Shown here one piece after another: positions 1 to 64,000 of a stretch of DNA of 64,000 nucleotides (position 1 is the stretch's first letter; each line of letters begins with the position of its first letter). Location of the stretch: positions 488,501 to 552,500 of the forward strand of contig NC_014657.1 in assembly GCF_000166335.1 (NCBI RefSeq), written 5' to 3'. Source of the DNA: Caldicellulosiruptor owensensis OL (GTDB lineage: Bacteria > Bacillota > Thermoanaerobacteria > Caldicellulosiruptorales > Caldicellulosiruptoraceae). Position numbers and translations under genes: made by a program. The notes under the pieces were generated by a model. The model was not told the origin of the DNA and did not search any database. It saw only the letters and a list, made by a program, of their open reading frames with translations.

Positions 1-1
1 T

Positions 2-580
2 AACGAATTTCTGGCCCAGATTTTTATGGCAATTGATAGTTATTTTTTGCAACTTAGAGAGGAAATAGAAAAGGATATTTTGACAGGTTTAAATAATAGA
101 GTTGCAATGAGTAGACTGTTACCAATGATATGGTTAGAAGCTCAAAAAATAGAGAGACAGGTTCTTCTTTCTGTAATCGATGTAGATGATTTCAAGAATA
201 TAAATGATACTTATGGACATGATGTTGGGGATAAAGTATTAAAAATGGTAGCAGACACCTTAATTGCTGGAAGGAGAAAAGATGATATTACTTTTCGGCT
301 GGGTGGAGAAGAATTTATTATTGTATTTAGAGATATAAGTTATGACCAGGGCAAAATAGTATTGGAAAGGATAAGACAGAATATAGAAAATTTAGAGATA
401 GGTGTGGAGAAAATCAAGGTAACAGTAAGTATTGGAGCTTCTTCTTTACTTGATGATAAACCTAAGACGCTTGATGAATTCATTAAATTTGCTGACCTTG
501 CAATGTATGAGGCGAAAAGTCAAGGAAAGAATAAAGTTATTTTATACAGAGATATAAAGGATGTTATTTGTAAACATTAA
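2..580 (+). CDS. GGDEF-domain diguanylate cyclase, 5' end outside window
   Basis: C-terminal part of a GGDEF protein, which makes cyclic-di-GMP from two GTP. The reading frame is open back to base 2, so the gene starts upstream of the window; the first internal ATG is at base 26. Counting from that ATG, the active-site motif GGEEF is at residues 93-97. It is preceded at the expected five-residue distance by RKDD (84-87), which fits the RxxD product-inhibition site. The metal-binding IDVDDFKNIN segment (51-60) and the C-terminal helix around ADLAMYEAK are also present. Catalytic residues look intact, so this is probably an active cyclase under product feedback. The N-terminal sensor cannot be seen. 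Confidence 0.93.
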   Translation, partial: NEFLAQIFMAIDSYFLQLREEIEKDILTGLNNRVAMSRLLPMIWLEAQKIERQVLLSVIDVDDFKNINDTYGHDVGDKVLKMVADTLIAGRRKDDITFRLGGEEFIIVFRDISYDQGKIVLERIRQNIENLEIGVEKIKVTVSIGASSLLDDKPKTLDEFIKFADLAMYEAKSQGKNKVILYRDIKDVICKH

Positions 581-613
581 AATTTGTCTTTTTACAGATA
601 TATAAGCAAAAGA

Positions 614-639
614 GCTATTCAGCCTTATTGCTGAATAGC
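614..639. terminator. Bidirectional terminator between convergent genes
   Basis: A perfect 10-bp stem (gctattcagc / gctgaatagc) with a six-base loop lies between the GGDEF gene and the minus-strand LysM gene. On the minus strand it is followed by a T-rich stretch; on the plus strand the T-rich stretch is looser. Confidence 0.75.
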
Positions 640-652
640 CCTTGGAGATATT

Positions 653-2176
653 TTATTTCAATCCTGCAGCAATTGAAACTGTTAGTTGATGCTGAGGGTC
701 AATTTGGTTATCTTTGTGACGAAGACCATTTAACGTATACACATCAAAATGCCCATCCATCCCATTTAGAATTGTATCAAGGTTTGGACCATAGCCATAT
801 CCACCACTTCTGTTTGCTATATTTTGGTTGTAAGGCACACCATCAACCCCTGCATGTGGCATACCAGAAACTGACACAGCTATTCTTCTTCCTTTTACTT
901 CAAGTATGAACGGACGTCTTTCCCATGTCCAAGTTCCACCAAATATCTCTTTCATAATTTGAGTATCTTTAAAGCTCAAGGTTTCTACATCGGCGTGGCT
1001 TGCACCCATTGTTCTTTTTGCATAGAAATATTTTCCTGTCTGAATGTCAATAAACTTGCCAACACTGCCGATAGAGAATACATAATTTCCTTGCGAAAAC
1101 CAGTCGAGCATTTCAACACCATTTTCGTTTGAATGCACAGCAACTGTATGAACTGGCACTTTTAGGGTTTGTCCTGCATACAGGTAAGAGTTTTCATTCA
1201 AATTATTTGCCAACATAAGTTCATAGTCGGGTATGCCAAACTTTACTGCGATAGACCATATTGTATCTCCACTCTGTACCTTGTAGTATGTATAGCTTAC
1301 ATAGTCACCTGATGTATTGACAGGTATAAAAGAGTAAAAATAACTGCTTGGTTTTGAATTATCTACAACATCTTGTTTTATATCTACTGCCCATATTGAG
1401 ACGTAACCAATACCCTTCGATGTTGAGATTTTATAAAAGTCTAATTGTTTCCCAATAACATTTACAGGTTGCCCCTGTGTAAGATAAAATAAATTTTGCG
1501 AAGATGAAGATGGCGCAGCTTTTACATATGTCCACCACTTTATTGTTCCAGCAATTTGGACAGGGTTGAGGCTTACTTTTTTTACAATAATTTTTTGTCC
1601 AACATAGAGCGTGTTACTTGTAAGACTGTTAAGGCTCTTAATAGCATCAATAGATGTACCGAATGTTTGAGATAATATCCAGAGTGAATCACCACTTTGA
1701 ACACTGTAGACTATGTAGTTTCCGTTTGGCTTGAATATCATTCGCTTTCCAGAGATATAATGTCGAAATTCAAATAAATTTAAATAAGTTTTGAAAGTAG
1801 AATAGGGCACACAGATTCTATTTTGTATTATTTGCATTGGTCCATCCATATAAAAGTTTTTACCATTGAATATGACCACATTGCTGTCGAGCTTAAATAT
1901 AAATTCATTTTGGTCAATTACAAGCTTTGACTGAAGAAAGTTATAGTCTTTTGGATCAAAAGCAAAACTTCCACCCAGTATTCTTGAAAGTTCATGAGGA
2001 TAAATATACTCTACTGAACTTTTATTAATAATAGTGATGTAAGATGGATTGCCATTTGCATCAAAAAACAAAGCTTCTTCTTTTTGAATATCAGAGGCAA
2101 ACGAAGGAGAAACTATGACTAAAGATAAAATTATAATAATAACAACAAACAGCCAGAATCTTAATAAACTTTTCAT
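653..2176 (-). CDS. Secreted LysM/SH3-type cell-wall protein
   Basis: 507-residue exported protein. It begins with a signal peptide or signal anchor (residues 1-28, ending SPSFAS). An N-terminal region (about 35-150) resembles the stalk-type domain of copper-amine-oxidase-like surface proteins. Then follow a first LysM (155-199, VQSGDSLWILSQTFGTS), an SH3-like segment (about 213-266), a second LysM (297-341, VQSGDTIWSIAVKFGIP) and a C-terminal domain (345-507) with a conserved-looking GHFDV...H...DPQHQ stretch. LysM modules bind peptidoglycan, so the protein probably sits in the wall. The C-terminal domain recurs in Firmicute wall proteins but I know no proven activity for it; it lacks the YkuD transpeptidase cysteine motif. 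The ATG has a gaggcggg-type ribosome site upstream. It is transcribed alone, convergent with the GGDEF gene. Confidence 0.85.
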   Translation of the reverse strand: MKSLLRFWLFVVIIIILSLVIVSPSFASDIQKEEALFFDANGNPSYITIINKSSVEYIYPHELSRILGGSFAFDPKDYNFLQSKLVIDQNEFIFKLDSNVVIFNGKNFYMDGPMQIIQNRICVPYSTFKTYLNLFEFRHYISGKRMIFKPNGNYIVYSVQSGDSLWILSQTFGTSIDAIKSLNSLTSNTLYVGQKIIVKKVSLNPVQIAGTIKWWTYVKAAPSSSSQNLFYLTQGQPVNVIGKQLDFYKISTSKGIGYVSIWAVDIKQDVVDNSKPSSYFYSFIPVNTSGDYVSYTYYKVQSGDTIWSIAVKFGIPDYELMLANNLNENSYLYAGQTLKVPVHTVAVHSNENGVEMLDWFSQGNYVFSIGSVGKFIDIQTGKYFYAKRTMGASHADVETLSFKDTQIMKEIFGGTWTWERRPFILEVKGRRIAVSVSGMPHAGVDGVPYNQNIANRSGGYGYGPNLDTILNGMDGHFDVYTLNGLRHKDNQIDPQHQLTVSIAAGLK

Positions 2177-2217
2177 AAAAACCCCGCCTCTTTCATTTAA
2201 AGTTTTAATATATTTTC

Positions 2218-2247
2218 ATTATAAAGCCAGGTTTTTACTCAGCTCAA
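2218..2247 (-). promoter_or_regulatory. Promoter of the LysM gene
   Basis: On the minus strand TTGAGC, an 18-base spacer and a perfect TATAAT lie about 45 bases upstream of the LysM start. Confidence 0.5.
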
Positions 2248-2300
2248 ATGAAATACTTTCCAAAGTGACTGAGTGTCATTTTTAAAAGTTTAATAAAAAA

Positions 2301-2323
2301 GTTGGCCCAATTAAAGAGCCAAC
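2301..2323 (-). terminator. Terminator of the riboflavin operon
   Basis: Minus-strand hairpin gttggc / gccaac, extended by flanking A/T pairs and followed by a run of T, directly after the ribH stop codon. Confidence 0.8.
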
Positions 2324-2330
2324 TTTTTCT

Positions 2331-2804
2331 CTAAAAAGAAATATTTTTCATCAAATTTGCTATCTCCAAGGCAGAAAGGGCTGCGTCAAACCCTTTGTTT
2401 CCTGCTTTTGTCCCTGCTCTTTCGATTGCCTGGTCGACTGTGTCGCATGTCAGAACACCAAATATAACTGGAACTTCTTGTTCCAAGGAGACATTCGCAA
2501 TTCCTTTTGAGACTTCTGCGCTTACATACTCAAAGTGTGGTGTGCTGCCTCGAATCACTGCACCAAGTGCAATTATTGCATTGTATTTTTTTGACTTTGC
2601 AAGCTTTTTGCACACAAGAGGTATTTCAAAAGCACCTGGTACATAATATACGTCGATATTTTCACTGTCCACCTCATGCCGTTTAAGACCATCCAGGCAC
2701 CCTTTTAGAAGTTCATCTGTAATGAATGAATTAAATCTTGAAATGACAATTGCAAATTTCAAATCTTTTCCACAAAAGCTTCCTTCAAAAGTTCTCAAAG
2801 CCAT
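2331..2804 (-). CDS. ribH: 6,7-dimethyl-8-ribityllumazine synthase
   Basis: 157 residues, the usual length for lumazine synthase. It condenses the ribityl-aminouracil from the RibD branch with dihydroxybutanone phosphate from RibBA, giving the substrate of RibE. Family segments visible are the N-terminal FAIVISRFN, the PGAFEIPL strand, [16 protein letters not shown] around the catalytic histidine, and [12 protein letters not shown]. Last gene of the operon; its start lies inside the 3' end of ribBA (20-base overlap), so the two are probably translationally coupled. The ribosome site aaaggag is only three bases from the ATG. Expression follows the FMN riboswitch upstream of ribD. Confidence 0.97.
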
Positions 2805-3993
2805 CCTCTCCTTTTATTAAGATTTCATGCCTTTTCTTTAATATTTTCGAATGTATATATTTCCTGTTATACGGATTTACCACAATCGGAGTAGGTATTC
2901 TCTTTAAAATCTCAATTCCACAATTCTGTAAAAAAGAAATCTTTTCAGGATTAGATGTTGCAAGATTAATTTTACTTATACCAAAGAACCTTAAAATATG
3001 CAGGGCGTCAAAATAGTCTCTTAAATCATCATCAAAGCCAAGTAGATTGTTTGCCTCATAGGTATCAAAACCTTGCTCTTGATATGAATATGCTTTTATC
3101 TTATTTGCAAATCCAATTCCTCTTCCTTCCTGGTCAAGGTAAATAAGCATACAGTTTTTGTTCTCTGCCATAAACTGCAAGAAAAATTCAAGCTGCTGAT
3201 GACAGTCACACCTCAAACTGTGAAAAATGTCTCCTGTCTTGCACGATGAGTGTATTCTCACATTTACCGGCTGACTTGGATTGAAAGTCTCATTTATCAG
3301 CACAGCATGTTCTTTTTGAGAGAAATAATTTTTAAAGGCAAAAATCCTAAACTTTCCATACTGGGTTGGAAGTTGTGCCTCGGCTTCTTTTTGGACTGTG
3401 GAATAGTTTAGCAAAATGTATTTTTCAATCTCTTCAATCGAAGTAACAGGTATTGAAAATCTCTTTGCTAAGTTTTTTACATACTCTTTGTTATGGCTGT
3501 CTCCTTTTTCGTCTAAGATTTCAATCATAACTGCAGCTGGAAAGAGGCTTGATATTCTGCAAAGCTCTACGGCTGCTTCTGTATGACCTTTTCTTGCCAG
3601 AATGCCTTTTTCATGAGCAACAACAGGGTTCACATGTCCTGGTATTTTAAAATCAGAAGCTGCAGCATTCGGGTTTGCAAGTTCTTTGCAGGTAATACTT
3701 CTCTCTTCAGCTGATATTCCTGTTTTTGTATTTTTGTGGTCAACTGTAACTGTAAAGGTACAGGTGTTTTGAGTATTGTAAGGAACGTATAAATTCAAGC
3801 GCCTTTGAATTTCTTTATCTATTGCAACGCAAAACATTCCCTTAGCATAATTTAGAACAAAACTTATTTTATCAGGTGTTGAAAATTGAGCACCCAAGAT
3901 TAAGTCTGCCTCATCTTCACGGTTTTTACTGTCAAATACTATTACAAACTCTCCGTTTTTAAGCTTCTGTATTACATTTTTCAAATTGTTCAT
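2785..3993 (-). CDS. ribBA: Bifunctional DHBP synthase / GTP cyclohydrolase II
   Basis: Fusion protein feeding both branches of riboflavin synthesis. The N-terminal half makes 3,4-dihydroxy-2-butanone 4-phosphate from ribulose 5-phosphate; the C-terminal half opens GTP. In the DHBP half the acidic loop [11 protein letters not shown] and the [12 protein letters not shown] segment are seen. In the cyclohydrolase half the zinc-binding pattern [16 protein letters not shown] (three cysteines) and [10 protein letters not shown] are seen. The ATG at 3993 lies about eight bases from an AGGTGAT ribosome site and is preferred over the GTG at 4002; this gives 402 residues. Starts six bases after the ribE stop codon begins and overlaps ribH. 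Both activities look intact. Confidence 0.97.
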
Positions 3994-3998
3994 TTCTA

Positions 3999-4577
3999 TC
4001 ACCTCAAGTTTTCTTTCACAATCTTTGCAATGTAGTCAAATTCAATATTTACATAATCACCTACCTTTTTGTACTTCAAGGTAGTATTCTCTAAGGTGTG
4101 TGGAATCAAAGATATTGTAAAATAGGTATCAAAGCTATCGACAACTGTAAGGGAAATACCATCAATTGCTACAGAACCTTTTTTTACAACAAGCCCTTTA
4201 AAATTTTCAAAAGGCTTTATTCCAATTAATCTACTTTTCTCCTGAATTTTCTGCATACAAATTGTGCCAATACAATCAACGTGACCAAGAATAATGTGAC
4301 CGCCAATTCTGTCTCCCATCTTCAAAGCGGGCTGCAGGTTTACAGGCATCCCCTCTTTTAAAAATTTGAGTGTGGTCCTTTCAATTGTTTCAGGGGAAAG
4401 GTCAAAGTCAAATTTGCTATTTGCAATATTTGTAACTGTCAGGCACACACCATCAACTGCTATACTGTCACCAATTTTTGCTTCTATCTTTTTTGCTTCT
4501 ATGCTCAGCTTTACAATATCCTCAATTTTTCTCATTAGAATAACCCTGCCAACCTCTTCAACAATGCCACTAAACAT
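3999..4577 (-). CDS. ribE: Riboflavin synthase alpha subunit
   Basis: 192 residues. It dismutates two lumazine molecules to riboflavin plus the aminouracil precursor. The starting motif MFSGIVEEVG and two tandem lumazine-binding barrels are visible, each with a GDSIAVDGVCLTV / GSVAIDGISLTV type segment, and GGHIILGHVDC closes the first repeat region. AAGGAG lies eight bases before the ATG, inside the last codons of ribD; the genes overlap by eight bases, which suggests coupled translation. Often called ribE in Bacillus-type and ribC in E. coli naming. Confidence 0.97.
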   Translation of the reverse strand: MFSGIVEEVGRVILMRKIEDIVKLSIEAKKIEAKIGDSIAVDGVCLTVTNIANSKFDFDLSPETIERTTLKFLKEGMPVNLQPALKMGDRIGGHIILGHVDCIGTICMQKIQEKSRLIGIKPFENFKGLVVKKGSVAIDGISLTVVDSFDTYFTISLIPHTLENTTLKYKKVGDYVNIEFDYIAKIVKENLR

Positions 4578-5685
4578 AACTTATATCTCCTTCAATGATA
4601 GTAGAGTTTTTAGAAGTTGTGACTTTTGTGTTTACAAGCTTTGGGAAAAACTCTTCAAAGCCTTCTTTGCCTACCACACCTTTTGTATTCTCTCCCCCTA
4701 TGAAAACATTGAATATTAAAGAATACCAGTAATCAGCAATTCTTTTTTTCAAAAGAGAAAAGTTCAGCATACTTCCTCCCTCAACAAGAACTGATATTAT
4801 CTTTTGCTGTGCAAGTTTTGAAAATGCATCTGAAAGTTCAAGATGACCATCTTCTGACGACTTTGCATAGATTATTTTTATTCCTCTTTGAGAAAGAAGA
4901 TCTATTTTTTGCGTATCATTTACATTTTCACTGCACACAATATAGGTAGAATACTCATCAGAAGTTTTTACAATATTGCACTCTAAAGGAATTCGCAGTT
5001 TTGTATCAAGCACAACTCTTATTGGCTGTCTTACAATCTGGCCATACCTTGCATTTAAAATTGGGTTATCTGAAATTACAGTATTTACAGACACAAGGGT
5101 TGCCATATATTTTTGACGAAGGCTGTGTACAAAGACGTTTTCGTCATCTGTGTTAAACAAAAATCTCTTATTTGAAGGTGTTGCAATTTTACCATCAATA
5201 CTCTGGGCAACTTTAATAGCGATATATGGAATGCCTGTCTTCATATATTTAAAAAACTCTTTGTTTACAATTTCTGCTTCTTTTTGAAGCACACCTTCTA
5301 CAACTTCAATTCCGTGCTGTTTTAAAATTTGTATGCCCTTGCCATTGACAATGGGGTTTGGATCTCTTGTGGCAACCACAACCTTTTTAATCCCACTTTT
5401 AATGATTGCTTCTGTACAAGGCGGCTGTTTGCCAAAATGTGAGCAAGGTTCTAAGGAGACATACATTGTTGCGTTTTTGAGACTGTAGCCATTTTTTATT
5501 GCATCTTCAATTGCCAAAACTTCTGCATGCTTTTCACCATACTTTTGATGATATCCTTTTCCAATTATTGTGCCGTTTTTTACAATTACGCATCCAACCC
5601 TTGGGTTTGGAAGCACCAGATAAGATGCTTTCTTTGCAAGTTCAAGTGCCATGTTCATGTAATAGCTGTGCGAAAGACACCTCAA
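4570..5685 (-). CDS. ribD: Bifunctional riboflavin deaminase/reductase
   Basis: 371 residues. The N-terminal deaminase removes the amino group from the GTP cyclohydrolase product and the C-terminal domain reduces the ribose side chain with NADPH. The zinc site of the deaminase is clear: HAE at residues 53-55 and PCSHFGKQPPC at 80-90. The reductase part shows VAQSIDGKIAT and the late LVEGGSMLN segment. It starts with TTG; GGGGAGGA lies about five bases upstream. First gene of the operon, directly behind the FMN riboswitch and its terminator. Confidence 0.96.
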   Translation of the reverse strand: MRCLSHSYYMNMALELAKKASYLVLPNPRVGCVIVKNGTIIGKGYHQKYGEKHAEVLAIEDAIKNGYSLKNATMYVSLEPCSHFGKQPPCTEAIIKSGIKKVVVATRDPNPIVNGKGIQILKQHGIEVVEGVLQKEAEIVNKEFFKYMKTGIPYIAIKVAQSIDGKIATPSNKRFLFNTDDENVFVHSLRQKYMATLVSVNTVISDNPILNARYGQIVRQPIRVVLDTKLRIPLECNIVKTSDEYSTYIVCSENVNDTQKIDLLSQRGIKIIYAKSSEDGHLELSDAFSKLAQQKIISVLVEGGSMLNFSLLKKRIADYWYSLIFNVFIGGENTKGVVGKEGFEEFFPKLVNTKVTTSKNSTIIEGDISYV

Positions 5686-5725
5686 AAGTATCCTCCCCTC
5701 TGACAGAAATTGATGTAAAAAATTA

Positions 5726-5757
5726 AAGCCTCGAAAGTGTTTTTCACCTTCGAGGCT
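5726..5757 (-). terminator. Riboswitch-controlled terminator before ribD
   Basis: Minus-strand stem aagcctcgaa...ttcgaggctt with a GTG/CAC top, followed by taatttttt. It sits between the FMN aptamer and ribD, the place of an expression platform: with FMN bound, transcription should stop here. Confidence 0.85.
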
Positions 5758-5807
5758 TGCAAGCTCGTGTTTTATGATGTATAAGAAAATCTTCCTTACA
5801 CATCCAC

Positions 5808-5934
5808 TCCTTCTCCCATCCGGACTGTAACCGTTGGCACCGGAATTTCACCGGTTCTGCAAAAGCCTCGTTGGCTTTTGCTCGCGGGCTTTTACCGCCA
5901 GTGGGGAATTTCACCCCGCCCCGAAGGATGGACC
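5808..5934 (-). promoter_or_regulatory. FMN riboswitch (RFN element)
   Basis: Read on the minus strand, this leader contains the conserved RFN blocks in order: ATCCTTCGGGGCGGGGTGAAA, then CCCCACTGGCGGTAAAAGCC, a variable stem (caaaagccaacgaggcttttg), CCGGTGAAATTCCGGTGCC, and AACGGTTACAGTCCGGATGG followed by GAGAAG. These are the signature of the six-helix FMN aptamer. With the terminator at 5726-5757 it forms an off-switch for ribD-ribE-ribBA-ribH. Confidence 0.97.
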
Positions 5935-5967
5935 TTTACCATTAGCTTATATTCGATTTTATACTTC

Positions 5968-5996
5968 ATTATATTCATAAGTTTTCAAAATTTCAA
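5968..5996 (-). promoter_or_regulatory. Promoter of the riboflavin operon
   Basis: Minus strand TTGAAA, exactly 17 bases, TATAAT, placed about 35 bases before the FMN aptamer. A strong housekeeping-sigma match, starting just after the stop codon of the small membrane protein gene. Confidence 0.8.
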
Positions 5997-6005
5997 TAGC
6001 AAAAT

Positions 6006-6353
6006 TTACCTTATATAAACTTTGTAGACTACAGCAAAGCTTAATAGTAGTAATGGAGTGCCAAGATAAATCAGTTCGAATTTTTTGCTTGTAATTCCTA
6101 CAATCAAAAACACAATTATACTCAGAATTATACCAAATGCCCAAAATAGGCCTAAAAATTTTTTAAAATACTTTCGTGAATCTGATTTTATAAAAAGAGG
6201 GAAGAGAATAAATTCTATCATTGCAACGAAGAATATAGCTAAAACAATGGTTCCCACTGTGTAAAAAGCACTTTTTTCAAGAATTGAACTGATTACAGAG
6301 CCAATTGTTGCTAATATAGTAAGCGAATAAAAGAAAAACCTATAAATTTTCAC
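6006..6353 (-). CDS. Small four-helix membrane protein, function unknown
   Basis: 115 residues, almost entirely hydrophobic. Four probable membrane segments lie at about 6-25, 29-52, 66-88 and 95-113, with a basic loop (KSDSRKYFKKF) between the second and third. I recognise no family. The start would be GTG with no good ribosome site, so the N-terminus is unsure. It lies between the riboflavin operon (same strand, 3' side) and the divergent LacI-type gene; there is no evidence linking it to either. Confidence 0.5.
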   Translation of the reverse strand: MKIYRFFFYSLTILATIGSVISSILEKSAFYTVGTIVLAIFFVAMIEFILFPLFIKSDSRKYFKKFLGLFWAFGIILSIIVFLIVGITSKKFELIYLGTPLLLLSFAVVYKVYIR

Positions 6354-6422
6354 TTTGTGGTTACTAAAATTTTTGTTGAAAATCCAAACAACAATGTGAT
6401 AAAGTATATAACAAAGAATAAT

Positions 6423-6436
6423 CGAAATCGCTTACA
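6423..6436 (+). promoter_or_regulatory. cre-like / LacI-family operator in the regulator's leader
   Basis: CGAAATCGCTTACA matches the LacI/CcpA-type consensus TGNAANCGNTNNCA at all but the first position. It lies about 60 bases before the LacI-type start codon, in a place suited to autoregulation or catabolite control. Confidence 0.4.
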
Positions 6437-6494
6437 ACTTCTAGCTCATATATTTTATAAAATTGTTAAGCAAAATGAAAGGGGGCAGTGTATT

Positions 6495-7481
6495 TTGCCG
6501 TCAATTGAAGATGTTGCGAAAAGAGCTGGTGTTTCAAAGGCAACTGTATCAAGAGTTATAAATGGAACAGCGAATGTATCTGAAAAAAAGAAAAAGGCTG
6601 TGTTGGAAGCTATTAAAGCTTTAAATTATACTCCGAATGTAACAGCAAAGAATTTAGCAAGAAGAAAGACAGATACAATAGGAATAATAATTCAGCAACT
6701 GAGTAGCTGGTTTTACAGCGAAGTAGTTGGCTTGCTTAACCAGTATATAACACAGCGTGGATACGGAGCCATATTTTGTCAACTAATAGATAATATTGAC
6801 TACTTTAAGTTCCTTGTAGGAAGAGTGGATGGAGTTATAGTTTTTGGATATAAAACTATTAATAAACAAGCATTAAAACTATTACATGCTAATAATGTTC
6901 CAGTTGTTCTTGCTGAGAACAACACTGAGTTTCCAAATGTTCCAAGAGTAAATGTAAACAATCTACAAGGTGGCTACATTGCAACAAAGTACCTTATTGA
7001 AAAAGGTTGCAGAAAAATCGTACATATATCAGGTCCACTTGAGTCTTTTGAAAGTATTGCAAGATATGAGGGATACAAGGCAGCATTAAGAGATTTTGGT
7101 GTAGACTTTGATGAAGAACTTCTCATCGAAGGAGATTTCATGTTTCAAAAGGCATATGAAAGTATCAAAAAGCTTTTACAAAACAAAAAAATAGGTGGCA
7201 TATTTGCAGCAAACGACCTTATGGCATATGCAAGTATGTACGCATTGGAGGAGATGGGAATATCTGTTCCTGAGGATGTAAAGGTGGTTGGGTTTGATGA
7301 TGTGGATTTAGTAGGACTTCAGCTCAGTAAGATGCCAAGACTTACAACAGTTCGCCAGCCAATTGACCTTATGGCAAAGACAGCTTGTGATATTCTTTTT
7401 GAAAAAATAAATGACCCTGCAAAAGAATTTGAAAGTGAATATATTCTCGACACTCAGCTTATAATCAGACAATCTGCTTAA
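6495..7481 (+). CDS. LacI-family transcriptional repressor
   Basis: 328 residues from the TTG at 6495. This start is chosen because the LacI helix-turn-helix begins at once (MPSIEDVAKRAGVSKATVSR) and GGGGG lies nine bases upstream; a longer reading from 6357 would add 46 residues unlike the family. The DNA-binding domain spans about 2-50 with the hinge-like NYTPN, followed by a periplasmic-binding-type effector domain (GIIIQQLSSWFYSEVV, FAANDLMAYASMYALEEMG). Xylulokinase starts 37 bases later on the same strand, so xylose or another pentose-derived ligand is a fair guess for the inducer. A cre-like site in the leader may be its own operator. Confidence 0.92.
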   Translation: MPSIEDVAKRAGVSKATVSRVINGTANVSEKKKKAVLEAIKALNYTPNVTAKNLARRKTDTIGIIIQQLSSWFYSEVVGLLNQYITQRGYGAIFCQLIDNIDYFKFLVGRVDGVIVFGYKTINKQALKLLHANNVPVVLAENNTEFPNVPRVNVNNLQGGYIATKYLIEKGCRKIVHISGPLESFESIARYEGYKAALRDFGVDFDEELLIEGDFMFQKAYESIKKLLQNKKIGGIFAANDLMAYASMYALEEMGISVPEDVKVVGFDDVDLVGLQLSKMPRLTTVRQPIDLMAKTACDILFEKINDPAKEFESEYILDTQLIIRQSA

Positions 7482-7518
7482 AATATATTTTAAAATTCGA
7501 TAAAGGAAGGTGGTTTGT

Positions 7519-9027
7519 ATGTATTTTATTGGAATTGACGTTGGGACATCCGGGACAAAAACCATTTTAACTGACTCAAAAGGTAACATCCTGGCAACAG
7601 CTACATTTGAATATCCTCTTTATCAGCCTCAGATTGGCTGGGCTGAGCAAAATCCCGAAGACTGGTGGGATGCAAGTGTTAAAGGGATCAGAAGCGTGCT
7701 TGAAAAGTCGAAGGTTGACCCCAGGGAAGTTAAAGCTGTGGGACTTACCGGCCAGATGCACGGACTTGTGATGCTTGACAAAAACTACAATGTTATAAGA
7801 CCGTCAATCATCTGGTGCGACCAGAGAACAGCAAAAGAATGTGATGAAATAACAGAAAAGGTTGGCAAGGAAAGACTTATTGAAATTACAGCAAACCCTG
7901 CACTGACTGGTTTTACAGCGTCAAAGATTCTGTGGGTGAGGAACAACGAGCCCCAAAACTATGAGAAGGTCTACAAGATTTTACTTCCAAAAGACTATAT
8001 AAGATTTAAGCTTACAGGCGAATTTGCAACAGATGTATCTGATGCATCTGGTATGCAGCTTTTGGACATTAAAAACAGATGCTGGTCTGATGAGGTACTT
8101 GAAAAACTTGGGATAGACAAGGATTTGTTGGGCAAGGTTTACGAATCACCAGAGGTTACTGGTAAGATAAATAAAGCTGCAAGCGAAATTACAGGTCTTT
8201 GTGAAGGTACGCTTGTTGTTGCAGGTGGAGGAGACCAGGCAGCAGGCGCTGTTGGCAATGGTATAGTAAAGACAGGTGTAATTTCCTCTACCATCGGTTC
8301 ATCTGGTGTTGTGTTTGCCCATCTTGACGAGTTTAAGATTGACCCGCAGGGAAGGGTTCATACATTTTGTCATGCAGTGCCAGGAAAATGGCATGTGATG
8401 GGTGTAACACAAGGTGCCGGACTTTCTCTCAAGTGGTTTAGAGATAACTTTGCACACATCGAAAAAGCTGCGTTTGAGTTTATTGACAAAGACCCATACA
8501 TTTTGATGGACCAGGAGGCAGAACTTGCAAACCCAGGCGCAGACGGACTTATTTTCCTGCCATATTTGATGGGGGAAAGAACGCCCATTTTAGACCCGTA
8601 CGCAAAAGGAATATTCTTTGGGATAACGGCAAAGCATACTCGAAGAGAGTTTATTAGAGCTGTTATGGAGGGTGTTGTATTTTCACTTAAAAACTGTCTT
8701 GATATTTTACATGAGATGGGCATTGAGGTAAAGGAAGTAAGAGTCTCAGGCGGTGGTGCAAAAAGCAAGCTCTGGAAACAGATACAGGCAGACGTATTTG
8801 AGATGGATGTGTGGACGTTAAATTCTAAAGAAGGACCTGCATTTGGTGCAGCTATCTTGGCAGCAGTTGGTGCAGGAGAATATCAGAAGGTTGAAGAAGC
8901 ATGTGATACTATGATTCAAAAAGTAGATAGCTGCAGACCAAATGAAAAACTATTTGAAATATATAGAAGAACTTATAAACTTTACAACAGTATATATCCA
9001 AGAATTAAGGACTTATTTAACATGTAA
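7519..9027 (+). CDS. xylB: Xylulokinase
   Basis: 502-residue FGGY-family sugar kinase. It phosphorylates D-xylulose with ATP, sending xylose carbon into the pentose phosphate pathway. The N-terminal phosphate loop IGIDVGTSGTKTIL, the sugar-pocket segment GLTGQMHGLVMLD, AGGGDQAAGAVGNG and the C-terminal nucleotide segment VSGGGAKSKLW are typical of xylulokinases rather than glycerol kinases. ATG 7519 is preferred to GTG 7510 because AAGGAAGG lies eight bases before it. It forms an operon with the LacI-type gene and ends in a strong terminator. xylA is far away in this window (49511) under a different type of control. Confidence 0.94.
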   Translation: MYFIGIDVGTSGTKTILTDSKGNILATATFEYPLYQPQIGWAEQNPEDWWDASVKGIRSVLEKSKVDPREVKAVGLTGQMHGLVMLDKNYNVIRPSIIWCDQRTAKECDEITEKVGKERLIEITANPALTGFTASKILWVRNNEPQNYEKVYKILLPKDYIRFKLTGEFATDVSDASGMQLLDIKNRCWSDEVLEKLGIDKDLLGKVYESPEVTGKINKAASEITGLCEGTLVVAGGGDQAAGAVGNGIVKTGVISSTIGSSGVVFAHLDEFKIDPQGRVHTFCHAVPGKWHVMGVTQGAGLSLKWFRDNFAHIEKAAFEFIDKDPYILMDQEAELANPGADGLIFLPYLMGERTPILDPYAKGIFFGITAKHTRREFIRAVMEGVVFSLKNCLDILHEMGIEVKEVRVSGGGAKSKLWKQIQADVFEMDVWTLNSKEGPAFGAAILAAVGAGEYQKVEEACDTMIQKVDSCRPNEKLFEIYRRTYKLYNSIYPRIKDLFNM

Positions 9028-9053
9028 GAGAGCCAGGTTTGGCTCTCTTTTTT
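9028..9053 (+). terminator. Terminator of the lacI-xylB operon
   Basis: gagagcca / tggctctc stem with a four-base loop, then six T, directly after the xylB stop. Confidence 0.9.
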
Positions 9054-9131
9054 GTCATTTTGTTTGAAGGATTTTTGTACCTTTTGTCGAAATAATAAGG
9101 TGTGTGACTTTCTTGACAGGGGGACTGGAGA

Positions 9132-9269
9132 TTGAAACTTCGAAGGAGTTTGTGGTTAGGAGTTTTTGAGTTTTTTCTTTTCTTTTTAATAGGTTTTCCA
9201 CTTGCAGTTCAGGTTGCTGAACTTTTTTTCATATTAGAAAACCCATCATTGAATATTTTCAAATTGTAA
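9132..9269 (+). other. 45-residue membrane-helix frame ahead of HD-GYP gene, probable frameshifted N-terminus
   Basis: From TTG 9132, preceded by a gggggactggag purine tract, a 45-residue frame reads MKLRRSLWLGVFEFF..., a basic start and one strong membrane helix, and stops at TAA 9267-9269. The HD-GYP frame opens at 9221 in the -1 frame and continues with a second membrane helix. The HD-GYP frame has no ribosome site of its own. The simplest reading is one gene split by a single-base indel, or read through by -1 slippage at T TTT TTC (9224-9230). Confidence 0.5.
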
Positions 9270-9271
9270 CC

Positions 9272-10618
9272 TTGTTTTTTGCAATTGTATTTTTTACAGT
9301 TTTTTATATTATTAGATATAGTGGCATGTTAAAGAAATATAAAGTATTTGAGAAAAAACAAAAGTTTATAATTAAGAAACTAAAAGAGGAAAAGGACAAT
9401 ATTGAAAAAAGTTATTTTGATAGTATTCAACTGAACAGAGAGATGACAAATATTGTAAAGAGATTAATCGAAACAGAAAGAGATTTAAGAGAAAAAAATG
9501 AGTGGCTTAAAAATTTTTTTGAACTCTCAACCAGGATTATTAGTCTTTCAACTGTAGAAAATATAGTTGAAACTGTAGGTGAATATAGCCTTGGAAGTTT
9601 GCAATTTTTTCGCATGAGCGTTTATCATGATGGTGATGATAAGACCTTCAGAATCTTGGGGCAGTTTGGACAAAAAGATGCGCATGAACATCTGCTTTTG
9701 AACAGGGCGAAAGAGGATACAAATATTGCTTATAAAATAGAAAATAAAAACATAGTAAAGATAGCGATTCCAGTTGTTTCAGAAGAAAAATGTGAAGGTA
9801 TTTGTTTTTATGGAATAAAATGCAAAAGCACTTCGAGCGAAGATATTGAATATTATATCAGCCTGTGCAATTTTATAACAATAGCTATAAAAAATGCTAT
9901 TTATTATTCAAATCTCAAAAGACAAAAATCAGAAATAGAAGATTTGTATGAAAAAAGTACTTACATGAACGAAAAACTAAGGGAAACAGTGGAAGAATTA
10001 AATAAATCAAAAGTAGAACTTGAAAAGAAAAACAAAGAAATTGAGAAGTTTTTTTACGAAACAATCTTGTGTTTGTCTAAAGCAATTGAGTATAAGGATG
10101 TGTATACAAAAGGACACTGCGAGAGAGTGCAAAATATTGCTTTAAAGATTGCCGATGAGCTTTCACTTTCCCAAGAAGAAAAGGATGTTTTAAAGGTTGC
10201 ATGTTTGCTTCATGACATAGGGAAGATTGGTGTAAAAGAGGACATACTCAACAAGAGAGGTTCTTTAGAAGCTCATGAGTATGTAGAAATACAAAAACAT
10301 CCTTTAATAGGTTATAATATTTTAAAAGATTTAGATTTTACCGAGAGGATCAAAAAGGTTGTGCTTCAGCACCATGAAAGAATAGATGGCAAGGGTTATC
10401 CATTTGGATTGAAAGAGGAAGAGATAGACCTTCTTGCCAAGATTGTAGCTGTTGCCGATGCCTATGATGCAATGACCTCTGATAGACCCTACAGAAAAGC
10501 TTTTGATAAGCAAACAGCTCTGGGAGAGATGAGAAAGTGTGCTGGCAACCAGTTTGATGCCAAGATAGTGGAAAAACTGATTAATTTAGCTCAAAAAGGT
10601 TTAGTAATGTTTTTATAG
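9272..10618 (+). CDS. Membrane HD-GYP domain protein, cyclic-di-GMP phosphodiesterase
   Basis: 448 residues as read from TTG 9272, which has no visible ribosome site; see the upstream frame at 9132. It begins with a membrane helix (2-18), then a charged coiled coil (about 20-80), a GAF-like region (about 85-210), a second coiled coil (215-262) and the HD-GYP domain. The metal motif HDIGK is at 314-318 and the signature HHERIDGKGYP at 367-377; further HD-GYP marks are VAVADAYDAMTSDRPYR and GNQFDAKIV. HD-GYP proteins hydrolyse cyclic-di-GMP, and the motif set is complete here. It probably opposes diguanylate cyclases such as the one at the start of the window. Confidence 0.9.
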   Translation: MFFAIVFFTVFYIIRYSGMLKKYKVFEKKQKFIIKKLKEEKDNIEKSYFDSIQLNREMTNIVKRLIETERDLREKNEWLKNFFELSTRIISLSTVENIVETVGEYSLGSLQFFRMSVYHDGDDKTFRILGQFGQKDAHEHLLLNRAKEDTNIAYKIENKNIVKIAIPVVSEEKCEGICFYGIKCKSTSSEDIEYYISLCNFITIAIKNAIYYSNLKRQKSEIEDLYEKSTYMNEKLRETVEELNKSKVELEKKNKEIEKFFYETILCLSKAIEYKDVYTKGHCERVQNIALKIADELSLSQEEKDVLKVACLLHDIGKIGVKEDILNKRGSLEAHEYVEIQKHPLIGYNILKDLDFTERIKKVVLQHHERIDGKGYPFGLKEEEIDLLAKIVAVADAYDAMTSDRPYRKAFDKQTALGEMRKCAGNQFDAKIVEKLINLAQKGLVMFL

Positions 10619-10679
10619 CAAAATAAAAAGGAGTGTGTTAAAATTATTAAATAAGCTTTGATAGGAGCAAAGAATAGAA

Positions 10680-11264
10680 ATGTTCAAGGTTATTTTGGCT
10701 ATAAAGAACCAAAGACTATTTTCTATTGTGAAAAATACCCTTATTGAAAATGGCTATACCATTGCTGATAATGCTACAGACTTTGCAGATTGTCTGAGAA
10801 AGATAAGAGTTTTAAAACCAGATATTGTTATTATGGAGTATGGGTTTAGTGTTGGCAGTATGATAGAGATGATAGATATTTTGAAAAATGACAGAATATG
10901 TCCTGTTGTCATCTTGGCAAACCAGGCACAAAGGTCTAATATAGAAAGCGTAATCTTAGAAGACGATGAGTTCAATGTTTTTTTATACAGTCCATTTAAT
11001 AAATGGGCGTTTATATCTTTTGTTGAGACTATTGTAAAAAATTGGATGAGATTAAGAAAGTTAGAAGAGCAAATAAGAAAGCTTCAGGATGATTTAGAGA
11101 CAAGAAAGCTTGTTGAAAGGGCGAAGGGAATTTTGATGAAGGAGCTAAAGCTTGATGAGGAAAGCGCAATGAAAAAGCTTCAAAAGCTCAGCATGGACCA
11201 TCAGATGCCTATTAAAGAAGTGGCAAAGAGAATCATAGAATGGAAATTGAAGAACTCAAAGTGA
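10680..11264 (+). CDS. Response regulator with ANTAR RNA-binding domain
   Basis: 194 residues. An N-terminal receiver-like domain (1-115) is followed by a coiled coil (about 120-140) and an ANTAR domain (about 140-190: RKLVERAKGILMKELKLDEE...SMDHQMPIKEVAKRII). ANTAR proteins bind paired hairpins in nascent RNA and prevent termination, often at nitrogen-metabolism genes. The receiver looks decayed: where the phosphorylated Asp is expected the sequence reads IVIMEYGF, with Glu. It may therefore be fixed active or respond to something else. Next in line is a C26 amidotransferase, which fits a nitrogen theme. An aggag site lies upstream of the ATG. Confidence 0.88.
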   Translation: MFKVILAIKNQRLFSIVKNTLIENGYTIADNATDFADCLRKIRVLKPDIVIMEYGFSVGSMIEMIDILKNDRICPVVILANQAQRSNIESVILEDDEFNVFLYSPFNKWAFISFVETIVKNWMRLRKLEEQIRKLQDDLETRKLVERAKGILMKELKLDEESAMKKLQKLSMDHQMPIKEVAKRIIEWKLKNSK

Positions 11265-11278
11265 ATAAGGTAAGTCCA

Positions 11279-11962
11279 ATGAATGTGCTTATATTTGGCG
11301 GGTTTGATACAGAGAATGGAAAGCTTTATGTGATGAATGAGTACATAGAGATACTTGTGATGCTAAATGCAAAACCCATAATTTTTCCTATAAGTATCTT
11401 ATCAACCGAGTTTTTAAAAGAGTACATACAGATGTGTGAGTGTGTTCTTTTTTGCGGAGGTGAGGATGTTCACCCCAAATTTTATGGCAAAGAACCTCAG
11501 TGGGGAATAAGAAGAATCAATCTTTTGAGGGACCAAATAGAGCTTGAGGCAATGAGAATTTCATATGAGATGGACAGAAGAGTTTTGGCAATCTGCAGAG
11601 GCGTGCAGGTTATGAATGTTGCGTTTGGTGGGACTTTGATACAGGACATAGAGAGAAAATCCTCCATCTCCCATTACCAGAATCTTAATGGTATGTATGG
11701 ATATCACACTGTGGAAGTTGTTGGAGGGTTATTCACTCGCATCTTTGGATGCCGAAAGATTTTGGTAAACTCTTTTCACCATCAGGCAATAGAGCAGGTT
11801 GCGCCTGGGTTTGAAATAGAGGGAGTATCAATAGATGGTATTGTGGAGGCAATTTCAAAAAAAGATAGAAGTTTTTTTGTAGGTGTGCAGTGGCATCCCG
11901 AGCTTATGGCAAAAGATGATATTCTTCAAAAAAAGCTTTTTGATAGTTTTTTGAAAGGGTGA
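11279..11962 (+). CDS. Peptidase C26 / gamma-glutamyl-GABA hydrolase-type amidotransferase
   Basis: 227 residues from ATG 11279, preferred because ATAAGG lies eight bases upstream and the family strand VLIFGG follows at once; starts at 11240 or GTG 11261 are also possible and would overlap the ANTAR gene. Class I glutamine amidotransferase fold with an intact triad: the nucleophile in RVLAICRGVQVMN, HHQAI, and the GVQWHPE closing motif. The LFCGGEDVHP segment is typical of PuuD-like hydrolases, which cut gamma-glutamyl bonds such as gamma-glutamyl-GABA. The true substrate is not visible. The gene abuts the MscS gene. Confidence 0.87.
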   Translation: MNVLIFGGFDTENGKLYVMNEYIEILVMLNAKPIIFPISILSTEFLKEYIQMCECVLFCGGEDVHPKFYGKEPQWGIRRINLLRDQIELEAMRISYEMDRRVLAICRGVQVMNVAFGGTLIQDIERKSSISHYQNLNGMYGYHTVEVVGGLFTRIFGCRKILVNSFHHQAIEQVAPGFEIEGVSIDGIVEAISKKDRSFFVGVQWHPELMAKDDILQKKLFDSFLKG

Positions 11963-12750
11963 TGTATTTGAGTATTGATAAAATATCTGAAGTAATTTTA
12001 AAATACAGCGGAAAAATAATTTACTCATTAATAGTGCTGATTGCAGGTTTTTTGATATTAAAATTTTCTAACAGAATGCTGGAAAAATGGAAGAAAAAAC
12101 AGAGAGGTTCTGTGTTTCCTATAAATCAAAAAAGAATAGACACTCTTGCAGCACTTTTCAAAAGTATTATAAAATACTCTATATACTTTTTAGTGATTGT
12201 GCTCATTCTTGAAAACTTTAACGTTTCAATCAAAACAATCTTAGCTGTTGCAGGGATAGGTGGACTTGCGATAGGTTTTGGTGCCCAGAGTTTAATTCGC
12301 GACGTGATAGCAGGTCTTTTTTTGATTATAGAAGATCAGCTGTCTGTCGGTGACTATGTTACCATCGATGGAAGAAGTGGTACTGTAAAGGAAATGGGAA
12401 TAAAGACCATTAAAATTCAGGATTACAACGGTTCAATCCATATTATACCAAACGGTTCCATAGGTGCAATTACAAACTGGTCAAGGCATAACTCAAAAGC
12501 AATTGTGGATGTTAAACTCAATACAAAGATGAACTTTGATGAGGTGTCTTTAAAGCTCCAAGAGGTGTTCAAAGAAATTGAAGAAGAATTCAAAGAAGAC
12601 ATTGTCACACCACCGCAGATTGTGGGTATTGTGGACACTAACTGGATAGAATATACACTCAGAATTGTGACAGAGACAAAACCTCTTCGCCACTGGGATT
12701 TAGAGAGGGCGATGAGAAAAAAGATAATTGAAAAGCTTTTTGTAAGCTAA
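11962..12750 (+). CDS. MscS-family mechanosensitive channel
   Basis: About 262 residues. Three membrane segments (about 15-35, 65-85, 90-110) precede the MscS beta domain. The pore helix shows the family pattern [20 protein letters not shown] followed by [13 protein letters not shown]. Such channels open under membrane tension and release solutes on osmotic downshift. The start is uncertain: ATG 11962 overlaps the previous stop (TGATG), while TTG 11968 lies at better spacing from GAAAGGG. Co-transcribed with the amidotransferase and probably proS. Confidence 0.9.
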
Positions 12751-12787
12751 AAAACAAATTTTTAGAAAGGGGTATCGAGAAACAAAA

Positions 12788-14506
12788 ATGAAAGTTTCAG
12801 AGCTTTTTATGCCAACTTTAAAAGAAACACCTTCAGATGCAGAGATTGAATCACACAAGCTTATGCTAAGGTCTGGTTTTATGAGACAGCTTTCCTCTGG
12901 CATTTATGTGTATCTGCCTCTTGGTTACAGAGTTTTGAGAAAGATAGAGAACATTGTTAGAGAAGAAATGGATAGAAGCGGTGCTCAAGAGCTTCATATG
13001 TCTGCACTTATGCCAAAAGAGCTCTGGGAAGAGTCGGGAAGATGGGCAGTGTTTGGACCAGAGATGTTCAGAATAAAGGACAGAAATGAAAGAGAGTACT
13101 GTTTGGGTCCTACACATGAAGAGGCGTTCACATATATAGTTAGAAATGAGATCACCTCTTATCGAGAGCTTCCTAAAATTTTATATCAAATTCAAACAAA
13201 GTTTCGCGATGAAAGAAGGCCCAGGTTTGGTGTTATGCGCTGCCGAGAATTTACAATGAAAGATGCTTATTCTTTTGACATTGATGAAAAAGGCTTGGAC
13301 ATATCATACCAAAAGATGTATGATGCCTATGTGAGGATCTTCAAAAGATGCGGGCTTGATGTAAAGATTGTCGAGGCAGACACAGGTGCAATGGGCGGAG
13401 CAAGTTCACACGAGTTCATGGTTCCATCTTCAGTTGGTGAGGCAGAAATTGCATATTGCAAAGCGTGCGGATATGCTGCAAACTTGGAAAAGGCAGAATG
13501 TTTGGACACACCAGTGGAAAACAATGAAAAGCCAAAAGAAAAGCAGGAAGTCTATACACCAAACGTTAAAACAATAGAGGAACTTGTGAATTTTCTTGGT
13601 ATCGACAGCACGAGGTTTGTAAAGACAATGATTTACAAGGCAGATGATAAATTTGTTGCAGTACTGGTGAGGGGAGACAGAGAGGTAAATGAGACAAAGC
13701 TAAAAAATCTTTTAGGAGCTACAGAGCTTGAGCTTGCATCGGCAGAGGATGTAGAGAGAATTACAGGTGCAAAGGTGGGATTTGCCGGACCAATTAGCCT
13801 TTCGATAGATGTGTATGCAGACAACGAGATAAAATACCTCAAAAACTTTGTGGTGGGCGCAAATAAGACAGATTATCATATAAAGAATGTTAATCTCTCA
13901 GATTTTAAAGTAACAAAGTTTGCAGACCTCAGAAATATAACCCAAGACGACCTTTGCCCTAAATGCCGCTCTCAAAAGGTGACAATTGAAAGAGGAATTG
14001 AGGTTGGACACATATTTAAGCTTGGTACAAAGTATACAGAGGCTTTTGGCTGCGTGTATACAGATGAAAAAGGCGAAAAGAAGCTCATGATAATGGGATG
14101 TTATGGTATTGGTATCAACAGAACAGCTGCTGCGATAATTGAGCAGATGCATGATGAAGATGGTATAATCTGGCCAATAACAGTTGCGCCGTATGAGGTA
14201 ATTGTCGTGCCTGTGAATATAAAAGATGAAAATCAACACAAGATTGCATTTGAGATTTATGAAAATCTTCAGAAAAATGGGATTGAAGTTTTGATTGATG
14301 ACAGAGATGAAAGAGCGGGTGTGAAGTTCAAGGATGCAGATTTGATAGGGATTCCGTTCAGAGTTACTGTTGGGAAAAAAGTATCAGAAGGAAAGCTCGA
14401 AATCAGAAACAGAAGAACAAAAGAGACTTTTGAAGTTGAAATTGACAATGCTGTAGAGTTTATAATGAATCTTATAAAGCAAGAAAAAGCAAAGTACCAG
14501 GTATAA
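12788..14506 (+). CDS. proS: Prolyl-tRNA synthetase, bacterial type
   Basis: 572 residues, the length of the bacterial ProS form with an inserted editing domain. Class II motif 2 is seen in [20 protein letters not shown] and motif 3 in [16 protein letters not shown]. Between them (about residues 225-385) lies the YbaK-like INS domain that clears mischarged Ala-tRNA. The C-terminal anticodon-binding domain (about 470-565) contains [28 protein letters not shown] lies upstream of the ATG. No T-box leader was found in the 37-base gap before it. A terminator follows. Confidence 0.97.
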
Positions 14507-14529
14507 TATTAAAATTGATTGTGAATAAA

Positions 14530-14556
14530 AGGGGCTGCAGATAAAAGCCCCTTTTT
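14530..14556 (+). terminator. Terminator after proS
   Basis: aggggct / agcccct stem with a nine-base loop and five T. Confidence 0.85.
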
Positions 14557-14597
14557 GTTATTTTAAGAAAAATTTCAATTTCGGGGAGGTCTTGAAA

Positions 14598-15227
14598 ATG
14601 AAGATTATTGATGTTAGCATTCCAATTTCAAATGATATGGTTTATTTCCCTGGCGATCCAAATCCGCAAATATCAAGGGTTTATAGCATTGAAAAAGGAG
14701 AAGTAGCAAACGTGAGCAAGCTCATACTTTCATCCCACACAGGGACGCATATTGATGCACCAGCTCATTTTATAAAAAATGGTAATACAGTTGATAAGAT
14801 TCCATTAGAGAGGTTAATTGGAAAAGTCAGGGTGTTAGATGTGGGTGAGGAAGATAGCATAACAAAGAAGTTTCTTGAAAGCAAGAATATTCAGTATAAT
14901 GAGAGGATATTTTTTAAAACAAAAAATTCTTGGTATCTAAAAAGGGATACAAAGTTTTTTAAAAATTTTGTTTACTTGAGTGTCGATGCAGCTGAATATC
15001 TGGTAGAGAAAAAAGTTGAAGTTGTTGGGATTGACTATCTTTCAATAGAGGAATTTAATTCAAAGAATTTTCCTGTGCACAGATTGCTTCTTTCAAATGA
15101 TGTTGTTATTGTTGAAGGCTTATGTCTTTTAGATGTGAATGAGGGAAGATATAAATATATAGCCCTGCCCCTTAAGATAGAGGAATGTGACGGTGCACCT
15201 GCAAGGGTTATATTAATTGAAGGTTAA
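14598..15227 (+). CDS. Cyclase family (kynurenine formamidase-like) metal hydrolase
   Basis: 209 residues from ATG 14598, seven bases after GGGAGGT; a TTG six bases earlier is too close to that site. The family metal-binding motif appears as SSHTGTHIDAPAHF near residue 45. Members include formylkynurenine formamidase and isatin hydrolase, which use divalent metals. No tryptophan-catabolism neighbours are present, so the substrate is open. It stands alone between the proS terminator and the promoter of the XRE gene. Confidence 0.88.
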   Translation: MKIIDVSIPISNDMVYFPGDPNPQISRVYSIEKGEVANVSKLILSSHTGTHIDAPAHFIKNGNTVDKIPLERLIGKVRVLDVGEEDSITKKFLESKNIQYNERIFFKTKNSWYLKRDTKFFKNFVYLSVDAAEYLVEKKVEVVGIDYLSIEEFNSKNFPVHRLLLSNDVVIVEGLCLLDVNEGRYKYIALPLKIEECDGAPARVILIEG

Positions 15228-15246
15228 TTTACAATATATTTTTAAT

Positions 15247-15277
15247 ATAAACATATTGTTGACAAATAAACATAATG
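15247..15277 (+). repeat. Direct repeat around the XRE promoter, candidate operator
   Basis: ATAAACATATTG (15247-15258) and ATAAACATAATG (15266-15277) differ at one base, repeat every 19 bases, and flank the -35 box at 15259-15264. The place suits binding by the XRE protein encoded just downstream. Confidence 0.4.
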
Positions 15278-15288
15278 TGTATTATAAT
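15259..15288 (+). promoter_or_regulatory. Promoter of the XRE regulator gene
   Basis: Perfect TTGACA (15259-15264), 18-base spacer, perfect TATAAT (15283-15288). The predicted RNA start is only about 15 bases before the ATG, so the leader is very short. Confidence 0.8.
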
Positions 15289-15309
15289 ATTATTCGAGAA
15301 TAAAAATAT

Positions 15310-15741
15310 ATGGTAGAATGGATGATTGCATTGGATGAAAGAAAAAGATTGGAAGAATTTGGGCTTAAGATAAGAATTTTGAGAGAAGAAAAAAGGATAT
15401 CTCAAAAAGAATTGGCAAAAAGACTTGAAATTTCTCCTCAAGCCCTGGCAAATTACGAAAAAGGCAAAAGAATGCCCGGAATTAACATTCTTGTAAGACT
15501 TTCCGAAGAACTGGATGTGAGTATTGATTTTCTGCTGGGGCTTACTGATATAAGAAAGCCAAAGAGTAGGATGGTAAAAGAACATTTAGAGATGCTTGAG
15601 AATATTCAAGAGAAAGAAGAGATATTATCACTCATTGAAGAACTCTCAAATTGGGAACCTGAGGCGGTAAAGATTATTGAAAGATTTTTGAAGAGAGTTA
15701 GAAAAAACGTAGAGAGTAGAGATAAAGGTAGATATACTTAA
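15310..15741 (+). CDS. XRE-family transcriptional regulator
   Basis: 143 residues. A lambda-repressor-type helix-turn-helix lies at about 17-72 (LREEKRISQKELAKRLEISP, then NYEKGKRMP), followed by a charged helical tail (about 85-143). There is no convincing ribosome site before ATG 15310; ATG 15322 is an in-frame alternative. The direct repeats overlapping its promoter suggest autoregulation. Targets are unknown. Confidence 0.85.
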   Translation: MVEWMIALDERKRLEEFGLKIRILREEKRISQKELAKRLEISPQALANYEKGKRMPGINILVRLSEELDVSIDFLLGLTDIRKPKSRMVKEHLEMLENIQEKEEILSLIEELSNWEPEAVKIIERFLKRVRKNVESRDKGRYT

Positions 15742-16139
<398 letters not shown>

Positions 16140-18095
16140 ATGGAGCTTTCAAAGATTCAAACGCCCAGAAATCCTCTAAAGAGCGGTGTTCAATCTGCAA
16201 CCATTTCAACTCAAAGTCAGGGAGGTGGGCAAGAGCAAATTTCTGCAGGGAGTATTTTTGACTCTTCAAAGAAAAAAGAGCGAAGAGATGAACTCAAGAA
16301 AAACACAATAATCGAAAGGCTTGCTGCGGCCTCAAGCGAAACTCAGGCTGCTGTTGCTCAGGCAACACGTAATGTCAATGAACTTCAGGTTGCAGTACAA
16401 GAGATTGCAGCATCTGCTCAGGAAGCCTCAAAAGCTGCAAATGAATCATTAAAAGCTATTCAGGAGATTGAAAAGGTAGCAAAAGTATCAGATGAAAAAG
16501 CGGTTGAACTTTCAAATTCTATTGGAAATCTTCAAACTCTTATTCAAAATATTTCTGATGAGATTGGAGAAATGATCAGAGGAATAGAACTTGCCGCACA
16601 AACCTCACTTGAGTCGGCAGAAAATGTTTTGCAACTTGAAAAACAGGCAAACGAAATCAGAAGTACTGCGCAAGCTGTTATGGAGGTTGCTGACCAGACA
16701 AATCTTCTTGCACTCAATGCAGCAATTGAGGCTGCAAGAGCGGGCAAACATGGTCGTGGGTTTGCTGTTGTTGCAGATGAAGTAAGAAGCCTTGCAGAAA
16801 TAACAAACAAAGCTGCTATTGAAATTCAAAACATAATAGAAGAAATTCAAAAGGATGTAAACGTTGTGGCAGAAGATATAAGAAGTGTTGGTGAACTTGT
16901 AAGAGGTGAGGCTGAAAAAGCAAAAAGTGTAACAGATGATTTGCAAAAAATAGAAAATGCTATTAATACAATTGTTGAGGCTATGAAAGAAATAAGGGTT
17001 TTGTCAAGAAACATGATGAATGCAGCAAGTGAAGTCAGGGGCGGAAGTCAGCAAATTGCAGCGGCAGCTGAAGAAACAGCAGCGGCAACTGAAGAGTCAA
17101 ATGCCTCATTGATTGAACAGACAAAGGCATTGAATGAGATTAACAACGCGATAACAATGCTTGCGGAAATGGCTGATGAGCTAAGGTCCACGAACATTAC
17201 TCAAAAGAATGCGGAGGAGCTTGCAGCAGCATCTGCTGAGCTTGCAGCTATGGTGGAAGAGTCACACAAAGCAAGTTATCAGATATCCTCGGCATTAGAG
17301 CAGATTATGCAAGCAAGCGAAGAACAGGCAGCAGCTTGTGAAGAGTCTCAAAAGGCAACAGAAAACTTGAAAGAAATGCAAAAAGATATAGTTGATAGAT
17401 TAGAAAATACTACCAAGTTAGCAAAAGAGTTACAAGATATTTTAGAAAAAAATAGAAGAGATGTTGAAGGGTTAATTGAAGGTGTTGCTCAGTCGGTTGA
17501 AAAGAATCGACAGTCATTGGAAAGCGTAAGGGCACTTGAAAAAAGAATTAGAAATATTGAGAAGATAATTGATACAATCTCAAATGTTACAACAAAAGTA
17601 GATTTGTTGTCACTCAATGGTTCAATTGAAGCAGCTCGATCTGGCAAGTATGGAAAAGGATTTGCGGTTGTTGCAGGGGATATAAAACAGCTTGCTCAAC
17701 AGTCAAGTGAAGCGATTGGAAATATAAAGGAAATGGTGAGAAATATTAACGACCAAGTAAGAATTGTGTATGAGGATGTAGAAACTGCTATTAAGACATC
17801 TGCTCAGGAAAATGAAAAAGCGCAAAAAATAACTGTTTCACTTGAAAGAGTAAACCTTGCAACTGAAAAAGTTTTAGCAGAGGGTGGTCAGCTACTCAAG
17901 ATGGCACAGGATGCAGAAGCAGCACTTACACAGATTGCAGCAGGAACCATGCAGATAGCAAGAGGAGCAGAAGAAGCTTCACAAGCAGCTCAAAGTGCGG
18001 CAACCCAAGCACAGGAACAGCTAAAAGCTATCTCCCAGATTGCTCAAGCTACTCAAGAGCTTGCTAATCTTGCAGAAGAATTGAAAAATATTTGA
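16140..18095 (+). CDS. Soluble chemoreceptor with two tandem signalling domains
   Basis: 651 residues, nearly all helical coiled coil rich in Ala, Glu, Gln. No membrane segment and no recognisable ligand domain. Two separate MCP hairpin tips are present. The first (about 183-220) is canonical: [20 protein letters not shown] followed by [16 protein letters not shown]. The second (about 481-520) is a variant: [33 protein letters not shown]. They lie 298-300 residues apart, so the protein looks like two fused receptor signalling domains. Candidate methylation patches rich in E/Q/A flank the first tip (for example [12 protein letters not shown], 308-319). It probably nucleates a cytoplasmic array with the CheW and CheA-like proteins that follow. 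GGGGG lies upstream of the ATG; first gene of an eleven-gene run. Confidence 0.9.
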
Positions 18096-18129
18096 GCGGG
18101 GTAAGTAGAAAAGGGGAGGATTGAGTGAT

Positions 18130-18681
18130 ATGATTGACGAAGAAAGAAAAAGACTTTTGAAAGCAGATATACCTGAAGATTTTGAGGAAGAAGATGAACT
18201 TACCGATGAAAAGCAGCTTGTGATTTTTAAGCTTGGGAACGAAGAGTATGGTGTTGATATAATGCAGGTAAAAGAAATTATTAAAATGACCAATATAACA
18301 AAAATACCACAGGTTCCTTCATTTGTTGAAGGGATAATAAGTCTGCGGGGAGAGATATTACCAATAATTGATATGCGTAAGAAATTTGGTCTTCCAGCAG
18401 TGGAGAAAACAAGACAGACAAGAATACTTGTTATAAACCTTGACAATGTAACAATAGGTGGAATTGTTGATGAAGTTACAGAAGTTTTAAGACTCCCAAA
18501 CGATGCAATAACTCCACCACCACCTGTTATAAGAGGAATTAATACAGAGTACTTACAGGGTGTTGGTCAGATTAATGGAAGAATAATAATTCTTCTTGAT
18601 ATGTCAAAGATACTTACTTCAAATGAAGTGATTCAGATTGAAGAACTGAAGGAGGAACTGTTGAATTCAGATCTGCAATAG
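18130..18681 (+). CDS. cheW: CheW coupling protein
   Basis: 183 residues from ATG 18130, nine bases after GGGGAGGA; the TTG at 18121 abuts that site and is unlikely. The N-terminal 25 residues are very acidic (EDFEEEDELTDE), then comes one CheW domain: QLVIFKLGNEEYGVDIMQVKEI, VEGIISLRGEILPIIDMRKKFG, GGIVDEVTEVLRLP. CheW links receptor tips to the CheA kinase. A second CheW domain in this operon is fused to a phosphotransfer domain (24199). Confidence 0.94.
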   Translation: MIDEERKRLLKADIPEDFEEEDELTDEKQLVIFKLGNEEYGVDIMQVKEIIKMTNITKIPQVPSFVEGIISLRGEILPIIDMRKKFGLPAVEKTRQTRILVINLDNVTIGGIVDEVTEVLRLPNDAITPPPPVIRGINTEYLQGVGQINGRIIILLDMSKILTSNEVIQIEELKEELLNSDLQ

Positions 18682-18715
18682 CCTAATTATCAATACGGGA
18701 GAGAAAAATTCTAAA

Positions 18716-19759
18716 ATGGTAAGAGTTTTAGTAGCAGAAGATTCCCCTTTGATGAGAAGGGTTTTAATAAAAATACTTCAAAAAAGTCCTTTCATAAAAG
18801 TAATAGATTATGCCACAAACGGGCGGGAGGCAATCGAAAAGGTTGTCTCCCTTCGCCCAGATGTTGTTACGATGGATGTTGAAATGCCTGTATTGAATGG
18901 TCTTGATGCACTAAAAACAATAATGCAGACGTGTCCAACACCTGTTGTAATGATATCAACACTTACACAAAAAGGGGCTGAGGTTACTCTAAAAGCTTTA
19001 AGCCTTGGTGCGGTGGATTTTATACCCAAACCTTCTGTTTATTCAACCGATCTTGAAAGTATAGAAAATGAGATTATTCACAAAGTTTTGAATGCGTCAA
19101 AAGCAAATGTGTTTGTTGAAAAAGTTGAAACAGGAGTTGCCAACAGAAATAAAATTACTTCATTTTCCAAAAAACCATTGGTAAGACCAAACGCTATATT
19201 CATTGGTGTTTCAACTGGTGGACCTAAAACTCTGGGCGAAATAATACCATATATAAAAAATGACATTGGAGTACCGATATTTATTGTTCAGCATATGCCG
19301 CCAAACTTTACACGACAACTTGCTTCAACACTTTCAGAAAAAAGTCTTCTGTGTATAAAAGAGGCTGAAAAAGGTGAGATAGTAAAACCAAACACAGTGT
19401 ATATTGCACCGGGTGGCAAACAGATGGAAGTAACACTTTCTGGTGGTAAGACTGTTATAAACATAGTCGACGGTCCAGATGATTTGATATACAAACCTTC
19501 TGTTGATTATGTTGGATTTTCACTTGCTCGGCTTTACAAAGACAGACTACTTGCAATAATGCTGACAGGAATGGGGAACGACGGCGCAAAAGCCTTTGGT
19601 TTTATTAAAAAGCTTGGTGGTTTTATAATAGCAGAGGATCAGTCAACGGCTGTCATATTTGGTATGCCAAAAGCTGTGATAGATCAAGGGATTGCTGATT
19701 TGATTTTACCCTGCACAAGTATTGCGGGGGCTATAAATTCTATCTTTTTAGAAAAATGA
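18716..19759 (+). CDS. cheB: Chemoreceptor glutamate methylesterase
   Basis: 347 residues. N-terminal receiver domain with phospho-acceptor Asp54 (VTMDVEMPVLNG), then a linker and the CheB esterase domain. The catalytic triad segments are present: the serine in FIGVSTGGPKTLG, the histidine in VQHMPPNFT, and the aspartate in LTGMGNDGAKA. It removes methyl groups from receptor glutamates after phosphorylation by the kinase, resetting the array together with CheR (22942). A purine-rich ggagag site precedes the ATG. Confidence 0.96.
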   Translation: MVRVLVAEDSPLMRRVLIKILQKSPFIKVIDYATNGREAIEKVVSLRPDVVTMDVEMPVLNGLDALKTIMQTCPTPVVMISTLTQKGAEVTLKALSLGAVDFIPKPSVYSTDLESIENEIIHKVLNASKANVFVEKVETGVANRNKITSFSKKPLVRPNAIFIGVSTGGPKTLGEIIPYIKNDIGVPIFIVQHMPPNFTRQLASTLSEKSLLCIKEAEKGEIVKPNTVYIAPGGKQMEVTLSGGKTVINIVDGPDDLIYKPSVDYVGFSLARLYKDRLLAIMLTGMGNDGAKAFGFIKKLGGFIIAEDQSTAVIFGMPKAVIDQGIADLILPCTSIAGAINSIFLEK

Positions 19760-19782
19760 TTTTTTAAGGGCAGGGTTGAAAG

Positions 19783-21423
19783 ATGAACTATGATGAGAAA
19801 AAATTTCTTATGGGGCTTTTAGATGAAGGGAAAAAGATATACAAAATAGAGTTTTTGCTAAAGCCAGAAGCAGAATTTAAATCTCCATCTATGGCAAAAA
19901 TATACAAGGCTTTGAGTGAAAAGTATAACGTGTTTTTAACGATTCCAGATTTAGAACAGGAACATGTAAGTGAAGATATAAGCGAGTATCTGTTTTTTAT
20001 AGAAGGTGAAATTGATATCAATGAATTACGCCAAAATATAGAAAATATTTGTAAAGATGAAGATATTGTAGAAATATTCTTTATCCAAAAATTGCTAAAA
20101 GAAGATTTGGAAATTACAGAAACTGATGAATCAATTCAAAAAGAAAGTCAGGCAAATAGAGAGTATTTTCAAGAAGAAGTTAGAAATTTTACATCAACTG
20201 AGGTTGACCATGAAATAAAGAAGATTGATTCAGTACGAATAGACATAAATAAGTTAAATAATCTTACAAATCTTGCGGGTGAGCTTATTACTTGTAAATC
20301 TCAGTTAAATCAAATACTTAATGCTTTCAAAGAGACAAACATTAAAGATAAACTTCTGACAAACCTGATATCAAACCTTGAAAAAGGAATTTTACGGCTT
20401 GAAAGAATTTCGTTTGAACTTCAAGAAGGTATAACAAGTTTGAGACTTTTGCCTATCAAGAATGTGCTGAGAAAACTTCCTCGAATTGTTCGTGAAGTTG
20501 CACAAAAAGAAGGTAAAGAGGTTGAACTGGTAATAAAAGGTGAGGAGACAGAAATAGACAAAATAATACTTGAGAAGATAACCGACCCTCTGGTGCATCT
20601 GGTGAGAAACTGTGTAAATCATGGAATTGAAAGCCCGGAAGAAAGAGTTGCTAAAGGGAAAAGACCACAGGGGAGAATCGTGATAGAAGCATATGCAGAA
20701 GGTGAGAGTATATATATAAAAGTTTCTGATGATGGAAGAGGTATTGATTTAGAAAAGATAAAAGAAAAAGCTTTGAGGATGGGACTGGTAAAAGAAGAAG
20801 AAATTGAGAAAATGTCAAAAGAACAGATAATGGACTTTATATTTCTTCCCGGTTTTTCTACTGCTGAAAAGGTTGACGATGTAGCGGGCAGAGGCGTCGG
20901 AATGGACGTTGTGAAGAAGAATTTGAGTGAATTAAAAGGTGAAATAAAGGTTAAATCAGAAAAAGATAAGGGAACAAGTTTTTTGATGATAATTCCTCTT
21001 ACTGTTGCGATAATAAAGACTCTGCTGGTTTTAGCAGGGGATAGATTGTATTTGCTTCCTCTTGAAAAAGTGGTTGAGACAGTAAAGATAAGAAAGGAAT
21101 CAATAAAATCTATAACTGGCAAAAAGGTATGCAATGTTAAAGGTGAAATAGTTCCGTTTTTCAGCCTTCAAGAAATATTGGGATATCAAGAAACCGAAAA
21201 AGAAAGAAACTATTATTTTGGTATAATAGTAAGATACAGGGAAAGTAAAGTGGGGATAATTGTGGAAAGACTTATGGGTGAATATGATGTTGTTGTAAAG
21301 CCGCTGGACCAGTTTGTGGGGAATATAAAAGGTATAGTTGGTTCTACTATTTTGGGTGATGGTAAAGTTGTACTTCTGCTTGAACCCGAGCAGTTGATTG
21401 AAAGAATTGTTCAAAAAGCTTAA
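19783..21423 (+). CDS. cheA: CheA-type histidine kinase lacking the P1 phosphotransfer domain
   Basis: 546 residues, shorter than a full CheA. Residues 1-105 form a small alpha/beta domain like the P2-type linker domains of other CheAs; no His-containing P1 helix bundle is present anywhere. Then come the P3 dimerisation helices (about 146-225), the P4 ATPase with N box LVHLVRNCVNHGIE (270-283), G1 DDGRGID (316-322), F box FLPGFST (354-360) and G2 GRGVGMD (369-375), and a CheW-like P5 (about 405-546). The kinase can bind ATP but cannot phosphorylate itself. The missing histidine is supplied by the Hpt-CheW protein of the same operon (24199). R. sphaeroides CheA3/CheA4 is a known precedent for a split kinase. 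Confidence 0.93.
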   Translation: MNYDEKKFLMGLLDEGKKIYKIEFLLKPEAEFKSPSMAKIYKALSEKYNVFLTIPDLEQEHVSEDISEYLFFIEGEIDINELRQNIENICKDEDIVEIFFIQKLLKEDLEITETDESIQKESQANREYFQEEVRNFTSTEVDHEIKKIDSVRIDINKLNNLTNLAGELITCKSQLNQILNAFKETNIKDKLLTNLISNLEKGILRLERISFELQEGITSLRLLPIKNVLRKLPRIVREVAQKEGKEVELVIKGEETEIDKIILEKITDPLVHLVRNCVNHGIESPEERVAKGKRPQGRIVIEAYAEGESIYIKVSDDGRGIDLEKIKEKALRMGLVKEEEIEKMSKEQIMDFIFLPGFSTAEKVDDVAGRGVGMDVVKKNLSELKGEIKVKSEKDKGTSFLMIIPLTVAIIKTLLVLAGDRLYLLPLEKVVETVKIRKESIKSITGKKVCNVKGEIVPFFSLQEILGYQETEKERNYYFGIIVRYRESKVGIIVERLMGEYDVVVKPLDQFVGNIKGIVGSTILGDGKVVLLLEPEQLIERIVQKA

Positions 21424-21451
21424 AAAATTACAAAGGAGTGGACTACGAAGG

Positions 21452-22930
21452 ATGAATTCAGCTAAAGAAATTATTCAAATGCTAAATTCAGGTGACTATC
21501 TTTTGCAAAAAGAAGCAATAGAGAGTGCTCCGAACTTCAAAGAACCTGAAATTGTTGATAGCTTGATAGATCTTTTCATAAAAACAAAAAACAAGATGAT
21601 TGAAGAGCATATAACAGATGCTTTAAAACAGATGGGTGGAAGTTATACCGTTGAAAAGTTGTTAAGACTTTTAAATCATGAAGAAGCAAGAGTGAGAGTG
21701 TTTGCGTTTGAAGTTTTATGTAAGATTGGGAATGATAATATCCAGGCAATAATTAAAGAAGCAGAAAATCCAGATAAGAATGTTAGAAAATTCATAGTAG
21801 ATATTTTAGGTGCTTTGAAGAACAGAGAAGCAGTTAATGTTTTGATTAATAGATTATCAGATGATGATGTGAATGTTGTTCAAGGAGCTGTTGAGGCACT
21901 TGGCAACATTGGTGATGTTGAAGCGCTCAAAAAGGTGATAGAATTTTTACCGTCAGCTCATCTCTGGGTACAATGGACAATAATTGAAAGTATAAAAAAA
22001 GTCAATAGTAAAGAGTTGATTTCAGATGTTTTAAAACTGCCGTGGGAAATAGAAGATATCATCTTTGATAGTATCTTTGATATGGTAAAAGAAAATGGTG
22101 AGCTTGAAAATATAGAAGATGCGATAAATCTATATACCAAGCTTTCAACGCAGTTAAGAGTAAAGATTATGGAAACAATTTATTCCATTTATCTGAGGTC
22201 AGATAAACAAAAGATTGAAAAAATTTTGTCAGACATTAGATTCTTTGATGAAATAAAAGCCATCTTGATGTATGGGAATGATAATCAGAAATTTGAGATT
22301 TTAAAATATCTTGGAAGCATAGAAGACAAAGATTTTATAAGTTTTATAAAAAGCAAAGTATTTGATGAAACGGTTATTTTGAATACTATAAAACTATATT
22401 ATATCAGTGACACTTTTGGGAAAAGAGGGCTTATAAGAGTGTTTAAGTATTTTAACAGGTCAAAACTGGTGGAATATATTAAAGAGATATTCAAGAGCGA
22501 TGATGACATTTTAAAACTCAGCGGTTTGAAGATTATAAGATACAATAATATCAAGGAGGCAGCTGATGTGTTGCCTGAGATGATAAAAGAAGACAATCTT
22601 TTGCCAGAAGTATTGAAAACTGTAATTGAACTTGACCTAAAAGAGTTGTTTGACAGAATTTATGAAGAATATTTTAAAGTTAAAATTGACGATACGAAAC
22701 TTTTGATGCTTGAATGTATGGTTCAGTTAAAGCCAGACGATCAAAGAGTTGTGGCATTAATTAAAGATGAGCTTGCAAATGAATTGTTGTCTGATTCACA
22801 TATTCTCAAACTTTTGCAGTTGATACAAAAGATTGGTAACAAAGAACCGTTCAGAGCACAGCTTGAATATTTAGTTAACCATCCGAATATGGAAATTTCC
22901 ATCGAGGCTCAAGACTTGCTTGGAAGCTAA
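21452..22930 (+). CDS. HEAT-repeat protein of the chemosensory operon
   Basis: 492 residues from ATG 21452, with aaaggag 13 bases and aagg directly upstream. Most of the chain is paired helices of HEAT / PBS-lyase type, clearest at about 60-190: EARVRVFAFEVLCKIGN, KNVRKFIVDILGALKN, VNVVQGAVEALGNIGD, and again near the end. HEAT arrays form curved protein-binding scaffolds. There is no signal peptide or catalytic motif. The place between cheA and cheR suggests a scaffold or adaptor for this array. I know no characterised equivalent. Confidence 0.85.
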   Translation: MNSAKEIIQMLNSGDYLLQKEAIESAPNFKEPEIVDSLIDLFIKTKNKMIEEHITDALKQMGGSYTVEKLLRLLNHEEARVRVFAFEVLCKIGNDNIQAIIKEAENPDKNVRKFIVDILGALKNREAVNVLINRLSDDDVNVVQGAVEALGNIGDVEALKKVIEFLPSAHLWVQWTIIESIKKVNSKELISDVLKLPWEIEDIIFDSIFDMVKENGELENIEDAINLYTKLSTQLRVKIMETIYSIYLRSDKQKIEKILSDIRFFDEIKAILMYGNDNQKFEILKYLGSIEDKDFISFIKSKVFDETVILNTIKLYYISDTFGKRGLIRVFKYFNRSKLVEYIKEIFKSDDDILKLSGLKIIRYNNIKEAADVLPEMIKEDNLLPEVLKTVIELDLKELFDRIYEEYFKVKIDDTKLLMLECMVQLKPDDQRVVALIKDELANELLSDSHILKLLQLIQKIGNKEPFRAQLEYLVNHPNMEISIEAQDLLGS

Positions 22931-22941
22931 GGAGGAACAAA

Positions 22942-23787
22942 ATGCTAACAGAGATTATCTTAAACAATCAGGAATGGTCTCTAATAAGAGATTTTATATA
23001 TAAAACAACAGGTCTGTATTTTTCAGATGATAAAAAAAGTTACATTCAAAAAAGATTAAAGATTGCAATGGATAATTTAGGAATAGCAGATTTTTGGGAA
23101 TATTTAAAGAAAATAGAAATCGACAAAAGTGCTTTTAATAAATTATTAGAACTTATTACAACAAACGAAACATATTTTTTCAGAGACATTCCTCAGCTTG
23201 ATATGTTTTCAAAATACGTTTTACCCGAACTTTTAAACAGGAAAGCAAACAAAGGTAATTTTAGATTAAAAATTTGGAGTGCAGGGTGTTCTACTGGCGA
23301 AGAACCATACACAATTGCTATAATTTTGAAAGAAAGACTTGAGTATTTTGATGATTGGGATATAGAGATACTTGGAACAGATATTTCCGAAAGAGTTTTA
23401 AAACTTGCACAGGATGCTGTTTACATGCCGAGATCATTAAAAGATGTACCAGAGTATATAAAATTAAGATATTTTGAATACAATGCATCTGATAAGATGT
23501 ACAAACTTAAAGAAGAAATAAAACGGATGGTAACATTTAGGTATCTTAATTTATACGATGACAGTAAAATGAAATTAATGAGAAATTTCGATATAATCTT
23601 TTGCAGAAATGTGCTTATTTATTTTGATGAAGAGTCCAGAAAAAGGGTTGTTGAATATTTTTATGATGCGTTAAATCCTGGTGGATATATCTTTTTGGGG
23701 CATTCAGAGAGTATTTTGAGAATCACAAAGGCTTTTGAAATTGTTTATTTTGACAGCAATATTGCATTTAGGAAACCTATGAACTAA
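22942..23787 (+). CDS. cheR: Chemoreceptor glutamate methyltransferase
   Basis: 281 residues. The N-terminal helical CheR domain (about 10-75) is followed by the SAM-dependent methyltransferase fold: TTNETYFFRD, the SAM loop WSAGCSTGEEPYTIAI, LGTDISERVLKLAQ, FCRNVLIYFDEESR and the late PGGYIFLGHSES. It adds methyl groups to receptor glutamates using S-adenosylmethionine. No C-terminal pentapeptide-binding extension is seen. AAGGAGG lies a few bases before the ATG and 11 bases after the HEAT gene stop. Confidence 0.96.
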   Translation: MLTEIILNNQEWSLIRDFIYKTTGLYFSDDKKSYIQKRLKIAMDNLGIADFWEYLKKIEIDKSAFNKLLELITTNETYFFRDIPQLDMFSKYVLPELLNRKANKGNFRLKIWSAGCSTGEEPYTIAIILKERLEYFDDWDIEILGTDISERVLKLAQDAVYMPRSLKDVPEYIKLRYFEYNASDKMYKLKEEIKRMVTFRYLNLYDDSKMKLMRNFDIIFCRNVLIYFDEESRKRVVEYFYDALNPGGYIFLGHSESILRITKAFEIVYFDSNIAFRKPMN

Positions 23788-23812
23788 GAATTTAATGGAG
23801 GGAAGAAAAATT

Positions 23813-24172
23813 ATGCCTAAGATTTTAGTTGTTGATGATTCGCCTGTTGTAAAGAAGATTGTTACCACAACACTTGCAAAAAAAGGGTTTGAAGTAAAAG
23901 AGGCTTTGGATGGTGTTGCTGCACTGGAAGTACTTATTAGTGAGAAGATAGACCTTGTCATTACAGATTTAAATATGCCCAAAATGGATGGATTACAGCT
24001 AACAAGAGAAATAAGAAAAAATCCCACATATAAGAGAATTCCTATTATTATGCTTACAACAAATCCTTCAGAAGAGCAAAAGGCTTTAGAGGCAGGAGCA
24101 AATTTATATTTAAAAAAACCTGTAACAAGTGAGGAGCTAATATCACATGTCCAAAAATTTTTAGGATTGTAA
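23813..24172 (+). CDS. CheY-like single-domain response regulator
   Basis: 119 residues from ATG 23813, ten bases after GGAGGG; the ATG at 23795 lies within that ribosome site. A lone receiver domain with the acidic pocket DD (8-9), phospho-acceptor Asp52 (VITDLNMPKMDG), the Thr of MLTTNPSEE and the Lys of LKKPV. It is a candidate phosphate acceptor from the Hpt-CheW protein. Whether it acts on a flagellar motor cannot be said, since no motor genes are in the window. Confidence 0.93.
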   Translation: MPKILVVDDSPVVKKIVTTTLAKKGFEVKEALDGVAALEVLISEKIDLVITDLNMPKMDGLQLTREIRKNPTYKRIPIIMLTTNPSEEQKALEAGANLYLKKPVTSEELISHVQKFLGL

Positions 24173-24198
24173 CAAGAAACTAAAAAGGTGGGATTACA

Positions 24199-25185
24199 AT
24201 GACAGACCAGCTGTTTAGTACAGCAGAGTTGGAAGAAATAAAAAAAGAGTTTGTTGCTGAGACATACGAGCATCTTGAGAATGCTCAAGATGCTCTTTTG
24301 CAACTTGAAAGTGACCCGAAAAATTATGAAACATTGAATTTCATATTTCGCGAAATCCATTCTATAAAAGGCGGAGCAAACTTTCTTGGTTTGCAGGATA
24401 TCATAAATGTGTCTCATGAGATGGAAAGTTTGCTTGACAAGATGAGAAACTATGAGATATATCCAACAAGTCAGGTTATAAATATCATTTTAGAAGGTAT
24501 AGATATTATTCGAAAGTTAGCAGATAGTATAAACAGTGGAGGTGGACAGGTTTTTGATTATTCGGCATATATAGAAAGATTAAAAGAAATAACAAATTCA
24601 AGTCAATCTTCCCGAGTAGTTTTGGACAAAGAGTCAAATGATAAAAATCCAAACAGGTTTGAATTGGAAAGCAATTTTGACTATTCTCAAAATAGTAATG
24701 TATTAAAAACATTTGATTTAAATGAGATTGACGAAACTACTGATGAAGATTATTATAAAATAATTGTTTCTTTTGAGTATGGAAATGTAGTTTATGGGAT
24801 TGAAGTGGAGTTTGTCCGAGAAATAGTAAAGCCAGCTGATGTAACTCCTATTCCTTTTGCTCCTGAATATGTGATGGGACTTATGAACCTGCGCGGGGAC
24901 GTTGTAACAATTGTTGATTTTGGCAAGCTTTTGGGAGTAGAAGGGAATGATAGTTCCAATCATAAGGTTTTAATAATCGGAGATGAAGATATGACATTTG
25001 GACTTTTTGTTGATAATGTAAAAGAGGTTTTAAGCGTTCTTCCAGACGAGATAAAAGAAGCTAACATAGCATCTGTATCAACAGAAATTTTGGAAGGAGT
25101 AGTAGAGAGGGATGGAGAATTTGTACAGGTGATAGATATAAAGAAGATTTTAGGAAGGGCAAAAAATAATGTGGAGTTGATTTAA
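24199..25185 (+). CDS. Hpt-CheW fusion, the separate phosphotransfer half of a split CheA
   Basis: 328 residues. Residues 1-110 are an Hpt (CheA P1) domain with phospho-acceptor His54 in FREIHSIKGGANFLGL. A low-complexity Ser/Asn/Asp linker (about 130-183) leads to a CheW domain (185-328): KIIVSFEYGNVVYGIEVEFVREI, YVMGLMNLRGDVVTIVDFGK, GLFVDNVKEVLSV. There is no ATPase domain, so it needs a kinase in trans, and the P1-less CheA at 19783 is the obvious partner. The CheW part could hold the histidine inside the array. The stop codon is directly followed by the next start (25186). Confidence 0.93.
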   Translation: MTDQLFSTAELEEIKKEFVAETYEHLENAQDALLQLESDPKNYETLNFIFREIHSIKGGANFLGLQDIINVSHEMESLLDKMRNYEIYPTSQVINIILEGIDIIRKLADSINSGGGQVFDYSAYIERLKEITNSSQSSRVVLDKESNDKNPNRFELESNFDYSQNSNVLKTFDLNEIDETTDEDYYKIIVSFEYGNVVYGIEVEFVREIVKPADVTPIPFAPEYVMGLMNLRGDVVTIVDFGKLLGVEGNDSSNHKVLIIGDEDMTFGLFVDNVKEVLSVLPDEIKEANIASVSTEILEGVVERDGEFVQVIDIKKILGRAKNNVELI

Positions 25186-26187
25186 ATGGCATGGTATATA
25201 TATGCATTTTTCATACTTATGTTAATAGTTATAGTTGCTGAAGGGTTCTTGATTGTCAAAAAGTCTAAAGAAATACAGAATATTATTTATTTTATGGCTA
25301 CAAGAGTGGATGAATCTAAGGTATCTAAGGAATTCATAAATTTGTACAAAAATAGAATACAAATGATAGAAAAACCATTAAAAGATGAGATATATAAACT
25401 TCGAGCAGAAAATGAGAGTTTAAAAGATGAAATAGAAAAAAGCAATTTTAAAAGTTATAGAAATGAGATTTATCAAAGATTTAAAACCTTATTTATGTCA
25501 CTTGGTGAGGTTATGGAAGCATTTAAGATGGTATTGGATGAGATAAATGAAGCTTTGATAAAAAATTTAGAGGATATGAATATTCGGTCAACTACAGTTG
25601 AGAGTGAGTTGGTAAAAGGTAAAAATAAGATTTCTAAATCTGTTGAAGATATAAATCTTATTTTGAACCAGATGCGAGATTTATCAAAGGATGTTCTAAA
25701 TCTTTCAAATCATATTGAGAAGATGGAAAGAGTTGCAGGAATTATTAACGATATTGTAAAAGAAATTTCATTTATTTCTTTGAATGCCCAGATTGAAGCT
25801 AACAAAATGAAAGATTCTTTAACATTCGGTTTACTGGCATCTGAGATGAGAAAACTTGCAGATGGTGGTAAACAAAACCTTAAGGAAATTAGCAAATCAA
25901 TGGCAAATGTTGTAGATGATATAAATGCAAACAATAAAAAGATTGAAAATTTTGTAAACAGGATTGAGGAGTTAGAAAACAGTACACGTGAGATAACAGA
26001 TGAGATTGATTCTCTCAGTAACCTCATAAGTTCGGTACTAAAGTATCAAGAAGAGCTGTATAATCAAATAAAACAGCATTTTGCTGGAATTCAAGAGATT
26101 GTTGGAGTGCTTGAAAATATTCACACTGAAGCTGTTCAGATTGTAGAACAAGAATTTAAGGAAAATAAAAAGTTTGTAAACGTTTAA
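25186..26187 (+). CDS. Membrane-anchored receptor-like protein with degenerate MCP tip
   Basis: 333 residues. One N-terminal membrane helix (about 4-24) with almost nothing outside, then a long coiled coil (60-330). The region at 187-227, INDIVKEISFISLNAQIEANKM...FGLLASEMRKLADGG, aligns with the MCP signalling tip but has lost much of the standard consensus ([26 protein letters not shown]). It starts one base after the Hpt-CheW stop, so the two are probably made together. It may tether the otherwise soluble array to the membrane. Weak similarity makes the MCP assignment probable, not certain. Confidence 0.78.
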   Translation: MAWYIYAFFILMLIVIVAEGFLIVKKSKEIQNIIYFMATRVDESKVSKEFINLYKNRIQMIEKPLKDEIYKLRAENESLKDEIEKSNFKSYRNEIYQRFKTLFMSLGEVMEAFKMVLDEINEALIKNLEDMNIRSTTVESELVKGKNKISKSVEDINLILNQMRDLSKDVLNLSNHIEKMERVAGIINDIVKEISFISLNAQIEANKMKDSLTFGLLASEMRKLADGGKQNLKEISKSMANVVDDINANNKKIENFVNRIEELENSTREITDEIDSLSNLISSVLKYQEELYNQIKQHFAGIQEIVGVLENIHTEAVQIVEQEFKENKKFVNV

Positions 26188-26207
26188 GAAATGAGAGAGG
26201 TTATATT

Positions 26208-26642
26208 ATGAGAAAAATAACCTTTCTGATTGTAGATGATTCACCGGTTTGGAGAAGAATTATAAGAAAATTTGTTGAAGAAAAACTCAAAGGGATAGTA
26301 GTGGCAGAAGCAAGTGACGGTCTTGAAGCTATAAACCTTTACAATAAACTAAAACCTAATGTGGTAACAATGGATATTGAAATGCCCAAATTAGACGGAA
26401 TCAGAGCTATTGAAGAGATATTGAAATATAACAAAGATGCAAAGGTTATAGTTATAAGTTCTAAAGGTGAGGAAGATATTGTCAGGAAAGCTCTTCTAAA
26501 AGGTGCAAGAGATTTTATTATAAAAGATCTGGAAACAGAGAAATGGTTAAAAAAATTTGAGAATGTTATGAAAGAAGATAAGCCCCAAAATACATTACTT
26601 TACAATATCAAACGTTATATAGATAAATTTAAAGGACGCTAA
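26208..26642 (+). CDS. Second CheY-like response regulator
   Basis: 144 residues, one receiver domain: acidic pocket DD (10-11), Asp56 in VTMDIEMPKLDG, IVISSKGEED, and a late FIIKD in place of the usual KP segment. The phospho-site neighbourhood resembles CheB and PatA-type receivers more than the CheY at 23813. The last 30 residues are a basic helical tail. AGAGAGG lies upstream of the ATG. It could be a phosphate sink or the regulator of the PAS-GGDEF-EAL protein that follows 28 bases later. Confidence 0.9.
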   Translation: MRKITFLIVDDSPVWRRIIRKFVEEKLKGIVVAEASDGLEAINLYNKLKPNVVTMDIEMPKLDGIRAIEEILKYNKDAKVIVISSKGEEDIVRKALLKGARDFIIKDLETEKWLKKFENVMKEDKPQNTLLYNIKRYIDKFKGR

Positions 26643-26670
26643 ATTTTTACTTCAGCGGGGGTTCTTCTAT

Positions 26671-28518
26671 ATGAACTTGGGGAAGAAGATATATGGAAAG
26701 ATACAGGGCAGAAAAGTAGAAGATTTTTTAGAAAAGATAGCCAACAATATAAATGATTATGTAATAGTTGTTTGGGCGGGGGATGGAACAATATTAGAAT
26801 TTAAAGAAATTGGCGATAAAATACTCGGGTATTTACCTGAGCAAGTAGAAGGTAAAAAGTGGATTGATGTTTTTATTGATGAAAAAGAGAAAGAGGAAAT
26901 GGAGTGGGTTTACAGAAAATTGCTAAATAATGAACAGGTTAGATATTACGTAAATCCTGTGAAAGATGTAAATGGGATAAAAAAGATATTCTTGTGGTAT
27001 AACTCAAGAATAGAAAGTTCAGAAGATGATGAGAAAGTTTTTCTTTCTATTGGTTTCAGTTTAGATGAGATAGAGAGGTTAAATAAAAAAATTCAAAGAT
27101 ATGAAAGAGAGTTTAGTAAGATAAATGAGCAAAGTGAAAGTCTGAAGTTCAAGATATCCAAACAGGATCTTGTTTTGAAGCAAAAAGATGAAATAATAAA
27201 GGATTACAAAAGTAAAATTGAATTTTTGGCTTTTTTTGATGAACTTACAAAACTGCCAAATAAAAATTCACTTATAAGATGGTTAAATTTAAGAGTTAGC
27301 AATGTTGAAAAAGGCAATATTTATTTGATCTTTTTAGAGTTAAGAAATTTAGAAAAATTAAATGTTATGTATGGATATGATATTGTAGACGAATTAATTG
27401 TTCAAATAAGTAGGAAACTTGAAGATATATTAAGCAAAGAAGACAAATTATTCAAGATAGGTTTTGATCGATTTGCTATAATATGCAAAATTGAAAGTAT
27501 TTCTGAGTATATCAAAAATCTGTTGGCTAAATTAGCAGTTGTATATAATATTAACGGCAATTTAATAAGAGTGAATTACAACATAGGAGCAACTCTAATT
27601 GACGATACAAATGACTCTACAACATCCATTTTAAGAAAATGTGATTTGGCTTTGATAAAATCAAAAGAAAAAGGATTAAATGAGTATGAGATATTTAAAC
27701 CTTCTCTGGAGGTCCAAACATTAAAGGAAGGAATAATTGAAAAAGAACTTCGAAATGGAATAGATTTAAATGAATTTATATTACTTTATCAGCCAATAAT
27801 AAATCTGTGCAACGGACAAATTTATGGACTTGAAGTTCTTCTAAGGTGGCATTATTTGAAATCGGTATATATATCACCATTAGAATTTATCCCAATTGCT
27901 GAAAAGTGTGGCTTGATTGTAGATTTGGGAAAGATTGTGTTGAAACAGTCTGTCGAATCAGCTAAAGTATTTAATAGTTATTTCAATGAAGAATTTGTGA
28001 TTTCAGTTAATATTTCGCCGCGACAATTTGTTGATAAAGAATTTATAACCTCAACAATAGAGATATTAGAAAATGAAAAAATTAAGAATCTCAAATTGCA
28101 ATTTGAAATTACAGAAAAGGTAGCAATTGAAAATATTAACTATACTATTGAGGTGATAAACCAACTAAAAAATTACGGTATAACATTTGCCTTGGATGAT
28201 TTTGGGGTGGATTATTCTTCACTGAATTATTTAAGAAAATTGCCTATTGAAGCTGTTAAAATAGATAAGTCCTTTGTACAAGAGACTGAAAATGAGGAGA
28301 CATATTTTGTGGTAGAAACAATAATAAGACTTTGCAAAAAATTAGGGTTGAAAATTGTGGGAGAGGGTGTAGAAACAGAAAATCAATACAAAATATTAAA
28401 CCAGCTTGGATGTGACTACGTTCAAGGATACTTTATAAGTAAGCCATTGTCTTTTGAAGAAATTTTAATAAAATTACAAAATAAAGAAATTTTCAGAGGC
28501 ACCGATGTGGTAAAATAA
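26671..28518 (+). CDS. PAS-GGDEF-EAL protein with decayed GGDEF
   Basis: 615 residues, last gene of the operon. A PAS-like domain (about 20-130), a coiled coil (133-182), a GGDEF-fold domain (about 184-343) and an EAL domain (about 352-605). The cyclase motif is lost: FKIGFDRFAI stands where GGDEF should be. EAL residues are kept: E388 in the altered motif EVL, N447 (NISPRQF), E479 (FEITE), D509/D510 (DDFG), K530 (VKID), E565 (GEGVE) and QGYFISKP. It is therefore probably a cyclic-di-GMP phosphodiesterase, with the GGDEF relic perhaps sensing GTP. No membrane helix. Its place suggests that it is an output of the chemosensory array. Confidence 0.92.
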   Translation: MNLGKKIYGKIQGRKVEDFLEKIANNINDYVIVVWAGDGTILEFKEIGDKILGYLPEQVEGKKWIDVFIDEKEKEEMEWVYRKLLNNEQVRYYVNPVKDVNGIKKIFLWYNSRIESSEDDEKVFLSIGFSLDEIERLNKKIQRYEREFSKINEQSESLKFKISKQDLVLKQKDEIIKDYKSKIEFLAFFDELTKLPNKNSLIRWLNLRVSNVEKGNIYLIFLELRNLEKLNVMYGYDIVDELIVQISRKLEDILSKEDKLFKIGFDRFAIICKIESISEYIKNLLAKLAVVYNINGNLIRVNYNIGATLIDDTNDSTTSILRKCDLALIKSKEKGLNEYEIFKPSLEVQTLKEGIIEKELRNGIDLNEFILLYQPIINLCNGQIYGLEVLLRWHYLKSVYISPLEFIPIAEKCGLIVDLGKIVLKQSVESAKVFNSYFNEEFVISVNISPRQFVDKEFITSTIEILENEKIKNLKLQFEITEKVAIENINYTIEVINQLKNYGITFALDDFGVDYSSLNYLRKLPIEAVKIDKSFVQETENEETYFVVETIIRLCKKLGLKIVGEGVETENQYKILNQLGCDYVQGYFISKPLSFEEILIKLQNKEIFRGTDVVK

Positions 28519-28538
28519 ATAATAAGGTGCCTTTTTGT
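28497..28538 (+). terminator. Terminator of the chemosensory operon
   Basis: aggcacc (28497-28503) pairs with ggtgcct (28526-28532), followed by a T-rich run. The first arm lies inside the last codons of the preceding gene. Confidence 0.7.
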
Positions 28539-28585
28539 TTTTTTCAATTCAATAGGCCTTCAATGAAAAGGAGAGGATTTTAATT

Positions 28586-29212
28586 ATGATTTTTAAAGAT
28601 AGGATTGATGCTGGAGAGAAGTTAAGCGAAAAATTAGGTTCATTTAAGGAAAGACAGGATACTATACTTTTTGCAGTTCCAAGAGGTGGTGTGATTGTAG
28701 CAAAAGTAATTGCAGATAGACTCGAAATTCCTCTGGACATTGTTCTTGCTAAAAAGATAGGTGCTCCTTTTAATAAAGAATTTGCTATTGCTGCAGTGGA
28801 TATAAATGGAGATGTGGTTTTGAATAATGAATATATAGAGTATTTCTCCATGAAGGATGAATATATACAACACCAGAAGAAAAGGGTCTTGGAGAGTTTA
28901 AAAGACCAAATGATTATGTACAGAGGCTCTGTTGAGTATAAAAGTTTGAAAAACAAAGTGGCAATAATAGTAGATGATGGAATTGCAACAGGTACAACAA
29001 CAAAAGCATGCATAAGGTTTCTTTCGAAGCTAAATCCGAAAGAAATATATGTTGCAACACCTGTAATTGCACCTTCAACGTTAGAAGAGCTGCAAAAAGA
29101 ATGTAATGGTATTTTTTATATTGTAAGCACAGAGCCATTTTGGGCAGTTGGACAGTTTTACTCTGACTTTTCACAGGTATCTGATGAAGATATAAAGAAA
29201 ATACTTGGCTAA
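28586..29212 (+). CDS. Phosphoribosyltransferase-fold protein
   Basis: 208 residues with the type I PRTase PRPP loop VAIIVDDGIATGTTTKA near residues 128-144 and an N-terminal PRGGV...K segment (VPRGGVIVAKVIADRL). These match the broad family of putative phosphoribosyltransferases of unknown substrate, some of which are fused to dienelactone hydrolases. AAAGGAGAGG lies upstream of the ATG. It may be independent of the trio that follows, since a possible promoter lies in the 96-base gap. Confidence 0.86.
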   Translation: MIFKDRIDAGEKLSEKLGSFKERQDTILFAVPRGGVIVAKVIADRLEIPLDIVLAKKIGAPFNKEFAIAAVDINGDVVLNNEYIEYFSMKDEYIQHQKKRVLESLKDQMIMYRGSVEYKSLKNKVAIIVDDGIATGTTTKACIRFLSKLNPKEIYVATPVIAPSTLEELQKECNGIFYIVSTEPFWAVGQFYSDFSQVSDEDIKKILG

Positions 29213-29242
29213 AATTTTTTAGTAACTGTGTGCACAAAAATG

Positions 29243-29271
29243 TTAACATGAAAAGGTTTTTGTGATAATAT
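29243..29271 (+). promoter_or_regulatory. Possible promoter of the HTH trio
   Basis: TTAACA (29243-29248), 17 bases, TAATAT (29266-29271), with a TGTGATAATATAAA context. A moderate match only. Confidence 0.35.
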
Positions 29272-29308
29272 AAAAATCAAACAAACAGCAATTGAGTGTG
29301 ATGAAAAA

Positions 29309-29833
29309 ATGGATTTTTACAGAGTTGGTGATAAGGTTATAAGTCTTCAAAAAATAATAGATGAGGTTAAAAAGATACTAGACCTTCGTCAAAAAGGATT
29401 TTCGCAGATTGAGGTTGCCGAAAAGCTGAAAATAGATAGGTCTTTTATCTCAAAGATTGAAGGGCTTGGAGAAGTACGCAAGGGCAAAAATATTGCTGCA
29501 ATCGGATTTCCTGTAAAAAACAAGCATGAGGTAGAGCAGGTATTGAAGAGCTATGGAATAAATTACTATCTTTTAATGACAGAAGAAGAAAGAAATAGTT
29601 TTATAAACTCCCTTTCTGCTGCTCAGCTTTTGAATATCATGGGTGAATATATAAATAATTTTAAAATGTTTGACATTGTAATTGCCATGGGTTCGGACTT
29701 TAGACTAAACTGGTTCAAAGCTTTTCTTGATTGTGAGGTCATTACAATACCTCTGGGAAAATCTCCGCTCAAATATGATGTTGAAGTTGATGTTGAAGAG
29801 CTGAAGAGAATTTTAGATTCTATTGTGGAGTAG
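29309..29833 (+). CDS. HTH protein, first gene of an uncharacterised trio
   Basis: 174 residues. A helix-turn-helix lies at about 28-53 (QKGFSQIEVAEKLKIDRSFISKI). The rest (about 60-174) is an alpha/beta domain I do not recognise, with NIAAIGFPVKN, DIVIAMGSDFRL and a late VITIPLGKSPLKY. It looks like a regulator with a ligand or Rossmann-like domain rather than a plain XRE protein. It is followed 25 bases later by the dehydrogenase-like gene, so it probably controls this trio. Confidence 0.75.
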   Translation: MDFYRVGDKVISLQKIIDEVKKILDLRQKGFSQIEVAEKLKIDRSFISKIEGLGEVRKGKNIAAIGFPVKNKHEVEQVLKSYGINYYLLMTEEERNSFINSLSAAQLLNIMGEYINNFKMFDIVIAMGSDFRLNWFKAFLDCEVITIPLGKSPLKYDVEVDVEELKRILDSIVE

Positions 29834-29858
29834 AAGAAAGAAAAGGAGATGTTTTTGC

Positions 29859-30770
29859 ATGAAAAGGGTAGTGAGTGTCAGCATCGGTTCGAGTAAGAGA
29901 AACCACAAAACAAAAGCTAAAATAATGGGTATTGAGTTTGAAATTGAGAGAATAGGAACTGATGGAGATATAAAAAAGGCAATTGAAATTATAAAGTCTT
30001 TAGATGGGAAGATAGATGCTTTTGGCATGGGTGGGATTGATATTGTACTTTACGGCGGAGGAAAAAATTATATTATAAGAGAAGCTATTCCTATAAAAAA
30101 TGCTGCTCAAAAAACCCCTCTTGTTGATGGCACAGGTGCTAAAAATACCTTTGAAAAATGGGTTATAAAATATTTACAGGAAAAAAATGTAATAGATTTC
30201 AAAGGAAAAACTGCACTTGTTGTATGTGCACTTGATAGATATAAACTTGCAGAGGGACTATATGAGGCTGGATGCAAGCTTTTGCTTGGTGATGCCCTGT
30301 TTGCCTTAGGAATTCCACTTATGATAAAGAGTCTCAGGGTGTTTTACTATCTTGCAGCTATGCTTGTCCCATTGATAATAAAATTACCATTTAGCATGTT
30401 GTATCCCAATGATGATAAAAAAGAAGAAAACCCTAAAAAGCTTAGAAAGTATTGGAAATATTTTGAAATAGCAGACATCATTGCGGGAGATTATAAATAC
30501 ATTCAAAAGTATATGCCAGATAGTTTGGAAGGGAAGATAATCATCACAAATACCATTACAAAAGAGGATGTTGAAGAGCTTAAAAGAAGAAAGCTAAAGA
30601 TGCTTGTTACTACAACACCTGAATTTGAGGGAAGATCTTTTGGAACAAATGTTGTTGAGGCTATTTTAGTTGCTCTGACAGGCAAAAAATTGGAAGACAT
30701 GAGTCAAGAAGAGATAGAAAAGCTTATAAAAGAGATTGATTTTAGGCCCAGGATAGAAATATTCTATTAG
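29859..30770 (+). CDS. Protein resembling those labelled quinate 5-dehydrogenase, function unproven
   Basis: 303 residues from ATG 29859, ten bases after AAAGGAG. The N-terminus VVSVSIGSSKRNHKTKAKI and the block GKIDAFGMGGIDIVLYGGGKNY are distinctive. A Rossmann-like stretch KGKTALVVCALDRYKLAEGLYEAGCK follows. One hydrophobic segment (about 155-180) could touch the membrane. From memory, close relatives in anaerobic Firmicutes carry the label quinate 5-dehydrogenase, but I see no clear cofactor fingerprint and no quinate pathway genes nearby. Treat the activity as unknown. Middle gene of the trio. Confidence 0.65.
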   Translation: MKRVVSVSIGSSKRNHKTKAKIMGIEFEIERIGTDGDIKKAIEIIKSLDGKIDAFGMGGIDIVLYGGGKNYIIREAIPIKNAAQKTPLVDGTGAKNTFEKWVIKYLQEKNVIDFKGKTALVVCALDRYKLAEGLYEAGCKLLLGDALFALGIPLMIKSLRVFYYLAAMLVPLIIKLPFSMLYPNDDKKEENPKKLRKYWKYFEIADIIAGDYKYIQKYMPDSLEGKIIITNTITKEDVEELKRRKLKMLVTTTPEFEGRSFGTNVVEAILVALTGKKLEDMSQEEIEKLIKEIDFRPRIEIFY

Positions 30771-30789
30771 TAGAAGATATTTTCTTGGG

Positions 30790-31659
30790 TTGATAAAAAT
30801 TTATACTATTACTTTTGTGTTAGAAGATGAAAGTAGAATTTTTCTTCCAGAATATGTAAAGTTTTTACCTCTATTCTTAAGAAAATTTCTGGTTGCAAAT
30901 TCACAACCTAAATTTGAAGAGTATATAAGGCTAATTAATGGAATAGAAATGAAATTAGAATTTTTTATATTTCCAAAGACAGCAAATCTTTCAAAAAGTC
31001 ATAAAAAGATAAAATTGGTTATTGACCAGCAAAGAAGAGGAAGAGTAATACACTTTGATTGGGCATATGAAGAAAATGTTCACATTAATTGTTTTATTGC
31101 ATATTATATTGTAAGAGAAATATTAAAAAAGTACGGTCAACGTTTAAAAAATAGAAAAATAGGAATAATTGGGCTTGAAAAAGCTAAAAAAAATGGACTT
31201 TTATATGAGCTTGCAGAAAATACAGATATTCTTTATACTTCCTTTGATTCATTTCAAGAGACAAAAATAGCTGATGAACTTTTGGGAGAGTTCGGAACAG
31301 TTACAATAAACTGCTGGGAAGAAGAGAAATTGTTTGAAAATGTGGATATAGTGTTTGTGTTCAGAGAGTTAGATAAGACAGCTTATGAGTTAAAAAGAGG
31401 GATAGTGTGCTATCCTGAAAAGGGTGTGGTAGAAGATTTTGAATTTTTGAAAAAGTCTTTTTTTCTTTCTGAGATTTGTGTTGATTTTCTTCCTCTGAAA
31501 GATATATGTATATATAACGTGACACCCTTTATCAATTTGCCTATTAACATGGTTGAAATCATTTGTGAAAAGCTTCTTTTTACAACCATAAATAGTTTTT
31601 CAGATGCCAAAAAAGTCTTTACAAAAGACCTCTTTGATGTTAAAATAAAGCTCAAGTAA
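30790..31659 (+). CDS. Hypothetical protein with Rossmann-like core, third gene of trio
   Basis: 289 residues from TTG 30790, 19 bases after the previous stop; the ribosome site is poor. An N-terminal alpha/beta domain is followed by a stretch that looks like a nucleotide-binding fold (KNRKIGIIGLEKAKKNGLLYELAE near 118-141) and VDIVFVFRELDKTAYELKRG. The C-terminal SPINM-like FINLPINMVEIICEKLL segment recalls enzymes of shikimate-dehydrogenase shape, but that is only a resemblance. I do not recognise the family. It is very probably co-transcribed with the two preceding genes. Confidence 0.6.
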   Translation: MIKIYTITFVLEDESRIFLPEYVKFLPLFLRKFLVANSQPKFEEYIRLINGIEMKLEFFIFPKTANLSKSHKKIKLVIDQQRRGRVIHFDWAYEENVHINCFIAYYIVREILKKYGQRLKNRKIGIIGLEKAKKNGLLYELAENTDILYTSFDSFQETKIADELLGEFGTVTINCWEEEKLFENVDIVFVFRELDKTAYELKRGIVCYPEKGVVEDFEFLKKSFFLSEICVDFLPLKDICIYNVTPFINLPINMVEIICEKLLFTTINSFSDAKKVFTKDLFDVKIKLK

Positions 31660-31690
31660 TATGAAAAATTTAATATTTTCGAAGTGGTCA

Positions 31691-31716
31691 GAAAAGAGCG
31701 CTCAAAAGCTCTTTTC
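31691..31716 (+). terminator. Hairpin after the trio
   Basis: gaaaagagc / gctcttttc perfect stem with an eight-base loop, just after the trio and before the riboswitch. There is no T run on the plus strand, so termination is possible but not certain. Confidence 0.4.
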
Positions 31717-31809
31717 GGGCCTGGGAATTTTCCCAGGCAGCAGGGATGAAAAAATCCTGCGGGACCCATGTTTTTACACAAAACATGAGTCTTGGCAGGA
31801 TTTTTTTAT
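31715..31809 (+). promoter_or_regulatory. Candidate NiCo (czcD-type) riboswitch with terminator
   Basis: A leader with three hairpins and the conserved-looking junctions CAGGCAGC and GCGGGAC: cctggg/cccagg, then gcagg...cctgc, then catgtttt/aaaacatg, ending in cttggcagga and a seven-T run. The sequence atcctgc can pair either within the second hairpin or with gcaggat (31796-31802) to make a terminator. These junctions match what I recall of the nickel/cobalt riboswitch class, and the next gene is a CDF metal exporter, its usual target. Confidence 0.65.
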
Positions 31810-31855
31810 TGTTTTAATAGTGTTGGCAAAGAAGCTTATGATGAAAGGAGTTTTA

Positions 31856-31906
31856 ATGAAGAAATATGGAAAAGCAGAGTGCGGCACTTTTATCAGTTTT
31901 TTCTAA
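31856..31906 (+). other. 16-codon frame overlapping the CDF start
   Basis: ATG 31856 is five bases after AAAGGAG and reads MKKYGKAECGTFISFF then TAA. It overlaps the CDF start (31866) in another frame. Either a leader peptide coupled to CDF translation or the remains of the original CDF start after a one-base change. Confidence 0.3.
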
Positions 31907-32723
31907 TACAGCCCTGGTTTTATTCAAACTTATTGCAGGTAGCATTATGGGGTCTGTATCTGTTATCTCTGAGGCAATTCACTCTGGTATTGATCTTTTG
32001 GCAAGCTTGGTAGCATATTTTTCTATAAAGCAGGCCAGAAAACCAGCAGATACTGATCATCCTTTTGGTCATGGAAAGTTTGAAAATGTTTCTGGTGCAT
32101 TTGAAGCGATATTAATATTTTTGGCAGCAGCAATGATTATTTATGAGGCAGTGAAGAAAATTTTTGAAGGTGCAGAGGTTGAAAAAATAGAGGCAGGACT
32201 TGTAGTGATGTTAATTTCAGCTATTGTGAATCTCTTTATATCAACAAAACTTTTCAGGGTGGCGAAAAGGACAGAGTCCGTAGCTTTAGAGGCAGATGCC
32301 ATGCATCTTTTTACAGATGTGTTTACTTCGTTTGGGGTGTTTTTAGGGCTTGTTGCAATAAAACTTACACATGTGTACATTATAGACCCGATAATTGCTA
32401 TCATTGTTGCTCTTATGATAATAAAAGCATCTGTTGATTTAACCAAAAAAGCTCTGTGTGACCTTGTTGACAAAAGTCTTCCTCAAAACGAGATTGATAT
32501 AATTGAGAATATAATAAAAAGATATTCCCAGGTTACAAGCTTTCACAAGCTCAGAACCAGGAAAAGTGGAGATAGGCGCGAGATTGATGTTCACATTAGA
32601 ATGGAAAATTCAACTACTTTAATCGATGCTCACAACCTCTGTAACCAGATAGAAAAGGATATAAAATCAGTTCTGCCAAATTCGTATATTACAATCCACA
32701 TTGAACCTGAGAATGAGGAGTAG
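31866..32723 (+). CDS. CDF-family divalent metal exporter
   Basis: 285 residues. Cation diffusion facilitators exchange cytoplasmic Zn, Co, Ni or similar ions for protons. Four to six membrane segments fill the first 200 residues. Metal-site motifs appear in SEAIHSGIDLLAS and EADAMHLFTDVFTS (HxxxD). The last 85 residues are the cytoplasmic dimerisation domain (REIDVHIRMENS, ITIHIEPE). The AAAGGAG site is 15 bases from this ATG, which is too far, so the true start may differ. Together with the candidate NiCo riboswitch upstream, nickel or cobalt efflux is likely. Confidence 0.92.
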   Translation: MEKQSAALLSVFSNTALVLFKLIAGSIMGSVSVISEAIHSGIDLLASLVAYFSIKQARKPADTDHPFGHGKFENVSGAFEAILIFLAAAMIIYEAVKKIFEGAEVEKIEAGLVVMLISAIVNLFISTKLFRVAKRTESVALEADAMHLFTDVFTSFGVFLGLVAIKLTHVYIIDPIIAIIVALMIIKASVDLTKKALCDLVDKSLPQNEIDIIENIIKRYSQVTSFHKLRTRKSGDRREIDVHIRMENSTTLIDAHNLCNQIEKDIKSVLPNSYITIHIEPENEE

Positions 32724-32745
32724 GTAGAGTCACAAAAACTCTATA

Positions 32746-32774
32746 TTGAAATCTACTGTGTTCGATGATATAAT
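32746..32774 (+). promoter_or_regulatory. Promoter of the fluoride-response operon
   Basis: TTGAAA, exactly 17 bases, TATAAT. The expected RNA start is just before the fluoride aptamer. Confidence 0.8.
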
Positions 32775-32779
32775 TGTAA

Positions 32780-32866
32780 AAGGCGATGGAGTCCGCCGTA
32801 CAAATGCCAATGATGGCTGATGACTCCTACAGATGCTGCAAAAGGGCAACATCTGTAGGAGTTTTT
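32780..32866 (+). promoter_or_regulatory. Fluoride riboswitch with intrinsic terminator
   Basis: The crcB-motif blocks AAGGCGATGGAGTCCGCC and GGCTGATGACTCCT occur in order with the short connecting stem. The 3' part of the aptamer overlaps a long terminator: gactcctacagatg (32822-32835) pairs with catctgtaggagt (32850-32862), then T5. Fluoride binding should block the terminator and turn on the two channel genes downstream. Confidence 0.93.
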
Positions 32867-32926
32867 GTATTTTATAGGCCTAATTTCCTGCTGACTACTT
32901 TGATTTTACTGAAGGAGGCGCTGGTT

Positions 32927-33325
32927 ATGAAAAACATTGTTGCAATTGCTATTGGAGCTTTTTGTGGTGCTGTTTGTAGATTTTTTATATCTCAGCTGAA
33001 CCTTGGCAGTTTTCCTTTTGCAACACTTTTTATAAACGTTGTTGGCAGTTTTGTTTTATGCTTTGTTGCAGAGATAACGGTAGAACACCTAAAGATTTCA
33101 ACTGCCTTAAGACACATGATAACAACAGGTTTTATAAGCAGCTTTACGACCTTTTCTACATTTGCACTTGAAATTGTGAGGTTTTTAATGAAAGGAGAAT
33201 TTACAGTTGCGATTGCCTATCCTCTTTTATCCATTGTACTTGGGCTTTTAGCTTCAATTTTTGGCTTTGAACTTGCAAGAGCTATTTCAGAAAGACAGCA
33301 AAAAGAGGAGTATGAGGTAGCATGA
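32927..33325 (+). CDS. crcB: Fluoride channel subunit (Fluc/CrcB), first of a pair
   Basis: 132 residues from ATG 32927, eight bases after AAGGAGG; longer readings would run through the riboswitch. Four membrane helices. Family marks are GAFCGAVCRFFIS, TLFINVVGSFVLCF and GFISSFTTFSTFALE, including the Asn and the Phe/Thr track that line the fluoride pore. Fluc channels let fluoride leak out of the cell. It overlaps the second subunit gene by four bases (ATGA), so the two may form a heterodimer. Confidence 0.96.
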   Translation: MKNIVAIAIGAFCGAVCRFFISQLNLGSFPFATLFINVVGSFVLCFVAEITVEHLKISTALRHMITTGFISSFTTFSTFALEIVRFLMKGEFTVAIAYPLLSIVLGLLASIFGFELARAISERQQKEEYEVA

Positions 33326-33678
33326 ACTATCTCATTGTTGGAATTGGTGGAGTAATTGGAGCAATCTTGAGATATACAATTGGAAAAATATTTAGAGAAG
33401 TAATGGACAGAGACCATCCTGTTTCTACATTATTTATAAACGTGATTGGGAGTTTTTTAATAGGATATTTGTCAACAAAACATCTTTCGGGTGAATACAA
33501 ACTTTTTCTGATGACTGGTCTTCTTGGGGGATTTACAACATACTCTACATTTATGCTTGAAACATCAAGGTATATAAAGAGAGAAAAACATATGAAAGCT
33601 TTTATTTATGTATTTATTTCTATCATCTTTGGAATACTCGCGGCTGGTGTGGGTATTTGGATAGCAAACTTTATATAA
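33322..33678 (+). CDS. crcB: Fluoride channel subunit (Fluc/CrcB), second of a pair
   Basis: 118 residues, four membrane helices, with GGVIGAILRYTIG, TLFINVIGSFLIGY and MTGLLGGFTTYSTFMLE. It starts inside the stop codon of the first crcB gene, giving coupled, near-equal synthesis. Paired short Fluc genes are known in Firmicutes and can form heteromers. Under the fluoride riboswitch at 32780. Confidence 0.96.
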   Translation: MNYLIVGIGGVIGAILRYTIGKIFREVMDRDHPVSTLFINVIGSFLIGYLSTKHLSGEYKLFLMTGLLGGFTTYSTFMLETSRYIKREKHMKAFIYVFISIIFGILAAGVGIWIANFI

Positions 33679-33718
33679 ATGATTGTTATATCCTGATTAT
33701 TTTTTTTGGGTCTTTCAC

Positions 33719-33748
33719 TTGAAACCCCAAATTGAATTAATATATAAT
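33719..33748 (+). promoter_or_regulatory. Promoter of hisS-aspS
   Basis: TTGAAA (33719-33724), 18 bases, TATAAT (33743-33748). The leader to hisS is only about 45 bases, too short for a T-box. Confidence 0.6.
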
Positions 33749-33799
33749 TTAAATATTGCAAATTCTAATCTTTTAATTATTTTGAGGAGAGAGTAGGAA

Positions 33800-35065
33800 A
33801 TGAAAATCCAAGCACCAAAAGGAACAAAGGATGTGCTACCAGAGGAAAGTTATATGTGGCAATATGTTGAGAATAAATTCAGAGAGATTTGCAAGCTTTA
33901 TGGATATCAGGAAGTTAGATTTCCCACATTTGAATACACAGAGGTTTTCCAGAGGGGAGTTGGCGAGACTACTGATATTGTTCAAAAAGAGATGTATACC
34001 TTTTTGGACAAGGGTGGAAGGAGTATTACTTTAAGACCAGAAGGGACAGCATCCACAGCAAGACTATTTATTGAACATGGTTTTGCCTCACGTCCAATGC
34101 CTCAGAGATTTTTCTACATTATTTCAGCTTTCAGATATGAAAACACACAGGGTGGTAGATTTAGGGAGTTTCACCAGTTTGGAATTGAAAATTTTGGTTC
34201 TTCTTCACCTGTTACAGATGCCGAGGTAATTTCGCTTGCTTACAATTTTTTTACGAGTATTGGACTTGACAATATTACAGTTAATATCAACAGCATTGGG
34301 TGCCCTGTGTGCAGAAAAGAGTATATGAAAAATTTAAAAGAATATTTTTCAGCAAACTTATACAAGCTTTGTACCACCTGCCACCAGAGATTTGATAAAA
34401 ATCCTATGAGAATTTTAGATTGCAAGGAAGAAAATTGTAAGCTGATTGCAAAAGACGCGCCAAAACCAATTGATTATCTTTGTGATGATTGCAAAAACCA
34501 TTTTGAAAAGGTAAAAACTTACTTGGATTCAGCTATGGTTGCTTACAAGGTTGACCCATTTATTGTTCGCGGCTTGGACTACTACACCAGAACGGTTTTT
34601 GAGGTTGTGGTTACAGTTTTGGATAAAGAGCTTGCAATTTGCGGCGGTGGAAGATATGACAATTTAATAGAACAAATAGGAGGACCGTCTATTGCTGGAA
34701 TTGGTTTTGCGATAGGAGTTGAGAGGCTTTTGATGCTACTTGAACAAAACGGGCTTCTTCCGGCAAAACCACAAATTCCAGAAGTGTTTGTGGCAGTTGT
34801 AGGAGACAATAGTATCAAGAAGGCTTTTGAAATTGCAAATAAGCTCAGATTTGAAGGAATTTCAACTGTAATTGAAGAGATGTCAAGAAGTTTAAAATCC
34901 CAGATGAAATATGCCGACAAGATAGGCTGCCAGTTTTCTATAATCATTGGAGATGACGAAATTGCAAAAGGTGTTTGCAAAATTAGAAATATGAGGACAT
35001 CTTCAGAGGAGATAGTTGAAATAAAAAATGCTTGCCACTATTTGAAAAAACAACTTCAAAAATAA
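33800..35065 (+). CDS. hisS: Histidyl-tRNA synthetase
   Basis: 421 residues, usual length. Class II synthetase: motif 1 region IQAPKGTKDVLPEE... with RFPTFEYTEVFQRGVGETTD, motif 2 FYIISAFRYENTQGGRFREF, the histidine-binding RGLDYYTRTVFEV and GGGRYDNL, and motif 3 GIGFAIGVERLLMLL. The C-terminal anticodon domain covers about 325-421. A zinc-finger-like insert with several CxxC pairs (CPVC, CTTC, CDDC) lies at about 170-235. GAGGAGAGAG precedes the ATG. Followed 38 bases later by aspS, a common pairing in Firmicutes. Confidence 0.98.
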   Translation: MKIQAPKGTKDVLPEESYMWQYVENKFREICKLYGYQEVRFPTFEYTEVFQRGVGETTDIVQKEMYTFLDKGGRSITLRPEGTASTARLFIEHGFASRPMPQRFFYIISAFRYENTQGGRFREFHQFGIENFGSSSPVTDAEVISLAYNFFTSIGLDNITVNINSIGCPVCRKEYMKNLKEYFSANLYKLCTTCHQRFDKNPMRILDCKEENCKLIAKDAPKPIDYLCDDCKNHFEKVKTYLDSAMVAYKVDPFIVRGLDYYTRTVFEVVVTVLDKELAICGGGRYDNLIEQIGGPSIAGIGFAIGVERLLMLLEQNGLLPAKPQIPEVFVAVVGDNSIKKAFEIANKLRFEGISTVIEEMSRSLKSQMKYADKIGCQFSIIIGDDEIAKGVCKIRNMRTSSEEIVEIKNACHYLKKQLQK

Positions 35066-35112
35066 CAAGTATGTTTTTGTAACTTTAAAAATTTTCAAAG
35101 AAGGTGATAGGT

Positions 35113-36897
35113 GTGGAAAGTATTAAGGGCTTTAAAAGAACAAAATACTGTGGAGAAGTGTCGCTTGAGGATGTTGGAAAAGAGGTTGTACTAACAGGTT
35201 GGGTTGATACAAGACGCGACCTTGGAGGAATAATATTTGTAGATTTGAGAGACAGAACCGGAATTGTTCAGGTTGTGTTTGACGAGAAAATGGGTGAAGA
35301 GCTTTTAGACAAGGCTGATTCACTCAGGAGTGAATACTGTATTGGGGTCAGGGGAGTTGTTGAAAAAAGACCACCTGAGACAATAAACCCTAAAATCAAA
35401 ACTGGTGAGGTTGAGGTAAGGGCAAAAGAGCTCAGGATATTTAGCAAGTCCGAAACACCGCCATTTCCAATTGAAGAAGGGATAAATGTAAATGAAGCTG
35501 TACGGCTAAAGTATAGATACCTTGATCTCAGAAGACCTGATATGCAAAGAAACTTAATGTTTAGGCACAAACTTTACCAGGTGGTTAGAAACTTCTTATC
35601 CCAAAATGGTTTTATCGAAATAGAAACTCCCATGCTCACAAAATCAACCCCAGAGGGTGCAAGAGATTATTTGGTTCCAAGTAGAATTTTTCCTGGCAAG
35701 TTCTTTGCGCTGCCGCAGTCACCACAGCTTTTTAAGCAGCTTTTGATGGTTGCAGGATTTGATAGGTATTTTCAGATTGTAAAGTGCTTTAGAGACGAGG
35801 ATTTGCGAGCAGACAGACAACCTGAGTTTACCCAGATAGACATTGAGATGTCATTTGTTGATGTTGATGATGTTATTGAGATAAATGAAAAACTACTACA
35901 GACCATTTTTGGAGAGATGCTGGGGATAGACTTAAAACTTCCTTTACCAAGACTTACTTACAAGGAAGCAATGGAAAGATTTGGTTCGGACAAGCCTGAC
36001 ACCCGTTTTGGAATGGAGCTTGTAAACCTCACTGATGTTGCAAAAAATTGCGAGTTCAAAGTTTTTGCAGATGCAGCAAACAAAGGCGGATCTGTCCGAG
36101 CAATAAATGCAAAGGGATGTGCGGCTATATTTTCAAGGCGTGAGATAGACGCCTTGGTTGAGTATGCTAAGAATTTTGGGGCAAAAGGACTTGCTTGGAT
36201 AGCAGTTGAAAGTGATGGGTTAAAATCGCCAATTGTTAAGTTTTTAAAGGAAGAAGAGATAAATGAGATTCTAAAAAGACTTGGTGCAGAAGTTGGGGAC
36301 CTTCTTTTGTTCTCAGCAGACAAAGACGAGATTGTATTTGACGTTCTTGGAAATATCAGACTTGAGATTGCAAGGAAATTAAACCTTCTTGATAAGTCCA
36401 AATTCAATCTATTGTGGGTAACCGAATTTCCTCTATTTGAGTACTCAGAAGAAGAAGGAAGGTATGTAGCAAAACACCATCCATTTACATCGCCTATGGA
36501 CGAAGATATAGAGTTTTTGGAGACAGACCCGGCAAAAGTCAGGTCAAAAGCGTATGACATTGTTTTAAATGGAACAGAGATTGGTGGTGGCTCTATCAGA
36601 ATTCACTCACCTGAAATTCAAAAAAGAATGTTCAAAGCACTGGGATTTACAGAGGAAAAGGCACAGGACAGGTTTGGCTTTTTACTTGAAGCATTCAAGT
36701 TTGGTACTCCACCGCATGGTGGTATAGCTTATGGATTTGATAGGCTTTGCATGCTGCTTTTAGGTTTGGATTCTATCAGAGACACAATTGCATTCCCCAA
36801 GGTAAAAGATTCTTCATGTCCGCTCACAGATGCGCCATCAGAGGTTGAACCAAAACAGCTTCGTGAACTTCATATAAAAGTTGATGTTGTACGATAA
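35113..36897 (+). CDS. aspS: Aspartyl-tRNA synthetase, bacterial type
   Basis: 594 residues from GTG 35113, eight bases after AAGAAGG; an earlier GTG at 35104 overlaps that site. An N-terminal OB-fold anticodon domain (LTGWVDTRRDLGGIIFVDLRDR), then the class II core with motif 2 FRDEDLRADRQPEFTQ, a bacterial GAD insertion (about 285-420), and motif 3 GIAYGFDRLCMLLLG. The length and GAD domain mark the bacterial type. Whether it is discriminating or also charges tRNA-Asn cannot be told without gatCAB information. Confidence 0.98.
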   Translation: MESIKGFKRTKYCGEVSLEDVGKEVVLTGWVDTRRDLGGIIFVDLRDRTGIVQVVFDEKMGEELLDKADSLRSEYCIGVRGVVEKRPPETINPKIKTGEVEVRAKELRIFSKSETPPFPIEEGINVNEAVRLKYRYLDLRRPDMQRNLMFRHKLYQVVRNFLSQNGFIEIETPMLTKSTPEGARDYLVPSRIFPGKFFALPQSPQLFKQLLMVAGFDRYFQIVKCFRDEDLRADRQPEFTQIDIEMSFVDVDDVIEINEKLLQTIFGEMLGIDLKLPLPRLTYKEAMERFGSDKPDTRFGMELVNLTDVAKNCEFKVFADAANKGGSVRAINAKGCAAIFSRREIDALVEYAKNFGAKGLAWIAVESDGLKSPIVKFLKEEEINEILKRLGAEVGDLLLFSADKDEIVFDVLGNIRLEIARKLNLLDKSKFNLLWVTEFPLFEYSEEEGRYVAKHHPFTSPMDEDIEFLETDPAKVRSKAYDIVLNGTEIGGGSIRIHSPEIQKRMFKALGFTEEKAQDRFGFLLEAFKFGTPPHGGIAYGFDRLCMLLLGLDSIRDTIAFPKVKDSSCPLTDAPSEVEPKQLRELHIKVDVVR

Positions 36898-36910
36898 CAT
36901 AGTCTTTCAC

Positions 36911-36966
36911 GGTTCCATGTCCCCGGGAAAGCTGAAAATTCTTGCTGGGGCAGGAGCCTTTTTTTT
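36911..36966 (+). terminator. Terminator after aspS
   Basis: ggttccatgtcccc pairs with ggggcaggagcc (bulged), followed by eight T. Confidence 0.75.
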
Positions 36967-37091
36967 GAAAAATTTTTAACTTTTCATAAAGCAAAATGCT
37001 ATAAATATCAGGTCAAAAATTTAAAACAGATATGAAATTTTTTTAATTTTAAACTTCATATGTATAATGTATATTAATCTCATGAATTAAA

Positions 37092-37105
37092 TGATAACGA
37101 TTACA
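37092..37105 (+). promoter_or_regulatory. cre-like / LacI-family operator before the cellulase
   Basis: TGATAACGATTACA matches TGNAANCGNTNNCA except at one base. It lies directly upstream of the ribosome site and about 25 bases after a TATAAT (37063-37068), a good position for repression. Confidence 0.4.
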
Positions 37106-37123
37106 CAAGGAGGGACTCACATT

Positions 37124-38827
37124 ATGAAGAAAATTATTTTAAAATCATGTGTACTCCTTTTGATGGCTATTTTTACTATTTCTATATTACAGATTTTGAA
37201 TGTATTTGCTCAGAGTATGCCTTATGAAAAGGAAGAATATCCCCACCTTCTTGGTAACCAAGCGGTAAAAAAACCATCAGTTGCTGGCAGGCTCCAGATT
37301 ATTGAAAAGGACGGTAAAAAGTATTTAGCTGACCAGAAAGGCAAAATAATTCAGCTTCGTGGTATGAGTACGCATGGACTTCAGTGGTATGGTGATATTA
37401 TAAACAAAAATGCATTTGAGGCTCTTTCGAAAGATTGGGAGTGCAATGTTGTAAGGCTTGCGATGTATGTGGGCGAAGGTGGCTATGCTTCAAATCCAAA
37501 CCTTAAAGAAAAAGTTATAGAGGGGATTAAACTTGCAATTGAAAATGACATGTATGTGATTGTTGACTGGCATGTGTTAAATCCCGGCGACCCGAATGCT
37601 GAAATTTATAAAGGGGCAAAAGACTTTTTCAAGGAGATAGCTACAAGTTTTCCCAATGACTATCACATAATATATGAACTTTGTAATGAACCGAATTCAA
37701 ATGAGCCGGGAGTAGAAAATAGCTTGGATGGTTGGAAAAAGGTAAAGGCTTATGCGCAGTCCATCATAAAAATGCTCAGAAGCATGGGGAATCAGAACAT
37801 TATAATTGTAGGTTCGCCCAATTGGAGCCAGAGACCTGACTTTGCAATTCAAGACCCTATAAACGACAAAAATGTTATGTATTCAGTTCATTTTTATTCT
37901 GGTACTCACAAGGTTGATGGGTATGTTTTTGAAAACATGAAAAAGGCATTTGAAAATGGTGTGCCAATTTTTGTAAGTGAATGGGGAACAAGTTTGGCAA
38001 GCGGTGATGGTGGACCATATCTTGATGAGGCGGATAAGTGGCTTGAGTATTTAAATGCAAACTATATCAGCTGGGTGAACTGGTCACTGTCAAACAAAAA
38101 TGAAACATCAGCTGCTTTTGTCCCGTATATTAGTGGCATGCATGATGCCACATCACTTGATCCTGGCGATGATAAGATGTGGGATATAAAAGAGCTGAGT
38201 ATATCTGGAGAGTATGTTAGAGCAAGGATAAAAGGAGTGACATATGAGCCAGTAAGAAGAGATATAGGAATGAAATGCCCATTTAAGGATGTTAGTGAAG
38301 ACAATATTTTTTATGAACATGTAGTTAAGCTTTACTCCAAAGGAATTATAAAAGGGACTTCATCTTCCAAGTATTTGCCTGATAAAAACATTACAAGGGC
38401 TGAATTTGCTGCACTGTGTGTCAGGGCATTGAATCTGGAAATAGAAAAGTATGATGGAAGTTTTTCTGATGTAAAAAGTGACACCTGGTATTCGGATGTG
38501 GTTTATACGGCGTATAAAAACGGTTTGTTTGGACAGGAGAAAAATAGGTTCTTTCCTGAAAGGATTATGAAAAGAGAAGAAACAGCAGCTTTGGCAATTG
38601 AAGTGTACAAGAGATTGACAGGTAAAATAGAAGTTGACACAGATGATATTCAAATTGCCGATGAAGAGCTTATAGACCCTCAATACAGAGAAAGTGTGAA
38701 ATTAGCTGTTCAACTTGGTATTATTGACCTGGTTTCGGATGGTACCTTTGCGCCAGATAAAAGTGTTTCAAGAGGTGAGGCAGCAACAATTATGTATAAC
38801 ATATTAAACCTATCTGGTAAACTGTGA
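37124..38827 (+). CDS. S-layer-anchored GH5 endoglucanase
   Basis: 567 residues from ATG 37124, nine bases after AAGGAGGG. Signal peptide 1-30 (VFAQ/S). GH5 catalytic domain about 50-375: RGMSTHGLQWYG, VIVDWH, acid/base Glu189 in CNEP, HFYSGTH, nucleophile Glu286 in FVSEWGTS, and WVNWSLSNK. Three SLH modules follow (about 384-430, 446-492, 507-560; ITRAEFAALCVRAL, VSRGEAATIMYNIL), which hold the enzyme on the secondary cell-wall polymer. It therefore cuts beta-1,4-glucan at the cell surface. I recall a related S-layer GH5 cellulase from C. saccharolyticus that also has a CBM28; no binding module is visible between catalytic and SLH parts here. An ABC importer follows. Confidence 0.93.
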   Translation: MKKIILKSCVLLLMAIFTISILQILNVFAQSMPYEKEEYPHLLGNQAVKKPSVAGRLQIIEKDGKKYLADQKGKIIQLRGMSTHGLQWYGDIINKNAFEALSKDWECNVVRLAMYVGEGGYASNPNLKEKVIEGIKLAIENDMYVIVDWHVLNPGDPNAEIYKGAKDFFKEIATSFPNDYHIIYELCNEPNSNEPGVENSLDGWKKVKAYAQSIIKMLRSMGNQNIIIVGSPNWSQRPDFAIQDPINDKNVMYSVHFYSGTHKVDGYVFENMKKAFENGVPIFVSEWGTSLASGDGGPYLDEADKWLEYLNANYISWVNWSLSNKNETSAAFVPYISGMHDATSLDPGDDKMWDIKELSISGEYVRARIKGVTYEPVRRDIGMKCPFKDVSEDNIFYEHVVKLYSKGIIKGTSSSKYLPDKNITRAEFAALCVRALNLEIEKYDGSFSDVKSDTWYSDVVYTAYKNGLFGQEKNRFFPERIMKREETAALAIEVYKRLTGKIEVDTDDIQIADEELIDPQYRESVKLAVQLGIIDLVSDGTFAPDKSVSRGEAATIMYNILNLSGKL

Positions 38828-38858
38828 AGCATAATATTAAAAATTTTTTAATCAAAAA

Positions 38859-38888
38859 AGCTGCCAGCATCAAACTGGCAGCTATTTT
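38859..38888 (+). terminator. Terminator after the cellulase gene
   Basis: agctgccag / ctggcagct perfect stem with a seven-base loop and a T-rich tail. Confidence 0.85.
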
Positions 38889-38911
38889 TATATTATTTTG
38901 ACCCTTCAATA

Positions 38912-38969
38912 TGACAAAATATTGCACATTTTAATATCAACAATTCACAAAAAGACTGCAATTTTGTCA
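38912..38969 (+). repeat. Inverted repeat upstream of the first ABC promoter
   Basis: TGACAAAATATTGCA (38912-38926) and TGCAATTTTGTCA (38957-38969) are inverted copies with a two-base difference, 30 bases apart, ending just before the -35. Candidate activator or regulator site. Confidence 0.35.
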
Positions 38970-38976
38970 ATTCATT

Positions 38977-39004
38977 TTGAGAAAAATAGGATGTAAACTA
39001 TAAT
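38977..39004 (+). promoter_or_regulatory. Promoter of the first ABC transporter operon
   Basis: TTGAGA, 16 bases, TATAAT, about 70 bases before the first permease start. Confidence 0.6.
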
Positions 39005-39073
39005 CGAAAACCTCAAAAAAAAACTAAGTCAAAAGTTTCAATAAAAAACTTGAGAAAGGAGACGGCATCAAAA

Positions 39074-40015
39074 ATGGCAAACGGTCAGCGCACATATCGA
39101 AGCGAGTTTTTGAGAGAATTTAACAAGAACTTTCCTCTGTTTTTAATGGCACTGCCGGGGGTTGTTCTTTTGATAGCATTTTGTTACTTACCTCTGTTTG
39201 GACTTATCATTGCATTCAAAGATGTGCACTATGATGTGGGTATACTCAAAAGTCCGTGGGTGGGTCTGAAGAATTTTGAGTTTCTTTTCAAAACACCTGA
39301 TGCTTTTATTATTACAAGAAACACCCTTCTTTATAACTTTGCATTTATAGTCTTTGGGAACTTGGCGGCAATTGCAACGGCTATTGCGTTGAGTGAAATG
39401 AGAGCAAGATTTATGGCAAAGTTCTATCAGTCAGTAATGTTTTTACCATACTTTTTATCGTGGGTTGTTGTTGCATATATGGCATTTGCATTTTTAAGTA
39501 TAGACTTGGGGATTCTCAACACAATGATTCTTCCGAAGCTGGGCTTGCAGCCAATTGCCTGGTATTTTGAAACAAAACCGTGGCCTGTGATATTGATACT
39601 TGCAAATCTGTGGAAATATACAGGTTACAATGCAGTCATATATTTAGCAGCAATTACAGGAATTGACCCTGAATATTATGAAGCTGCTTTGATTGATGGT
39701 GCATCAAAATGGCAGCAGATTAAACACATAACAGTTCCGCTTTTATCCCCGCTTGTTGTTGTGCTTGTTCTTTTAGGTATTGGTAGAATCTTTTATGCAG
39801 ACTTTGGACTTTTTTATCAGCTTCCAATGAACAGCGGTGCTCTTTTTGATGTCACAAATGTTATTGACACTTATGTTTATAGGACTCTCATGGGCATGAA
39901 CGATATAGGAATGGCATCTGCCGCAAGCTTTTATCAATCAATAATGGGATTTATTCTGGTGCTCACATCCAATCTCATCGTTCGCAGACTTGACCCGGAA
40001 AAAGCACTGTTTTAA
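39074..40015 (+). CDS. CUT1 sugar ABC transporter permease (LplB-type)
   Basis: 313 residues from ATG 39074, after a GAAAGGAGA site; TTG 39050 is less likely. Six membrane helices. The ATPase-contact EAA loop reads YYEAALIDGASKWQQIKHITVPLL. N-terminal PLFLMALPGVVLLIAFCYLPLFG is typical of LplB/YteP-like permeases for oligosaccharides. Partner of the permease at 40047 and the binding protein at 41054. No ATPase gene is nearby, so a shared MsmK-type ATPase is expected. The substrate is not readable; the cellulase upstream suggests glucan oligosaccharides. Confidence 0.93.
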   Translation: MANGQRTYRSEFLREFNKNFPLFLMALPGVVLLIAFCYLPLFGLIIAFKDVHYDVGILKSPWVGLKNFEFLFKTPDAFIITRNTLLYNFAFIVFGNLAAIATAIALSEMRARFMAKFYQSVMFLPYFLSWVVVAYMAFAFLSIDLGILNTMILPKLGLQPIAWYFETKPWPVILILANLWKYTGYNAVIYLAAITGIDPEYYEAALIDGASKWQQIKHITVPLLSPLVVVLVLLGIGRIFYADFGLFYQLPMNSGALFDVTNVIDTYVYRTLMGMNDIGMASAASFYQSIMGFILVLTSNLIVRRLDPEKALF

Positions 40016-40046
40016 CAAATTTTGTGGGCGGGAAGGTGATTTAAAG

Positions 40047-40952
40047 ATGCATTCAAAAAGCAGGTTTTTGCAAATATCTATTGCAGCAGAGACGTTATTG
40101 CACATCATGTTTTGGATTATAACATTTGCATGTATAGTTCCGCTCTGGGCTGTTATATCAATTTCCCTTAGCGATGACAATAAGATAAGGCAAAGTGGAT
40201 ATAGATTATGGCCAGTTGGTTTGAGTACTAAGTCATATGAGTTTGTCTTATCGCAGGGTAAAGCTATATGGAATGCTTACGGTATTACCATATTTGTAAC
40301 AATTGTTGGCACACTTTTATGTGTACTTATTGTTTCATTGTATGCTTATGTTCTTTACAGGAAAGATTTTAAATACAGAAAACTATTTACATTTATAGGC
40401 TTTTTCACAATGCTAATCAATGCTGGACTTGTTCCATGGTATATAGTATGTGTAAATGTTCTTCACCTAAAAAATACAATATTTGCACTGATTTTACCTT
40501 ATGTAATGAATATGTGGTACGTATTGATTTTCAGGACATATCTTTCAATGTCTTTGCCCGACTCCATAATAGAATCAGCTAAAATTGATGGTGCAGGGGA
40601 GTTTACAACTTTTTTCAGAATTGTTATACCGCTTGTAAAACCTGGACTTGCAACAATTGCTCTGTTTGCAGCTATCACATACTGGAATGATTGGTGGCTT
40701 CCGTTCATGCTAATTGAAAATGAGAAACTTTATAACCTTCAATACATGATGTACAGAGTTCAACAAAAAATCCAGTATTTAGCAGAAATTGCGGGAAAAC
40801 TTGGGGCATCGGGTATTGTTCCTGCTGATTTGCCGACAGAGTCTGCGCGAATGGCAATGGCTGTTTTGGGTATGGGTCCTATAGTATTGGCTTATCCATT
40901 TTTCCAACGCTATTTTGTAAAAGGTCTTACTATTGGTGCTATTAAAGGGTGA
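40047..40952 (+). CDS. CUT1 sugar ABC transporter permease (YtcP/AraQ-type)
   Basis: 301 residues from ATG 40047, after GGAAGGTGAT. Six membrane helices. EAA loop: LPDSIIESAKIDGAGEFTTFFRIVIPLVKPG. The C-terminus RYFVKGLTIGAIKG is the standard ending of this permease type, shared with 58368. It forms the membrane pore with the permease at 39074. A stem-loop lies between this gene and the binding-protein gene. Confidence 0.93.
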   Translation: MHSKSRFLQISIAAETLLHIMFWIITFACIVPLWAVISISLSDDNKIRQSGYRLWPVGLSTKSYEFVLSQGKAIWNAYGITIFVTIVGTLLCVLIVSLYAYVLYRKDFKYRKLFTFIGFFTMLINAGLVPWYIVCVNVLHLKNTIFALILPYVMNMWYVLIFRTYLSMSLPDSIIESAKIDGAGEFTTFFRIVIPLVKPGLATIALFAAITYWNDWWLPFMLIENEKLYNLQYMMYRVQQKIQYLAEIAGKLGASGIVPADLPTESARMAMAVLGMGPIVLAYPFFQRYFVKGLTIGAIKG

Positions 40953-40974
40953 TATGAAGAGCTAATTAAACGGA

Positions 40975-41020
40975 TATAAGCTTCGCAGCTGCGATTCAAA
41001 TGCAGTATGTGAAGCTTATA
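40975..41020 (+). other. Stem-loop between permease and binding-protein genes
   Basis: tataagcttc pairs with gaagcttata, with a smaller stem inside; no T run follows. Such hairpins often protect the downstream part of a polycistronic RNA and raise binding-protein levels. Confidence 0.5.
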
Positions 41021-41053
41021 TACAAAAAAATAGATTTTAGGAGGTTGATTTGT

Positions 41054-42556
41054 GTGAAGCTCAAGAAATTTTTTGTAGTGATGCTTGTTGTGGCTTTTGT
41101 GCTCACAAGCGTAATTGGTGTTGTCACTGGGTTTGGTGCATCTTCTTCAAAGCTTCCTTATGTTAAGCTTACTTGGTATGTCATTGGAACTCCACAAAAA
41201 GACTGGGATTTAATCAATCAAAAGGTTAATGAGTACATCAAACCAAAGCTCAATGCTGAAATTAAAATGACAATGTTTGACTGGGGCGAGTACAATGATA
41301 AGCTCCAGACAAAGATTGCAGCAGGTGAGCCGTTTGACATCTGTTTTACTGCAATCTGGACAAACAACTACAGAACAAACGTGGCAAAAGGAGCATTCTT
41401 GCCACTCAACAAACCAGGAAATGACCTTCTTTCAAAGTATGCGCCAAAGACTAAAAAACTTCTTGGTGATGATTTTATAAATGGTGCGTCAATCAATGGC
41501 ATTTTATATGCAATTCCAGCAAACAAAGAAAAAGCTCATAACTGGGGATTCATTGTAAGAATGGATTTAGTAAAGAAGTATAAGTTAGATGATATGTTCA
41601 AGAAAGTCAAAAAGTTAGAAGATTTAGAGCCATATCTCAAGGTAATTAAACAAAAAGAGCCAGGTATATATCCGCTTGGAGCGTATGCTGGTGAGTCGCC
41701 AAGATTTCTTTTGGATTGGGATAAAGTTGTAGATGACGACGTTCCTGTTTCACTTTATCCAAATAATAACAGTACGAAAATTGTAAATGAGCTTGAACAG
41801 CCTAATACAAAAGCTCTCTTTAAGACAGTCAGAAAATATTACTTGGCAGGCTACATCAGAAAAGATGCATCAAGTGTAACAGACTGGATGTCTGATTTGA
41901 AAGCAGGTAAAGTTTTTGTAATGCCACAGTCTCTCAAGCCTGGCAAAGATGCTGAAATGTCAATTTCAACAGGATACCAGTGGAAACAGATAGATATAAC
42001 ACCACCTGTTATGTCAACAAGAGAATGTATTGGTTCAATGCAGGCAATCAATGCAAAATCTAAAAATCCAGAAAGAGCTTTGATGTTCCTTGAACTTTTC
42101 AATACAGACAAATATCTCAACAACCTTGTAAACTTTGGTATTGAAGGTCAACACTATGTATTTAAAGACAAAGCAAAAGGCATCATTGCTCCAGGACCAA
42201 AAGCAAAAGATTATAGCCCTGGTCTTGGTTGGATGTTCGGTAATCAGTTTATAAACTATATCTATGAAAATGAAGATCCAAACAAGTGGAAAAACTTTGA
42301 AGAGTATAACAAAAAAGCACTCCCACTTCTGAGCCTTGGATTCAATTTTGATGATTCAAAAGTGAAAACTCAAGTTGCAGCGTGCAAGAGCGTATGGAAG
42401 CAGTATATTCCAATGCTTGAGACCGGCAGTGTTGATCCTGATAAATATATTCCAGAAGCTATTGAAAAATTCAAACGAGCAGGTGTTGACATTATTATAA
42501 AAGAAGCGCAAAAGCAATATGATGATTTCCTGAAAAAAACAGGGAGAAAAAAGTAG
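41054..42556 (+). CDS. Extracellular sugar-binding protein of the first ABC system
   Basis: 500 residues from GTG 41054, directly after AGGAGGTTGAT. N-terminal signal (about 1-30, KKFFVVMLVVAFVLTSVIG) without a lipobox cysteine. The mature part is a large solute-binding protein: LTWYVIGTPQKDWDLINQKVNEYI, DICFTAIWTNNYRTNVAKGAF, NGILYAIPANKE. The family (LplA/YtcQ-like, DUF3502-type C-terminus) binds oligosaccharides. It delivers ligand to the permeases at 39074 and 40047. How it stays at the cell is unclear, since no lipid anchor is seen. Confidence 0.92.
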   Translation: MKLKKFFVVMLVVAFVLTSVIGVVTGFGASSSKLPYVKLTWYVIGTPQKDWDLINQKVNEYIKPKLNAEIKMTMFDWGEYNDKLQTKIAAGEPFDICFTAIWTNNYRTNVAKGAFLPLNKPGNDLLSKYAPKTKKLLGDDFINGASINGILYAIPANKEKAHNWGFIVRMDLVKKYKLDDMFKKVKKLEDLEPYLKVIKQKEPGIYPLGAYAGESPRFLLDWDKVVDDDVPVSLYPNNNSTKIVNELEQPNTKALFKTVRKYYLAGYIRKDASSVTDWMSDLKAGKVFVMPQSLKPGKDAEMSISTGYQWKQIDITPPVMSTRECIGSMQAINAKSKNPERALMFLELFNTDKYLNNLVNFGIEGQHYVFKDKAKGIIAPGPKAKDYSPGLGWMFGNQFINYIYENEDPNKWKNFEEYNKKALPLLSLGFNFDDSKVKTQVAACKSVWKQYIPMLETGSVDPDKYIPEAIEKFKRAGVDIIIKEAQKQYDDFLKKTGRKK

Positions 42557-42573
42557 TTAAATAAAAAGGGTTT

Positions 42574-42619
42574 AAACGGGATACTTGATGCTCTGTTTTA
42601 GAGCATTGGTATCCCGTTT
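42574..42619 (+). terminator. Nested hairpin after the first binding-protein gene
   Basis: aaacgggatac / gtatcccgttt encloses a second stem atgctct / agagcat. Only a weak T run follows, so it may end or protect the transcript. Confidence 0.5.
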
Positions 42620-42709
42620 GTTACTAATATGTGAAAAATGTCTTGTGAGTTAATCTCGATATAAGATAAAATAAAGATAAAAATTTTTATGCTTTAAGGA
42701 TACAGGGTT

Positions 42710-44059
42710 GTGATTTTTATGAAAGATACATTCAATAGAAAACATATATTATCAATAGGTTTTTTTGTACCTCTTGTGGCTACTCTTGTCCTTATAATTG
42801 TATTCATTTTGAATACACAAAAAACAGTAGAAGAAAATATAATTATTGAAAATAAGGAATTAGAGGTTAACACAAAAATAAGATTTTTAAGCTCGTGGGG
42901 TGGAAGCGATCCTTATGCTGATACGCTTTCGTTTGTATTGCAAAAGTTTCAAGAGGAAAATCCTGGTGTAACCATTATAAATGAATCCTTGTTTGGTGAT
43001 GATTTTCTGATAAAACTTCAGACAGACTTTGCATCTGGTAATCCACCAGATGTTTTTGGTCTTTTTCCGGGTTCTGTTCGAGATATTCTAATACAAAGGA
43101 ATCAAATAGCCAATTTAACAGAAACATTAAAAAAAGATATAAAATGGTATAACAGTTTTTATAAAAATATGTGGAAGTATGTAACTTTCAATGGAAAGAT
43201 TTATGGTGTTCCACTTGAAACAATAGTTGAATGTCTTTTTGTAAATAAAGATCTCTTTGAAAAGTACAATTTACAGGTTCCACAAACTTATGACGAACTT
43301 ATTAAGATATGTAAAATATTAAAAAGCAAAGGTATAATCCCAATAGCCTTCAATGCCCAGCCAGAGGGAACATATATATATCAAAACATTATTGTGTCAA
43401 TTGGAACAAAGTATGATATCGAAAATCCGCTCAAGAGAGGAAGGTTTACTTCACCTTACATAAAAGCCCTTGACTATTTAAAAGAACTTTACAATGCAGG
43501 CGCATTTCCAGATAATTACTATTCACTTACAAGTAAACAACGAAATGATTTGTTTTTGACAAAGAAAGCGGCAATGATTGTTCAGGGTTCATGGTTTATT
43601 CCAAAGTGTGACCCCCGGACAGTTGATATATATTTTTTTCCACAGATAAACAGTACAGTGAAAAAACATTTAATTTATGGTCTTGGTGGAGGGACGTTTT
43701 ATATCAGCAATCAAGCATGGCAAGATAACTCAAAAAGAACCTGGGCAATAAAACTTTTAAAATATTTGACCTCTGAAAAAATTGCAAGAATATTTGTTGA
43801 AAGAACGGGGCTAATTTCAAATGTAAAGATAAATAACCCTCCCAATGTCAAAAATCCTTTGCGTTCAAAGGTAGAAGGACTGATAAAATTGGCCGATGAA
43901 CTTATTGCACCTCCTGACCATTTTGTTGACAGAATGGTTTGGGAAGAAGTTATAACTAAAAATATACCTTATTATCTGCAAGGTAAAATTTCTTCAGGAT
44001 TATTTTGGGAAAAAGCGCTCAAAGTATGGGAAGAGAATAAGAAGAAACTGGGTGAATGA
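42710..44059 (+). CDS. Membrane-anchored sugar-binding protein, probable sensor component
   Basis: 449 residues from GTG 42710 (aagga nine bases upstream; ATG 42719 is possible). An N-terminal membrane helix (about 14-35) with no lipobox, then a COG1653-type solute-binding fold: DTLSFVLQKFQEENPGVTIINES, FASGNPPDVFGLFPGS, NGKIYGVPLETIVECLFVNKDLFEKY, and the late MIVQGSWFIPKCD. It is not next to permeases. It overlaps the kinase gene by four bases (ATGA). The most likely job is to present a sugar signal to that kinase, as in the XylFII-LytS-YesN xylose system of Clostridium. The ligand is unknown. Confidence 0.85.
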   Translation: MIFMKDTFNRKHILSIGFFVPLVATLVLIIVFILNTQKTVEENIIIENKELEVNTKIRFLSSWGGSDPYADTLSFVLQKFQEENPGVTIINESLFGDDFLIKLQTDFASGNPPDVFGLFPGSVRDILIQRNQIANLTETLKKDIKWYNSFYKNMWKYVTFNGKIYGVPLETIVECLFVNKDLFEKYNLQVPQTYDELIKICKILKSKGIIPIAFNAQPEGTYIYQNIIVSIGTKYDIENPLKRGRFTSPYIKALDYLKELYNAGAFPDNYYSLTSKQRNDLFLTKKAAMIVQGSWFIPKCDPRTVDIYFFPQINSTVKKHLIYGLGGGTFYISNQAWQDNSKRTWAIKLLKYLTSEKIARIFVERTGLISNVKINNPPNVKNPLRSKVEGLIKLADELIAPPDHFVDRMVWEEVITKNIPYYLQGKISSGLFWEKALKVWEENKKKLGE

Positions 44060-45927
44060 GAATGTTTAAAGTAAAGATGATTTTTAGAAACATAATAAAG
44101 TATTATCGTACTATTTCCATAGATAAGAAGTTTTTGGCAGTTTCATACATTCAAATATTTATTCCAATAATTCTCATTGGAGTTTTAAGCTTTAGAATTT
44201 CGTCAGATTTAATATTCAAAAAATATATTGGCTATACCTCTGATGTTATAAAAACAGCACGGATGCGAATTGTTGATAAGATAAATGAACTCAATAGCAT
44301 CACTCAGGATATCTTATATCAAACAGAGCTCTACAATGTATTGGACAAATCAATGAAAAATATGGATTATTACGATGACATTGTTTTGCTTACAAATAAT
44401 TTTCGAAAAATAATTTTAGGACATTTAGATGTACAGTCAATAGGAGTATTTACAGAAGAGAAAAAACTTTGTATAGTTGATAACACTTCGAAAGAAATAG
44501 GTCTTGATGAAATAATACCAGCTCAAATTTCTTTTGAAAAAATATATGATATAGCTTCAAAAGGAACTGGAAAGCCAGTTTGGTATGTAACTTTACTGAA
44601 AAAAGAAAAGGAAAGTAAAGTAGTAGTTTTGATAGTAAGATGTATTAACAATCCCCAAACGTTAAAACTTGAAGGAGTTTTAGCTGTTATGATAAATACT
44701 GAGCTTTTTAGCAACACATTTTCTGAACTTGTTGCAGAAAAAAGTCAGGCAATTGCAATAGTAGGCAATGATATGTTTATTTCAACAAAAGGTAATATGA
44801 ATAAAGAAAAAATCTTTAAGCTTATCTCTGATGTAAAAAATAAAAATGGAGTTGTTACATATACTTCTAATGAATATATTGTAAATATTCTACCAATAAA
44901 ACAGTTAGACTGGTATATAGTGACCTCTATTCCAGTTAAGGTATTGTTCAAAGATATAGACAAACTCAGGATGTGGCTTATAATTTTATGTTTTTTATCA
45001 TTTGTGATAACATCAGCAATGTCATTGATACTTTCAACAGATTTCTTAAAACCAATTAATGCTATTGTAGAAGCAACAAAAAAGATCAAAAAAGGAGAAT
45101 ACAAAACGATAGAAAATCTTGACAGAAAAGATGAACTTGGTATTTTGATTGATAATTTTAACAGTATGGTGGTAAAAATAAATCATTTAATAAATTCAAT
45201 TTACAAAGAACAGATAACACGAAAAGAGGCAGAACTGAAAGTTTTACAAACTCAGCTAAATCCTCACTTTTTATTTAACATTTTAGAATCGATTAACTGG
45301 CTTGCACAGTTAAATGGTGTGTCTCAGATAAGCAATGTTGTGATTGCACTTTCAAAACTTTTGGAGGTGAATCTGAAAGAAGAAAAGTTCTTAACTTTAG
45401 AGGAAGAAATAAAGTACATAACTTCTTATGTTTCAATTTTGAAGATTAACTTTGGTGAAGAGAACTTAAAACTGGAAGTAGATGTAGATAAAAAAGCTCT
45501 AAAATTTAGGCTTCCTAAACTTCTTTTGCAGCCTCTTGTAGAAAATTCAATTTTTCATGGCATACGTCCAAGAGGTTTTGGCAAGATATTTGTAGGTGGT
45601 TATATTTGGAACGATAAGCTTGTTCTGATTGTGAAAGACGATGGTATTGGAATGACACCTGAAAAATTAAAGGGAATACGTCAAGATTTAGAGGATAGCA
45701 GTAAGATTCCCTTTGAACCTGAGGAAAGATCTCATACAAGAATAGGGCTTGTAAATGTCTTAAAGAGACTAAAGCTTATCTATGGTGACGATGCTAGCTT
45801 TTTAATTGAAAGCCTGCCACAGAAAGGTACTACTATAAAGATTGAGATTTTAATAGATGCACTTTCAAGAGCAATAGAAGAAAATTTGGAAGAATTATTA
45901 GATGAAGGAGAAGAGGGAGATGTATAA
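44056..45927 (+). CDS. Sensor histidine kinase, LytS/YesM type
   Basis: 623 residues. Membrane helix at about 29-47, a large outside sensor region of Cache type (about 50-300), a second helix at about 306-328, HAMP, then the HisKA_7-type His site LQTQLNPHFLFNILESINWL with His404, and the ATPase (LLLQPLVENSIFHG, DDGIGM, RIGLVNVLKRL). It starts inside the stop of the binding-protein gene and overlaps the response regulator by eight bases. It probably senses sugar through the binding protein and phosphorylates the AraC-type regulator at 45920. Confidence 0.93.
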   Translation: MRMFKVKMIFRNIIKYYRTISIDKKFLAVSYIQIFIPIILIGVLSFRISSDLIFKKYIGYTSDVIKTARMRIVDKINELNSITQDILYQTELYNVLDKSMKNMDYYDDIVLLTNNFRKIILGHLDVQSIGVFTEEKKLCIVDNTSKEIGLDEIIPAQISFEKIYDIASKGTGKPVWYVTLLKKEKESKVVVLIVRCINNPQTLKLEGVLAVMINTELFSNTFSELVAEKSQAIAIVGNDMFISTKGNMNKEKIFKLISDVKNKNGVVTYTSNEYIVNILPIKQLDWYIVTSIPVKVLFKDIDKLRMWLIILCFLSFVITSAMSLILSTDFLKPINAIVEATKKIKKGEYKTIENLDRKDELGILIDNFNSMVVKINHLINSIYKEQITRKEAELKVLQTQLNPHFLFNILESINWLAQLNGVSQISNVVIALSKLLEVNLKEEKFLTLEEEIKYITSYVSILKINFGEENLKLEVDVDKKALKFRLPKLLLQPLVENSIFHGIRPRGFGKIFVGGYIWNDKLVLIVKDDGIGMTPEKLKGIRQDLEDSSKIPFEPEERSHTRIGLVNVLKRLKLIYGDDASFLIESLPQKGTTIKIEILIDALSRAIEENLEELLDEGEEGDV

Positions 45928-47560
45928 AATTGTAATAGTTGACGATGACATGCTTATTCGAAAAGGAATTAGAAACGTGATAAGATGGAAAGATTTAGAG
46001 TGTGAAATTTGTGCTGAAGCTTCAAGCGGAGATGAGGCTTTAAAAGTGATTGAAGAGGTAAAACCTGATATTGTTATTACTGATATAAAAATGCCCAATA
46101 TGGATGGTATTGAACTTATTGACAGGATTAAAAGGATTATTCCCCAATGTAAGATTGTTATTTTGACAGCTTACAGGGAATTTGAATACGCCCAGAGAGC
46201 CATAAAAATTGGTGCCTTTGATTTTCTTTTAAAACCGACCAAGGTAGAAGATATAATAAATGTTATAAGAAAAGCCATAAACGAGATAAAAAAAGAAAAG
46301 ACAATTGTCGAAGAGCTGGACAAGATAAATAAGATTTTAAAAGAAAAACTTCCTGTATTAAGAGAAAATTTTTTGTTCAATGTCATATTTGAGATGATTC
46401 CAAATGAAGATGAAATTTTACAGATGGCTTCACTTTATGAAATTGAGATTAGAAGCTTTTTAATGATTTTGGCTGAATGCACTACCAGAGAAGAAAAAGG
46501 AAAACATAATACTCATTTATATCTTTTGGGGCTATCAAATATGCTAAATGATTTTTTGAACCACAATTACACTATTTATAGTATTTATTTGAATAATTCT
46601 CAAGCAGTATATATTATAAACTCAAAAAAAGAGGTTGAAAAAAAGGATGAGAAGGAGTTATTTGAGCTTTTGAATCAGCTAAAGAAAGCAGCAGTGGAAT
46701 GCTTTAATATTGATTTGACATTAGTAGTCAGTACATGGGGTAATGGGATTGTCCAGCTTCCGGAAAAATATAAAGAGTGTATAGATGCGATAAATTACAG
46801 ATTTTACTTTGATGAAGAAGATATCATTTATTACAAAGATCTTTCCCACTTTTTTATGTATATGGATGATAGAAAGTTAAAAAATCTAAAAAATGAAATT
46901 TTGTTAAGTGTAAGATATGGAAATTTTACAAACATAAATAAGCTTTTGCTTGAACTTGAGGAGACTTTGAAAAAATCAAAAACAGATAAACAGTATATTT
47001 TAAACTTTTACTATCTTCTGCTCATAGAAGTAAATATGATAAAAGCTCAACTTTCCTCTGCAATAAATACATCTAATAATTCAGAGGTGTTTGAAAATAT
47101 TGATTATCTTAACGAAATTACAAGATGCAAAAATTTATCAGAACTAAGTAATATTTTAAGAACATCTATCCAGCGGACAATTGAAGAAGTTCAAAATCAC
47201 AACCTAAACAAGATGGGCAGTTTAGTAAAAAAGGTGATAGAATACATAAAGGAAAACTATCATTTAAACGATATTTCACTCAGTGACATTTCGGAAAAAT
47301 TTTTTGTAAGTCCTTCTTATTTGAGTAGGCTATTTAAGAAAGAGACAGGAAAAAACCTTTCTGACTTTATAAATGAGTATAGAATAGAAAAGGCAAAGCA
47401 GCTTTTAATTACAACCGATCTTAAAACATACGAGGTTGCGGACAGGGTTGGTATTCCAGACCCGCATTACTTTTCAAGGCTTTTTAAACGCTACACTGGC
47501 TACAGCCCTTCTGAATACAAAGAAGGTGCAAAACTAAAAGGCGAAAAAGTAAGCGATTAA
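45920..47560 (+). CDS. AraC-type response regulator (YesN-like)
   Basis: 546 residues from ATG 45920, after AAGGAGAAGAGGG; 45902 would lie on that site. N-terminal receiver with Asp55 (VITDIKMPNMDG) and LLKPTK, a long helical middle part (about 130-440), and a C-terminal AraC helix-turn-helix pair (about 440-538: LSDISEKFFVSPSYLSRLFKKE, YEVADRVGIPDPHYFSRLF). Activated by the kinase just upstream. Likely targets are the nearby ABC operon; the inverted repeat at 38912 is a candidate site. Confidence 0.94.
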   Translation: MYKIVIVDDDMLIRKGIRNVIRWKDLECEICAEASSGDEALKVIEEVKPDIVITDIKMPNMDGIELIDRIKRIIPQCKIVILTAYREFEYAQRAIKIGAFDFLLKPTKVEDIINVIRKAINEIKKEKTIVEELDKINKILKEKLPVLRENFLFNVIFEMIPNEDEILQMASLYEIEIRSFLMILAECTTREEKGKHNTHLYLLGLSNMLNDFLNHNYTIYSIYLNNSQAVYIINSKKEVEKKDEKELFELLNQLKKAAVECFNIDLTLVVSTWGNGIVQLPEKYKECIDAINYRFYFDEEDIIYYKDLSHFFMYMDDRKLKNLKNEILLSVRYGNFTNINKLLLELEETLKKSKTDKQYILNFYYLLLIEVNMIKAQLSSAINTSNNSEVFENIDYLNEITRCKNLSELSNILRTSIQRTIEEVQNHNLNKMGSLVKKVIEYIKENYHLNDISLSDISEKFFVSPSYLSRLFKKETGKNLSDFINEYRIEKAKQLLITTDLKTYEVADRVGIPDPHYFSRLFKRYTGYSPSEYKEGAKLKGEKVSD

Positions 47561-47562
47561 AA

Positions 47563-47598
47563 AGAGGGGCACGCAAGAAATAGCCCCTCTCATTTTTT
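47563..47598. terminator. Bidirectional terminator
   Basis: agaggggc / gcccctct stem with T runs on both sides, between the convergent regulator and MFS genes. Confidence 0.85.
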
Positions 47599-47603
47599 GA
47601 GCT

Positions 47604-48833
47604 TTAATTATCTGATTTCATGTTCACAACCTTCAGTAGCATTATTGAGGCGAAAATAGCAAGAACTGCACCAAATATGAAAGGTGCAGAAGGGTTTATA
47701 TACTGCCACAAAAATCCCGCTACCAAACTTGCAGGAAATGCAAATATCCCAACCGCGCCATTGTAAAGACCATAAGCTGTACCTCTTTTTTCAGGGGGAA
47801 CTAAATCAGCAACAAGAGCCTTTTCAACACCCTCTGTGAGTCCATAGTAAAGACCATATAGAATGTAAAGAGCAACTATTTGATATGTCTTTGTTGCAAG
47901 TCCAAAGCCTAAGTATATCAAGGCATATACAATCCAGCCCATCACAATCAAATATTGGCGTTTTATTCGATCTGACAAAATTCCAGCAGGGTAAGCGCTA
48001 AGAGTTGTTATCAAATTGAAGGCAGCCAGCATCAAAAATATCTCTAAAACTGTCAATCCTCTGTTTTGAGCCTGGAGTATCAAAAATGCATCTGAAGAAT
48101 TCCCAAGGGTAAAGATGGAGATTGTTAAAAGATATAATTTGAATTTTCTATCAAATCCTTTCAAGGACAGGTTGACCTTTGTTGCAGAAGGATTTTGATT
48201 TTTGCTATCTACTGCAAATGCAATTATTAAAAAAAGTGCAACAAAGACTGGGAAAATTGACACTAAAACAAGAATCTGAAACAAGTGTTGCGTTAGCTTT
48301 AAGGCGTTTTTAGAGGTAAAGTATATTATAAAACTGCCCACAATCAAAGCTAAAATTGCCCCTGCCGGGTCCATTGCTCTGTTGAATCCAAATGCCTTTC
48401 CAAGTTCTTCTTTTTTGGTTGTGTTCGCAATCAAGGCATCACGAGGAGAAGTCCTAATGCCTTTTCCAACCCTGTCCAAAAACCTTATTACCAATACGAA
48501 TACCCAGTTATTGGCAAAATATAAAAGCGGTTTTGAAAGTGCAGAAAGGCCGTAACCTATAGTTACAAGCCACTTTCGTTGATTTAGCTTGTCAGAAAGA
48601 TACCCTGAAAAGATTTTTAGGATTGTTGCGGTTGAATCTGCCACACCTTCAATAAGACCTATTACAGAGGTTTTTGCATTTAAAACATTCTTCAAAAAAA
48701 GAGGGAGAGCCCTGATTGTCAGTTCACTTGAGAAGTCGTTGAGAAAACTTACAAAACCGAATATAAAAGCATTCCACGGTATACCAAGAATTTTCTTTTC
48801 CTCAAGATTGTTCTTTTCATTCTTCACTTTCAT
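47604..48833 (-). CDS. MFS transporter
   Basis: About 409 residues with twelve probable membrane helices. The major-facilitator loop pattern is seen in GYLSDKLNQRKWLVTIGYG and GILSDRIKRQYLIVMGW. The substrate is not readable; the overall look (GLYYGLTEGVEKALVADLVPPEKRGTAYG) resembles small-molecule exporters of unknown cargo. The start is unsure: ATG 48833 is only three bases from AAAGGAG while GTG 48827 is nine bases away; either way the gene overlaps the end of the HTH gene upstream, so they form one unit. Confidence 0.87.
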   Translation of the reverse strand: MKVKNEKNNLEEKKILGIPWNAFIFGFVSFLNDFSSELTIRALPLFLKNVLNAKTSVIGLIEGVADSTATILKIFSGYLSDKLNQRKWLVTIGYGLSALSKPLLYFANNWVFVLVIRFLDRVGKGIRTSPRDALIANTTKKEELGKAFGFNRAMDPAGAILALIVGSFIIYFTSKNALKLTQHLFQILVLVSIFPVFVALFLIIAFAVDSKNQNPSATKVNLSLKGFDRKFKLYLLTISIFTLGNSSDAFLILQAQNRGLTVLEIFLMLAAFNLITTLSAYPAGILSDRIKRQYLIVMGWIVYALIYLGFGLATKTYQIVALYILYGLYYGLTEGVEKALVADLVPPEKRGTAYGLYNGAVGIFAFPASLVAGFLWQYINPSAPFIFGAVLAIFASIMLLKVVNMKSDN

Positions 48834-49245
48834 CCTCTCCTTTCTCATCAGTTTGCCATTCAAATTCGAGCTCAAACTTTATGGTGTCCATTCTTCTTTT
48901 AATTTTGACTTCCATTTCAACATTTTCTGGAAAATCGAACCTTCGATTTTCAATGGTAATAGACCTTTCGCGAGAGATTGTGTCAAGAATCTCTTTTGCA
49001 TGAGAAATGAGGTTTTCAGTCTTTCCTTTTCTTGTCTCTTCAAAACGAGATATGGTCTGGTTTTTAAAATAATCTTTTGATGATCCTCTTCCAAGCCAAT
49101 CAAGCAAAGCGTGTTTGGAAAAACGCCACTCTCTGCCTATCTTTCTTGCTGGAATGTCTTCGTCTTTTAAAATTTGATTAAGTGTTTTTGTAGAGATTTC
49201 CAGAAACTCAGCCGCTTCTTCAAAGTTCAAAACTTCTTTTTCCAT
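48817..49245 (-). CDS. Excisionase-type HTH DNA-binding protein
   Basis: 142 residues from ATG 49245, behind AGGTGAT. An N-terminal MerR/excisionase-like winged helix (LNFEEAAEFLEISTKTLNQILKDEDIPARKIGREWRFSKHAL is one continuous match; key residues lie at about 5-48), then a coiled coil and an acidic tail ending DEKGEDESEE. No integrase is nearby, so this is more likely a regulator than a phage excisionase. Its end overlaps the MFS transporter gene, which it probably controls. Confidence 0.82.
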   Translation of the reverse strand: MEKEVLNFEEAAEFLEISTKTLNQILKDEDIPARKIGREWRFSKHALLDWLGRGSSKDYFKNQTISRFEETRKGKTENLISHAKEILDTISRERSITIENRRFDFPENVEMEVKIKRRMDTIKFELEFEWQTDEKGEDESEE

Positions 49246-49382
49246 CTGTATCACCTCATAGTACATCTAAGTTCTACTTAAATTATAGTTATATTATAAA
49301 CAAAATACATTTAAAATGCAAGTTGAACTGACAATCTGCTATTTTTTGGCAAAAAATTTTTTTGCTTTAAAAGAAGGATTTT

Positions 49383-49409
49383 TTGAAAGGATGAAGAATA
49401 TATTATAAT
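49383..49409 (+). promoter_or_regulatory. Promoter of xylA
   Basis: TATAAT (49404-49409) with TTGAAA (49383-49388) 15 bases upstream, a short spacer. The operator starts two bases after the -10. Confidence 0.5.
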
Positions 49410-49410
49410 G

Positions 49411-49435
49411 TTAGTTTGTTTAATAAACAAACTAA
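49411..49435 (+). promoter_or_regulatory. XylR-type operator upstream of xylA
   Basis: A perfect 25-base palindrome: TTAGTTTGTTTA, one central A, then the exact reverse complement TAAACAAACTAA. This is the Firmicute ROK-family XylR operator form. It overlaps the expected RNA start, so XylR should block transcription without xylose. No xylR gene is in the window. Confidence 0.9.
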
Positions 49436-49510
49436 TTGTATGTAAGGACTTTGTTTAAAACTTAGATGTGCTTAAAAATTTTTTATTATAGAAGGAGAGT
49501 GAGTTATAAA

Positions 49511-50827
49511 ATGAAGTACTTCAAAGACATTCCAGAAGTAAAATATGAAGGACCACAGTCAGACAATCCATTTGCTTTCAAGTACTACAATCCTGACGAA
49601 ATTATTGACGGCAAGCCTTTGAAAGACCACCTTCGTTTTGCAGTTGCTTACTGGCATACATTCTGTGCAACAGGAAGCGACCCGTTTGGACAACCTACAA
49701 TTACCCGTCCATGGGACAGGTTCTCAAACCCAATGGACAACGCAAAGGCAAGAGTTGAAGCCGCATTTGAGTTTTTTGAAAAGCTAAATGTTCCATTTTT
49801 CTGTTTTCATGACAGAGACATTGCACCTGAAGGAGAAAATTTAAGAGAAACAAACAAGAACTTGGATGAGATAGTTTCTATGATCAAAGAATACTTAAAG
49901 ACAAGCAGAACAAAAGTTTTGTGGGGAACAGCAAACCTATTTTCACATCCACGATATGTTCATGGTGCTGCAACATCCTGCAATGCCGATGTTTTTGCAT
50001 ATGCAGCAGCGCAGGTGAAAAAGGCGTTAGAGGTAACAAAAGAGCTTGGCGGCGAAAACTATGTGTTCTGGGGCGGAAGAGAAGGTTATGAGACGCTTTT
50101 GAACACCGACATGGAGCTTGAGCTTGACAACTTGGCAAGATTTTTGCGCATGGCAGTTGACTATGCAAAAGAGATAGGGTTTGACGGTCAGTTTTTGATT
50201 GAACCAAAGCCAAAAGAACCAACTAAGCATCAGTACGATTTTGATGCTGCTCATGTATATGGATTTTTGAAAAAGTATGATCTTGACAAGTACTTCAAGC
50301 TCAACATAGAGGTAAACCATGCAACCTTGGCAGGACATGATTTTCACCATGAGTTGAGATTTGCACGAATAAACAACATGCTTGGTTCAATTGATGCTAA
50401 CATGGGCGATTTGCTTTTGGGTTGGGATACAGACCAGTTCCCAACAGATGTAAGGCTTACCACGCTTGCTATGTATGAGGTTATAAAGATGGGTGGTTTT
50501 GACAAAGGTGGGCTCAACTTTGATGCAAAGGTAAGAAGAAGCTCTTTTGAACTTGAAGACTTGGTCATTGGTCACATTGCGGGGATGGATGCTTTTGCAA
50601 AAGGATTTAAGATAGCATATAAGCTTGTTAAAGATGGGGTATTTGATAAGTTTATCGAAGAGAGATACAGAAGCTACAAAGAAGGAATTGGAGCTAAGAT
50701 TGTAAGTGGTCAGGCAGATTTTAAGACGTTAGAAGAGTATGCTCTAAATCTTTCTCAAATAGAAAACAAATCTGGCAAGCAAGAACTTCTTGAGATGATT
50801 TTGAACAAATATATGTTCAGCGAATAA
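49511..50827 (+). CDS. xylA: Xylose isomerase
   Basis: 438 residues from ATG 49511, after AGAAGGAGAG; the length is typical of the larger (class II) xylose isomerases. It converts D-xylose to D-xylulose for XylB. Catalytic His100 and Asp103 lie in [12 protein letters not shown]; the metal-binding region shows [17 protein letters not shown] and [19 protein letters not shown], and WDTDQFPTD near residue 335. Controlled by the XylR-type palindrome. The gene ends 19 bases before an IS element and no terminator is visible, so its RNA may run into the IS antisense to the transposase. Confidence 0.98.
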
Positions 50828-50830
50828 AGG

Positions 50831-52537
50831 TTAATATTCTATTGAAGGGGCTGTCCAAAAACAATAATTTTTAATAACCAGAATCAACCATTTGATGGCA
50901 TTAAATGTTAATATTGAACTATGCAGTAAAAAGCAAGAGGGTTGGCTGGCAATTTTGCCCCAACCCTCTATTATTATCTTTGCTAACCTTTCTATGTTAT
51001 AGGCAATACAAACCAAACCCCACTCAAGCTTCACACCCTTCAAGCCCCTGAGCAGGAACCTCCTAAATCCCTTATTATTCTTTATTAACCCAAATACCGT
51101 CTCAACCTCTATCTTCCTTCTGCTGTAAATCTCTTTGCCCTCTTCGCTCAAAAGCCTTTCTCTTACTTCATTCTTTAACTTCTCCAATCTTGGCCTTATC
51201 CTAAATCTCTTCTTCCATCTCTTGCCTCTGTAACACTTATCTCTGTACTCACATCCATTACATACTTCCTCACATTGATATATCTTCTCCCAACTTACAA
51301 ATCCCCTCTCATTTACATCTATCCTCGGATATAAGTATTTTACCTTCTTACCAGCAGGACAAATATATACATCTTCAGAGGCAATATACTCCCAATTCCT
51401 GCTATTGAACTTGTCCTTCTTAAATTTCCTTGTCTGTTCCAAATCAAATGTGTTATACTTAATGTAGCTATTGATGCCACATTTTTTCAGATGAAGGTAG
51501 TTTTCTTCAGACCCATAGCCACTGTCTGCTATGACATTCTTAGGCATGTGGCCTGTTATCTTCTCCACAAGCTCAAGATGTTCTTTTAAACAGACAGTGT
51601 CTGTGGGACTCTGATGGATGCTAAAACCTATGACAAATCGATTCTGTGTGCCGATTTGTACATTATACCCGGGTTTTAGCATCCCGTTTTTCATATGGTC
51701 ATCCTTCATCCTCATAAATGTGGCATCATGGTCTGTTTTTGAAAAGCTATTTCTACCACTTAAGATCTGCTCATAAGACTCATATTTCTTGAGTCTTAAT
51801 ATGCAGTCATTTTGGAGAGTTTTTACAAGTTTTTTCACTCTCCTTTCTTTTCTTTTGCTCCCAAAGCTAGCTTCTGCTAGCTTTTGGGAGAGTTCTTCAA
51901 CTTTTTGTTCAAGCTCTTGGCTATCATAATCAGCTTCTAAATTGACATCCAACTCGCCAAGAGTTCTGTCTTCTTCCTCGTTTATCCTTTCTATTTCATC
52001 AAGGATGTTTTTTACTTTTTCTCTTAATTTCCTTTTGTATGTTCTTGTGCTTTTTGCCCATACAAACGTATACTTGTTCGCGTTTGCCTCAATCTTTGTT
52101 CCGTCAAGATAGTAATACTCAAAGTTTACATACCCCAGTTTTACAAGAAGTTCAATAACTTCTGCAAAAATTTCTTCAATGCAATCACCTATTATTTCTT
52201 TTCTGAATCTATTGATAGTTCTGAAATCAGGGGTTTGAAGTTTTGAAAGCCACATAAAGGTTATATTCTCTTGAAGCGCCTTTGCTATCTTTCTTGAAGA
52301 GTATATACCCTGTATGTAAGCATAGATAAGAACTTTCAAAAGCATCAAAGGATGGTAGCTGGAAGTCCCACCACCTTTGTATTTTTCTATTATGGTTGAG
52401 ATATCTATTTTATCAACGATTTTATCGATTGCTCTTACCAGATGAGTTTGAGGGATAAAGGCTTCAGGGTCGATTGGCATTATTAATTGGTTGGGGTTGT
52501 ATTCTTTAAAGACGATTTTATCATGTTTGCGGGGCAT
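50831..52537 (-). CDS. IS1182-family transposase
   Basis: 568 residues from an ATG behind AAGGAGG. DDE-type transposase: first Asp in YYLDGTKIEANANKY, second in VIADSGYGSEENY, Glu in RRKIEVETVFGLIKNNKG. A cysteine cluster (CEEVCNGCEYRDKC) before the last motif is common in the family. The frame does not stop inside the element: it runs through the left terminal repeat and ends four residues into flanking DNA (SIEY). The second copy at 61890 has a different tail. This copy looks complete and may be active. Confidence 0.95.
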   Translation of the reverse strand: MPRKHDKIVFKEYNPNQLIMPIDPEAFIPQTHLVRAIDKIVDKIDISTIIEKYKGGGTSSYHPLMLLKVLIYAYIQGIYSSRKIAKALQENITFMWLSKLQTPDFRTINRFRKEIIGDCIEEIFAEVIELLVKLGYVNFEYYYLDGTKIEANANKYTFVWAKSTRTYKRKLREKVKNILDEIERINEEEDRTLGELDVNLEADYDSQELEQKVEELSQKLAEASFGSKRKERRVKKLVKTLQNDCILRLKKYESYEQILSGRNSFSKTDHDATFMRMKDDHMKNGMLKPGYNVQIGTQNRFVIGFSIHQSPTDTVCLKEHLELVEKITGHMPKNVIADSGYGSEENYLHLKKCGINSYIKYNTFDLEQTRKFKKDKFNSRNWEYIASEDVYICPAGKKVKYLYPRIDVNERGFVSWEKIYQCEEVCNGCEYRDKCYRGKRWKKRFRIRPRLEKLKNEVRERLLSEEGKEIYSRRKIEVETVFGLIKNNKGFRRFLLRGLKGVKLEWGLVCIAYNIERLAKIIIEGWGKIASQPSCFLLHSSILTFNAIKWLILVIKNYCFWTAPSIEY

Positions 52538-52645
52538 ATTGATCCTCCTTATGTAATCATTTTTGAGATATTATATCATAAATATATCATAGTGTAAATA
52601 CAGTAAAAATAAAGAGGCTGTCATCTCATCTTTTTGGACAGCCTC
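50847..52645 (-). mobile_element. Complete IS1182-type insertion sequence
   Basis: Bounded by inverted ends: left GGGGCTGTCCAAAAA at 50847 and right (reverse complement) GAGGCTGTCCAAAAA ending at 52645, 14 of 15 bases alike. The left boundary is supported by the point where identity with the second copy begins. The element lies between the convergent genes xylA and the arginase-like gene, leaving 19 and 4 bases on each side. No clear target duplication is seen. The right end folds into a hairpin (52611-52648) that can serve as terminator for the arginase-like gene. Confidence 0.88.
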
Positions 52646-52649
52646 TTTT

Positions 52650-53357
52650 TCATGCGACAATACTTTGAGATTTTGCTGTGAGCAGTAGAAGGAGTTTTAA
52701 ATTTATGTCTTCGCTTTTTTTATGTTCAGGTGAAAAATATTGTGCAGGTGGTTCACCACAAATATCTGCTCCAACTATTTCAAAAGCTGATGAGAAATGT
52801 GAAACTATTTCGATTAAGGTTTTTGGCTTGCAGTGTCCTTGGTCCCAGGTTGTTTTTATTGAAGACTTTATTAAAATATCTTTGTCAATGCTTATGTAAA
52901 TTGGTAAGTTAGGTTTTATCTTTTTGTAATCAAGTGGTGATAAAATTTTAATTTTGCTGCTGTTCACATTTTTTTTTTCTTCTGATAGAACAAAGATTTC
53001 GGCAACTTGATTTAATCCTGCTGCATCTTTTAACCATGAACCGCATGTTATAAATCCTTGGTATGTATCTGAATAGTCAACGTGTTTGTCTATGACTATT
53101 AAAGAAAGGGTTTTATCAAATTTTTTTAACAGCATATATGTGAAGTGGTGATATTCGCCAGCACCAAGAAAGAACAAGGAATTTTCAACTTTTTTTATCT
53201 TTTCTGAGATTGAGTCAAGCACCTTTTTTGAGCACATGTACTTTGTTGAAGGCAGACTTTTAAGATCAATGCAAGTGCACATCTCTTTGAGTCTTGGCTG
53301 AAAAGAATAATACTCATCAAACATCAAAATATATGAAGAAGATAACAAGCGTTTCAT
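52650..53357 (-). CDS. Arginase/ureohydrolase-fold protein, substrate unknown
   Basis: 235 residues from ATG 53357, nine bases after GAAGGAG; two earlier ATG codons touch that site. Metal-site motifs of the arginase fold are visible: FLGAGEYHH, VIDKHVDYSD (DxHxD), and YISIDKDIL (SxDxD), with GADICGEPP near the end. It is shorter than true arginase or agmatinase (about 290-300) and lacks their usual substrate loops. It may be a metal hydrolase of unreported substrate. Its stop lies four bases from the IS end. Confidence 0.75.
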   Translation of the reverse strand: MKRLLSSSYILMFDEYYSFQPRLKEMCTCIDLKSLPSTKYMCSKKVLDSISEKIKKVENSLFFLGAGEYHHFTYMLLKKFDKTLSLIVIDKHVDYSDTYQGFITCGSWLKDAAGLNQVAEIFVLSEEKKNVNSSKIKILSPLDYKKIKPNLPIYISIDKDILIKSSIKTTWDQGHCKPKTLIEIVSHFSSAFEIVGADICGEPPAQYFSPEHKKSEDINLKLLLLLTAKSQSIVA

Positions 53358-53504
53358 GCTCATCATCTCCTTCTTTCGCAGTTTACATATATAATTATAT
53401 CACCATATGAAAATGTTGTGATAAAGAAGCAAAACGGTGGTATAAAAATGTATTGAAAGCAAAAGATACTGTAAGGAATTTATATTAGAGGGGAGATGAC
53501 TTTT

Positions 53505-53681
53505 ATGAGCGCAAAAGATATGGTCTTGGAGGCTTTGAAGAGTTCTCCAGAGCCGATGAAAACTCAGGATATTGTTCAAAAGACAGGGCTTGACAAAAAA
53601 GAGGTTGAAAAAGCTATCAAGGAACTAAAAAATGAAGGGCTGATAGAGTCGCCAAAACGCTGCTTTTACAAAGCAAAATGA
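53505..53681 (+). CDS. Small winged-helix protein
   Basis: 58 residues from ATG 53505, nine bases after AGGGGAG; ATG 53496 touches that site. The sequence AKDMVLEALKSSPEPMKTQD and the following IVQKTGLDKKEVEKAIKELK with a basic wing (SPKRCFYKAK) is a compact winged helix. A lone DNA-binding domain, perhaps a regulator or chromatin-like protein. Monocistronic, with its own terminator. Confidence 0.78.
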   Translation: MSAKDMVLEALKSSPEPMKTQDIVQKTGLDKKEVEKAIKELKNEGLIESPKRCFYKAK

Positions 53682-53699
53682 ACCCTTAAAAAACTTGTT

Positions 53700-53747
53700 G
53701 CCTGTCCACTTTATAAGGTGCTAAAGAAGATGGGCAGGCTTTTTTTA
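53700..53747 (+). terminator. Terminator after the small winged-helix gene
   Basis: gcctgtcca / tgggcaggc stem (one G-U pair) followed by a long T run. Confidence 0.8.
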
Positions 53748-53857
53748 TTTTTTTAGCTACTTAAAGAGTTCACATGGTGTATAATATTCAATTAGAAGGC
53801 CTACAAAAAGTTGTGCAAGTTTAACCTTTTTTCTCTGTTGGGAGGAAAGCTAATAAA

Positions 53858-55420
53858 ATGTTAAAGCTTTTGATTGTAGAAGATGAGAAAATAACACGAG
53901 AAAGTCTTGAAACATTGATACCATGGAATGAGCTTGGAATTGGAGAAATTAAGAGTGCTAAAAATGGTCAGGAAGCATTGGAGACTGTAAAAAATTATAT
54001 TCCCGATATTTTACTGTGCGATGTAAGAATGCCACGGATGGATGGCATTGAATTTTCAAAGAGGTTAAAAAATATTTTTCCAAAATGTAAAATAGTCTTT
54101 ATAAGTGGCTATGCAGAAAAGGAGTATCTTTTGTCAGCTATACGTTTGAATGCAATTGACTACATCGAAAAGCCTCTCGATATAGAAAAGATTAAGAGCA
54201 CAATGAAAAAAGTTGTGGAGATTATAGAGTTTGAGAGAAAAGAAGAGGAAGAAAAAGAAAGGCTGAAAGAACATTACAATGAGAGTATATATTACGCTGC
54301 TACACAGCTTGTTCAGCAGCTGCTAAAAGACCACACAGATTATAGCGTTTTCCAAAAGTATGCTGCCGAAGATTTTTTAACCTCAACATTAGATGTTATT
54401 GTAGGATTTGTAGACTGGAAGGCTGAAGAGGACCATCTGGATGAAATGGTATCAAAAGAAATATATGACCAAGTTTTGGGTCAAGACCTTACATCAAGAA
54501 TTGCTGTGTTATTTTCGTTTTTATCACAGAACAGTTTTGTTCTTATTTGCAGCGAAAAAAGTGAGATTGACATAAACAAGGCAGCGAATATACTAAAAGA
54601 GGTTTTTTTACAAAAAGGAGAGATTTGCCTGATGGTTGCTACCTCGATAAAGGCAAGTCAAGTAAAAGAGAGCATTGGAAACATGCTCAAGATACTCAAG
54701 AAAAATGTATTTTATAATGGTTTTGGCAATTCGTATACATATGAAGGTTTTGTAGACAAAAGAGAACAGGAAATTAGTTTTGACTTTGAAAAATTTGAGG
54801 AATATCTAAAATGGGATGATATAAAGAGGGCCAAGGAAGAGATAGAAAAGCTGTATTTTTGGCTTAAGTCAAATCAAGGCATTGAGATTGAAAAGGTAAA
54901 AAATATATTTTTTGAGATGCTCTTGATTGCATACCAAGTAGGGAGACAAAGAAAAATAACACAGCTTTTAGATGAAGCTGGGAGAGCAAAAAAATGGAGC
55001 GAAATAGAACAAAAGCTTACTTTAAACCAGCTAAAAGAGGTTATTTATGAGACGCTTGATGGAATATTTGAGTTATTTACAACACGTGGCAATTTAAATC
55101 GAAAGGTGTATCAGATAATGAGGTTTATTGAAGAAAACTTCTATGACAAGCATCTGAGTGTTCAAAAGATAGCTAACCATTTTTATTTCAGTCCAAATTA
55201 TTTGTGCAGTATGTTCAAAAAAGCAACTGGTAAGACACTCAACGATTACATAACTGAGGTCAGAATTGAAAAAGCCAAGCAGCTTCTAAAAGATAATAGC
55301 ATCAAGCTATATGAGATTGCAGAGAGAGTTGGATTTGGAGACCCGAATTATTTCTCAGCCTTGTTCAAAAAGAAAGTTGGGATGACTCCATCTGAGTTTA
55401 GAGAGAGGTATTATGTATGA
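53858..55420 (+). CDS. AraC-type response regulator of the second sugar locus
   Basis: 520 residues, ATG behind GGGAGGAAAG. Receiver with Asp55 (LLCDVRMPRMDG) and YIEKPLD, a coiled-coil middle part, and a C-terminal AraC pair (about 420-515: VQKIANHFYFSPNYLCSMFKKA, YEIAERVGFGDPNYFSALFKKK). It overlaps the kinase gene by four bases (ATGA). It probably activates the ABC operon at 57421, where two direct repeats lie just upstream of the promoter. Confidence 0.94.
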   Translation: MLKLLIVEDEKITRESLETLIPWNELGIGEIKSAKNGQEALETVKNYIPDILLCDVRMPRMDGIEFSKRLKNIFPKCKIVFISGYAEKEYLLSAIRLNAIDYIEKPLDIEKIKSTMKKVVEIIEFERKEEEEKERLKEHYNESIYYAATQLVQQLLKDHTDYSVFQKYAAEDFLTSTLDVIVGFVDWKAEEDHLDEMVSKEIYDQVLGQDLTSRIAVLFSFLSQNSFVLICSEKSEIDINKAANILKEVFLQKGEICLMVATSIKASQVKESIGNMLKILKKNVFYNGFGNSYTYEGFVDKREQEISFDFEKFEEYLKWDDIKRAKEEIEKLYFWLKSNQGIEIEKVKNIFFEMLLIAYQVGRQRKITQLLDEAGRAKKWSEIEQKLTLNQLKEVIYETLDGIFELFTTRGNLNRKVYQIMRFIEENFYDKHLSVQKIANHFYFSPNYLCSMFKKATGKTLNDYITEVRIEKAKQLLKDNSIKLYEIAERVGFGDPNYFSALFKKKVGMTPSEFRERYYV

Positions 55421-57201
55421 AAAGAGTTGCAAATATTTTTTCGAATATGAGTATAAAATACAAATTGTTTGCATCATATATGTTTGTGATTTTGATATCA
55501 TTTGGCATATTTTCTTTTATGAACTACGTTATTGTTGGAAGGGATGTCGAAAAACAGGCTATTTATTCTTCTGGCAAGATTGTGGACCAGACAGCTTCTT
55601 TCTTAGAAAACAGGGTGTCATCAGTTAAAAATGTACTGAACGTTTTAGCTCTTGATTCAACTGTGCAAGAACTTGTAAACAGGCCGGATGACTACTACTA
55701 CGAAAATATCGGTAACTGGCTTGTAGACTCTCAGAGATTTACAAAACTTTTTTACAGCACATGCCAGAATTTTGACATACTCAGCATCTCAATTTATATG
55801 ACACAGGGATTGGCAAGACTTAGCGAAACAGATAGCTATTTTCTCTTTGAGCGGATTGAAAAGCTTCCATGGTATCAGCAGATGGTTTTAAAAGGAGAGC
55901 TTTTTGCTTGGGTTACTTCCAAAATGCTAAATGTTGCGCGAAAAGATGTTGTGTCTTTGATAAGACTGATTCCAGACCCTAAGAATATTAGTGAATACAA
56001 AGCTGCGCTCAGAGCTGATATTTCAATTGCTGAAATTGAAAGAATTCTAAATCAGGCTTTGTTTACAAGTAGAACACTTGCTTTTATTGTCAACTCAAAT
56101 GGTGAAGTAGTTGCACGTTCTTTAAATAAGACAAACTTATACCTTGGAGAAATAATAAAAGGGATAGAAAAGAATATATCATCTCAAGAGGCAAATGTTG
56201 TTGAGATGGAGGTAGGGGGAGAGAAACTTCTTGTTCGAACAAGGAATATTAACGATACAGATTGGTATCTTGTACTGATTACACCTTATAAAGAGATTCA
56301 TGAGCTTAATATAAAGACTATTAAACAGGTCTTTTTCATGATATTCTTGATTGCACCTTTTACATTGATATTTGCTTTCTGGGCGGCAACATCAAGCACA
56401 TCAAGAATAAAAAGGCTTACTCATAATATGAAAAAGATTATTGAAAAAGGTGATTTCAATATAGAATTGGATACACACTCTCAAGATGAGGTAGGTCAGC
56501 TAATATATACCTTCAACTATATGCTAAAGAAGATAAAAGAACTTTTGCATGAGCAGTACCAGCTTGGCAAGGAGAAGAAAAATTTGGAACTCAAAGCTCT
56601 TCAGTCACAGATAAATCCTCATTTTCTGTACAACACCCTTGACCTTATAAACTGGATTGCAATTAAGAACAAAAATGAAGATATTTCAAGGCTTGTAACC
56701 TCTCTTTCTCAGTTTTATAAATTAAGTCTTAGCAAGGGTGAGGATGTTGTAACAGTAGAAAATGAGATAGAACATGTGAAGGCGTATGTGATGATTCAAA
56801 ATTACAGGTTTGACAACTGCATTGACCTTAAGATAGATGTTCCACAAAAACTTCTACAAGCGCGGATACCAAAACTGACACTTCAGCCGCTTGTTGAAAA
56901 TTCTATTCACCATGGAATTTTGGAAAAAGAGGATCAGAAAGGTACTATAATCATAAAAGGTGAAATTATAGATGGCAAGATGGCTGCAATATATGTAATT
57001 GATGATGGTGTTGGAATCTCTAAAGAGGTCCTTGAAAAAATAAAAAAGGGAGAGGTTGAGACTACAAGAGGACATGGTTTTGGTATAAAGAATATAAACG
57101 AGAGATTGAAAATCTATTTTGGAAATGAAGCTGGACTGTTTTACGAGAGCAAAATAAACGAGAAAACAGTTGCAAAAGTCCTGTTTCCTGTGGAAGAATA
57201 G
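55417..57201 (+). CDS. Sensor histidine kinase of the second sugar locus, YesM type
   Basis: 594 residues. Membrane helices at about 14-36 and 305-327 enclose an extracellular Cache-like sensor; HAMP follows. The His site is LKALQSQINPHFLYNTLDLI with His402, and the ATPase has LTLQPLVENSIHHG, IDDGVGIS and GHGFGIKNINERL. It pairs with the regulator just upstream. Unlike the kinase at 44056, no separate binding-protein gene precedes it, so it may read sugar through the ABC binding protein at 59321 or directly. Confidence 0.93.
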   Translation: MKRVANIFSNMSIKYKLFASYMFVILISFGIFSFMNYVIVGRDVEKQAIYSSGKIVDQTASFLENRVSSVKNVLNVLALDSTVQELVNRPDDYYYENIGNWLVDSQRFTKLFYSTCQNFDILSISIYMTQGLARLSETDSYFLFERIEKLPWYQQMVLKGELFAWVTSKMLNVARKDVVSLIRLIPDPKNISEYKAALRADISIAEIERILNQALFTSRTLAFIVNSNGEVVARSLNKTNLYLGEIIKGIEKNISSQEANVVEMEVGGEKLLVRTRNINDTDWYLVLITPYKEIHELNIKTIKQVFFMIFLIAPFTLIFAFWAATSSTSRIKRLTHNMKKIIEKGDFNIELDTHSQDEVGQLIYTFNYMLKKIKELLHEQYQLGKEKKNLELKALQSQINPHFLYNTLDLINWIAIKNKNEDISRLVTSLSQFYKLSLSKGEDVVTVENEIEHVKAYVMIQNYRFDNCIDLKIDVPQKLLQARIPKLTLQPLVENSIHHGILEKEDQKGTIIIKGEIIDGKMAAIYVIDDGVGISKEVLEKIKKGEVETTRGHGFGIKNINERLKIYFGNEAGLFYESKINEKTVAKVLFPVEE

Positions 57202-57249
57202 CCACAGCAGCCTTATAATTTTTTCCTTGCAATGCTTAAAAAGATAGGG

Positions 57250-57282
57250 GAGCTGGTTTTGAAAGGCCAGCTTCTATTTTTT
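57250..57282 (+). terminator. Terminator after the kinase gene
   Basis: agctgg / ccagct stem with flanking pairs and a T run. Confidence 0.75.
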
Positions 57283-57298
57283 TGCAATTTTTATCATC

Positions 57299-57326
57299 TT
57301 AATTTTACAAAGAAAATATTAATTTT
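57299..57326 (+). repeat. Direct repeats upstream of the second ABC promoter
   Basis: TTAATTTT at 57299-57306 and 57319-57326, 20 bases apart, about two DNA turns. They end shortly before the expected -35 of a promoter with TATAAT at 57355-57360 but no good -35, the usual layout for AraC-type activation. Confidence 0.35.
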
Positions 57327-57420
57327 GTCTGATATAAATTTTTAACTGACCTTTTATAATAAGAAGTAGAAGAAGCGAGAATAAATGATTTGTTCAATCA
57401 CTACAAAAGGAGTGGCTGAA

Positions 57421-58341
57421 TTGAAAAAGAATGGTTTTTGGTATGAAATAAAAAAGAACAAGATACTTTATGCCATGTTCTTACCAGTGGCAATTTACTA
57501 CATTCTGTTTGCCTACATACCAATGGGTGGAATTGTTCTTGCTTTTAAAGAGTTTAACTATCGAGATGGAATACTTTTCAGTCCATGGAACGGCTTCAAA
57601 AACTTTGAGTATTTCTTTGCTTCGGGCAGAGCTTGGCTTGTCACAAAAAATACTATTCTTTACAACTTAGCCTTTTTGGCTGCATACACAGTATTTTCGG
57701 TCGCATGTGCAATTTTTATAGCCGAGCTTGCAGGTAAGATATTTAAAAAGTTCATTCAGTCTGTCATGTTTTTACCGTATTTTGTATCATGGGTTGTTGT
57801 GGCAGCTATGATGTATAACTTTTTCAACTATGATTATGGTCTTATTAACACCTTGATAAAAAACCTTGGTGGTGAGCCAATAGATATCTACTCAAATCCT
57901 ACTTACTGGTATTTCCTTTTGCCAATGTTATATGTATGGAAATGGGTAGGTTACGGAAGCGTTTTATATCTTGCAGCTATAATGGGATTTGACGAAGAGT
58001 GTTATGAGGCAGCAATAATTGATGGCGCAAATATCTTCCAAAGAATTTTTTATATCACAATCCCGATGTTAAAACCGACAATGATAATATTGATTTTGCT
58101 TGCACTTGGAAGAATTTTGCGTGGCGAGTTTGATATGTTTTATCAGATAATAGGTAATAACGGTCTTCTTCTTGACTATACAGATATTATCGATACCCTT
58201 GTGTTCAGAAGCCTTATGCAGGTACAGGATATTGGGATGGCGTCAGCAGCAGGTGCTTACCAGTCTGTGCTGTGCTTTGTAATTATAATGCTTGTCAACT
58301 GGCTTGTCAGAAGATATGACAAAGACTATGCACTGTTTTAA
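57421..58341 (+). CDS. CUT1 sugar ABC transporter permease (LplB-type), second system
   Basis: 306 residues from TTG 57421, eight bases after AAAGGAG. Six membrane helices; EAA loop CYEAAIIDGANIFQRIFYITIP. N-terminal MFLPVAIYYILFAYIPMGG matches the permease at 39074 in type. First gene of permease-permease-binding protein, again without an ATPase gene. The galactanase fragment downstream suggests galacto-oligosaccharides as cargo, an inference. Confidence 0.93.
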   Translation: MKKNGFWYEIKKNKILYAMFLPVAIYYILFAYIPMGGIVLAFKEFNYRDGILFSPWNGFKNFEYFFASGRAWLVTKNTILYNLAFLAAYTVFSVACAIFIAELAGKIFKKFIQSVMFLPYFVSWVVVAAMMYNFFNYDYGLINTLIKNLGGEPIDIYSNPTYWYFLLPMLYVWKWVGYGSVLYLAAIMGFDEECYEAAIIDGANIFQRIFYITIPMLKPTMIILILLALGRILRGEFDMFYQIIGNNGLLLDYTDIIDTLVFRSLMQVQDIGMASAAGAYQSVLCFVIIMLVNWLVRRYDKDYALF

Positions 58342-58367
58342 ATCTTGACTAAAAAGGGGAGAGAACA

Positions 58368-59246
58368 TTGAGAAAGGGTAAGGATTATATACTTTTCAAT
58401 GTTATCGGATATATATTTATAACAATAATCGGACTATTTACCTTCATACCTTTTGTTGTGCTTGTGGTAAGCTCATTTGCTTCAGAAAATTATATTATAA
58501 ACCACGGTTACACTTTGATTCCAAAAGAATTTTCACTCAGTGCATATAAGCTCATTTTCCAAAACCCTCAAAGAATTTTCAGAGCTTACTTGGTAACCAT
58601 TATAGTAACAAGCGTTGGTACGAGTTTGTCGTTATTTCTTTCCACAATGGCTGCGTATGTTATGTACAGAAAAGATGTAAAATATAGGAATGCATTGGCT
58701 TTCTTCCTGTACTTCACAACACTTTTTAACGGTGGTCTTGCTCCGTACTATATAATCTTGGCAAACTACTATCATTTGAAAAACAACGTGCTTGTTCTGA
58801 TACTTGTGCCACTTTTCAATGTGTTTTACATTTTAATCTTGCGCAACTTTATTAGAGGTTCTATTCCAGACTCTTTGATAGAGTCAGCAAAAATTGACGG
58901 CGCAGGAGATTTTACAATATTCTTGAAAATTATTTTGCCACTTTCAAAACCAGCTTTGGCATCTATTGGACTTTTCATAGCTCTCAATTACTGGAATGAC
59001 TGGTGGACTCCAATGATGTTCATCGAAAAACAGACCTTGTATCCTCTGCAATATACCTTGTATTTAATCCTGTCAAGCGTCAATGTTGCTGCTAATATTC
59101 TGCAAAATGTTGTGCGAATAGATATGCCAAAAGAAACTTTAAAGCTTGCAATGACAGTTGTTGCAACAGGTCCAATAATTTTCTTGTACCCGTTTGTTCA
59201 AAGGTATTTTGTCAAAGGCATTACACTTGGTGCTGTAAAAGGTTAA
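58368..59246 (+). CDS. CUT1 sugar ABC transporter permease (YtcP/AraQ-type), second system
   Basis: 292 residues from TTG 58368, behind AAGGGGAGAG. Six membrane helices; EAA loop IPDSLIESAKIDGAGDFTIF continuing into LKIILPLSKP. The ending RYFVKGITLGAVKG is nearly the same as in the permease at 40047, so the two systems are paralogous. It pairs with the permease at 57421. A stem-loop separates it from the binding-protein gene. Confidence 0.93.
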   Translation: MRKGKDYILFNVIGYIFITIIGLFTFIPFVVLVVSSFASENYIINHGYTLIPKEFSLSAYKLIFQNPQRIFRAYLVTIIVTSVGTSLSLFLSTMAAYVMYRKDVKYRNALAFFLYFTTLFNGGLAPYYIILANYYHLKNNVLVLILVPLFNVFYILILRNFIRGSIPDSLIESAKIDGAGDFTIFLKIILPLSKPALASIGLFIALNYWNDWWTPMMFIEKQTLYPLQYTLYLILSSVNVAANILQNVVRIDMPKETLKLAMTVVATGPIIFLYPFVQRYFVKGITLGAVKG

Positions 59247-59251
59247 AAATG

Positions 59252-59286
59252 GTATCAACAGGTGCTTTTTGTAATGCCTGTTGGTA
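59252..59286 (+). other. Stem-loop between second-system permease and binding-protein genes
   Basis: tatcaacagg pairs with cctgttggta (one G-U), with a 13-base loop and no T run. Same position as the hairpin at 40975 in the first system. Confidence 0.5.
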
Positions 59287-59320
59287 TAGATTAAAATGAA
59301 TCAGGGAGGTTGATTGTGTG

Positions 59321-60907
59321 ATGAAAAAGAACTTCAGGCTTTTAGCGCTCATCTTGACAGTATGTTTTGTATTTTCAACCATTTTAGTTTCAATGTTTGT
59401 GGTTGGCTTTGGTGCACAAACAAAAGCGAAAAGAACTGCACCCGGTTTTGACCCGAGCATTGATGTGTCAAAACCTGTCAAGATTGTTGGTTATCTTTTG
59501 GGTGATGCACCGGCTGAATTTCCAAACGTTATGAAAGAGCTTAACAAAAAGCTTCAAAAAGACATCAACGCAACAATGGAGATTAACTACATTGGATGGG
59601 GAGATTTGAACTACAAATATCCACTTATTCTGGCATCAGGAGAGAATGTTGATTGGATGTACGCAGCAAACTGGTGCTTCTACTTCCAGGAAGCTGCAAA
59701 AGGTGGATTTAAGGAACTTACAATGGATATGATCAAAAAATACATGCCAAGACACTACAAAGCAACACCTTCTGTTGCATGGCAGGAAGCAAAGGTAAAA
59801 GGGAAAATCTACATGATTCCGACTGCAACACCCGACAGAAAAGCTGATGTTGTAATTATAAGAGGGGATTTGAGAGAAAAATACAAGCTGCCACCAATCA
59901 AAAAATACAATGACATTGAACCGTTCCTTGCTGCAATAAAGAAAAATGAAAAAGGCATGATGCCAATGAACTTGGACAACCAGTACGACTTGAACTCAGT
60001 TATGTGGAGACTTTTGGTTGAAAAAACAGATTACTTAGAAGATGTTGCAAGAGTATCAACAGGCGGTACAGGACTTTTCACAACCATATATGACACCAAA
60101 CCAAAAGTTTACTATATAATGGACAAAGAAATACTTCCTGCTTTCAAAGATGCAGCAAAAAAGGTAAAGTCATGGTATGACAAAGGATACATCAACAGAA
60201 ACGCTTATGCTAACAAAGTAAGAAGTAAAGACGCATTCGATCAAGGCAAGTCTGCAGTTGCATTTGGAAATAGCCAAGATATACAATCTAACCTTGCAAA
60301 TGCAAAAACGAAGGGCTGGAAAGTTGAAATTATTCCAATTTTTGATAAGAGAGGACACAGGCCAGCAGACCCATATATAAACAATGGTGTTGCTCTTGTC
60401 GCGAAGACAAAGAATGCAGAAAGAACACTTATGGCACTTGACTTGATTATGGAAGAAAAGTCTTACAACTATCTTGTTTACTTTGGAATTCAGGGCAAGA
60501 ACTATATAATCAAGAACAACAAGATTGATTTGCCAAAAGGTGTTACAGCAGATAACAACACATATCCACCAGATGCTGCAGGGTTCTGGTTCACCAATAA
60601 AGACCAGTTCTTACCACTTGCAAGCTGGGATGACAATTACATTGCTCTTAGGAACACAATCAAGAAAGCACTTGTGAGCTCACCACTTTCTTCATTCTCA
60701 CTTGACCAGACAAAGGTAAAAACAGAGATTGCAAACCTCAACAGTGTTATGACACAGTATTACAATCCAATATGTTTGGGAATGGTAAAGAACGTGGATG
60801 AAGCTTTTGCAACACTTGACAAGAAGCTCAAAGCAGCAGGTGTTGAGAAGGTTAAAGCTGAAGCACTCAGACAGCTTGAACAGTACTTCAGAGAGAGAAA
60901 TCAGTAG
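59321..60907 (+). CDS. Extracellular sugar-binding protein of the second ABC system
   Basis: 528 residues from ATG 59321, ten bases after GGGAGGT (GTG 59318 is possible). Signal-type N-terminus (FRLLALILTVCFVFSTILVS, about 5-30) without a lipobox, since the only early Cys is inside the hydrophobic core. The mature part: KIVGYLLGDAPAEFPNVMKEL, NVDWMYAANWCFYFQEAAKGGF, KGKIYMIPTATPDRKADVVIIRGDLREKY is one continuous solute-binding region (about 45-190). It resembles the binding protein at 41054. Likely ligand: galactan oligosaccharides, from context only. Confidence 0.92.
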   Translation: MKKNFRLLALILTVCFVFSTILVSMFVVGFGAQTKAKRTAPGFDPSIDVSKPVKIVGYLLGDAPAEFPNVMKELNKKLQKDINATMEINYIGWGDLNYKYPLILASGENVDWMYAANWCFYFQEAAKGGFKELTMDMIKKYMPRHYKATPSVAWQEAKVKGKIYMIPTATPDRKADVVIIRGDLREKYKLPPIKKYNDIEPFLAAIKKNEKGMMPMNLDNQYDLNSVMWRLLVEKTDYLEDVARVSTGGTGLFTTIYDTKPKVYYIMDKEILPAFKDAAKKVKSWYDKGYINRNAYANKVRSKDAFDQGKSAVAFGNSQDIQSNLANAKTKGWKVEIIPIFDKRGHRPADPYINNGVALVAKTKNAERTLMALDLIMEEKSYNYLVYFGIQGKNYIIKNNKIDLPKGVTADNNTYPPDAAGFWFTNKDQFLPLASWDDNYIALRNTIKKALVSSPLSSFSLDQTKVKTEIANLNSVMTQYYNPICLGMVKNVDEAFATLDKKLKAAGVEKVKAEALRQLEQYFRERNQ

Positions 60908-60935
60908 GTTTATAGAATAATTTTTTGAAAAAGAA

Positions 60936-60983
60936 AGAGGCTACCAGTGCTTAGAAAAGTGTGGTGCTTTGCTGGTAGCCTCT
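60936..60983 (+). other. Long stem-loop after the second binding-protein gene
   Basis: agaggctaccag pairs perfectly with ctggtagcctct around a 24-base loop. No T run, so partial readthrough into the galactanase gene is possible, as is protection of the 3' end. Confidence 0.6.
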
Positions 60984-61117
60984 ACACTAATTTAGTTAGA
61001 AAATAGAGCATAAAGGAGTTTTATAAATTAAATTATAGAGTAGCTTATTGTGAAATGCAAATTTTTGAGGCAAGTTCTTGCCTGCTTTTAAACAACAATA
61101 AAGGGGTGGAACAAAAA

Positions 61118-61889
61118 ATGAAAAGAGTGTTTGCCATTTTTATATTGCTCATTTTTGTCATTTCTTTTGGTTTTCCTTTGTTGTCAACCAAGGTCTTTGC
61201 ACAGAATTCAGCTCAGGTAAAGAAGCAAATTGGGATAAAAGTTGACCCAATTGGTCCTAATATAGCTGTAGGCAAAAATATTTTTTCTGACAGTGAAGCC
61301 CCAACAAATCCGGCAACCCTTGCAAATGACGGTGATGAGACTACTTTTTGGAGTGCACAGGATGCAGGCATTCATTGGCTGAAGATTGATTTGGGAGATG
61401 TTTATGCAACTCTCTTTGCAACCGAAATAATTTTTAATGGTAATGGGAGCTATCAGTATAAAATTGAATATTCAATAGATGACAATAGGTGGACAGTATT
61501 AGTAGACAAATCAAACAATGCTGACACTTTACAAACGCAGTATGACAAGTTCATACCACCTGCCTCAGGGATAAGATATATCCGTGTCACAATCACCTCA
61601 ACACCAAACAATCAGCCAGCTTCAATAAAGGAGTTCAAGGTATACAAAATGGTTGATGATACTTTCATAAAGGGCGCAGATGTATCAATGCTAAAACAAA
61701 TAGAAGATTGTGGCGGTAAGTTCTATTTGAACGGAGTCCAGATGGATGCACTTGAGATTTTGAAATATTTTGGAGTTAACTGGATAAGGCTTAGAATATG
61801 GAACCACCCATATTATACCGAAGATAAAAGTCAGCCGATGGGTGGAGGAAACTGTGATGCTGAAAACATGCTGGTGATTGCAAAAAGAG
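61118..61889 (+). pseudogene. GH53 endo-beta-1,4-galactanase, truncated by IS insertion
   Basis: From ATG 61118, eight bases after AAGGGGTGG, 257 host-encoded residues remain. Signal peptide 1-29 (VFAQ/N), an F5/8-type-C (discoidin-like, CBM32-type) domain at about 48-176 (NIAVGKNIFSDSEA, DGDETTFWSAQDAG, WLKIDLGDVYATLF), then the start of a GH53 domain: FIKGADVSMLKQIEDCGGKF, ILKYFGVNWIRLRIWNHPYY, GGGNCDAENMLVIAKR. At 61890 the frame enters an IS and reads 42 foreign residues to 61954. Both catalytic glutamates of GH53 lie further on and are lost here. The gene once cut galactan outside the cell to feed the ABC system upstream. Confidence 0.88.
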
Positions 61890-62465
61890 GGGGCTGTCCA
61901 AAAACAATAATTTTTAATAACCAGAATCAACCATTTGATGGCATTAAATGTTAATATTGAACTATGCAGTAAAAAGCAAGAGGGTTGGCTGGCAATTTTG
62001 CCCCAACCCTCTATTATTATCTTTGCTAACCTTTCTATGTTATAGGCAATACAAACCAAACCCCACTCAAGCTTCACACCCTTCAAGCCCCTGAGCAGGA
62101 ACCTCCTAAATCCCTTATTATTCTTTATTAACCCAAATACCGTCTCAACCTCTATCTTCCTTCTGCTGTAAATCTCTTTGCCCTCTTCGCTCAAAAGCCT
62201 TTCTCTTACTTCATTCTTTAACTTCTCCAATCTTGGCCTTATCCTAAATCTCTTCTTCCATCTCTTGCCTCTGTAACACTTATCTCTGTACTCACATCCA
62301 TTACATACTTCCTCACATTGATATATCTTCTCCCAACTTACAAATCCCCTCTCATTTACATCTATCCTCGGATATAAGTATTTTACCTTCTTACCAGCAG
62401 GACAAATATATACATCTTCAGAGGCAATATACTCCCAATTCCTGCTATTGAACTTGTCCTTCTTA
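61890..62465 (-). mobile_element. Left part of a second IS1182-type copy, interrupted
   Basis: 576 bases that appear identical by eye to 50847-51422 of the complete copy, in the same orientation. It encodes the C-terminal part of the transposase on the minus strand (from KKDKFNSRNWEYIA onward). At 62466 the match ends abruptly because another element begins. The rest of this copy should lie beyond the window. Confidence 0.9.
61890..62465 (-). pseudogene. Transposase fragment (IS1182 family)
   Basis: About 190 C-terminal residues of the transposase, including the Cys cluster and the Glu motif RRKIEVETVFGLIK. The N-terminal half, with both catalytic Asp, is separated by the inserted ISLre2-type element. 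The frame runs out of the IS into galactanase DNA antisense and stops at 61691, so it too lacks its own stop codon. Confidence 0.88.
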
Positions 62466-64000
62466 CTTAGTGTAAAATATTTATAGGACTTGAGATGGAA
62501 AAAATGCTCCCTCCTCTTGGGAAAAATGAGAGAATGATATAAAATAATGAGCAAAAAAAAGAAGAAGAAAACTGAAAGGAAAACAAACCAAAGGAGGGAG
62601 CAAAATGTTTGATAATATTATAGCAAAAATAGAGGAACTTTTAAATAGATTTGGAGAAGGGATAGTGGAGATATTAAGAGGTGAGAAAGATATAGCGATG
62701 TATTCAATGGAATTGAAGGAGAAGATGGATGAGATAGGGAAGGAGATGATAAAAGAGGCATGCGGACTTGTAGATGAGATTGTAAGGAATGAAAAGAAGA
62801 GGAAGGCAAGGTATGAGGTTGTAAGGAAAGATAAGAGGAGCATAAAGACAATATTTGGAGATGTGGAATATATAAGGACGTACTACAAGAATAAAGAAGA
62901 GGGAGGGTATGTGTATTTAGCAGATGAAATTTTGGGGATAGAGAAATACCAAAGAATAGACAAAGCAGTCAAAGCAGCAATAGTTGAGAAAGTAGTGGAA
63001 ATATCATATGAAAAAGCAGCCAAAGAAGTATTAGGAGAAGAGAAAATGACAAGACAAAGTGTAATGAATATTTTGAGGAGGATAGAGGCGGCTCAGTTAG
63101 ATAGAATCGAGCATAATAAAAAAGGAGTTGCAGGCAGTAAAAAAGTGGTAAAAGAACTTTATATAGAGGCAGATGAAGATCATATTTCGTTACAAAACGG
63201 AGAAGGGAAGATAGCGAAGCTTGCGTACATAAATGAGGGATATAAAGAAGAGAAAGGGATTGTCAAAAGAAAGGAATTAAAAGGGGTGCATTATTTTAGC
63301 AGTATTAAAGAGAGACCAGAAGATTTTTGGTCAAAAGTAAGTGAATATATAGAGGAGCACTATGAAACGGAGAAGATAGAGAAGATATATTTGTTAGGGG
63401 ATGGAGCGGCATGGATAAAGGAAGGGCTTGAATGGATAGTGGGTGCAGAATTTGTATTAGACAGGTTTCATCTAATGAGAGAGGTAATCAAAATAAGCGG
63501 TGGAGATAAGAATATTTTTGCTGGGATAGTAGAAGCATTGAGGGATAAGGATAGAGAGAAGTTTGAGGGATTGGTAGCTAAAGCGATGGAAAAGGCTGGA
63601 GAGGACAAAAGAGCGTTGAAGAGGATAAATGAAAGTAGGAGATATATAGCCAATCATTGGGATAATATAGTATTAGAGTTAGATAATAGGATTATAAAAG
63701 GATGTAGTGCAGAAGGGCATGTAAGCCACGTATTAGCAGATAGGATGAGTTCAAGACCAAGAGGATGGAGCGAACAAGGAGCAGAAGTGATGGTAAAGTT
63801 ATTGAGCTTGAAGTATAATGGTGTAAACTTGAAAGAAGCATATTTAAAAGAGATTTGTGGCAAGGAAGAGAAAGAAGAAAAAATATTGAAAGAAATTGTG
63901 AGAAAAAATGTTAAGAAGATAAGGAAACAGATTGAGGAGACGAGGAATAATGTGCCAATTTTAGCAAGAGGAAAAGTTGATTTGACGTTTAGAGTACTGA
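62466..64000 (+). mobile_element. ISLre2-type element, 3' part outside window
   Basis: Begins where the IS1182 match breaks (62466) and contains a plus-strand ISLre2-family transposase gene. Bases 62466-62604 are the non-coding left end. The right end and any target duplication lie outside the window. Confidence 0.85.
62605..64000 (+). CDS. ISLre2-family transposase, 3' end outside window
   Basis: Open from ATG 62605, six bases after AAGGAGGGAG, to the window end: at least 465 residues, close to full family length. Family marks: MFDNIIAKIEELLNRFGEGI near the start, an FGDVEYIRTYY segment, the Asp of LYIEADEDHISLQ, the Asp of YLLGDGAAWIKEG, and FVLDRFHLMREV. These match the UPF0236 / ISLre2 transposases common in thermophilic Firmicutes. 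No internal stop or frameshift, so it may be active. Codon use is Lys/Glu/Ile-rich as in the neighbours. Confidence 0.93.
   Translation, partial: MFDNIIAKIEELLNRFGEGIVEILRGEKDIAMYSMELKEKMDEIGKEMIKEACGLVDEIVRNEKKRKARYEVVRKDKRSIKTIFGDVEYIRTYYKNKEEGGYVYLADEILGIEKYQRIDKAVKAAIVEKVVEISYEKAAKEVLGEEKMTRQSVMNILRRIEAAQLDRIEHNKKGVAGSKKVVKELYIEADEDHISLQNGEGKIAKLAYINEGYKEEKGIVKRKELKGVHYFSSIKERPEDFWSKVSEYIEEHYETEKIEKIYLLGDGAAWIKEGLEWIVGAEFVLDRFHLMREVIKISGGDKNIFAGIVEALRDKDREKFEGLVAKAMEKAGEDKRALKRINESRRYIANHWDNIVLELDNRIIKGCSAEGHVSHVLADRMSSRPRGWSEQGAEVMVKLLSLKYNGVNLKEAYLKEICGKEEKEEKILKEIVRKNVKKIRKQIEETRNNVPILARGKVDLTFRVL

Follow-up and report, generated by a model that had tools for sequence, protein, structure and literature searches.

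Does this locus of Caldicellulosiruptor owensensis OL encode one CheA kinase as two proteins? The window analyzed here, a stretch of 64,000 nucleotides (contig NC_014657.1, positions 488,501 to 552,500, forward strand), holds a CheA-like gene at 19783 and an Hpt-CheW gene at 24199, and an earlier note had proposed that these are the separately encoded halves of a single kinase. This proposal is well supported by the domains and key residues of the two proteins, their operon, their co-inheritance, and the selection acting on them. The coordinates and reading frames first given for the two genes were confirmed. All positions are those of the window unless another locus is named.

The gene cluster

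Eleven genes lie on the + strand between 16140 and 28518, with intergenic gaps of at most 34 bp. This close packing suggests one operon. Promoter and terminator scans of the cluster gave counts only modestly above those of shuffled sequence. The encoded proteins are, in order:

16140..18095, +, soluble MCP-like receptor without a transmembrane helix, carrying two tandem signalling hairpin tips (Pfam MCPsignal, two stretches)
18121..18681, +, CheW adaptor (Pfam CheW, 3e-41)
18716..19759, +, CheB, receiver plus methylesterase (domain search)
19783..21423, +, CheA kinase half with a predicted P2 (about residues 12–100), P3, P4, and P5, without P1 (Pfam; P2 by model and Foldseek match to 1u0s_A)
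21398..22930, +, HEAT-repeat protein (Pfam HEAT_2; also in the intact operons of five sister genomes)
22942..23787, +, CheR methyltransferase (domain search)
23795..24172, +, CheY-like single-domain response regulator (domain search)
24199..25185, +, substrate half Hpt-CheW with P1/Hpt (residues 14–112, His54), a linker of ~75 aa, and an adaptor-type CheW domain (residues 188–320)
25186..26187, +, small membrane-anchored MCP-like protein, or mini-MCP (MCPsignal; KD19 2.68 at residue 5)
26208..26642, +, second CheY-like response regulator (domain search)
26671..28518, +, GGDEF-EAL protein, candidate output (Pfam EAL 4e-68, GGDEF 2e-22)

The genes for the kinase half and Hpt-CheW are separated by 2.8 kb that contains the HEAT, cheR, and cheY genes, and the mini-MCP gene begins at the base directly 3' of the Hpt-CheW stop codon. 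The real start of the HEAT-repeat protein is probably slightly 3' of 21398. The two hairpin halves of the soluble receptor are 28% identical over 278 aa (maximum KD19 0.71), and the protein resembles a receptor dimer whose subunits were fused into one chain. A similar receptor of 633 aa is encoded in the cluster of the 609-aa CheA of the same genome (L016 14575–16473).

Domains of the two halves

Pfam assigns H-kinase_dim (150–219), HATPase_c (268–407), and CheW/P5 (413–541) to the 546-aa kinase half and finds no Hpt/P1 in it. The best solved relatives are the P3–P5 regions of Thermotoga maritima and Escherichia coli CheA, with matches from residue ~150 on. Residues of the N, G1, F/G2, and G3 boxes agree with those of 55 other CheAs, save N279 and A368. 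The latter is Ser in all 55, and also Ser in one sister species. N279 lies in the N box (20617–20619); all six split kinases have Asn here, and all 55 other CheAs have Asp or Gly.

The kinase half aligns with complete CheAs from its residue 12–16, which is just past their P1. A profile built together with the P2 domains of complete CheAs, which lend it strength, matches 1u0s, a P2 structure from T. maritima, at 4e-19. Residues ~12–100 were modeled by AlphaFold with a pLDDT of 86.5, from an alignment that also took in the P2s of complete CheAs. The best PDB match to this model is a CheA P2, 1u0s_A (Foldseek E 8e-6, TM 0.82 on the target); the matches ranked below it are generic ferredoxin-like folds with clearly weaker scores. 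Based on the alignment, the profile match, and the model, the kinase half is read as P2-P3-P4-P5, with residues ~12–100 predicted to form P2, the CheY-docking domain. A P1 concealed in the N-terminus was considered and rejected, as Pfam, alignment, and the model with its Foldseek match identify this region as P2. The domain content first reported for this protein, P3, P4 with its ATP boxes, and P5 without P1, was right as far as it went; as a complete list it fell short by omitting P2.

The companion protein also has the domains first ascribed to it, a P1 with His54 and a CheW domain, and Pfam finds no ATPase domain in its 328 aa (Hpt 14–87, CheW 190–320). His54 aligns with His45 of T. maritima CheA, and K57, H73, and E76 align with K48, H64, and E67 of that protein. 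Its P1 is nearer to T. maritima CheA (7e-21) than to Rhodobacter sphaeroides CheA3 (1e-4). Both the P1 and CheW folds are recovered in a structural model (Z 17–19 against P1 and CheW structures) whose overall confidence is low (60.2). Confidence is low in the CheW part of the full-length model, and the linker has low pLDDT and is fast evolving. A tree was constructed from 43 CheW-type domains, including 18 CheA P5 domains and leaving out R. sphaeroides CheA3. In this tree, the C-terminal domain of Hpt-CheW falls among the CheW adaptors and is separated from 18 of 18 P5 domains (support 100/99), and for this reason the protein is better read as a fusion of P1 with an adaptor than as a CheA remnant without its middle.

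Selection, inheritance, and origin

Selection was compared using omega, for which the values cover only pairs with estimable dS, several comparisons having saturated dS. Omega is 0.10 for P2 and 0.05–0.10 for P3–P5 of the kinase half in comparisons across the genus. For Hpt-CheW, it is 0.065 for P1, which among pairs with measurable dS is the most conserved region of the protein, and 0.12–0.17 for the CheW domain. Linkers have values of 0.26–0.50, compared to 0.05–0.17 for folded domains. By these ratios, both proteins are under purifying selection, and their conservation in six species speaks against a chance arrangement. His54, its P1 partner residues, and the ATP boxes show little or no variation.

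Two alternative explanations can be weighed against these values. The kinase half might be a decayed CheA that lost its P1 by mutation and is no longer functional, as the missing P1 and the two unusual residues could suggest. However, the ATP boxes are intact, P3–P5 are constrained across the genus, and the P1 and P2–P5 ends are clean domain borders, and we consider decay extremely unlikely. Alternatively, Hpt-CheW may act mainly as a phosphate sink or as an array-spacing scaffold that competes with CheW, and not as a substrate feeding an output. It does have an adaptor-type CheW domain, and Treponema rings require a CheW-CheR-like scaffold (PMC7666581). Such a role would leave the kinase half with no cognate substrate, as the operon encodes P1 nowhere else, and it does not fit well with P1 being the most conserved part of the protein. 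We regard it as very unlikely.

Both halves are present in 6 of 12 genomes of the genus. The other five of these six have kinase halves that are 77–84% identical, and Hpt-CheW proteins that are 59–70% identical, to those of C. owensensis. Neither half occurs in five further genomes, which have a clean empty site where the flanking ProRS and phosphoribosyltransferase genes are 0.84–0.87 kb apart. The kinase half is gone from one genome (G003) in an IS110-associated deletion. The region from residue 250 of the MCP to residue 64 of CheY, about 7 kb in C. owensensis, is replaced there by a stretch with a transposase ORF (L047 11128–13059), which we take from its sequence to be of the IS110 type. 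In this genome, Hpt-CheW has survived the loss of the kinase half as an open frame that is 94% identical. Within the genus (n = 12), the che operon behaves as a unit that is either present or absent at a single site.

Between G000 and G003, omega for Hpt-CheW is 0.30, which relative to complete CheAs is suggestive of relaxed selection but not significant (Fisher P = 0.13). In the same pair, dS is 0.07–0.09 over Hpt-CheW and the mini-MCP (24199–26187) and 0.35–0.74 in neighboring operon genes. This far lower dS suggests a recent recombination tract over the two genes.

The genome encodes four HATPase-bearing CheAs, the kinase half and three complete proteins with their own P1. One complete CheA (675 aa, P1–P5) is within a flagellar cluster that presumably holds FlhA, FlhB, FlhF, CheC, and CheD. 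The second has 633 aa and P1–P5. The third has 609 aa and its own P1; P2 was not found in it. Hpt-CheW is the sole free-standing Hpt of the genome, and the other three Hpts are parts of the complete CheAs. The earlier note had asked for a genome search for any other cheA, and nothing marks one of these three as the sole kinase of the split-CheA array. Another che cluster of the genome encodes a 478-aa protein with three fused CheW domains (L016 13120–14553).

The three complete CheAs could serve the kinase half as a source of P1, or could themselves phosphorylate Hpt-CheW. Hpt-CheW may be a cross-talk hub that is phosphorylated by the complete CheAs, with the kinase half phosphorylating their P1s, so that the pair is not exclusive. 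Their presence in the genome agrees with this explanation, as do the retention of Hpt-CheW without the kinase half in G003 and a genome from another family of the phylum (G150), in which Hpt-CheW adjoins a complete CheA. However, in 11 of the 12 genomes the halves are jointly present or jointly absent at a single site, and the sole exception is an IS-associated deletion. We therefore consider the cross-talk hub unlikely.

We searched 398 genomes of the phylum for Hpt-CheW, scoring the best few candidates per genome, and at E ≤ 1e-25 it was identified only in the genus and in G150. Two other matches at this threshold were rejected because their frames have the length of a complete CheA. No further intact short P1-less kinase was among the matches listed. 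A scan of named genomes with the Hpt-CheW alignment gave a single CheW match only. A match on an Agrobacterium vitis plasmid was rejected as a split pair, as it is a triple-CheW protein (473 aa; L094 6392–7813) adjoining a complete CheA. Trees of P1 and of P3–P5 were constructed to tell apart fission and recruitment. In both, the split clade has a long branch close to the 609-aa CheA of the genome and to G223, and with branches of this length the placement favors neither origin. In G150, Hpt-CheW and the complete CheA share an operon (L057 12374–17963), possibly as an intermediate or through an independent origin by P1 duplication.

A probable bipartite CheA and its known relatives

The kinase half and Hpt-CheW are likely to form a bipartite CheA, one array kinase made as two proteins, in which His54 is phosphorylated in trans within a shared array and output passes through the CheYs and CheB. 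The kinase half would dimerize, bind ATP, and enter the receptor array via P5, and Hpt-CheW would join the same array via its CheW domain. Because the CheW domain would seat it there, the flexibly tethered P1 would be within reach of P4. Under receptor control, P4 would phosphorylate His54 in trans, and the phosphoryl group would pass to CheB and the CheY-like proteins of the operon, docked on P2 of the kinase half, and from there probably to the GGDEF-EAL output. Trans-phosphorylation is plausible because of two precedents. E. coli P1 remains able to signal after its release from CheA (Garzon and Parkinson 1996, cited in PMC10782961), and in R. sphaeroides, CheA3 is phosphorylated in trans by CheA4 (PMC6829392).

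A more specific form of this reading is that the CheA substrate has shifted to the coupling protein. An adaptor-type CheW would bring P1 to the array and the kinase would retain P2 as the docking site, so that phosphotransfer is set independently of array occupancy. The mini-receptor and the tandem soluble receptor would then recruit the halves separately. We offer this as a tentative possibility that is somewhat doubtful.

A split pair would let one vary the occupancy of the substrate in a chemosensory array separately from the activity of the kinase. It is also a natural two-part form of a kinase that is usually one chain, and the proteins, being from a thermophile, should purify well.

Split CheAs are known from other systems. 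The pair described here has the features of one, a kinase protein with P3, P4, and P5 and without P1, and a P1 with a phosphorylatable His on a separate gene of the same operon; it does not have the P1–P5 in one chain of the classical five-domain CheA. R. sphaeroides (Cereibacter) CheA3 and CheA4 had correctly been named as the proteobacterial precedent. As in that pair, a P1 protein without active kinase and a P1-less kinase share one operon; trans-phosphorylation is established there, and we infer it here. In CheA3, a middle region of 794 residues contains degenerate P2/P3/P4 and has CheY6 phosphatase activity; CheA4 is without P2 (PMC10782961, PMC6829392). In contrast, the kinase half here carries a predicted P2 and is not limited to P3-P4-P5. 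The P1 half ends in an adaptor-type CheW and not in a CheA-type P5, in a tree from which CheA3 was absent, and its linker has ~75 aa in place of the 794-residue middle with phosphatase activity.

The G150 system is similar in having a protein of Hpt and CheW (299 aa, L057 12374–13270) in a che operon. It differs in that a complete CheA of 1009 aa is encoded in the same operon; this CheA has a P1 of its own, to which the P1 of the G150 Hpt-CheW is most closely related (69%).

A further claim, that no case had been described in Firmicutes, was wrong, because Hamer et al. 2010 (PMC2829493) name proteins of both types from the genus. From Caldicellulosiruptor saccharolyticus they list a CheA4-type, P1-less P3-P4-P5 kinase, and from both this species and Anaerocellum thermophilum a short-linker P1-P5-type protein. 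These proteins almost certainly belong to the same two families as Hpt-CheW and the kinase half. One sister genome, G009, has both halves. The proteins are listed singly in that paper, whose available text does not mention a shared operon, P2, or an adaptor-type CheW domain. Bipartite CheAs are a known class in Berry et al. 2023, whose accessible sections describe the Hpt as encoded apart in the same operon, as it is here. They differ from the present pair in that the Hpt is described as a separate gene, and in those sections as joined to a CheW domain only in CheA3.

The CheA split recurs outside proteobacteria with a different domain arrangement, and the idea itself is not new. Relative to the available text of both papers, the additions are that the halves form one operon unit, that the kinase half appears to keep P2, and that the P1 carrier is of the adaptor type. 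With these three features, the split kinase departs modestly from a known theme and is not a new kind of system.

Follow-up and report, generated by a model that had tools for sequence, protein, structure and literature searches.

Analysis of a 64,000-nucleotide stretch of the Caldicellulosiruptor owensensis OL genome (the 'window'; part of a 2,428,903-base, single-contig genome from the genus Anaerocellum/Caldicellulosiruptor) indicated that three consecutive genes, encoding a sugar-binding protein, a YesM-type histidine kinase and a YesN/AraC response regulator, with high probability constitute a three-component cellobiose sensor of the CuaDSR type, in which the binding protein acts as the sensor subunit and not as a transport subunit. 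The host is a plant-eating bacterium of hot springs, and digestion of cellulose yields chiefly cellobiose. It further appears likely that the corresponding protein of Anaerocellum bescii, Athe_0598, takes no part in transport and instead senses cellobiose, tethered by a helix and bound to the AviS kinase, and that the genes represent a widespread clostridial cassette that has kept its sugar pocket while changing its importer and switching between lipid and helix anchors.

The gene calls and Pfam matches bear out the same-strand, overlapping string of binding protein, kinase and regulator that had been described in a sequence-only reading of the window (Table 1). The binding-protein and kinase genes overlap by 4 bp (an ATGA at 44056), and the kinase and regulator genes by 8 bp (45920-45927). 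SBP_bac_1 (8.4e-32) and SBP_bac_8 are the sole family matches of the binding protein, which received no name above cut-offs from NCBIfam; the kinase matches His_kinase (1.3e-22), HAMP and HATPase_c, with dCache_1 below threshold, and the regulator matches Response_reg (3.3e-31) and HTH_18 (7e-22). The binding-protein gene stands as first read, but its start is most likely the ATG at 42719 and not the proposed GTG at 42710, because in loci L080 and L085 these two codons fall in different reading frames. Similarly, 45920 is the most likely start of the regulator, and an earlier one less likely, because the reading frame in L080 stops short of it. Inspection of the sequences located His404 with N and G boxes in the kinase, and Asp55 in the regulator, which we take to be the catalytic and acceptor residues. 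The phospho-acceptor reported for CuaR is likewise D55 (PMC10384115). The first reading was also right that the gene string lacks a permease of its own; those at 39050 and 39990 have a separate, DUF3502-type binding protein at 41000.

Table 1. Positions of the sensor genes, the neighbouring operon and the intervening sequence elements within the window
Feature	Position	Strand	Description
GH5 endoglucanase with S-layer domains	37091..38827	+	celD/Athe_0594 position; possible second target, upstream site weak
Tandem direct repeat (TGCA..TCAA boxes)	38915..38980	+	aligned in 12/12 genus loci; likely operator
Transporter-operon promoter-like site	38977..39004	+	TTGAGA-16-TATAAT; 11/12 matches; abuts tandem repeat
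Likely target operon	39050..42556	+	CUT1 permeases 39050-40015 and 39990-40952; DUF3502 binding protein 41000-42556 (ortholog of Athe_0597)
Hairpin, likely terminator	42577..42621	+	between transporter and sensor operons; poor T-run
Sensor-operon promoter-like site	42643..42672	+	TTGTGA-18-TAAAAT; 9/12 matches
Sensor binding protein	42719..44059	+	446 aa; helix-anchored; family 1 SBP; ortholog of Athe_0598; predicted ligand cellobiose
YesM-type histidine kinase	44056..45927	+	623 aa; dCache-like extracytoplasmic sensor domain 44194-44961; His404
YesN/AraC response regulator	45920..47560	+	546 aa; phospho-acceptor Asp55

Elsewhere in the window, a second YesN-YesM pair is followed by two permeases and a 529-aa frame (53858-60907), with no extra binding protein beside the kinase; this set is an ordinary two-component system plus importer, in contrast to that at 42719-47560. 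Between a xylose isomerase and the second pair lies a 568-aa frame (50831-52537) that appeared transposase-like by eye, and an identical 26-base string at 50900 and 61943 suggests a second, shorter transposase copy at about 61691-62554.

The identity of the probable ligand was approached through the ortholog. The binding protein of A. bescii, Athe_0598, was found to bind cellobiose but neither glucose nor G3-G5, and 14 cellobiose contact residues were named from docking (PMC12838199). All 14 are identical in the window (W63, D67, Y69, F119, P120, E170, I172, E174, Y222, W295, L325, P401, D403 and H404, numbered from 42710) and, by alignment, in 12 of 12 genus genomes; in genome G002, which we infer to be that of A. 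bescii, they lie at a constant offset of 2 residues. The protein from the window is 83% identical to its counterpart in G002, a value of 83.6% was published for the A. owensensis homolog of Athe_0598 (PMC12838199), and the two are, judged by their sequences, orthologs. Because the ortholog binds cellobiose and the contact residues are identical, the ligand of the 42719 protein is very probably cellobiose, and a GH94 phosphorylase gene situated after the cassette in three distant loci (L008, L009 and L034) fits this assignment. The 38 distant rows retain most of the contacts: E170 and P120 occur in every row, W63, E174 and W295 in 37 and D403 in 36; Y69, F119 and H404 differ between the genus and most distant rows, with position 69 mostly lysine and position 119 always tryptophan. 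By structure, the protein most resembles solved proteins that bind oligosaccharides of chitin or xylan (7ehp, Z 44.1, rmsd 2.6 over 383; 4g68, Z 43.2). The reported affinity of Athe_0598 for cellobiose (2.84 uM, with an ITC stoichiometry of 2.13) is about 12 times weaker than that of the transport protein Athe_0597 (0.228 uM; PMC12838199), an order opposite to that of CuaD, at 20 nM, and CuaA (PMC10384115).

Anchoring of the binding protein to the membrane, as first proposed, is supported by the N-terminus: there is no cysteine within residues 1-60 and no lipobox, and the AlphaFold2 model (pLDDT 90.2; numbered from 42710) places a helix at 10-41 and a floppy, low-confidence stretch at 39-51 ahead of the binding fold, which together support a tether at the outer membrane face by one uncleaved helix. 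The helix anchor is present in all 12 genus proteins. A simple rule sorted 49 rows into 22 with a lipobox, 22 with a helix, 3 unclear and 2 truncated (genus, 12/12 helix), and correction by eye assigned L028 to the lipobox forms and L019 and L038 to the helix forms; the 37 distant rows (L040, with its split gene, being omitted) thus comprise, partly by eye, about 23 lipobox, 12 helix and 2 truncated forms. Since most helix forms fall in one weakly supported half of the tree (61/85), and the other half also contains L011, L019 and L043, the type of anchor probably changed more than once. No published description of YesM kinases with helix-anchored binding proteins was noticed in a term-limited literature search.

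The kinase contains, as judged by eye, a single outer domain flanked by two hydrophobic stretches. In the model of that domain (256 residues, pLDDT 87.1), a helix of 40 residues is accompanied by a pair of cap helices and a pair of sheet domains, and its Foldseek matches in the PDB are largely dCache-type sensor domains; one match, 8w7p, likewise comes from the outer part of a kinase and has a similar fold. A sequence search of the PDB with the outer domain alone returned nothing useful, and a profile search returned one weak dCache match (7k5n, 0.0027).

The association of the binding protein with the kinase was then compared across relatives, using a scan of species genomes that yielded 38 loci outside the genus, all from Bacillota by title or tree label. 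The kinase lies next to the binding protein in all 37 loci with room (the contig of the 38th ends), and the order of binding protein, kinase and regulator is kept in all 34 with room for both. The importer is far more variable: among 29 loci with 7 kb of room, 21 have the DUF3502 transporter immediately after the cassette; it precedes the cassette in L016, the arrangement of the window, lies two genes off in L043, and is set apart by one extra gene in L022; L010 and L036 carry a different SBP_bac_1 binding protein with permeases and GH94; and in L029, L031 and L035 no importer adjoins the cassette, in that no phmmer match over threshold was found beside it (L031 has a permease-like frame 5.7 kb downstream that is cut by the locus end, and L035 has nearby genes of 463, 466 and 419 aa without assigned identity). 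Among 30 loci with any upstream gene, the sensor gene adjoins the transporter's binding protein, as it does in the window, only in L016. The 42719-type protein therefore does not travel with permeases, but stays beside the kinase while the type and presence of the importer vary.

One of these loci provides a bridge to the cua system. L036, from Ruminiclostridium papyrosolvens, carries the cassette in the same order, followed by a binding protein, two permeases and GH94; its kinase (627 aa) and regulator (538 aa) have the published lengths of CuaS and CuaR, and its gene order also matches cua. Its binding protein aligns with that of the window, and homology of the cassette to a cua cluster is thereby traced through R. 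papyrosolvens. L036 falls in a clade (100/100) with L028, L032 and L042, which carry the DUF3502 transporter. Similarly sized upstream genes are present in L029, L031, L032 and L036, and some of them in L042 (those of L031 encode UvrA, a PhoU-like protein, a phosphate permease and a Clp ATPase), so that, at a seemingly shared chromosomal position, the cassette is accompanied by different importers or by no importer. More distant relatives of the sensor-type protein were also encountered: L041:479-985 holds a xylose-isomerase-like piece upstream of one (33% identity) at a contig end, and in three genus genomes (L057-L059) a relative of 33-34% identity, a transport-type cousin of the sensor protein, precedes a permease, and a YesN-like gene lies on the opposite strand.

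The pace of divergence offers a further view of the same association. Within the genus, mean identity to the window is 81.2% for the sensor protein and 78.2% for the kinase outer domain, and 96.8% and 95.0% for the transporter's binding protein and first permease. A genus-only correlation was discarded since everything correlates there (r 0.76 to 0.99), and partial correlation was applied instead to the 23 loci, out of 40, in which all six genes are present. The divergence of the sensor protein correlates best with that of the kinase outer domain (r 0.894; partial 0.715, with regulator divergence taken out) and less with that of the transporter's binding protein (r 0.744; partial 0.567), and dropping any single locus leaves the gap at 0.106-0.181. 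For the transporter's binding protein, the highest correlations are with its permeases (0.84 and 0.87), but that with the kinase outer domain is also high (0.81). The sensor protein thus seems to diverge in step with the kinase outer domain more than with the transporter's binding protein, which lends support to contact between the two without being proof of it; correlated divergence may also reflect a shared pace.

A hairpin, a promoter-like site and a tandem repeat lie between or before the sensor and importer operons. The hairpin (42568-42632; -30.5 kcal/mol, z -7.5) has a strong counterpart in 11 of 12 genus loci. A terminator scan of the window did not list the element, and, as a good T-run is missing, it is graded as no more than a likely terminator. 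The remaining locus, L087, has other sequence at this position, with about 1.6 kb extra between the transporter binding protein and the sensor gene (L087:6137-7746), perhaps an insertion. The TAAAAT of the sensor-operon site is kept in all 12 genus loci; the promoter scan gave 64 sites against 49.7 expected, and a 9/12 match is weak alone.

The tandem repeat is likely the operator of the regulator within the genus, and its position against a promoter match of 11/12 is the layout expected for an activator. A 66-base matrix built from 9 distinct genus sites was used to score the 300 bases that precede the permease gene in those 28 of the 38 distant loci that had a usable permease: the mean was -23.6, against -29.3 for single-base shuffles, and the permease upstream region scored above the sensor upstream region in 15 of 28 (the L013 control was unscorable). 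The matrix thus fails to carry over to distant loci, and the operator is therefore claimed for the genus only. With a part-matrix of 46 bases, the best site upstream of the GH5 gene, at 37011, ranks 15 among about 128,000 positions, but it scores poorly with the two half-site matrices (ranks 188 and 123) and is suggestive, at most, of a second target. Rodionov et al. predicted that AviRS controls celD and aviABC, naming these alone in their table, and these genes respond to cellulose and cellobiose and also to xylan (PMC8579813); a separate report gives an induction of over 10-fold for locus 0594-0598, which would include 0598 (PMC12838199).

These observations are consistent with the following mechanism. 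The helix-tethered binding protein would close upon cellobiose, as suggested by the published binding of its ortholog and the identical contacts, while resting on the kinase's dCache-like outer domain, an arrangement that is proposed by analogy with CuaD-CuaS, the one pair for which it has been demonstrated. Closure would alter the kinase and lead to phosphorylation of Asp55 of the regulator, as the intact catalytic residues would allow, and the regulator would then bind the tandem repeat and activate the two permease genes together with that of the importer's binding protein, and possibly the GH5 cellulase gene as well.

In the published assignment, the protein is a second, cellobiose-specific transport subunit of an AviABCD importer (PMC8579813, 'AviABCD'; PMC12838199), which would make the kinase and regulator an ordinary two-component system. 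The position of the gene between transporter and kinase throughout the genus, and the loss of growth on cellulose upon deletion of 0595-0598, agree with it; that deletion, however, removed both binding proteins together (PMC12838199), and cannot therefore separate transport from sensing. The comparative evidence speaks against transport with the neighbouring permeases (39074/40047 in the sequence-only reading) and renders the assignment distinctly improbable: in distant loci the gene remains at the kinase even where the transporter lies elsewhere, is of another type or is missing, the L016 arrangement is the single counterpart of that in the window, a transporter, where adjacent, comes with a binding protein of its own, the conserved hairpin and the retained TAAAAT intervene between gene and transporter operon, and an ATGA overlap joins the gene to the kinase. 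The protein might instead do both, feeding the permeases and reporting to the kinase as the Vibrio chitobiose-binding protein does; such dual use is known from the Vibrio chitin and Bordetella citrate systems (PMC10384115), and the gene does adjoin an importer. This appears very unlikely, given that the transporter already possesses a binding protein of broader range, that an uncleaved helix anchor would restrict, though not forbid, shuttling, and that the Cua importer was found to be served by CuaA and not CuaD, with CuaA failing to bind CuaS (PMC10384115).

A three-component sensor might also respond to another beta-1,4 disaccharide, such as mannobiose, xylobiose or a mixed glucan disaccharide. 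Oligosaccharides of chitin and xylan are the ligands of the best solved relatives, aviABC and celD respond to xylan as well, and three contacts (Y69, F119 and H404) differ in most distant rows; the selectivity of Athe_0598 for cellobiose over glucose and G3-G5 (PMC12838199) and the presence of all 14 contacts in the window nonetheless make another ligand unlikely. Against the cellobiose-sensor reading itself stand the weaker binding of Athe_0598 relative to Athe_0597 (the reverse of Cua) together with its ITC stoichiometry, the induction stated for the whole of 0594-0598, and the failure of the operator matrix in distant loci.

The new elements are the kept contacts, the linkage to the kinase as opposed to a variable transporter, the correlated divergence, the anchor types and the operator repeat, and their added value lies in comparative grounds for reassigning Athe_0598 from the transporter to the sensor. 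If that reading is true, the 0595-0598 deletion mixes loss of the importer with loss of part of a sensor. The helix-anchored form would be a fixed receptor, bearing on whether free diffusion of the binding protein matters, and cellobiose sensing in hot-spring cellulose degraders bears on their use for biofuels.

Several known systems invite comparison. The sequence-only reading had likened the genes to XylFII-LytS-YesN, and had regarded a CUT1-type binding protein as their distinguishing twist. The XylFII binding protein is of the CUT2-like xylose type. The system of Clostridium beijerinckii shares a binding protein, a LytS/YesM-family kinase, a YesN regulator and a division of sensing and transport between two binding proteins, but the LytS sensor is a four-helix bundle (PMC9769921). 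A sensor of that type was rejected here, as the modelled outer domain is mixed helix and sheet and dCache-like, and so was membership, given also the SBP_bac_1/SBP_bac_8 family of the binding protein. Nor is the CUT1 type a new twist, since CuaDSR already uses a family-1 protein (PMC10384115, PMC5663094). LevQRST of Streptococcus mutans also employs a transmembrane-anchored binding protein for signalling only, but differs in its pair of binding proteins, in its kinase, with as many as five membrane helices, and in its ligands, fructose/mannose (PMC3043104); membership was rejected on the single binding protein of the string and the single outer domain and two hydrophobic stretches of the kinase. 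NagB1 of Paenibacillus sp. FPU-7 provides the closest solved fold (7ehp, assigned to it from the chain name), is encoded beside a two-component pair, and accompanies an importer with a second binding protein; it differs in binding chitin di- and trisaccharides and in its lipid anchor (PMC8233162).

The same locus in A. bescii, Athe_0598 with AviRS, has been published as a transporter subunit (PMC12838199, PMC8579813), 'AviD' being our reading of the name AviABCD. A CuaD-like role for Athe_0598 'remains possible' according to a remark in one of these reports, the main text of which contains no word beginning 'kinase', 'sensor' or 'Athe_0599' (PMC12838199). CuaDSR of Ruminiclostridium cellulolyticum (PMC10384115, PMC5663094) is the better match, and its likeness in gene order, together with the kept contacts and the kinase linkage, upholds the view of the three genes as a sensor. 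It differs in that CuaD is a lipoprotein, that the importer is of another type, that cuaDSR lies upstream and not downstream of its target, that a GH94 gene adjoins it, and that the affinities of sensor and transport protein are reversed relative to the A. bescii orthologs; it shares a family-1 binding protein, kinase and YesN/AraC regulator in the same order, cellobiose as ligand, a kinase whose outer domain combines a long helix and cap helices with a pair of sheets, the regulator Asp55, and, as its target, a cellodextrin importer with its own binding protein.
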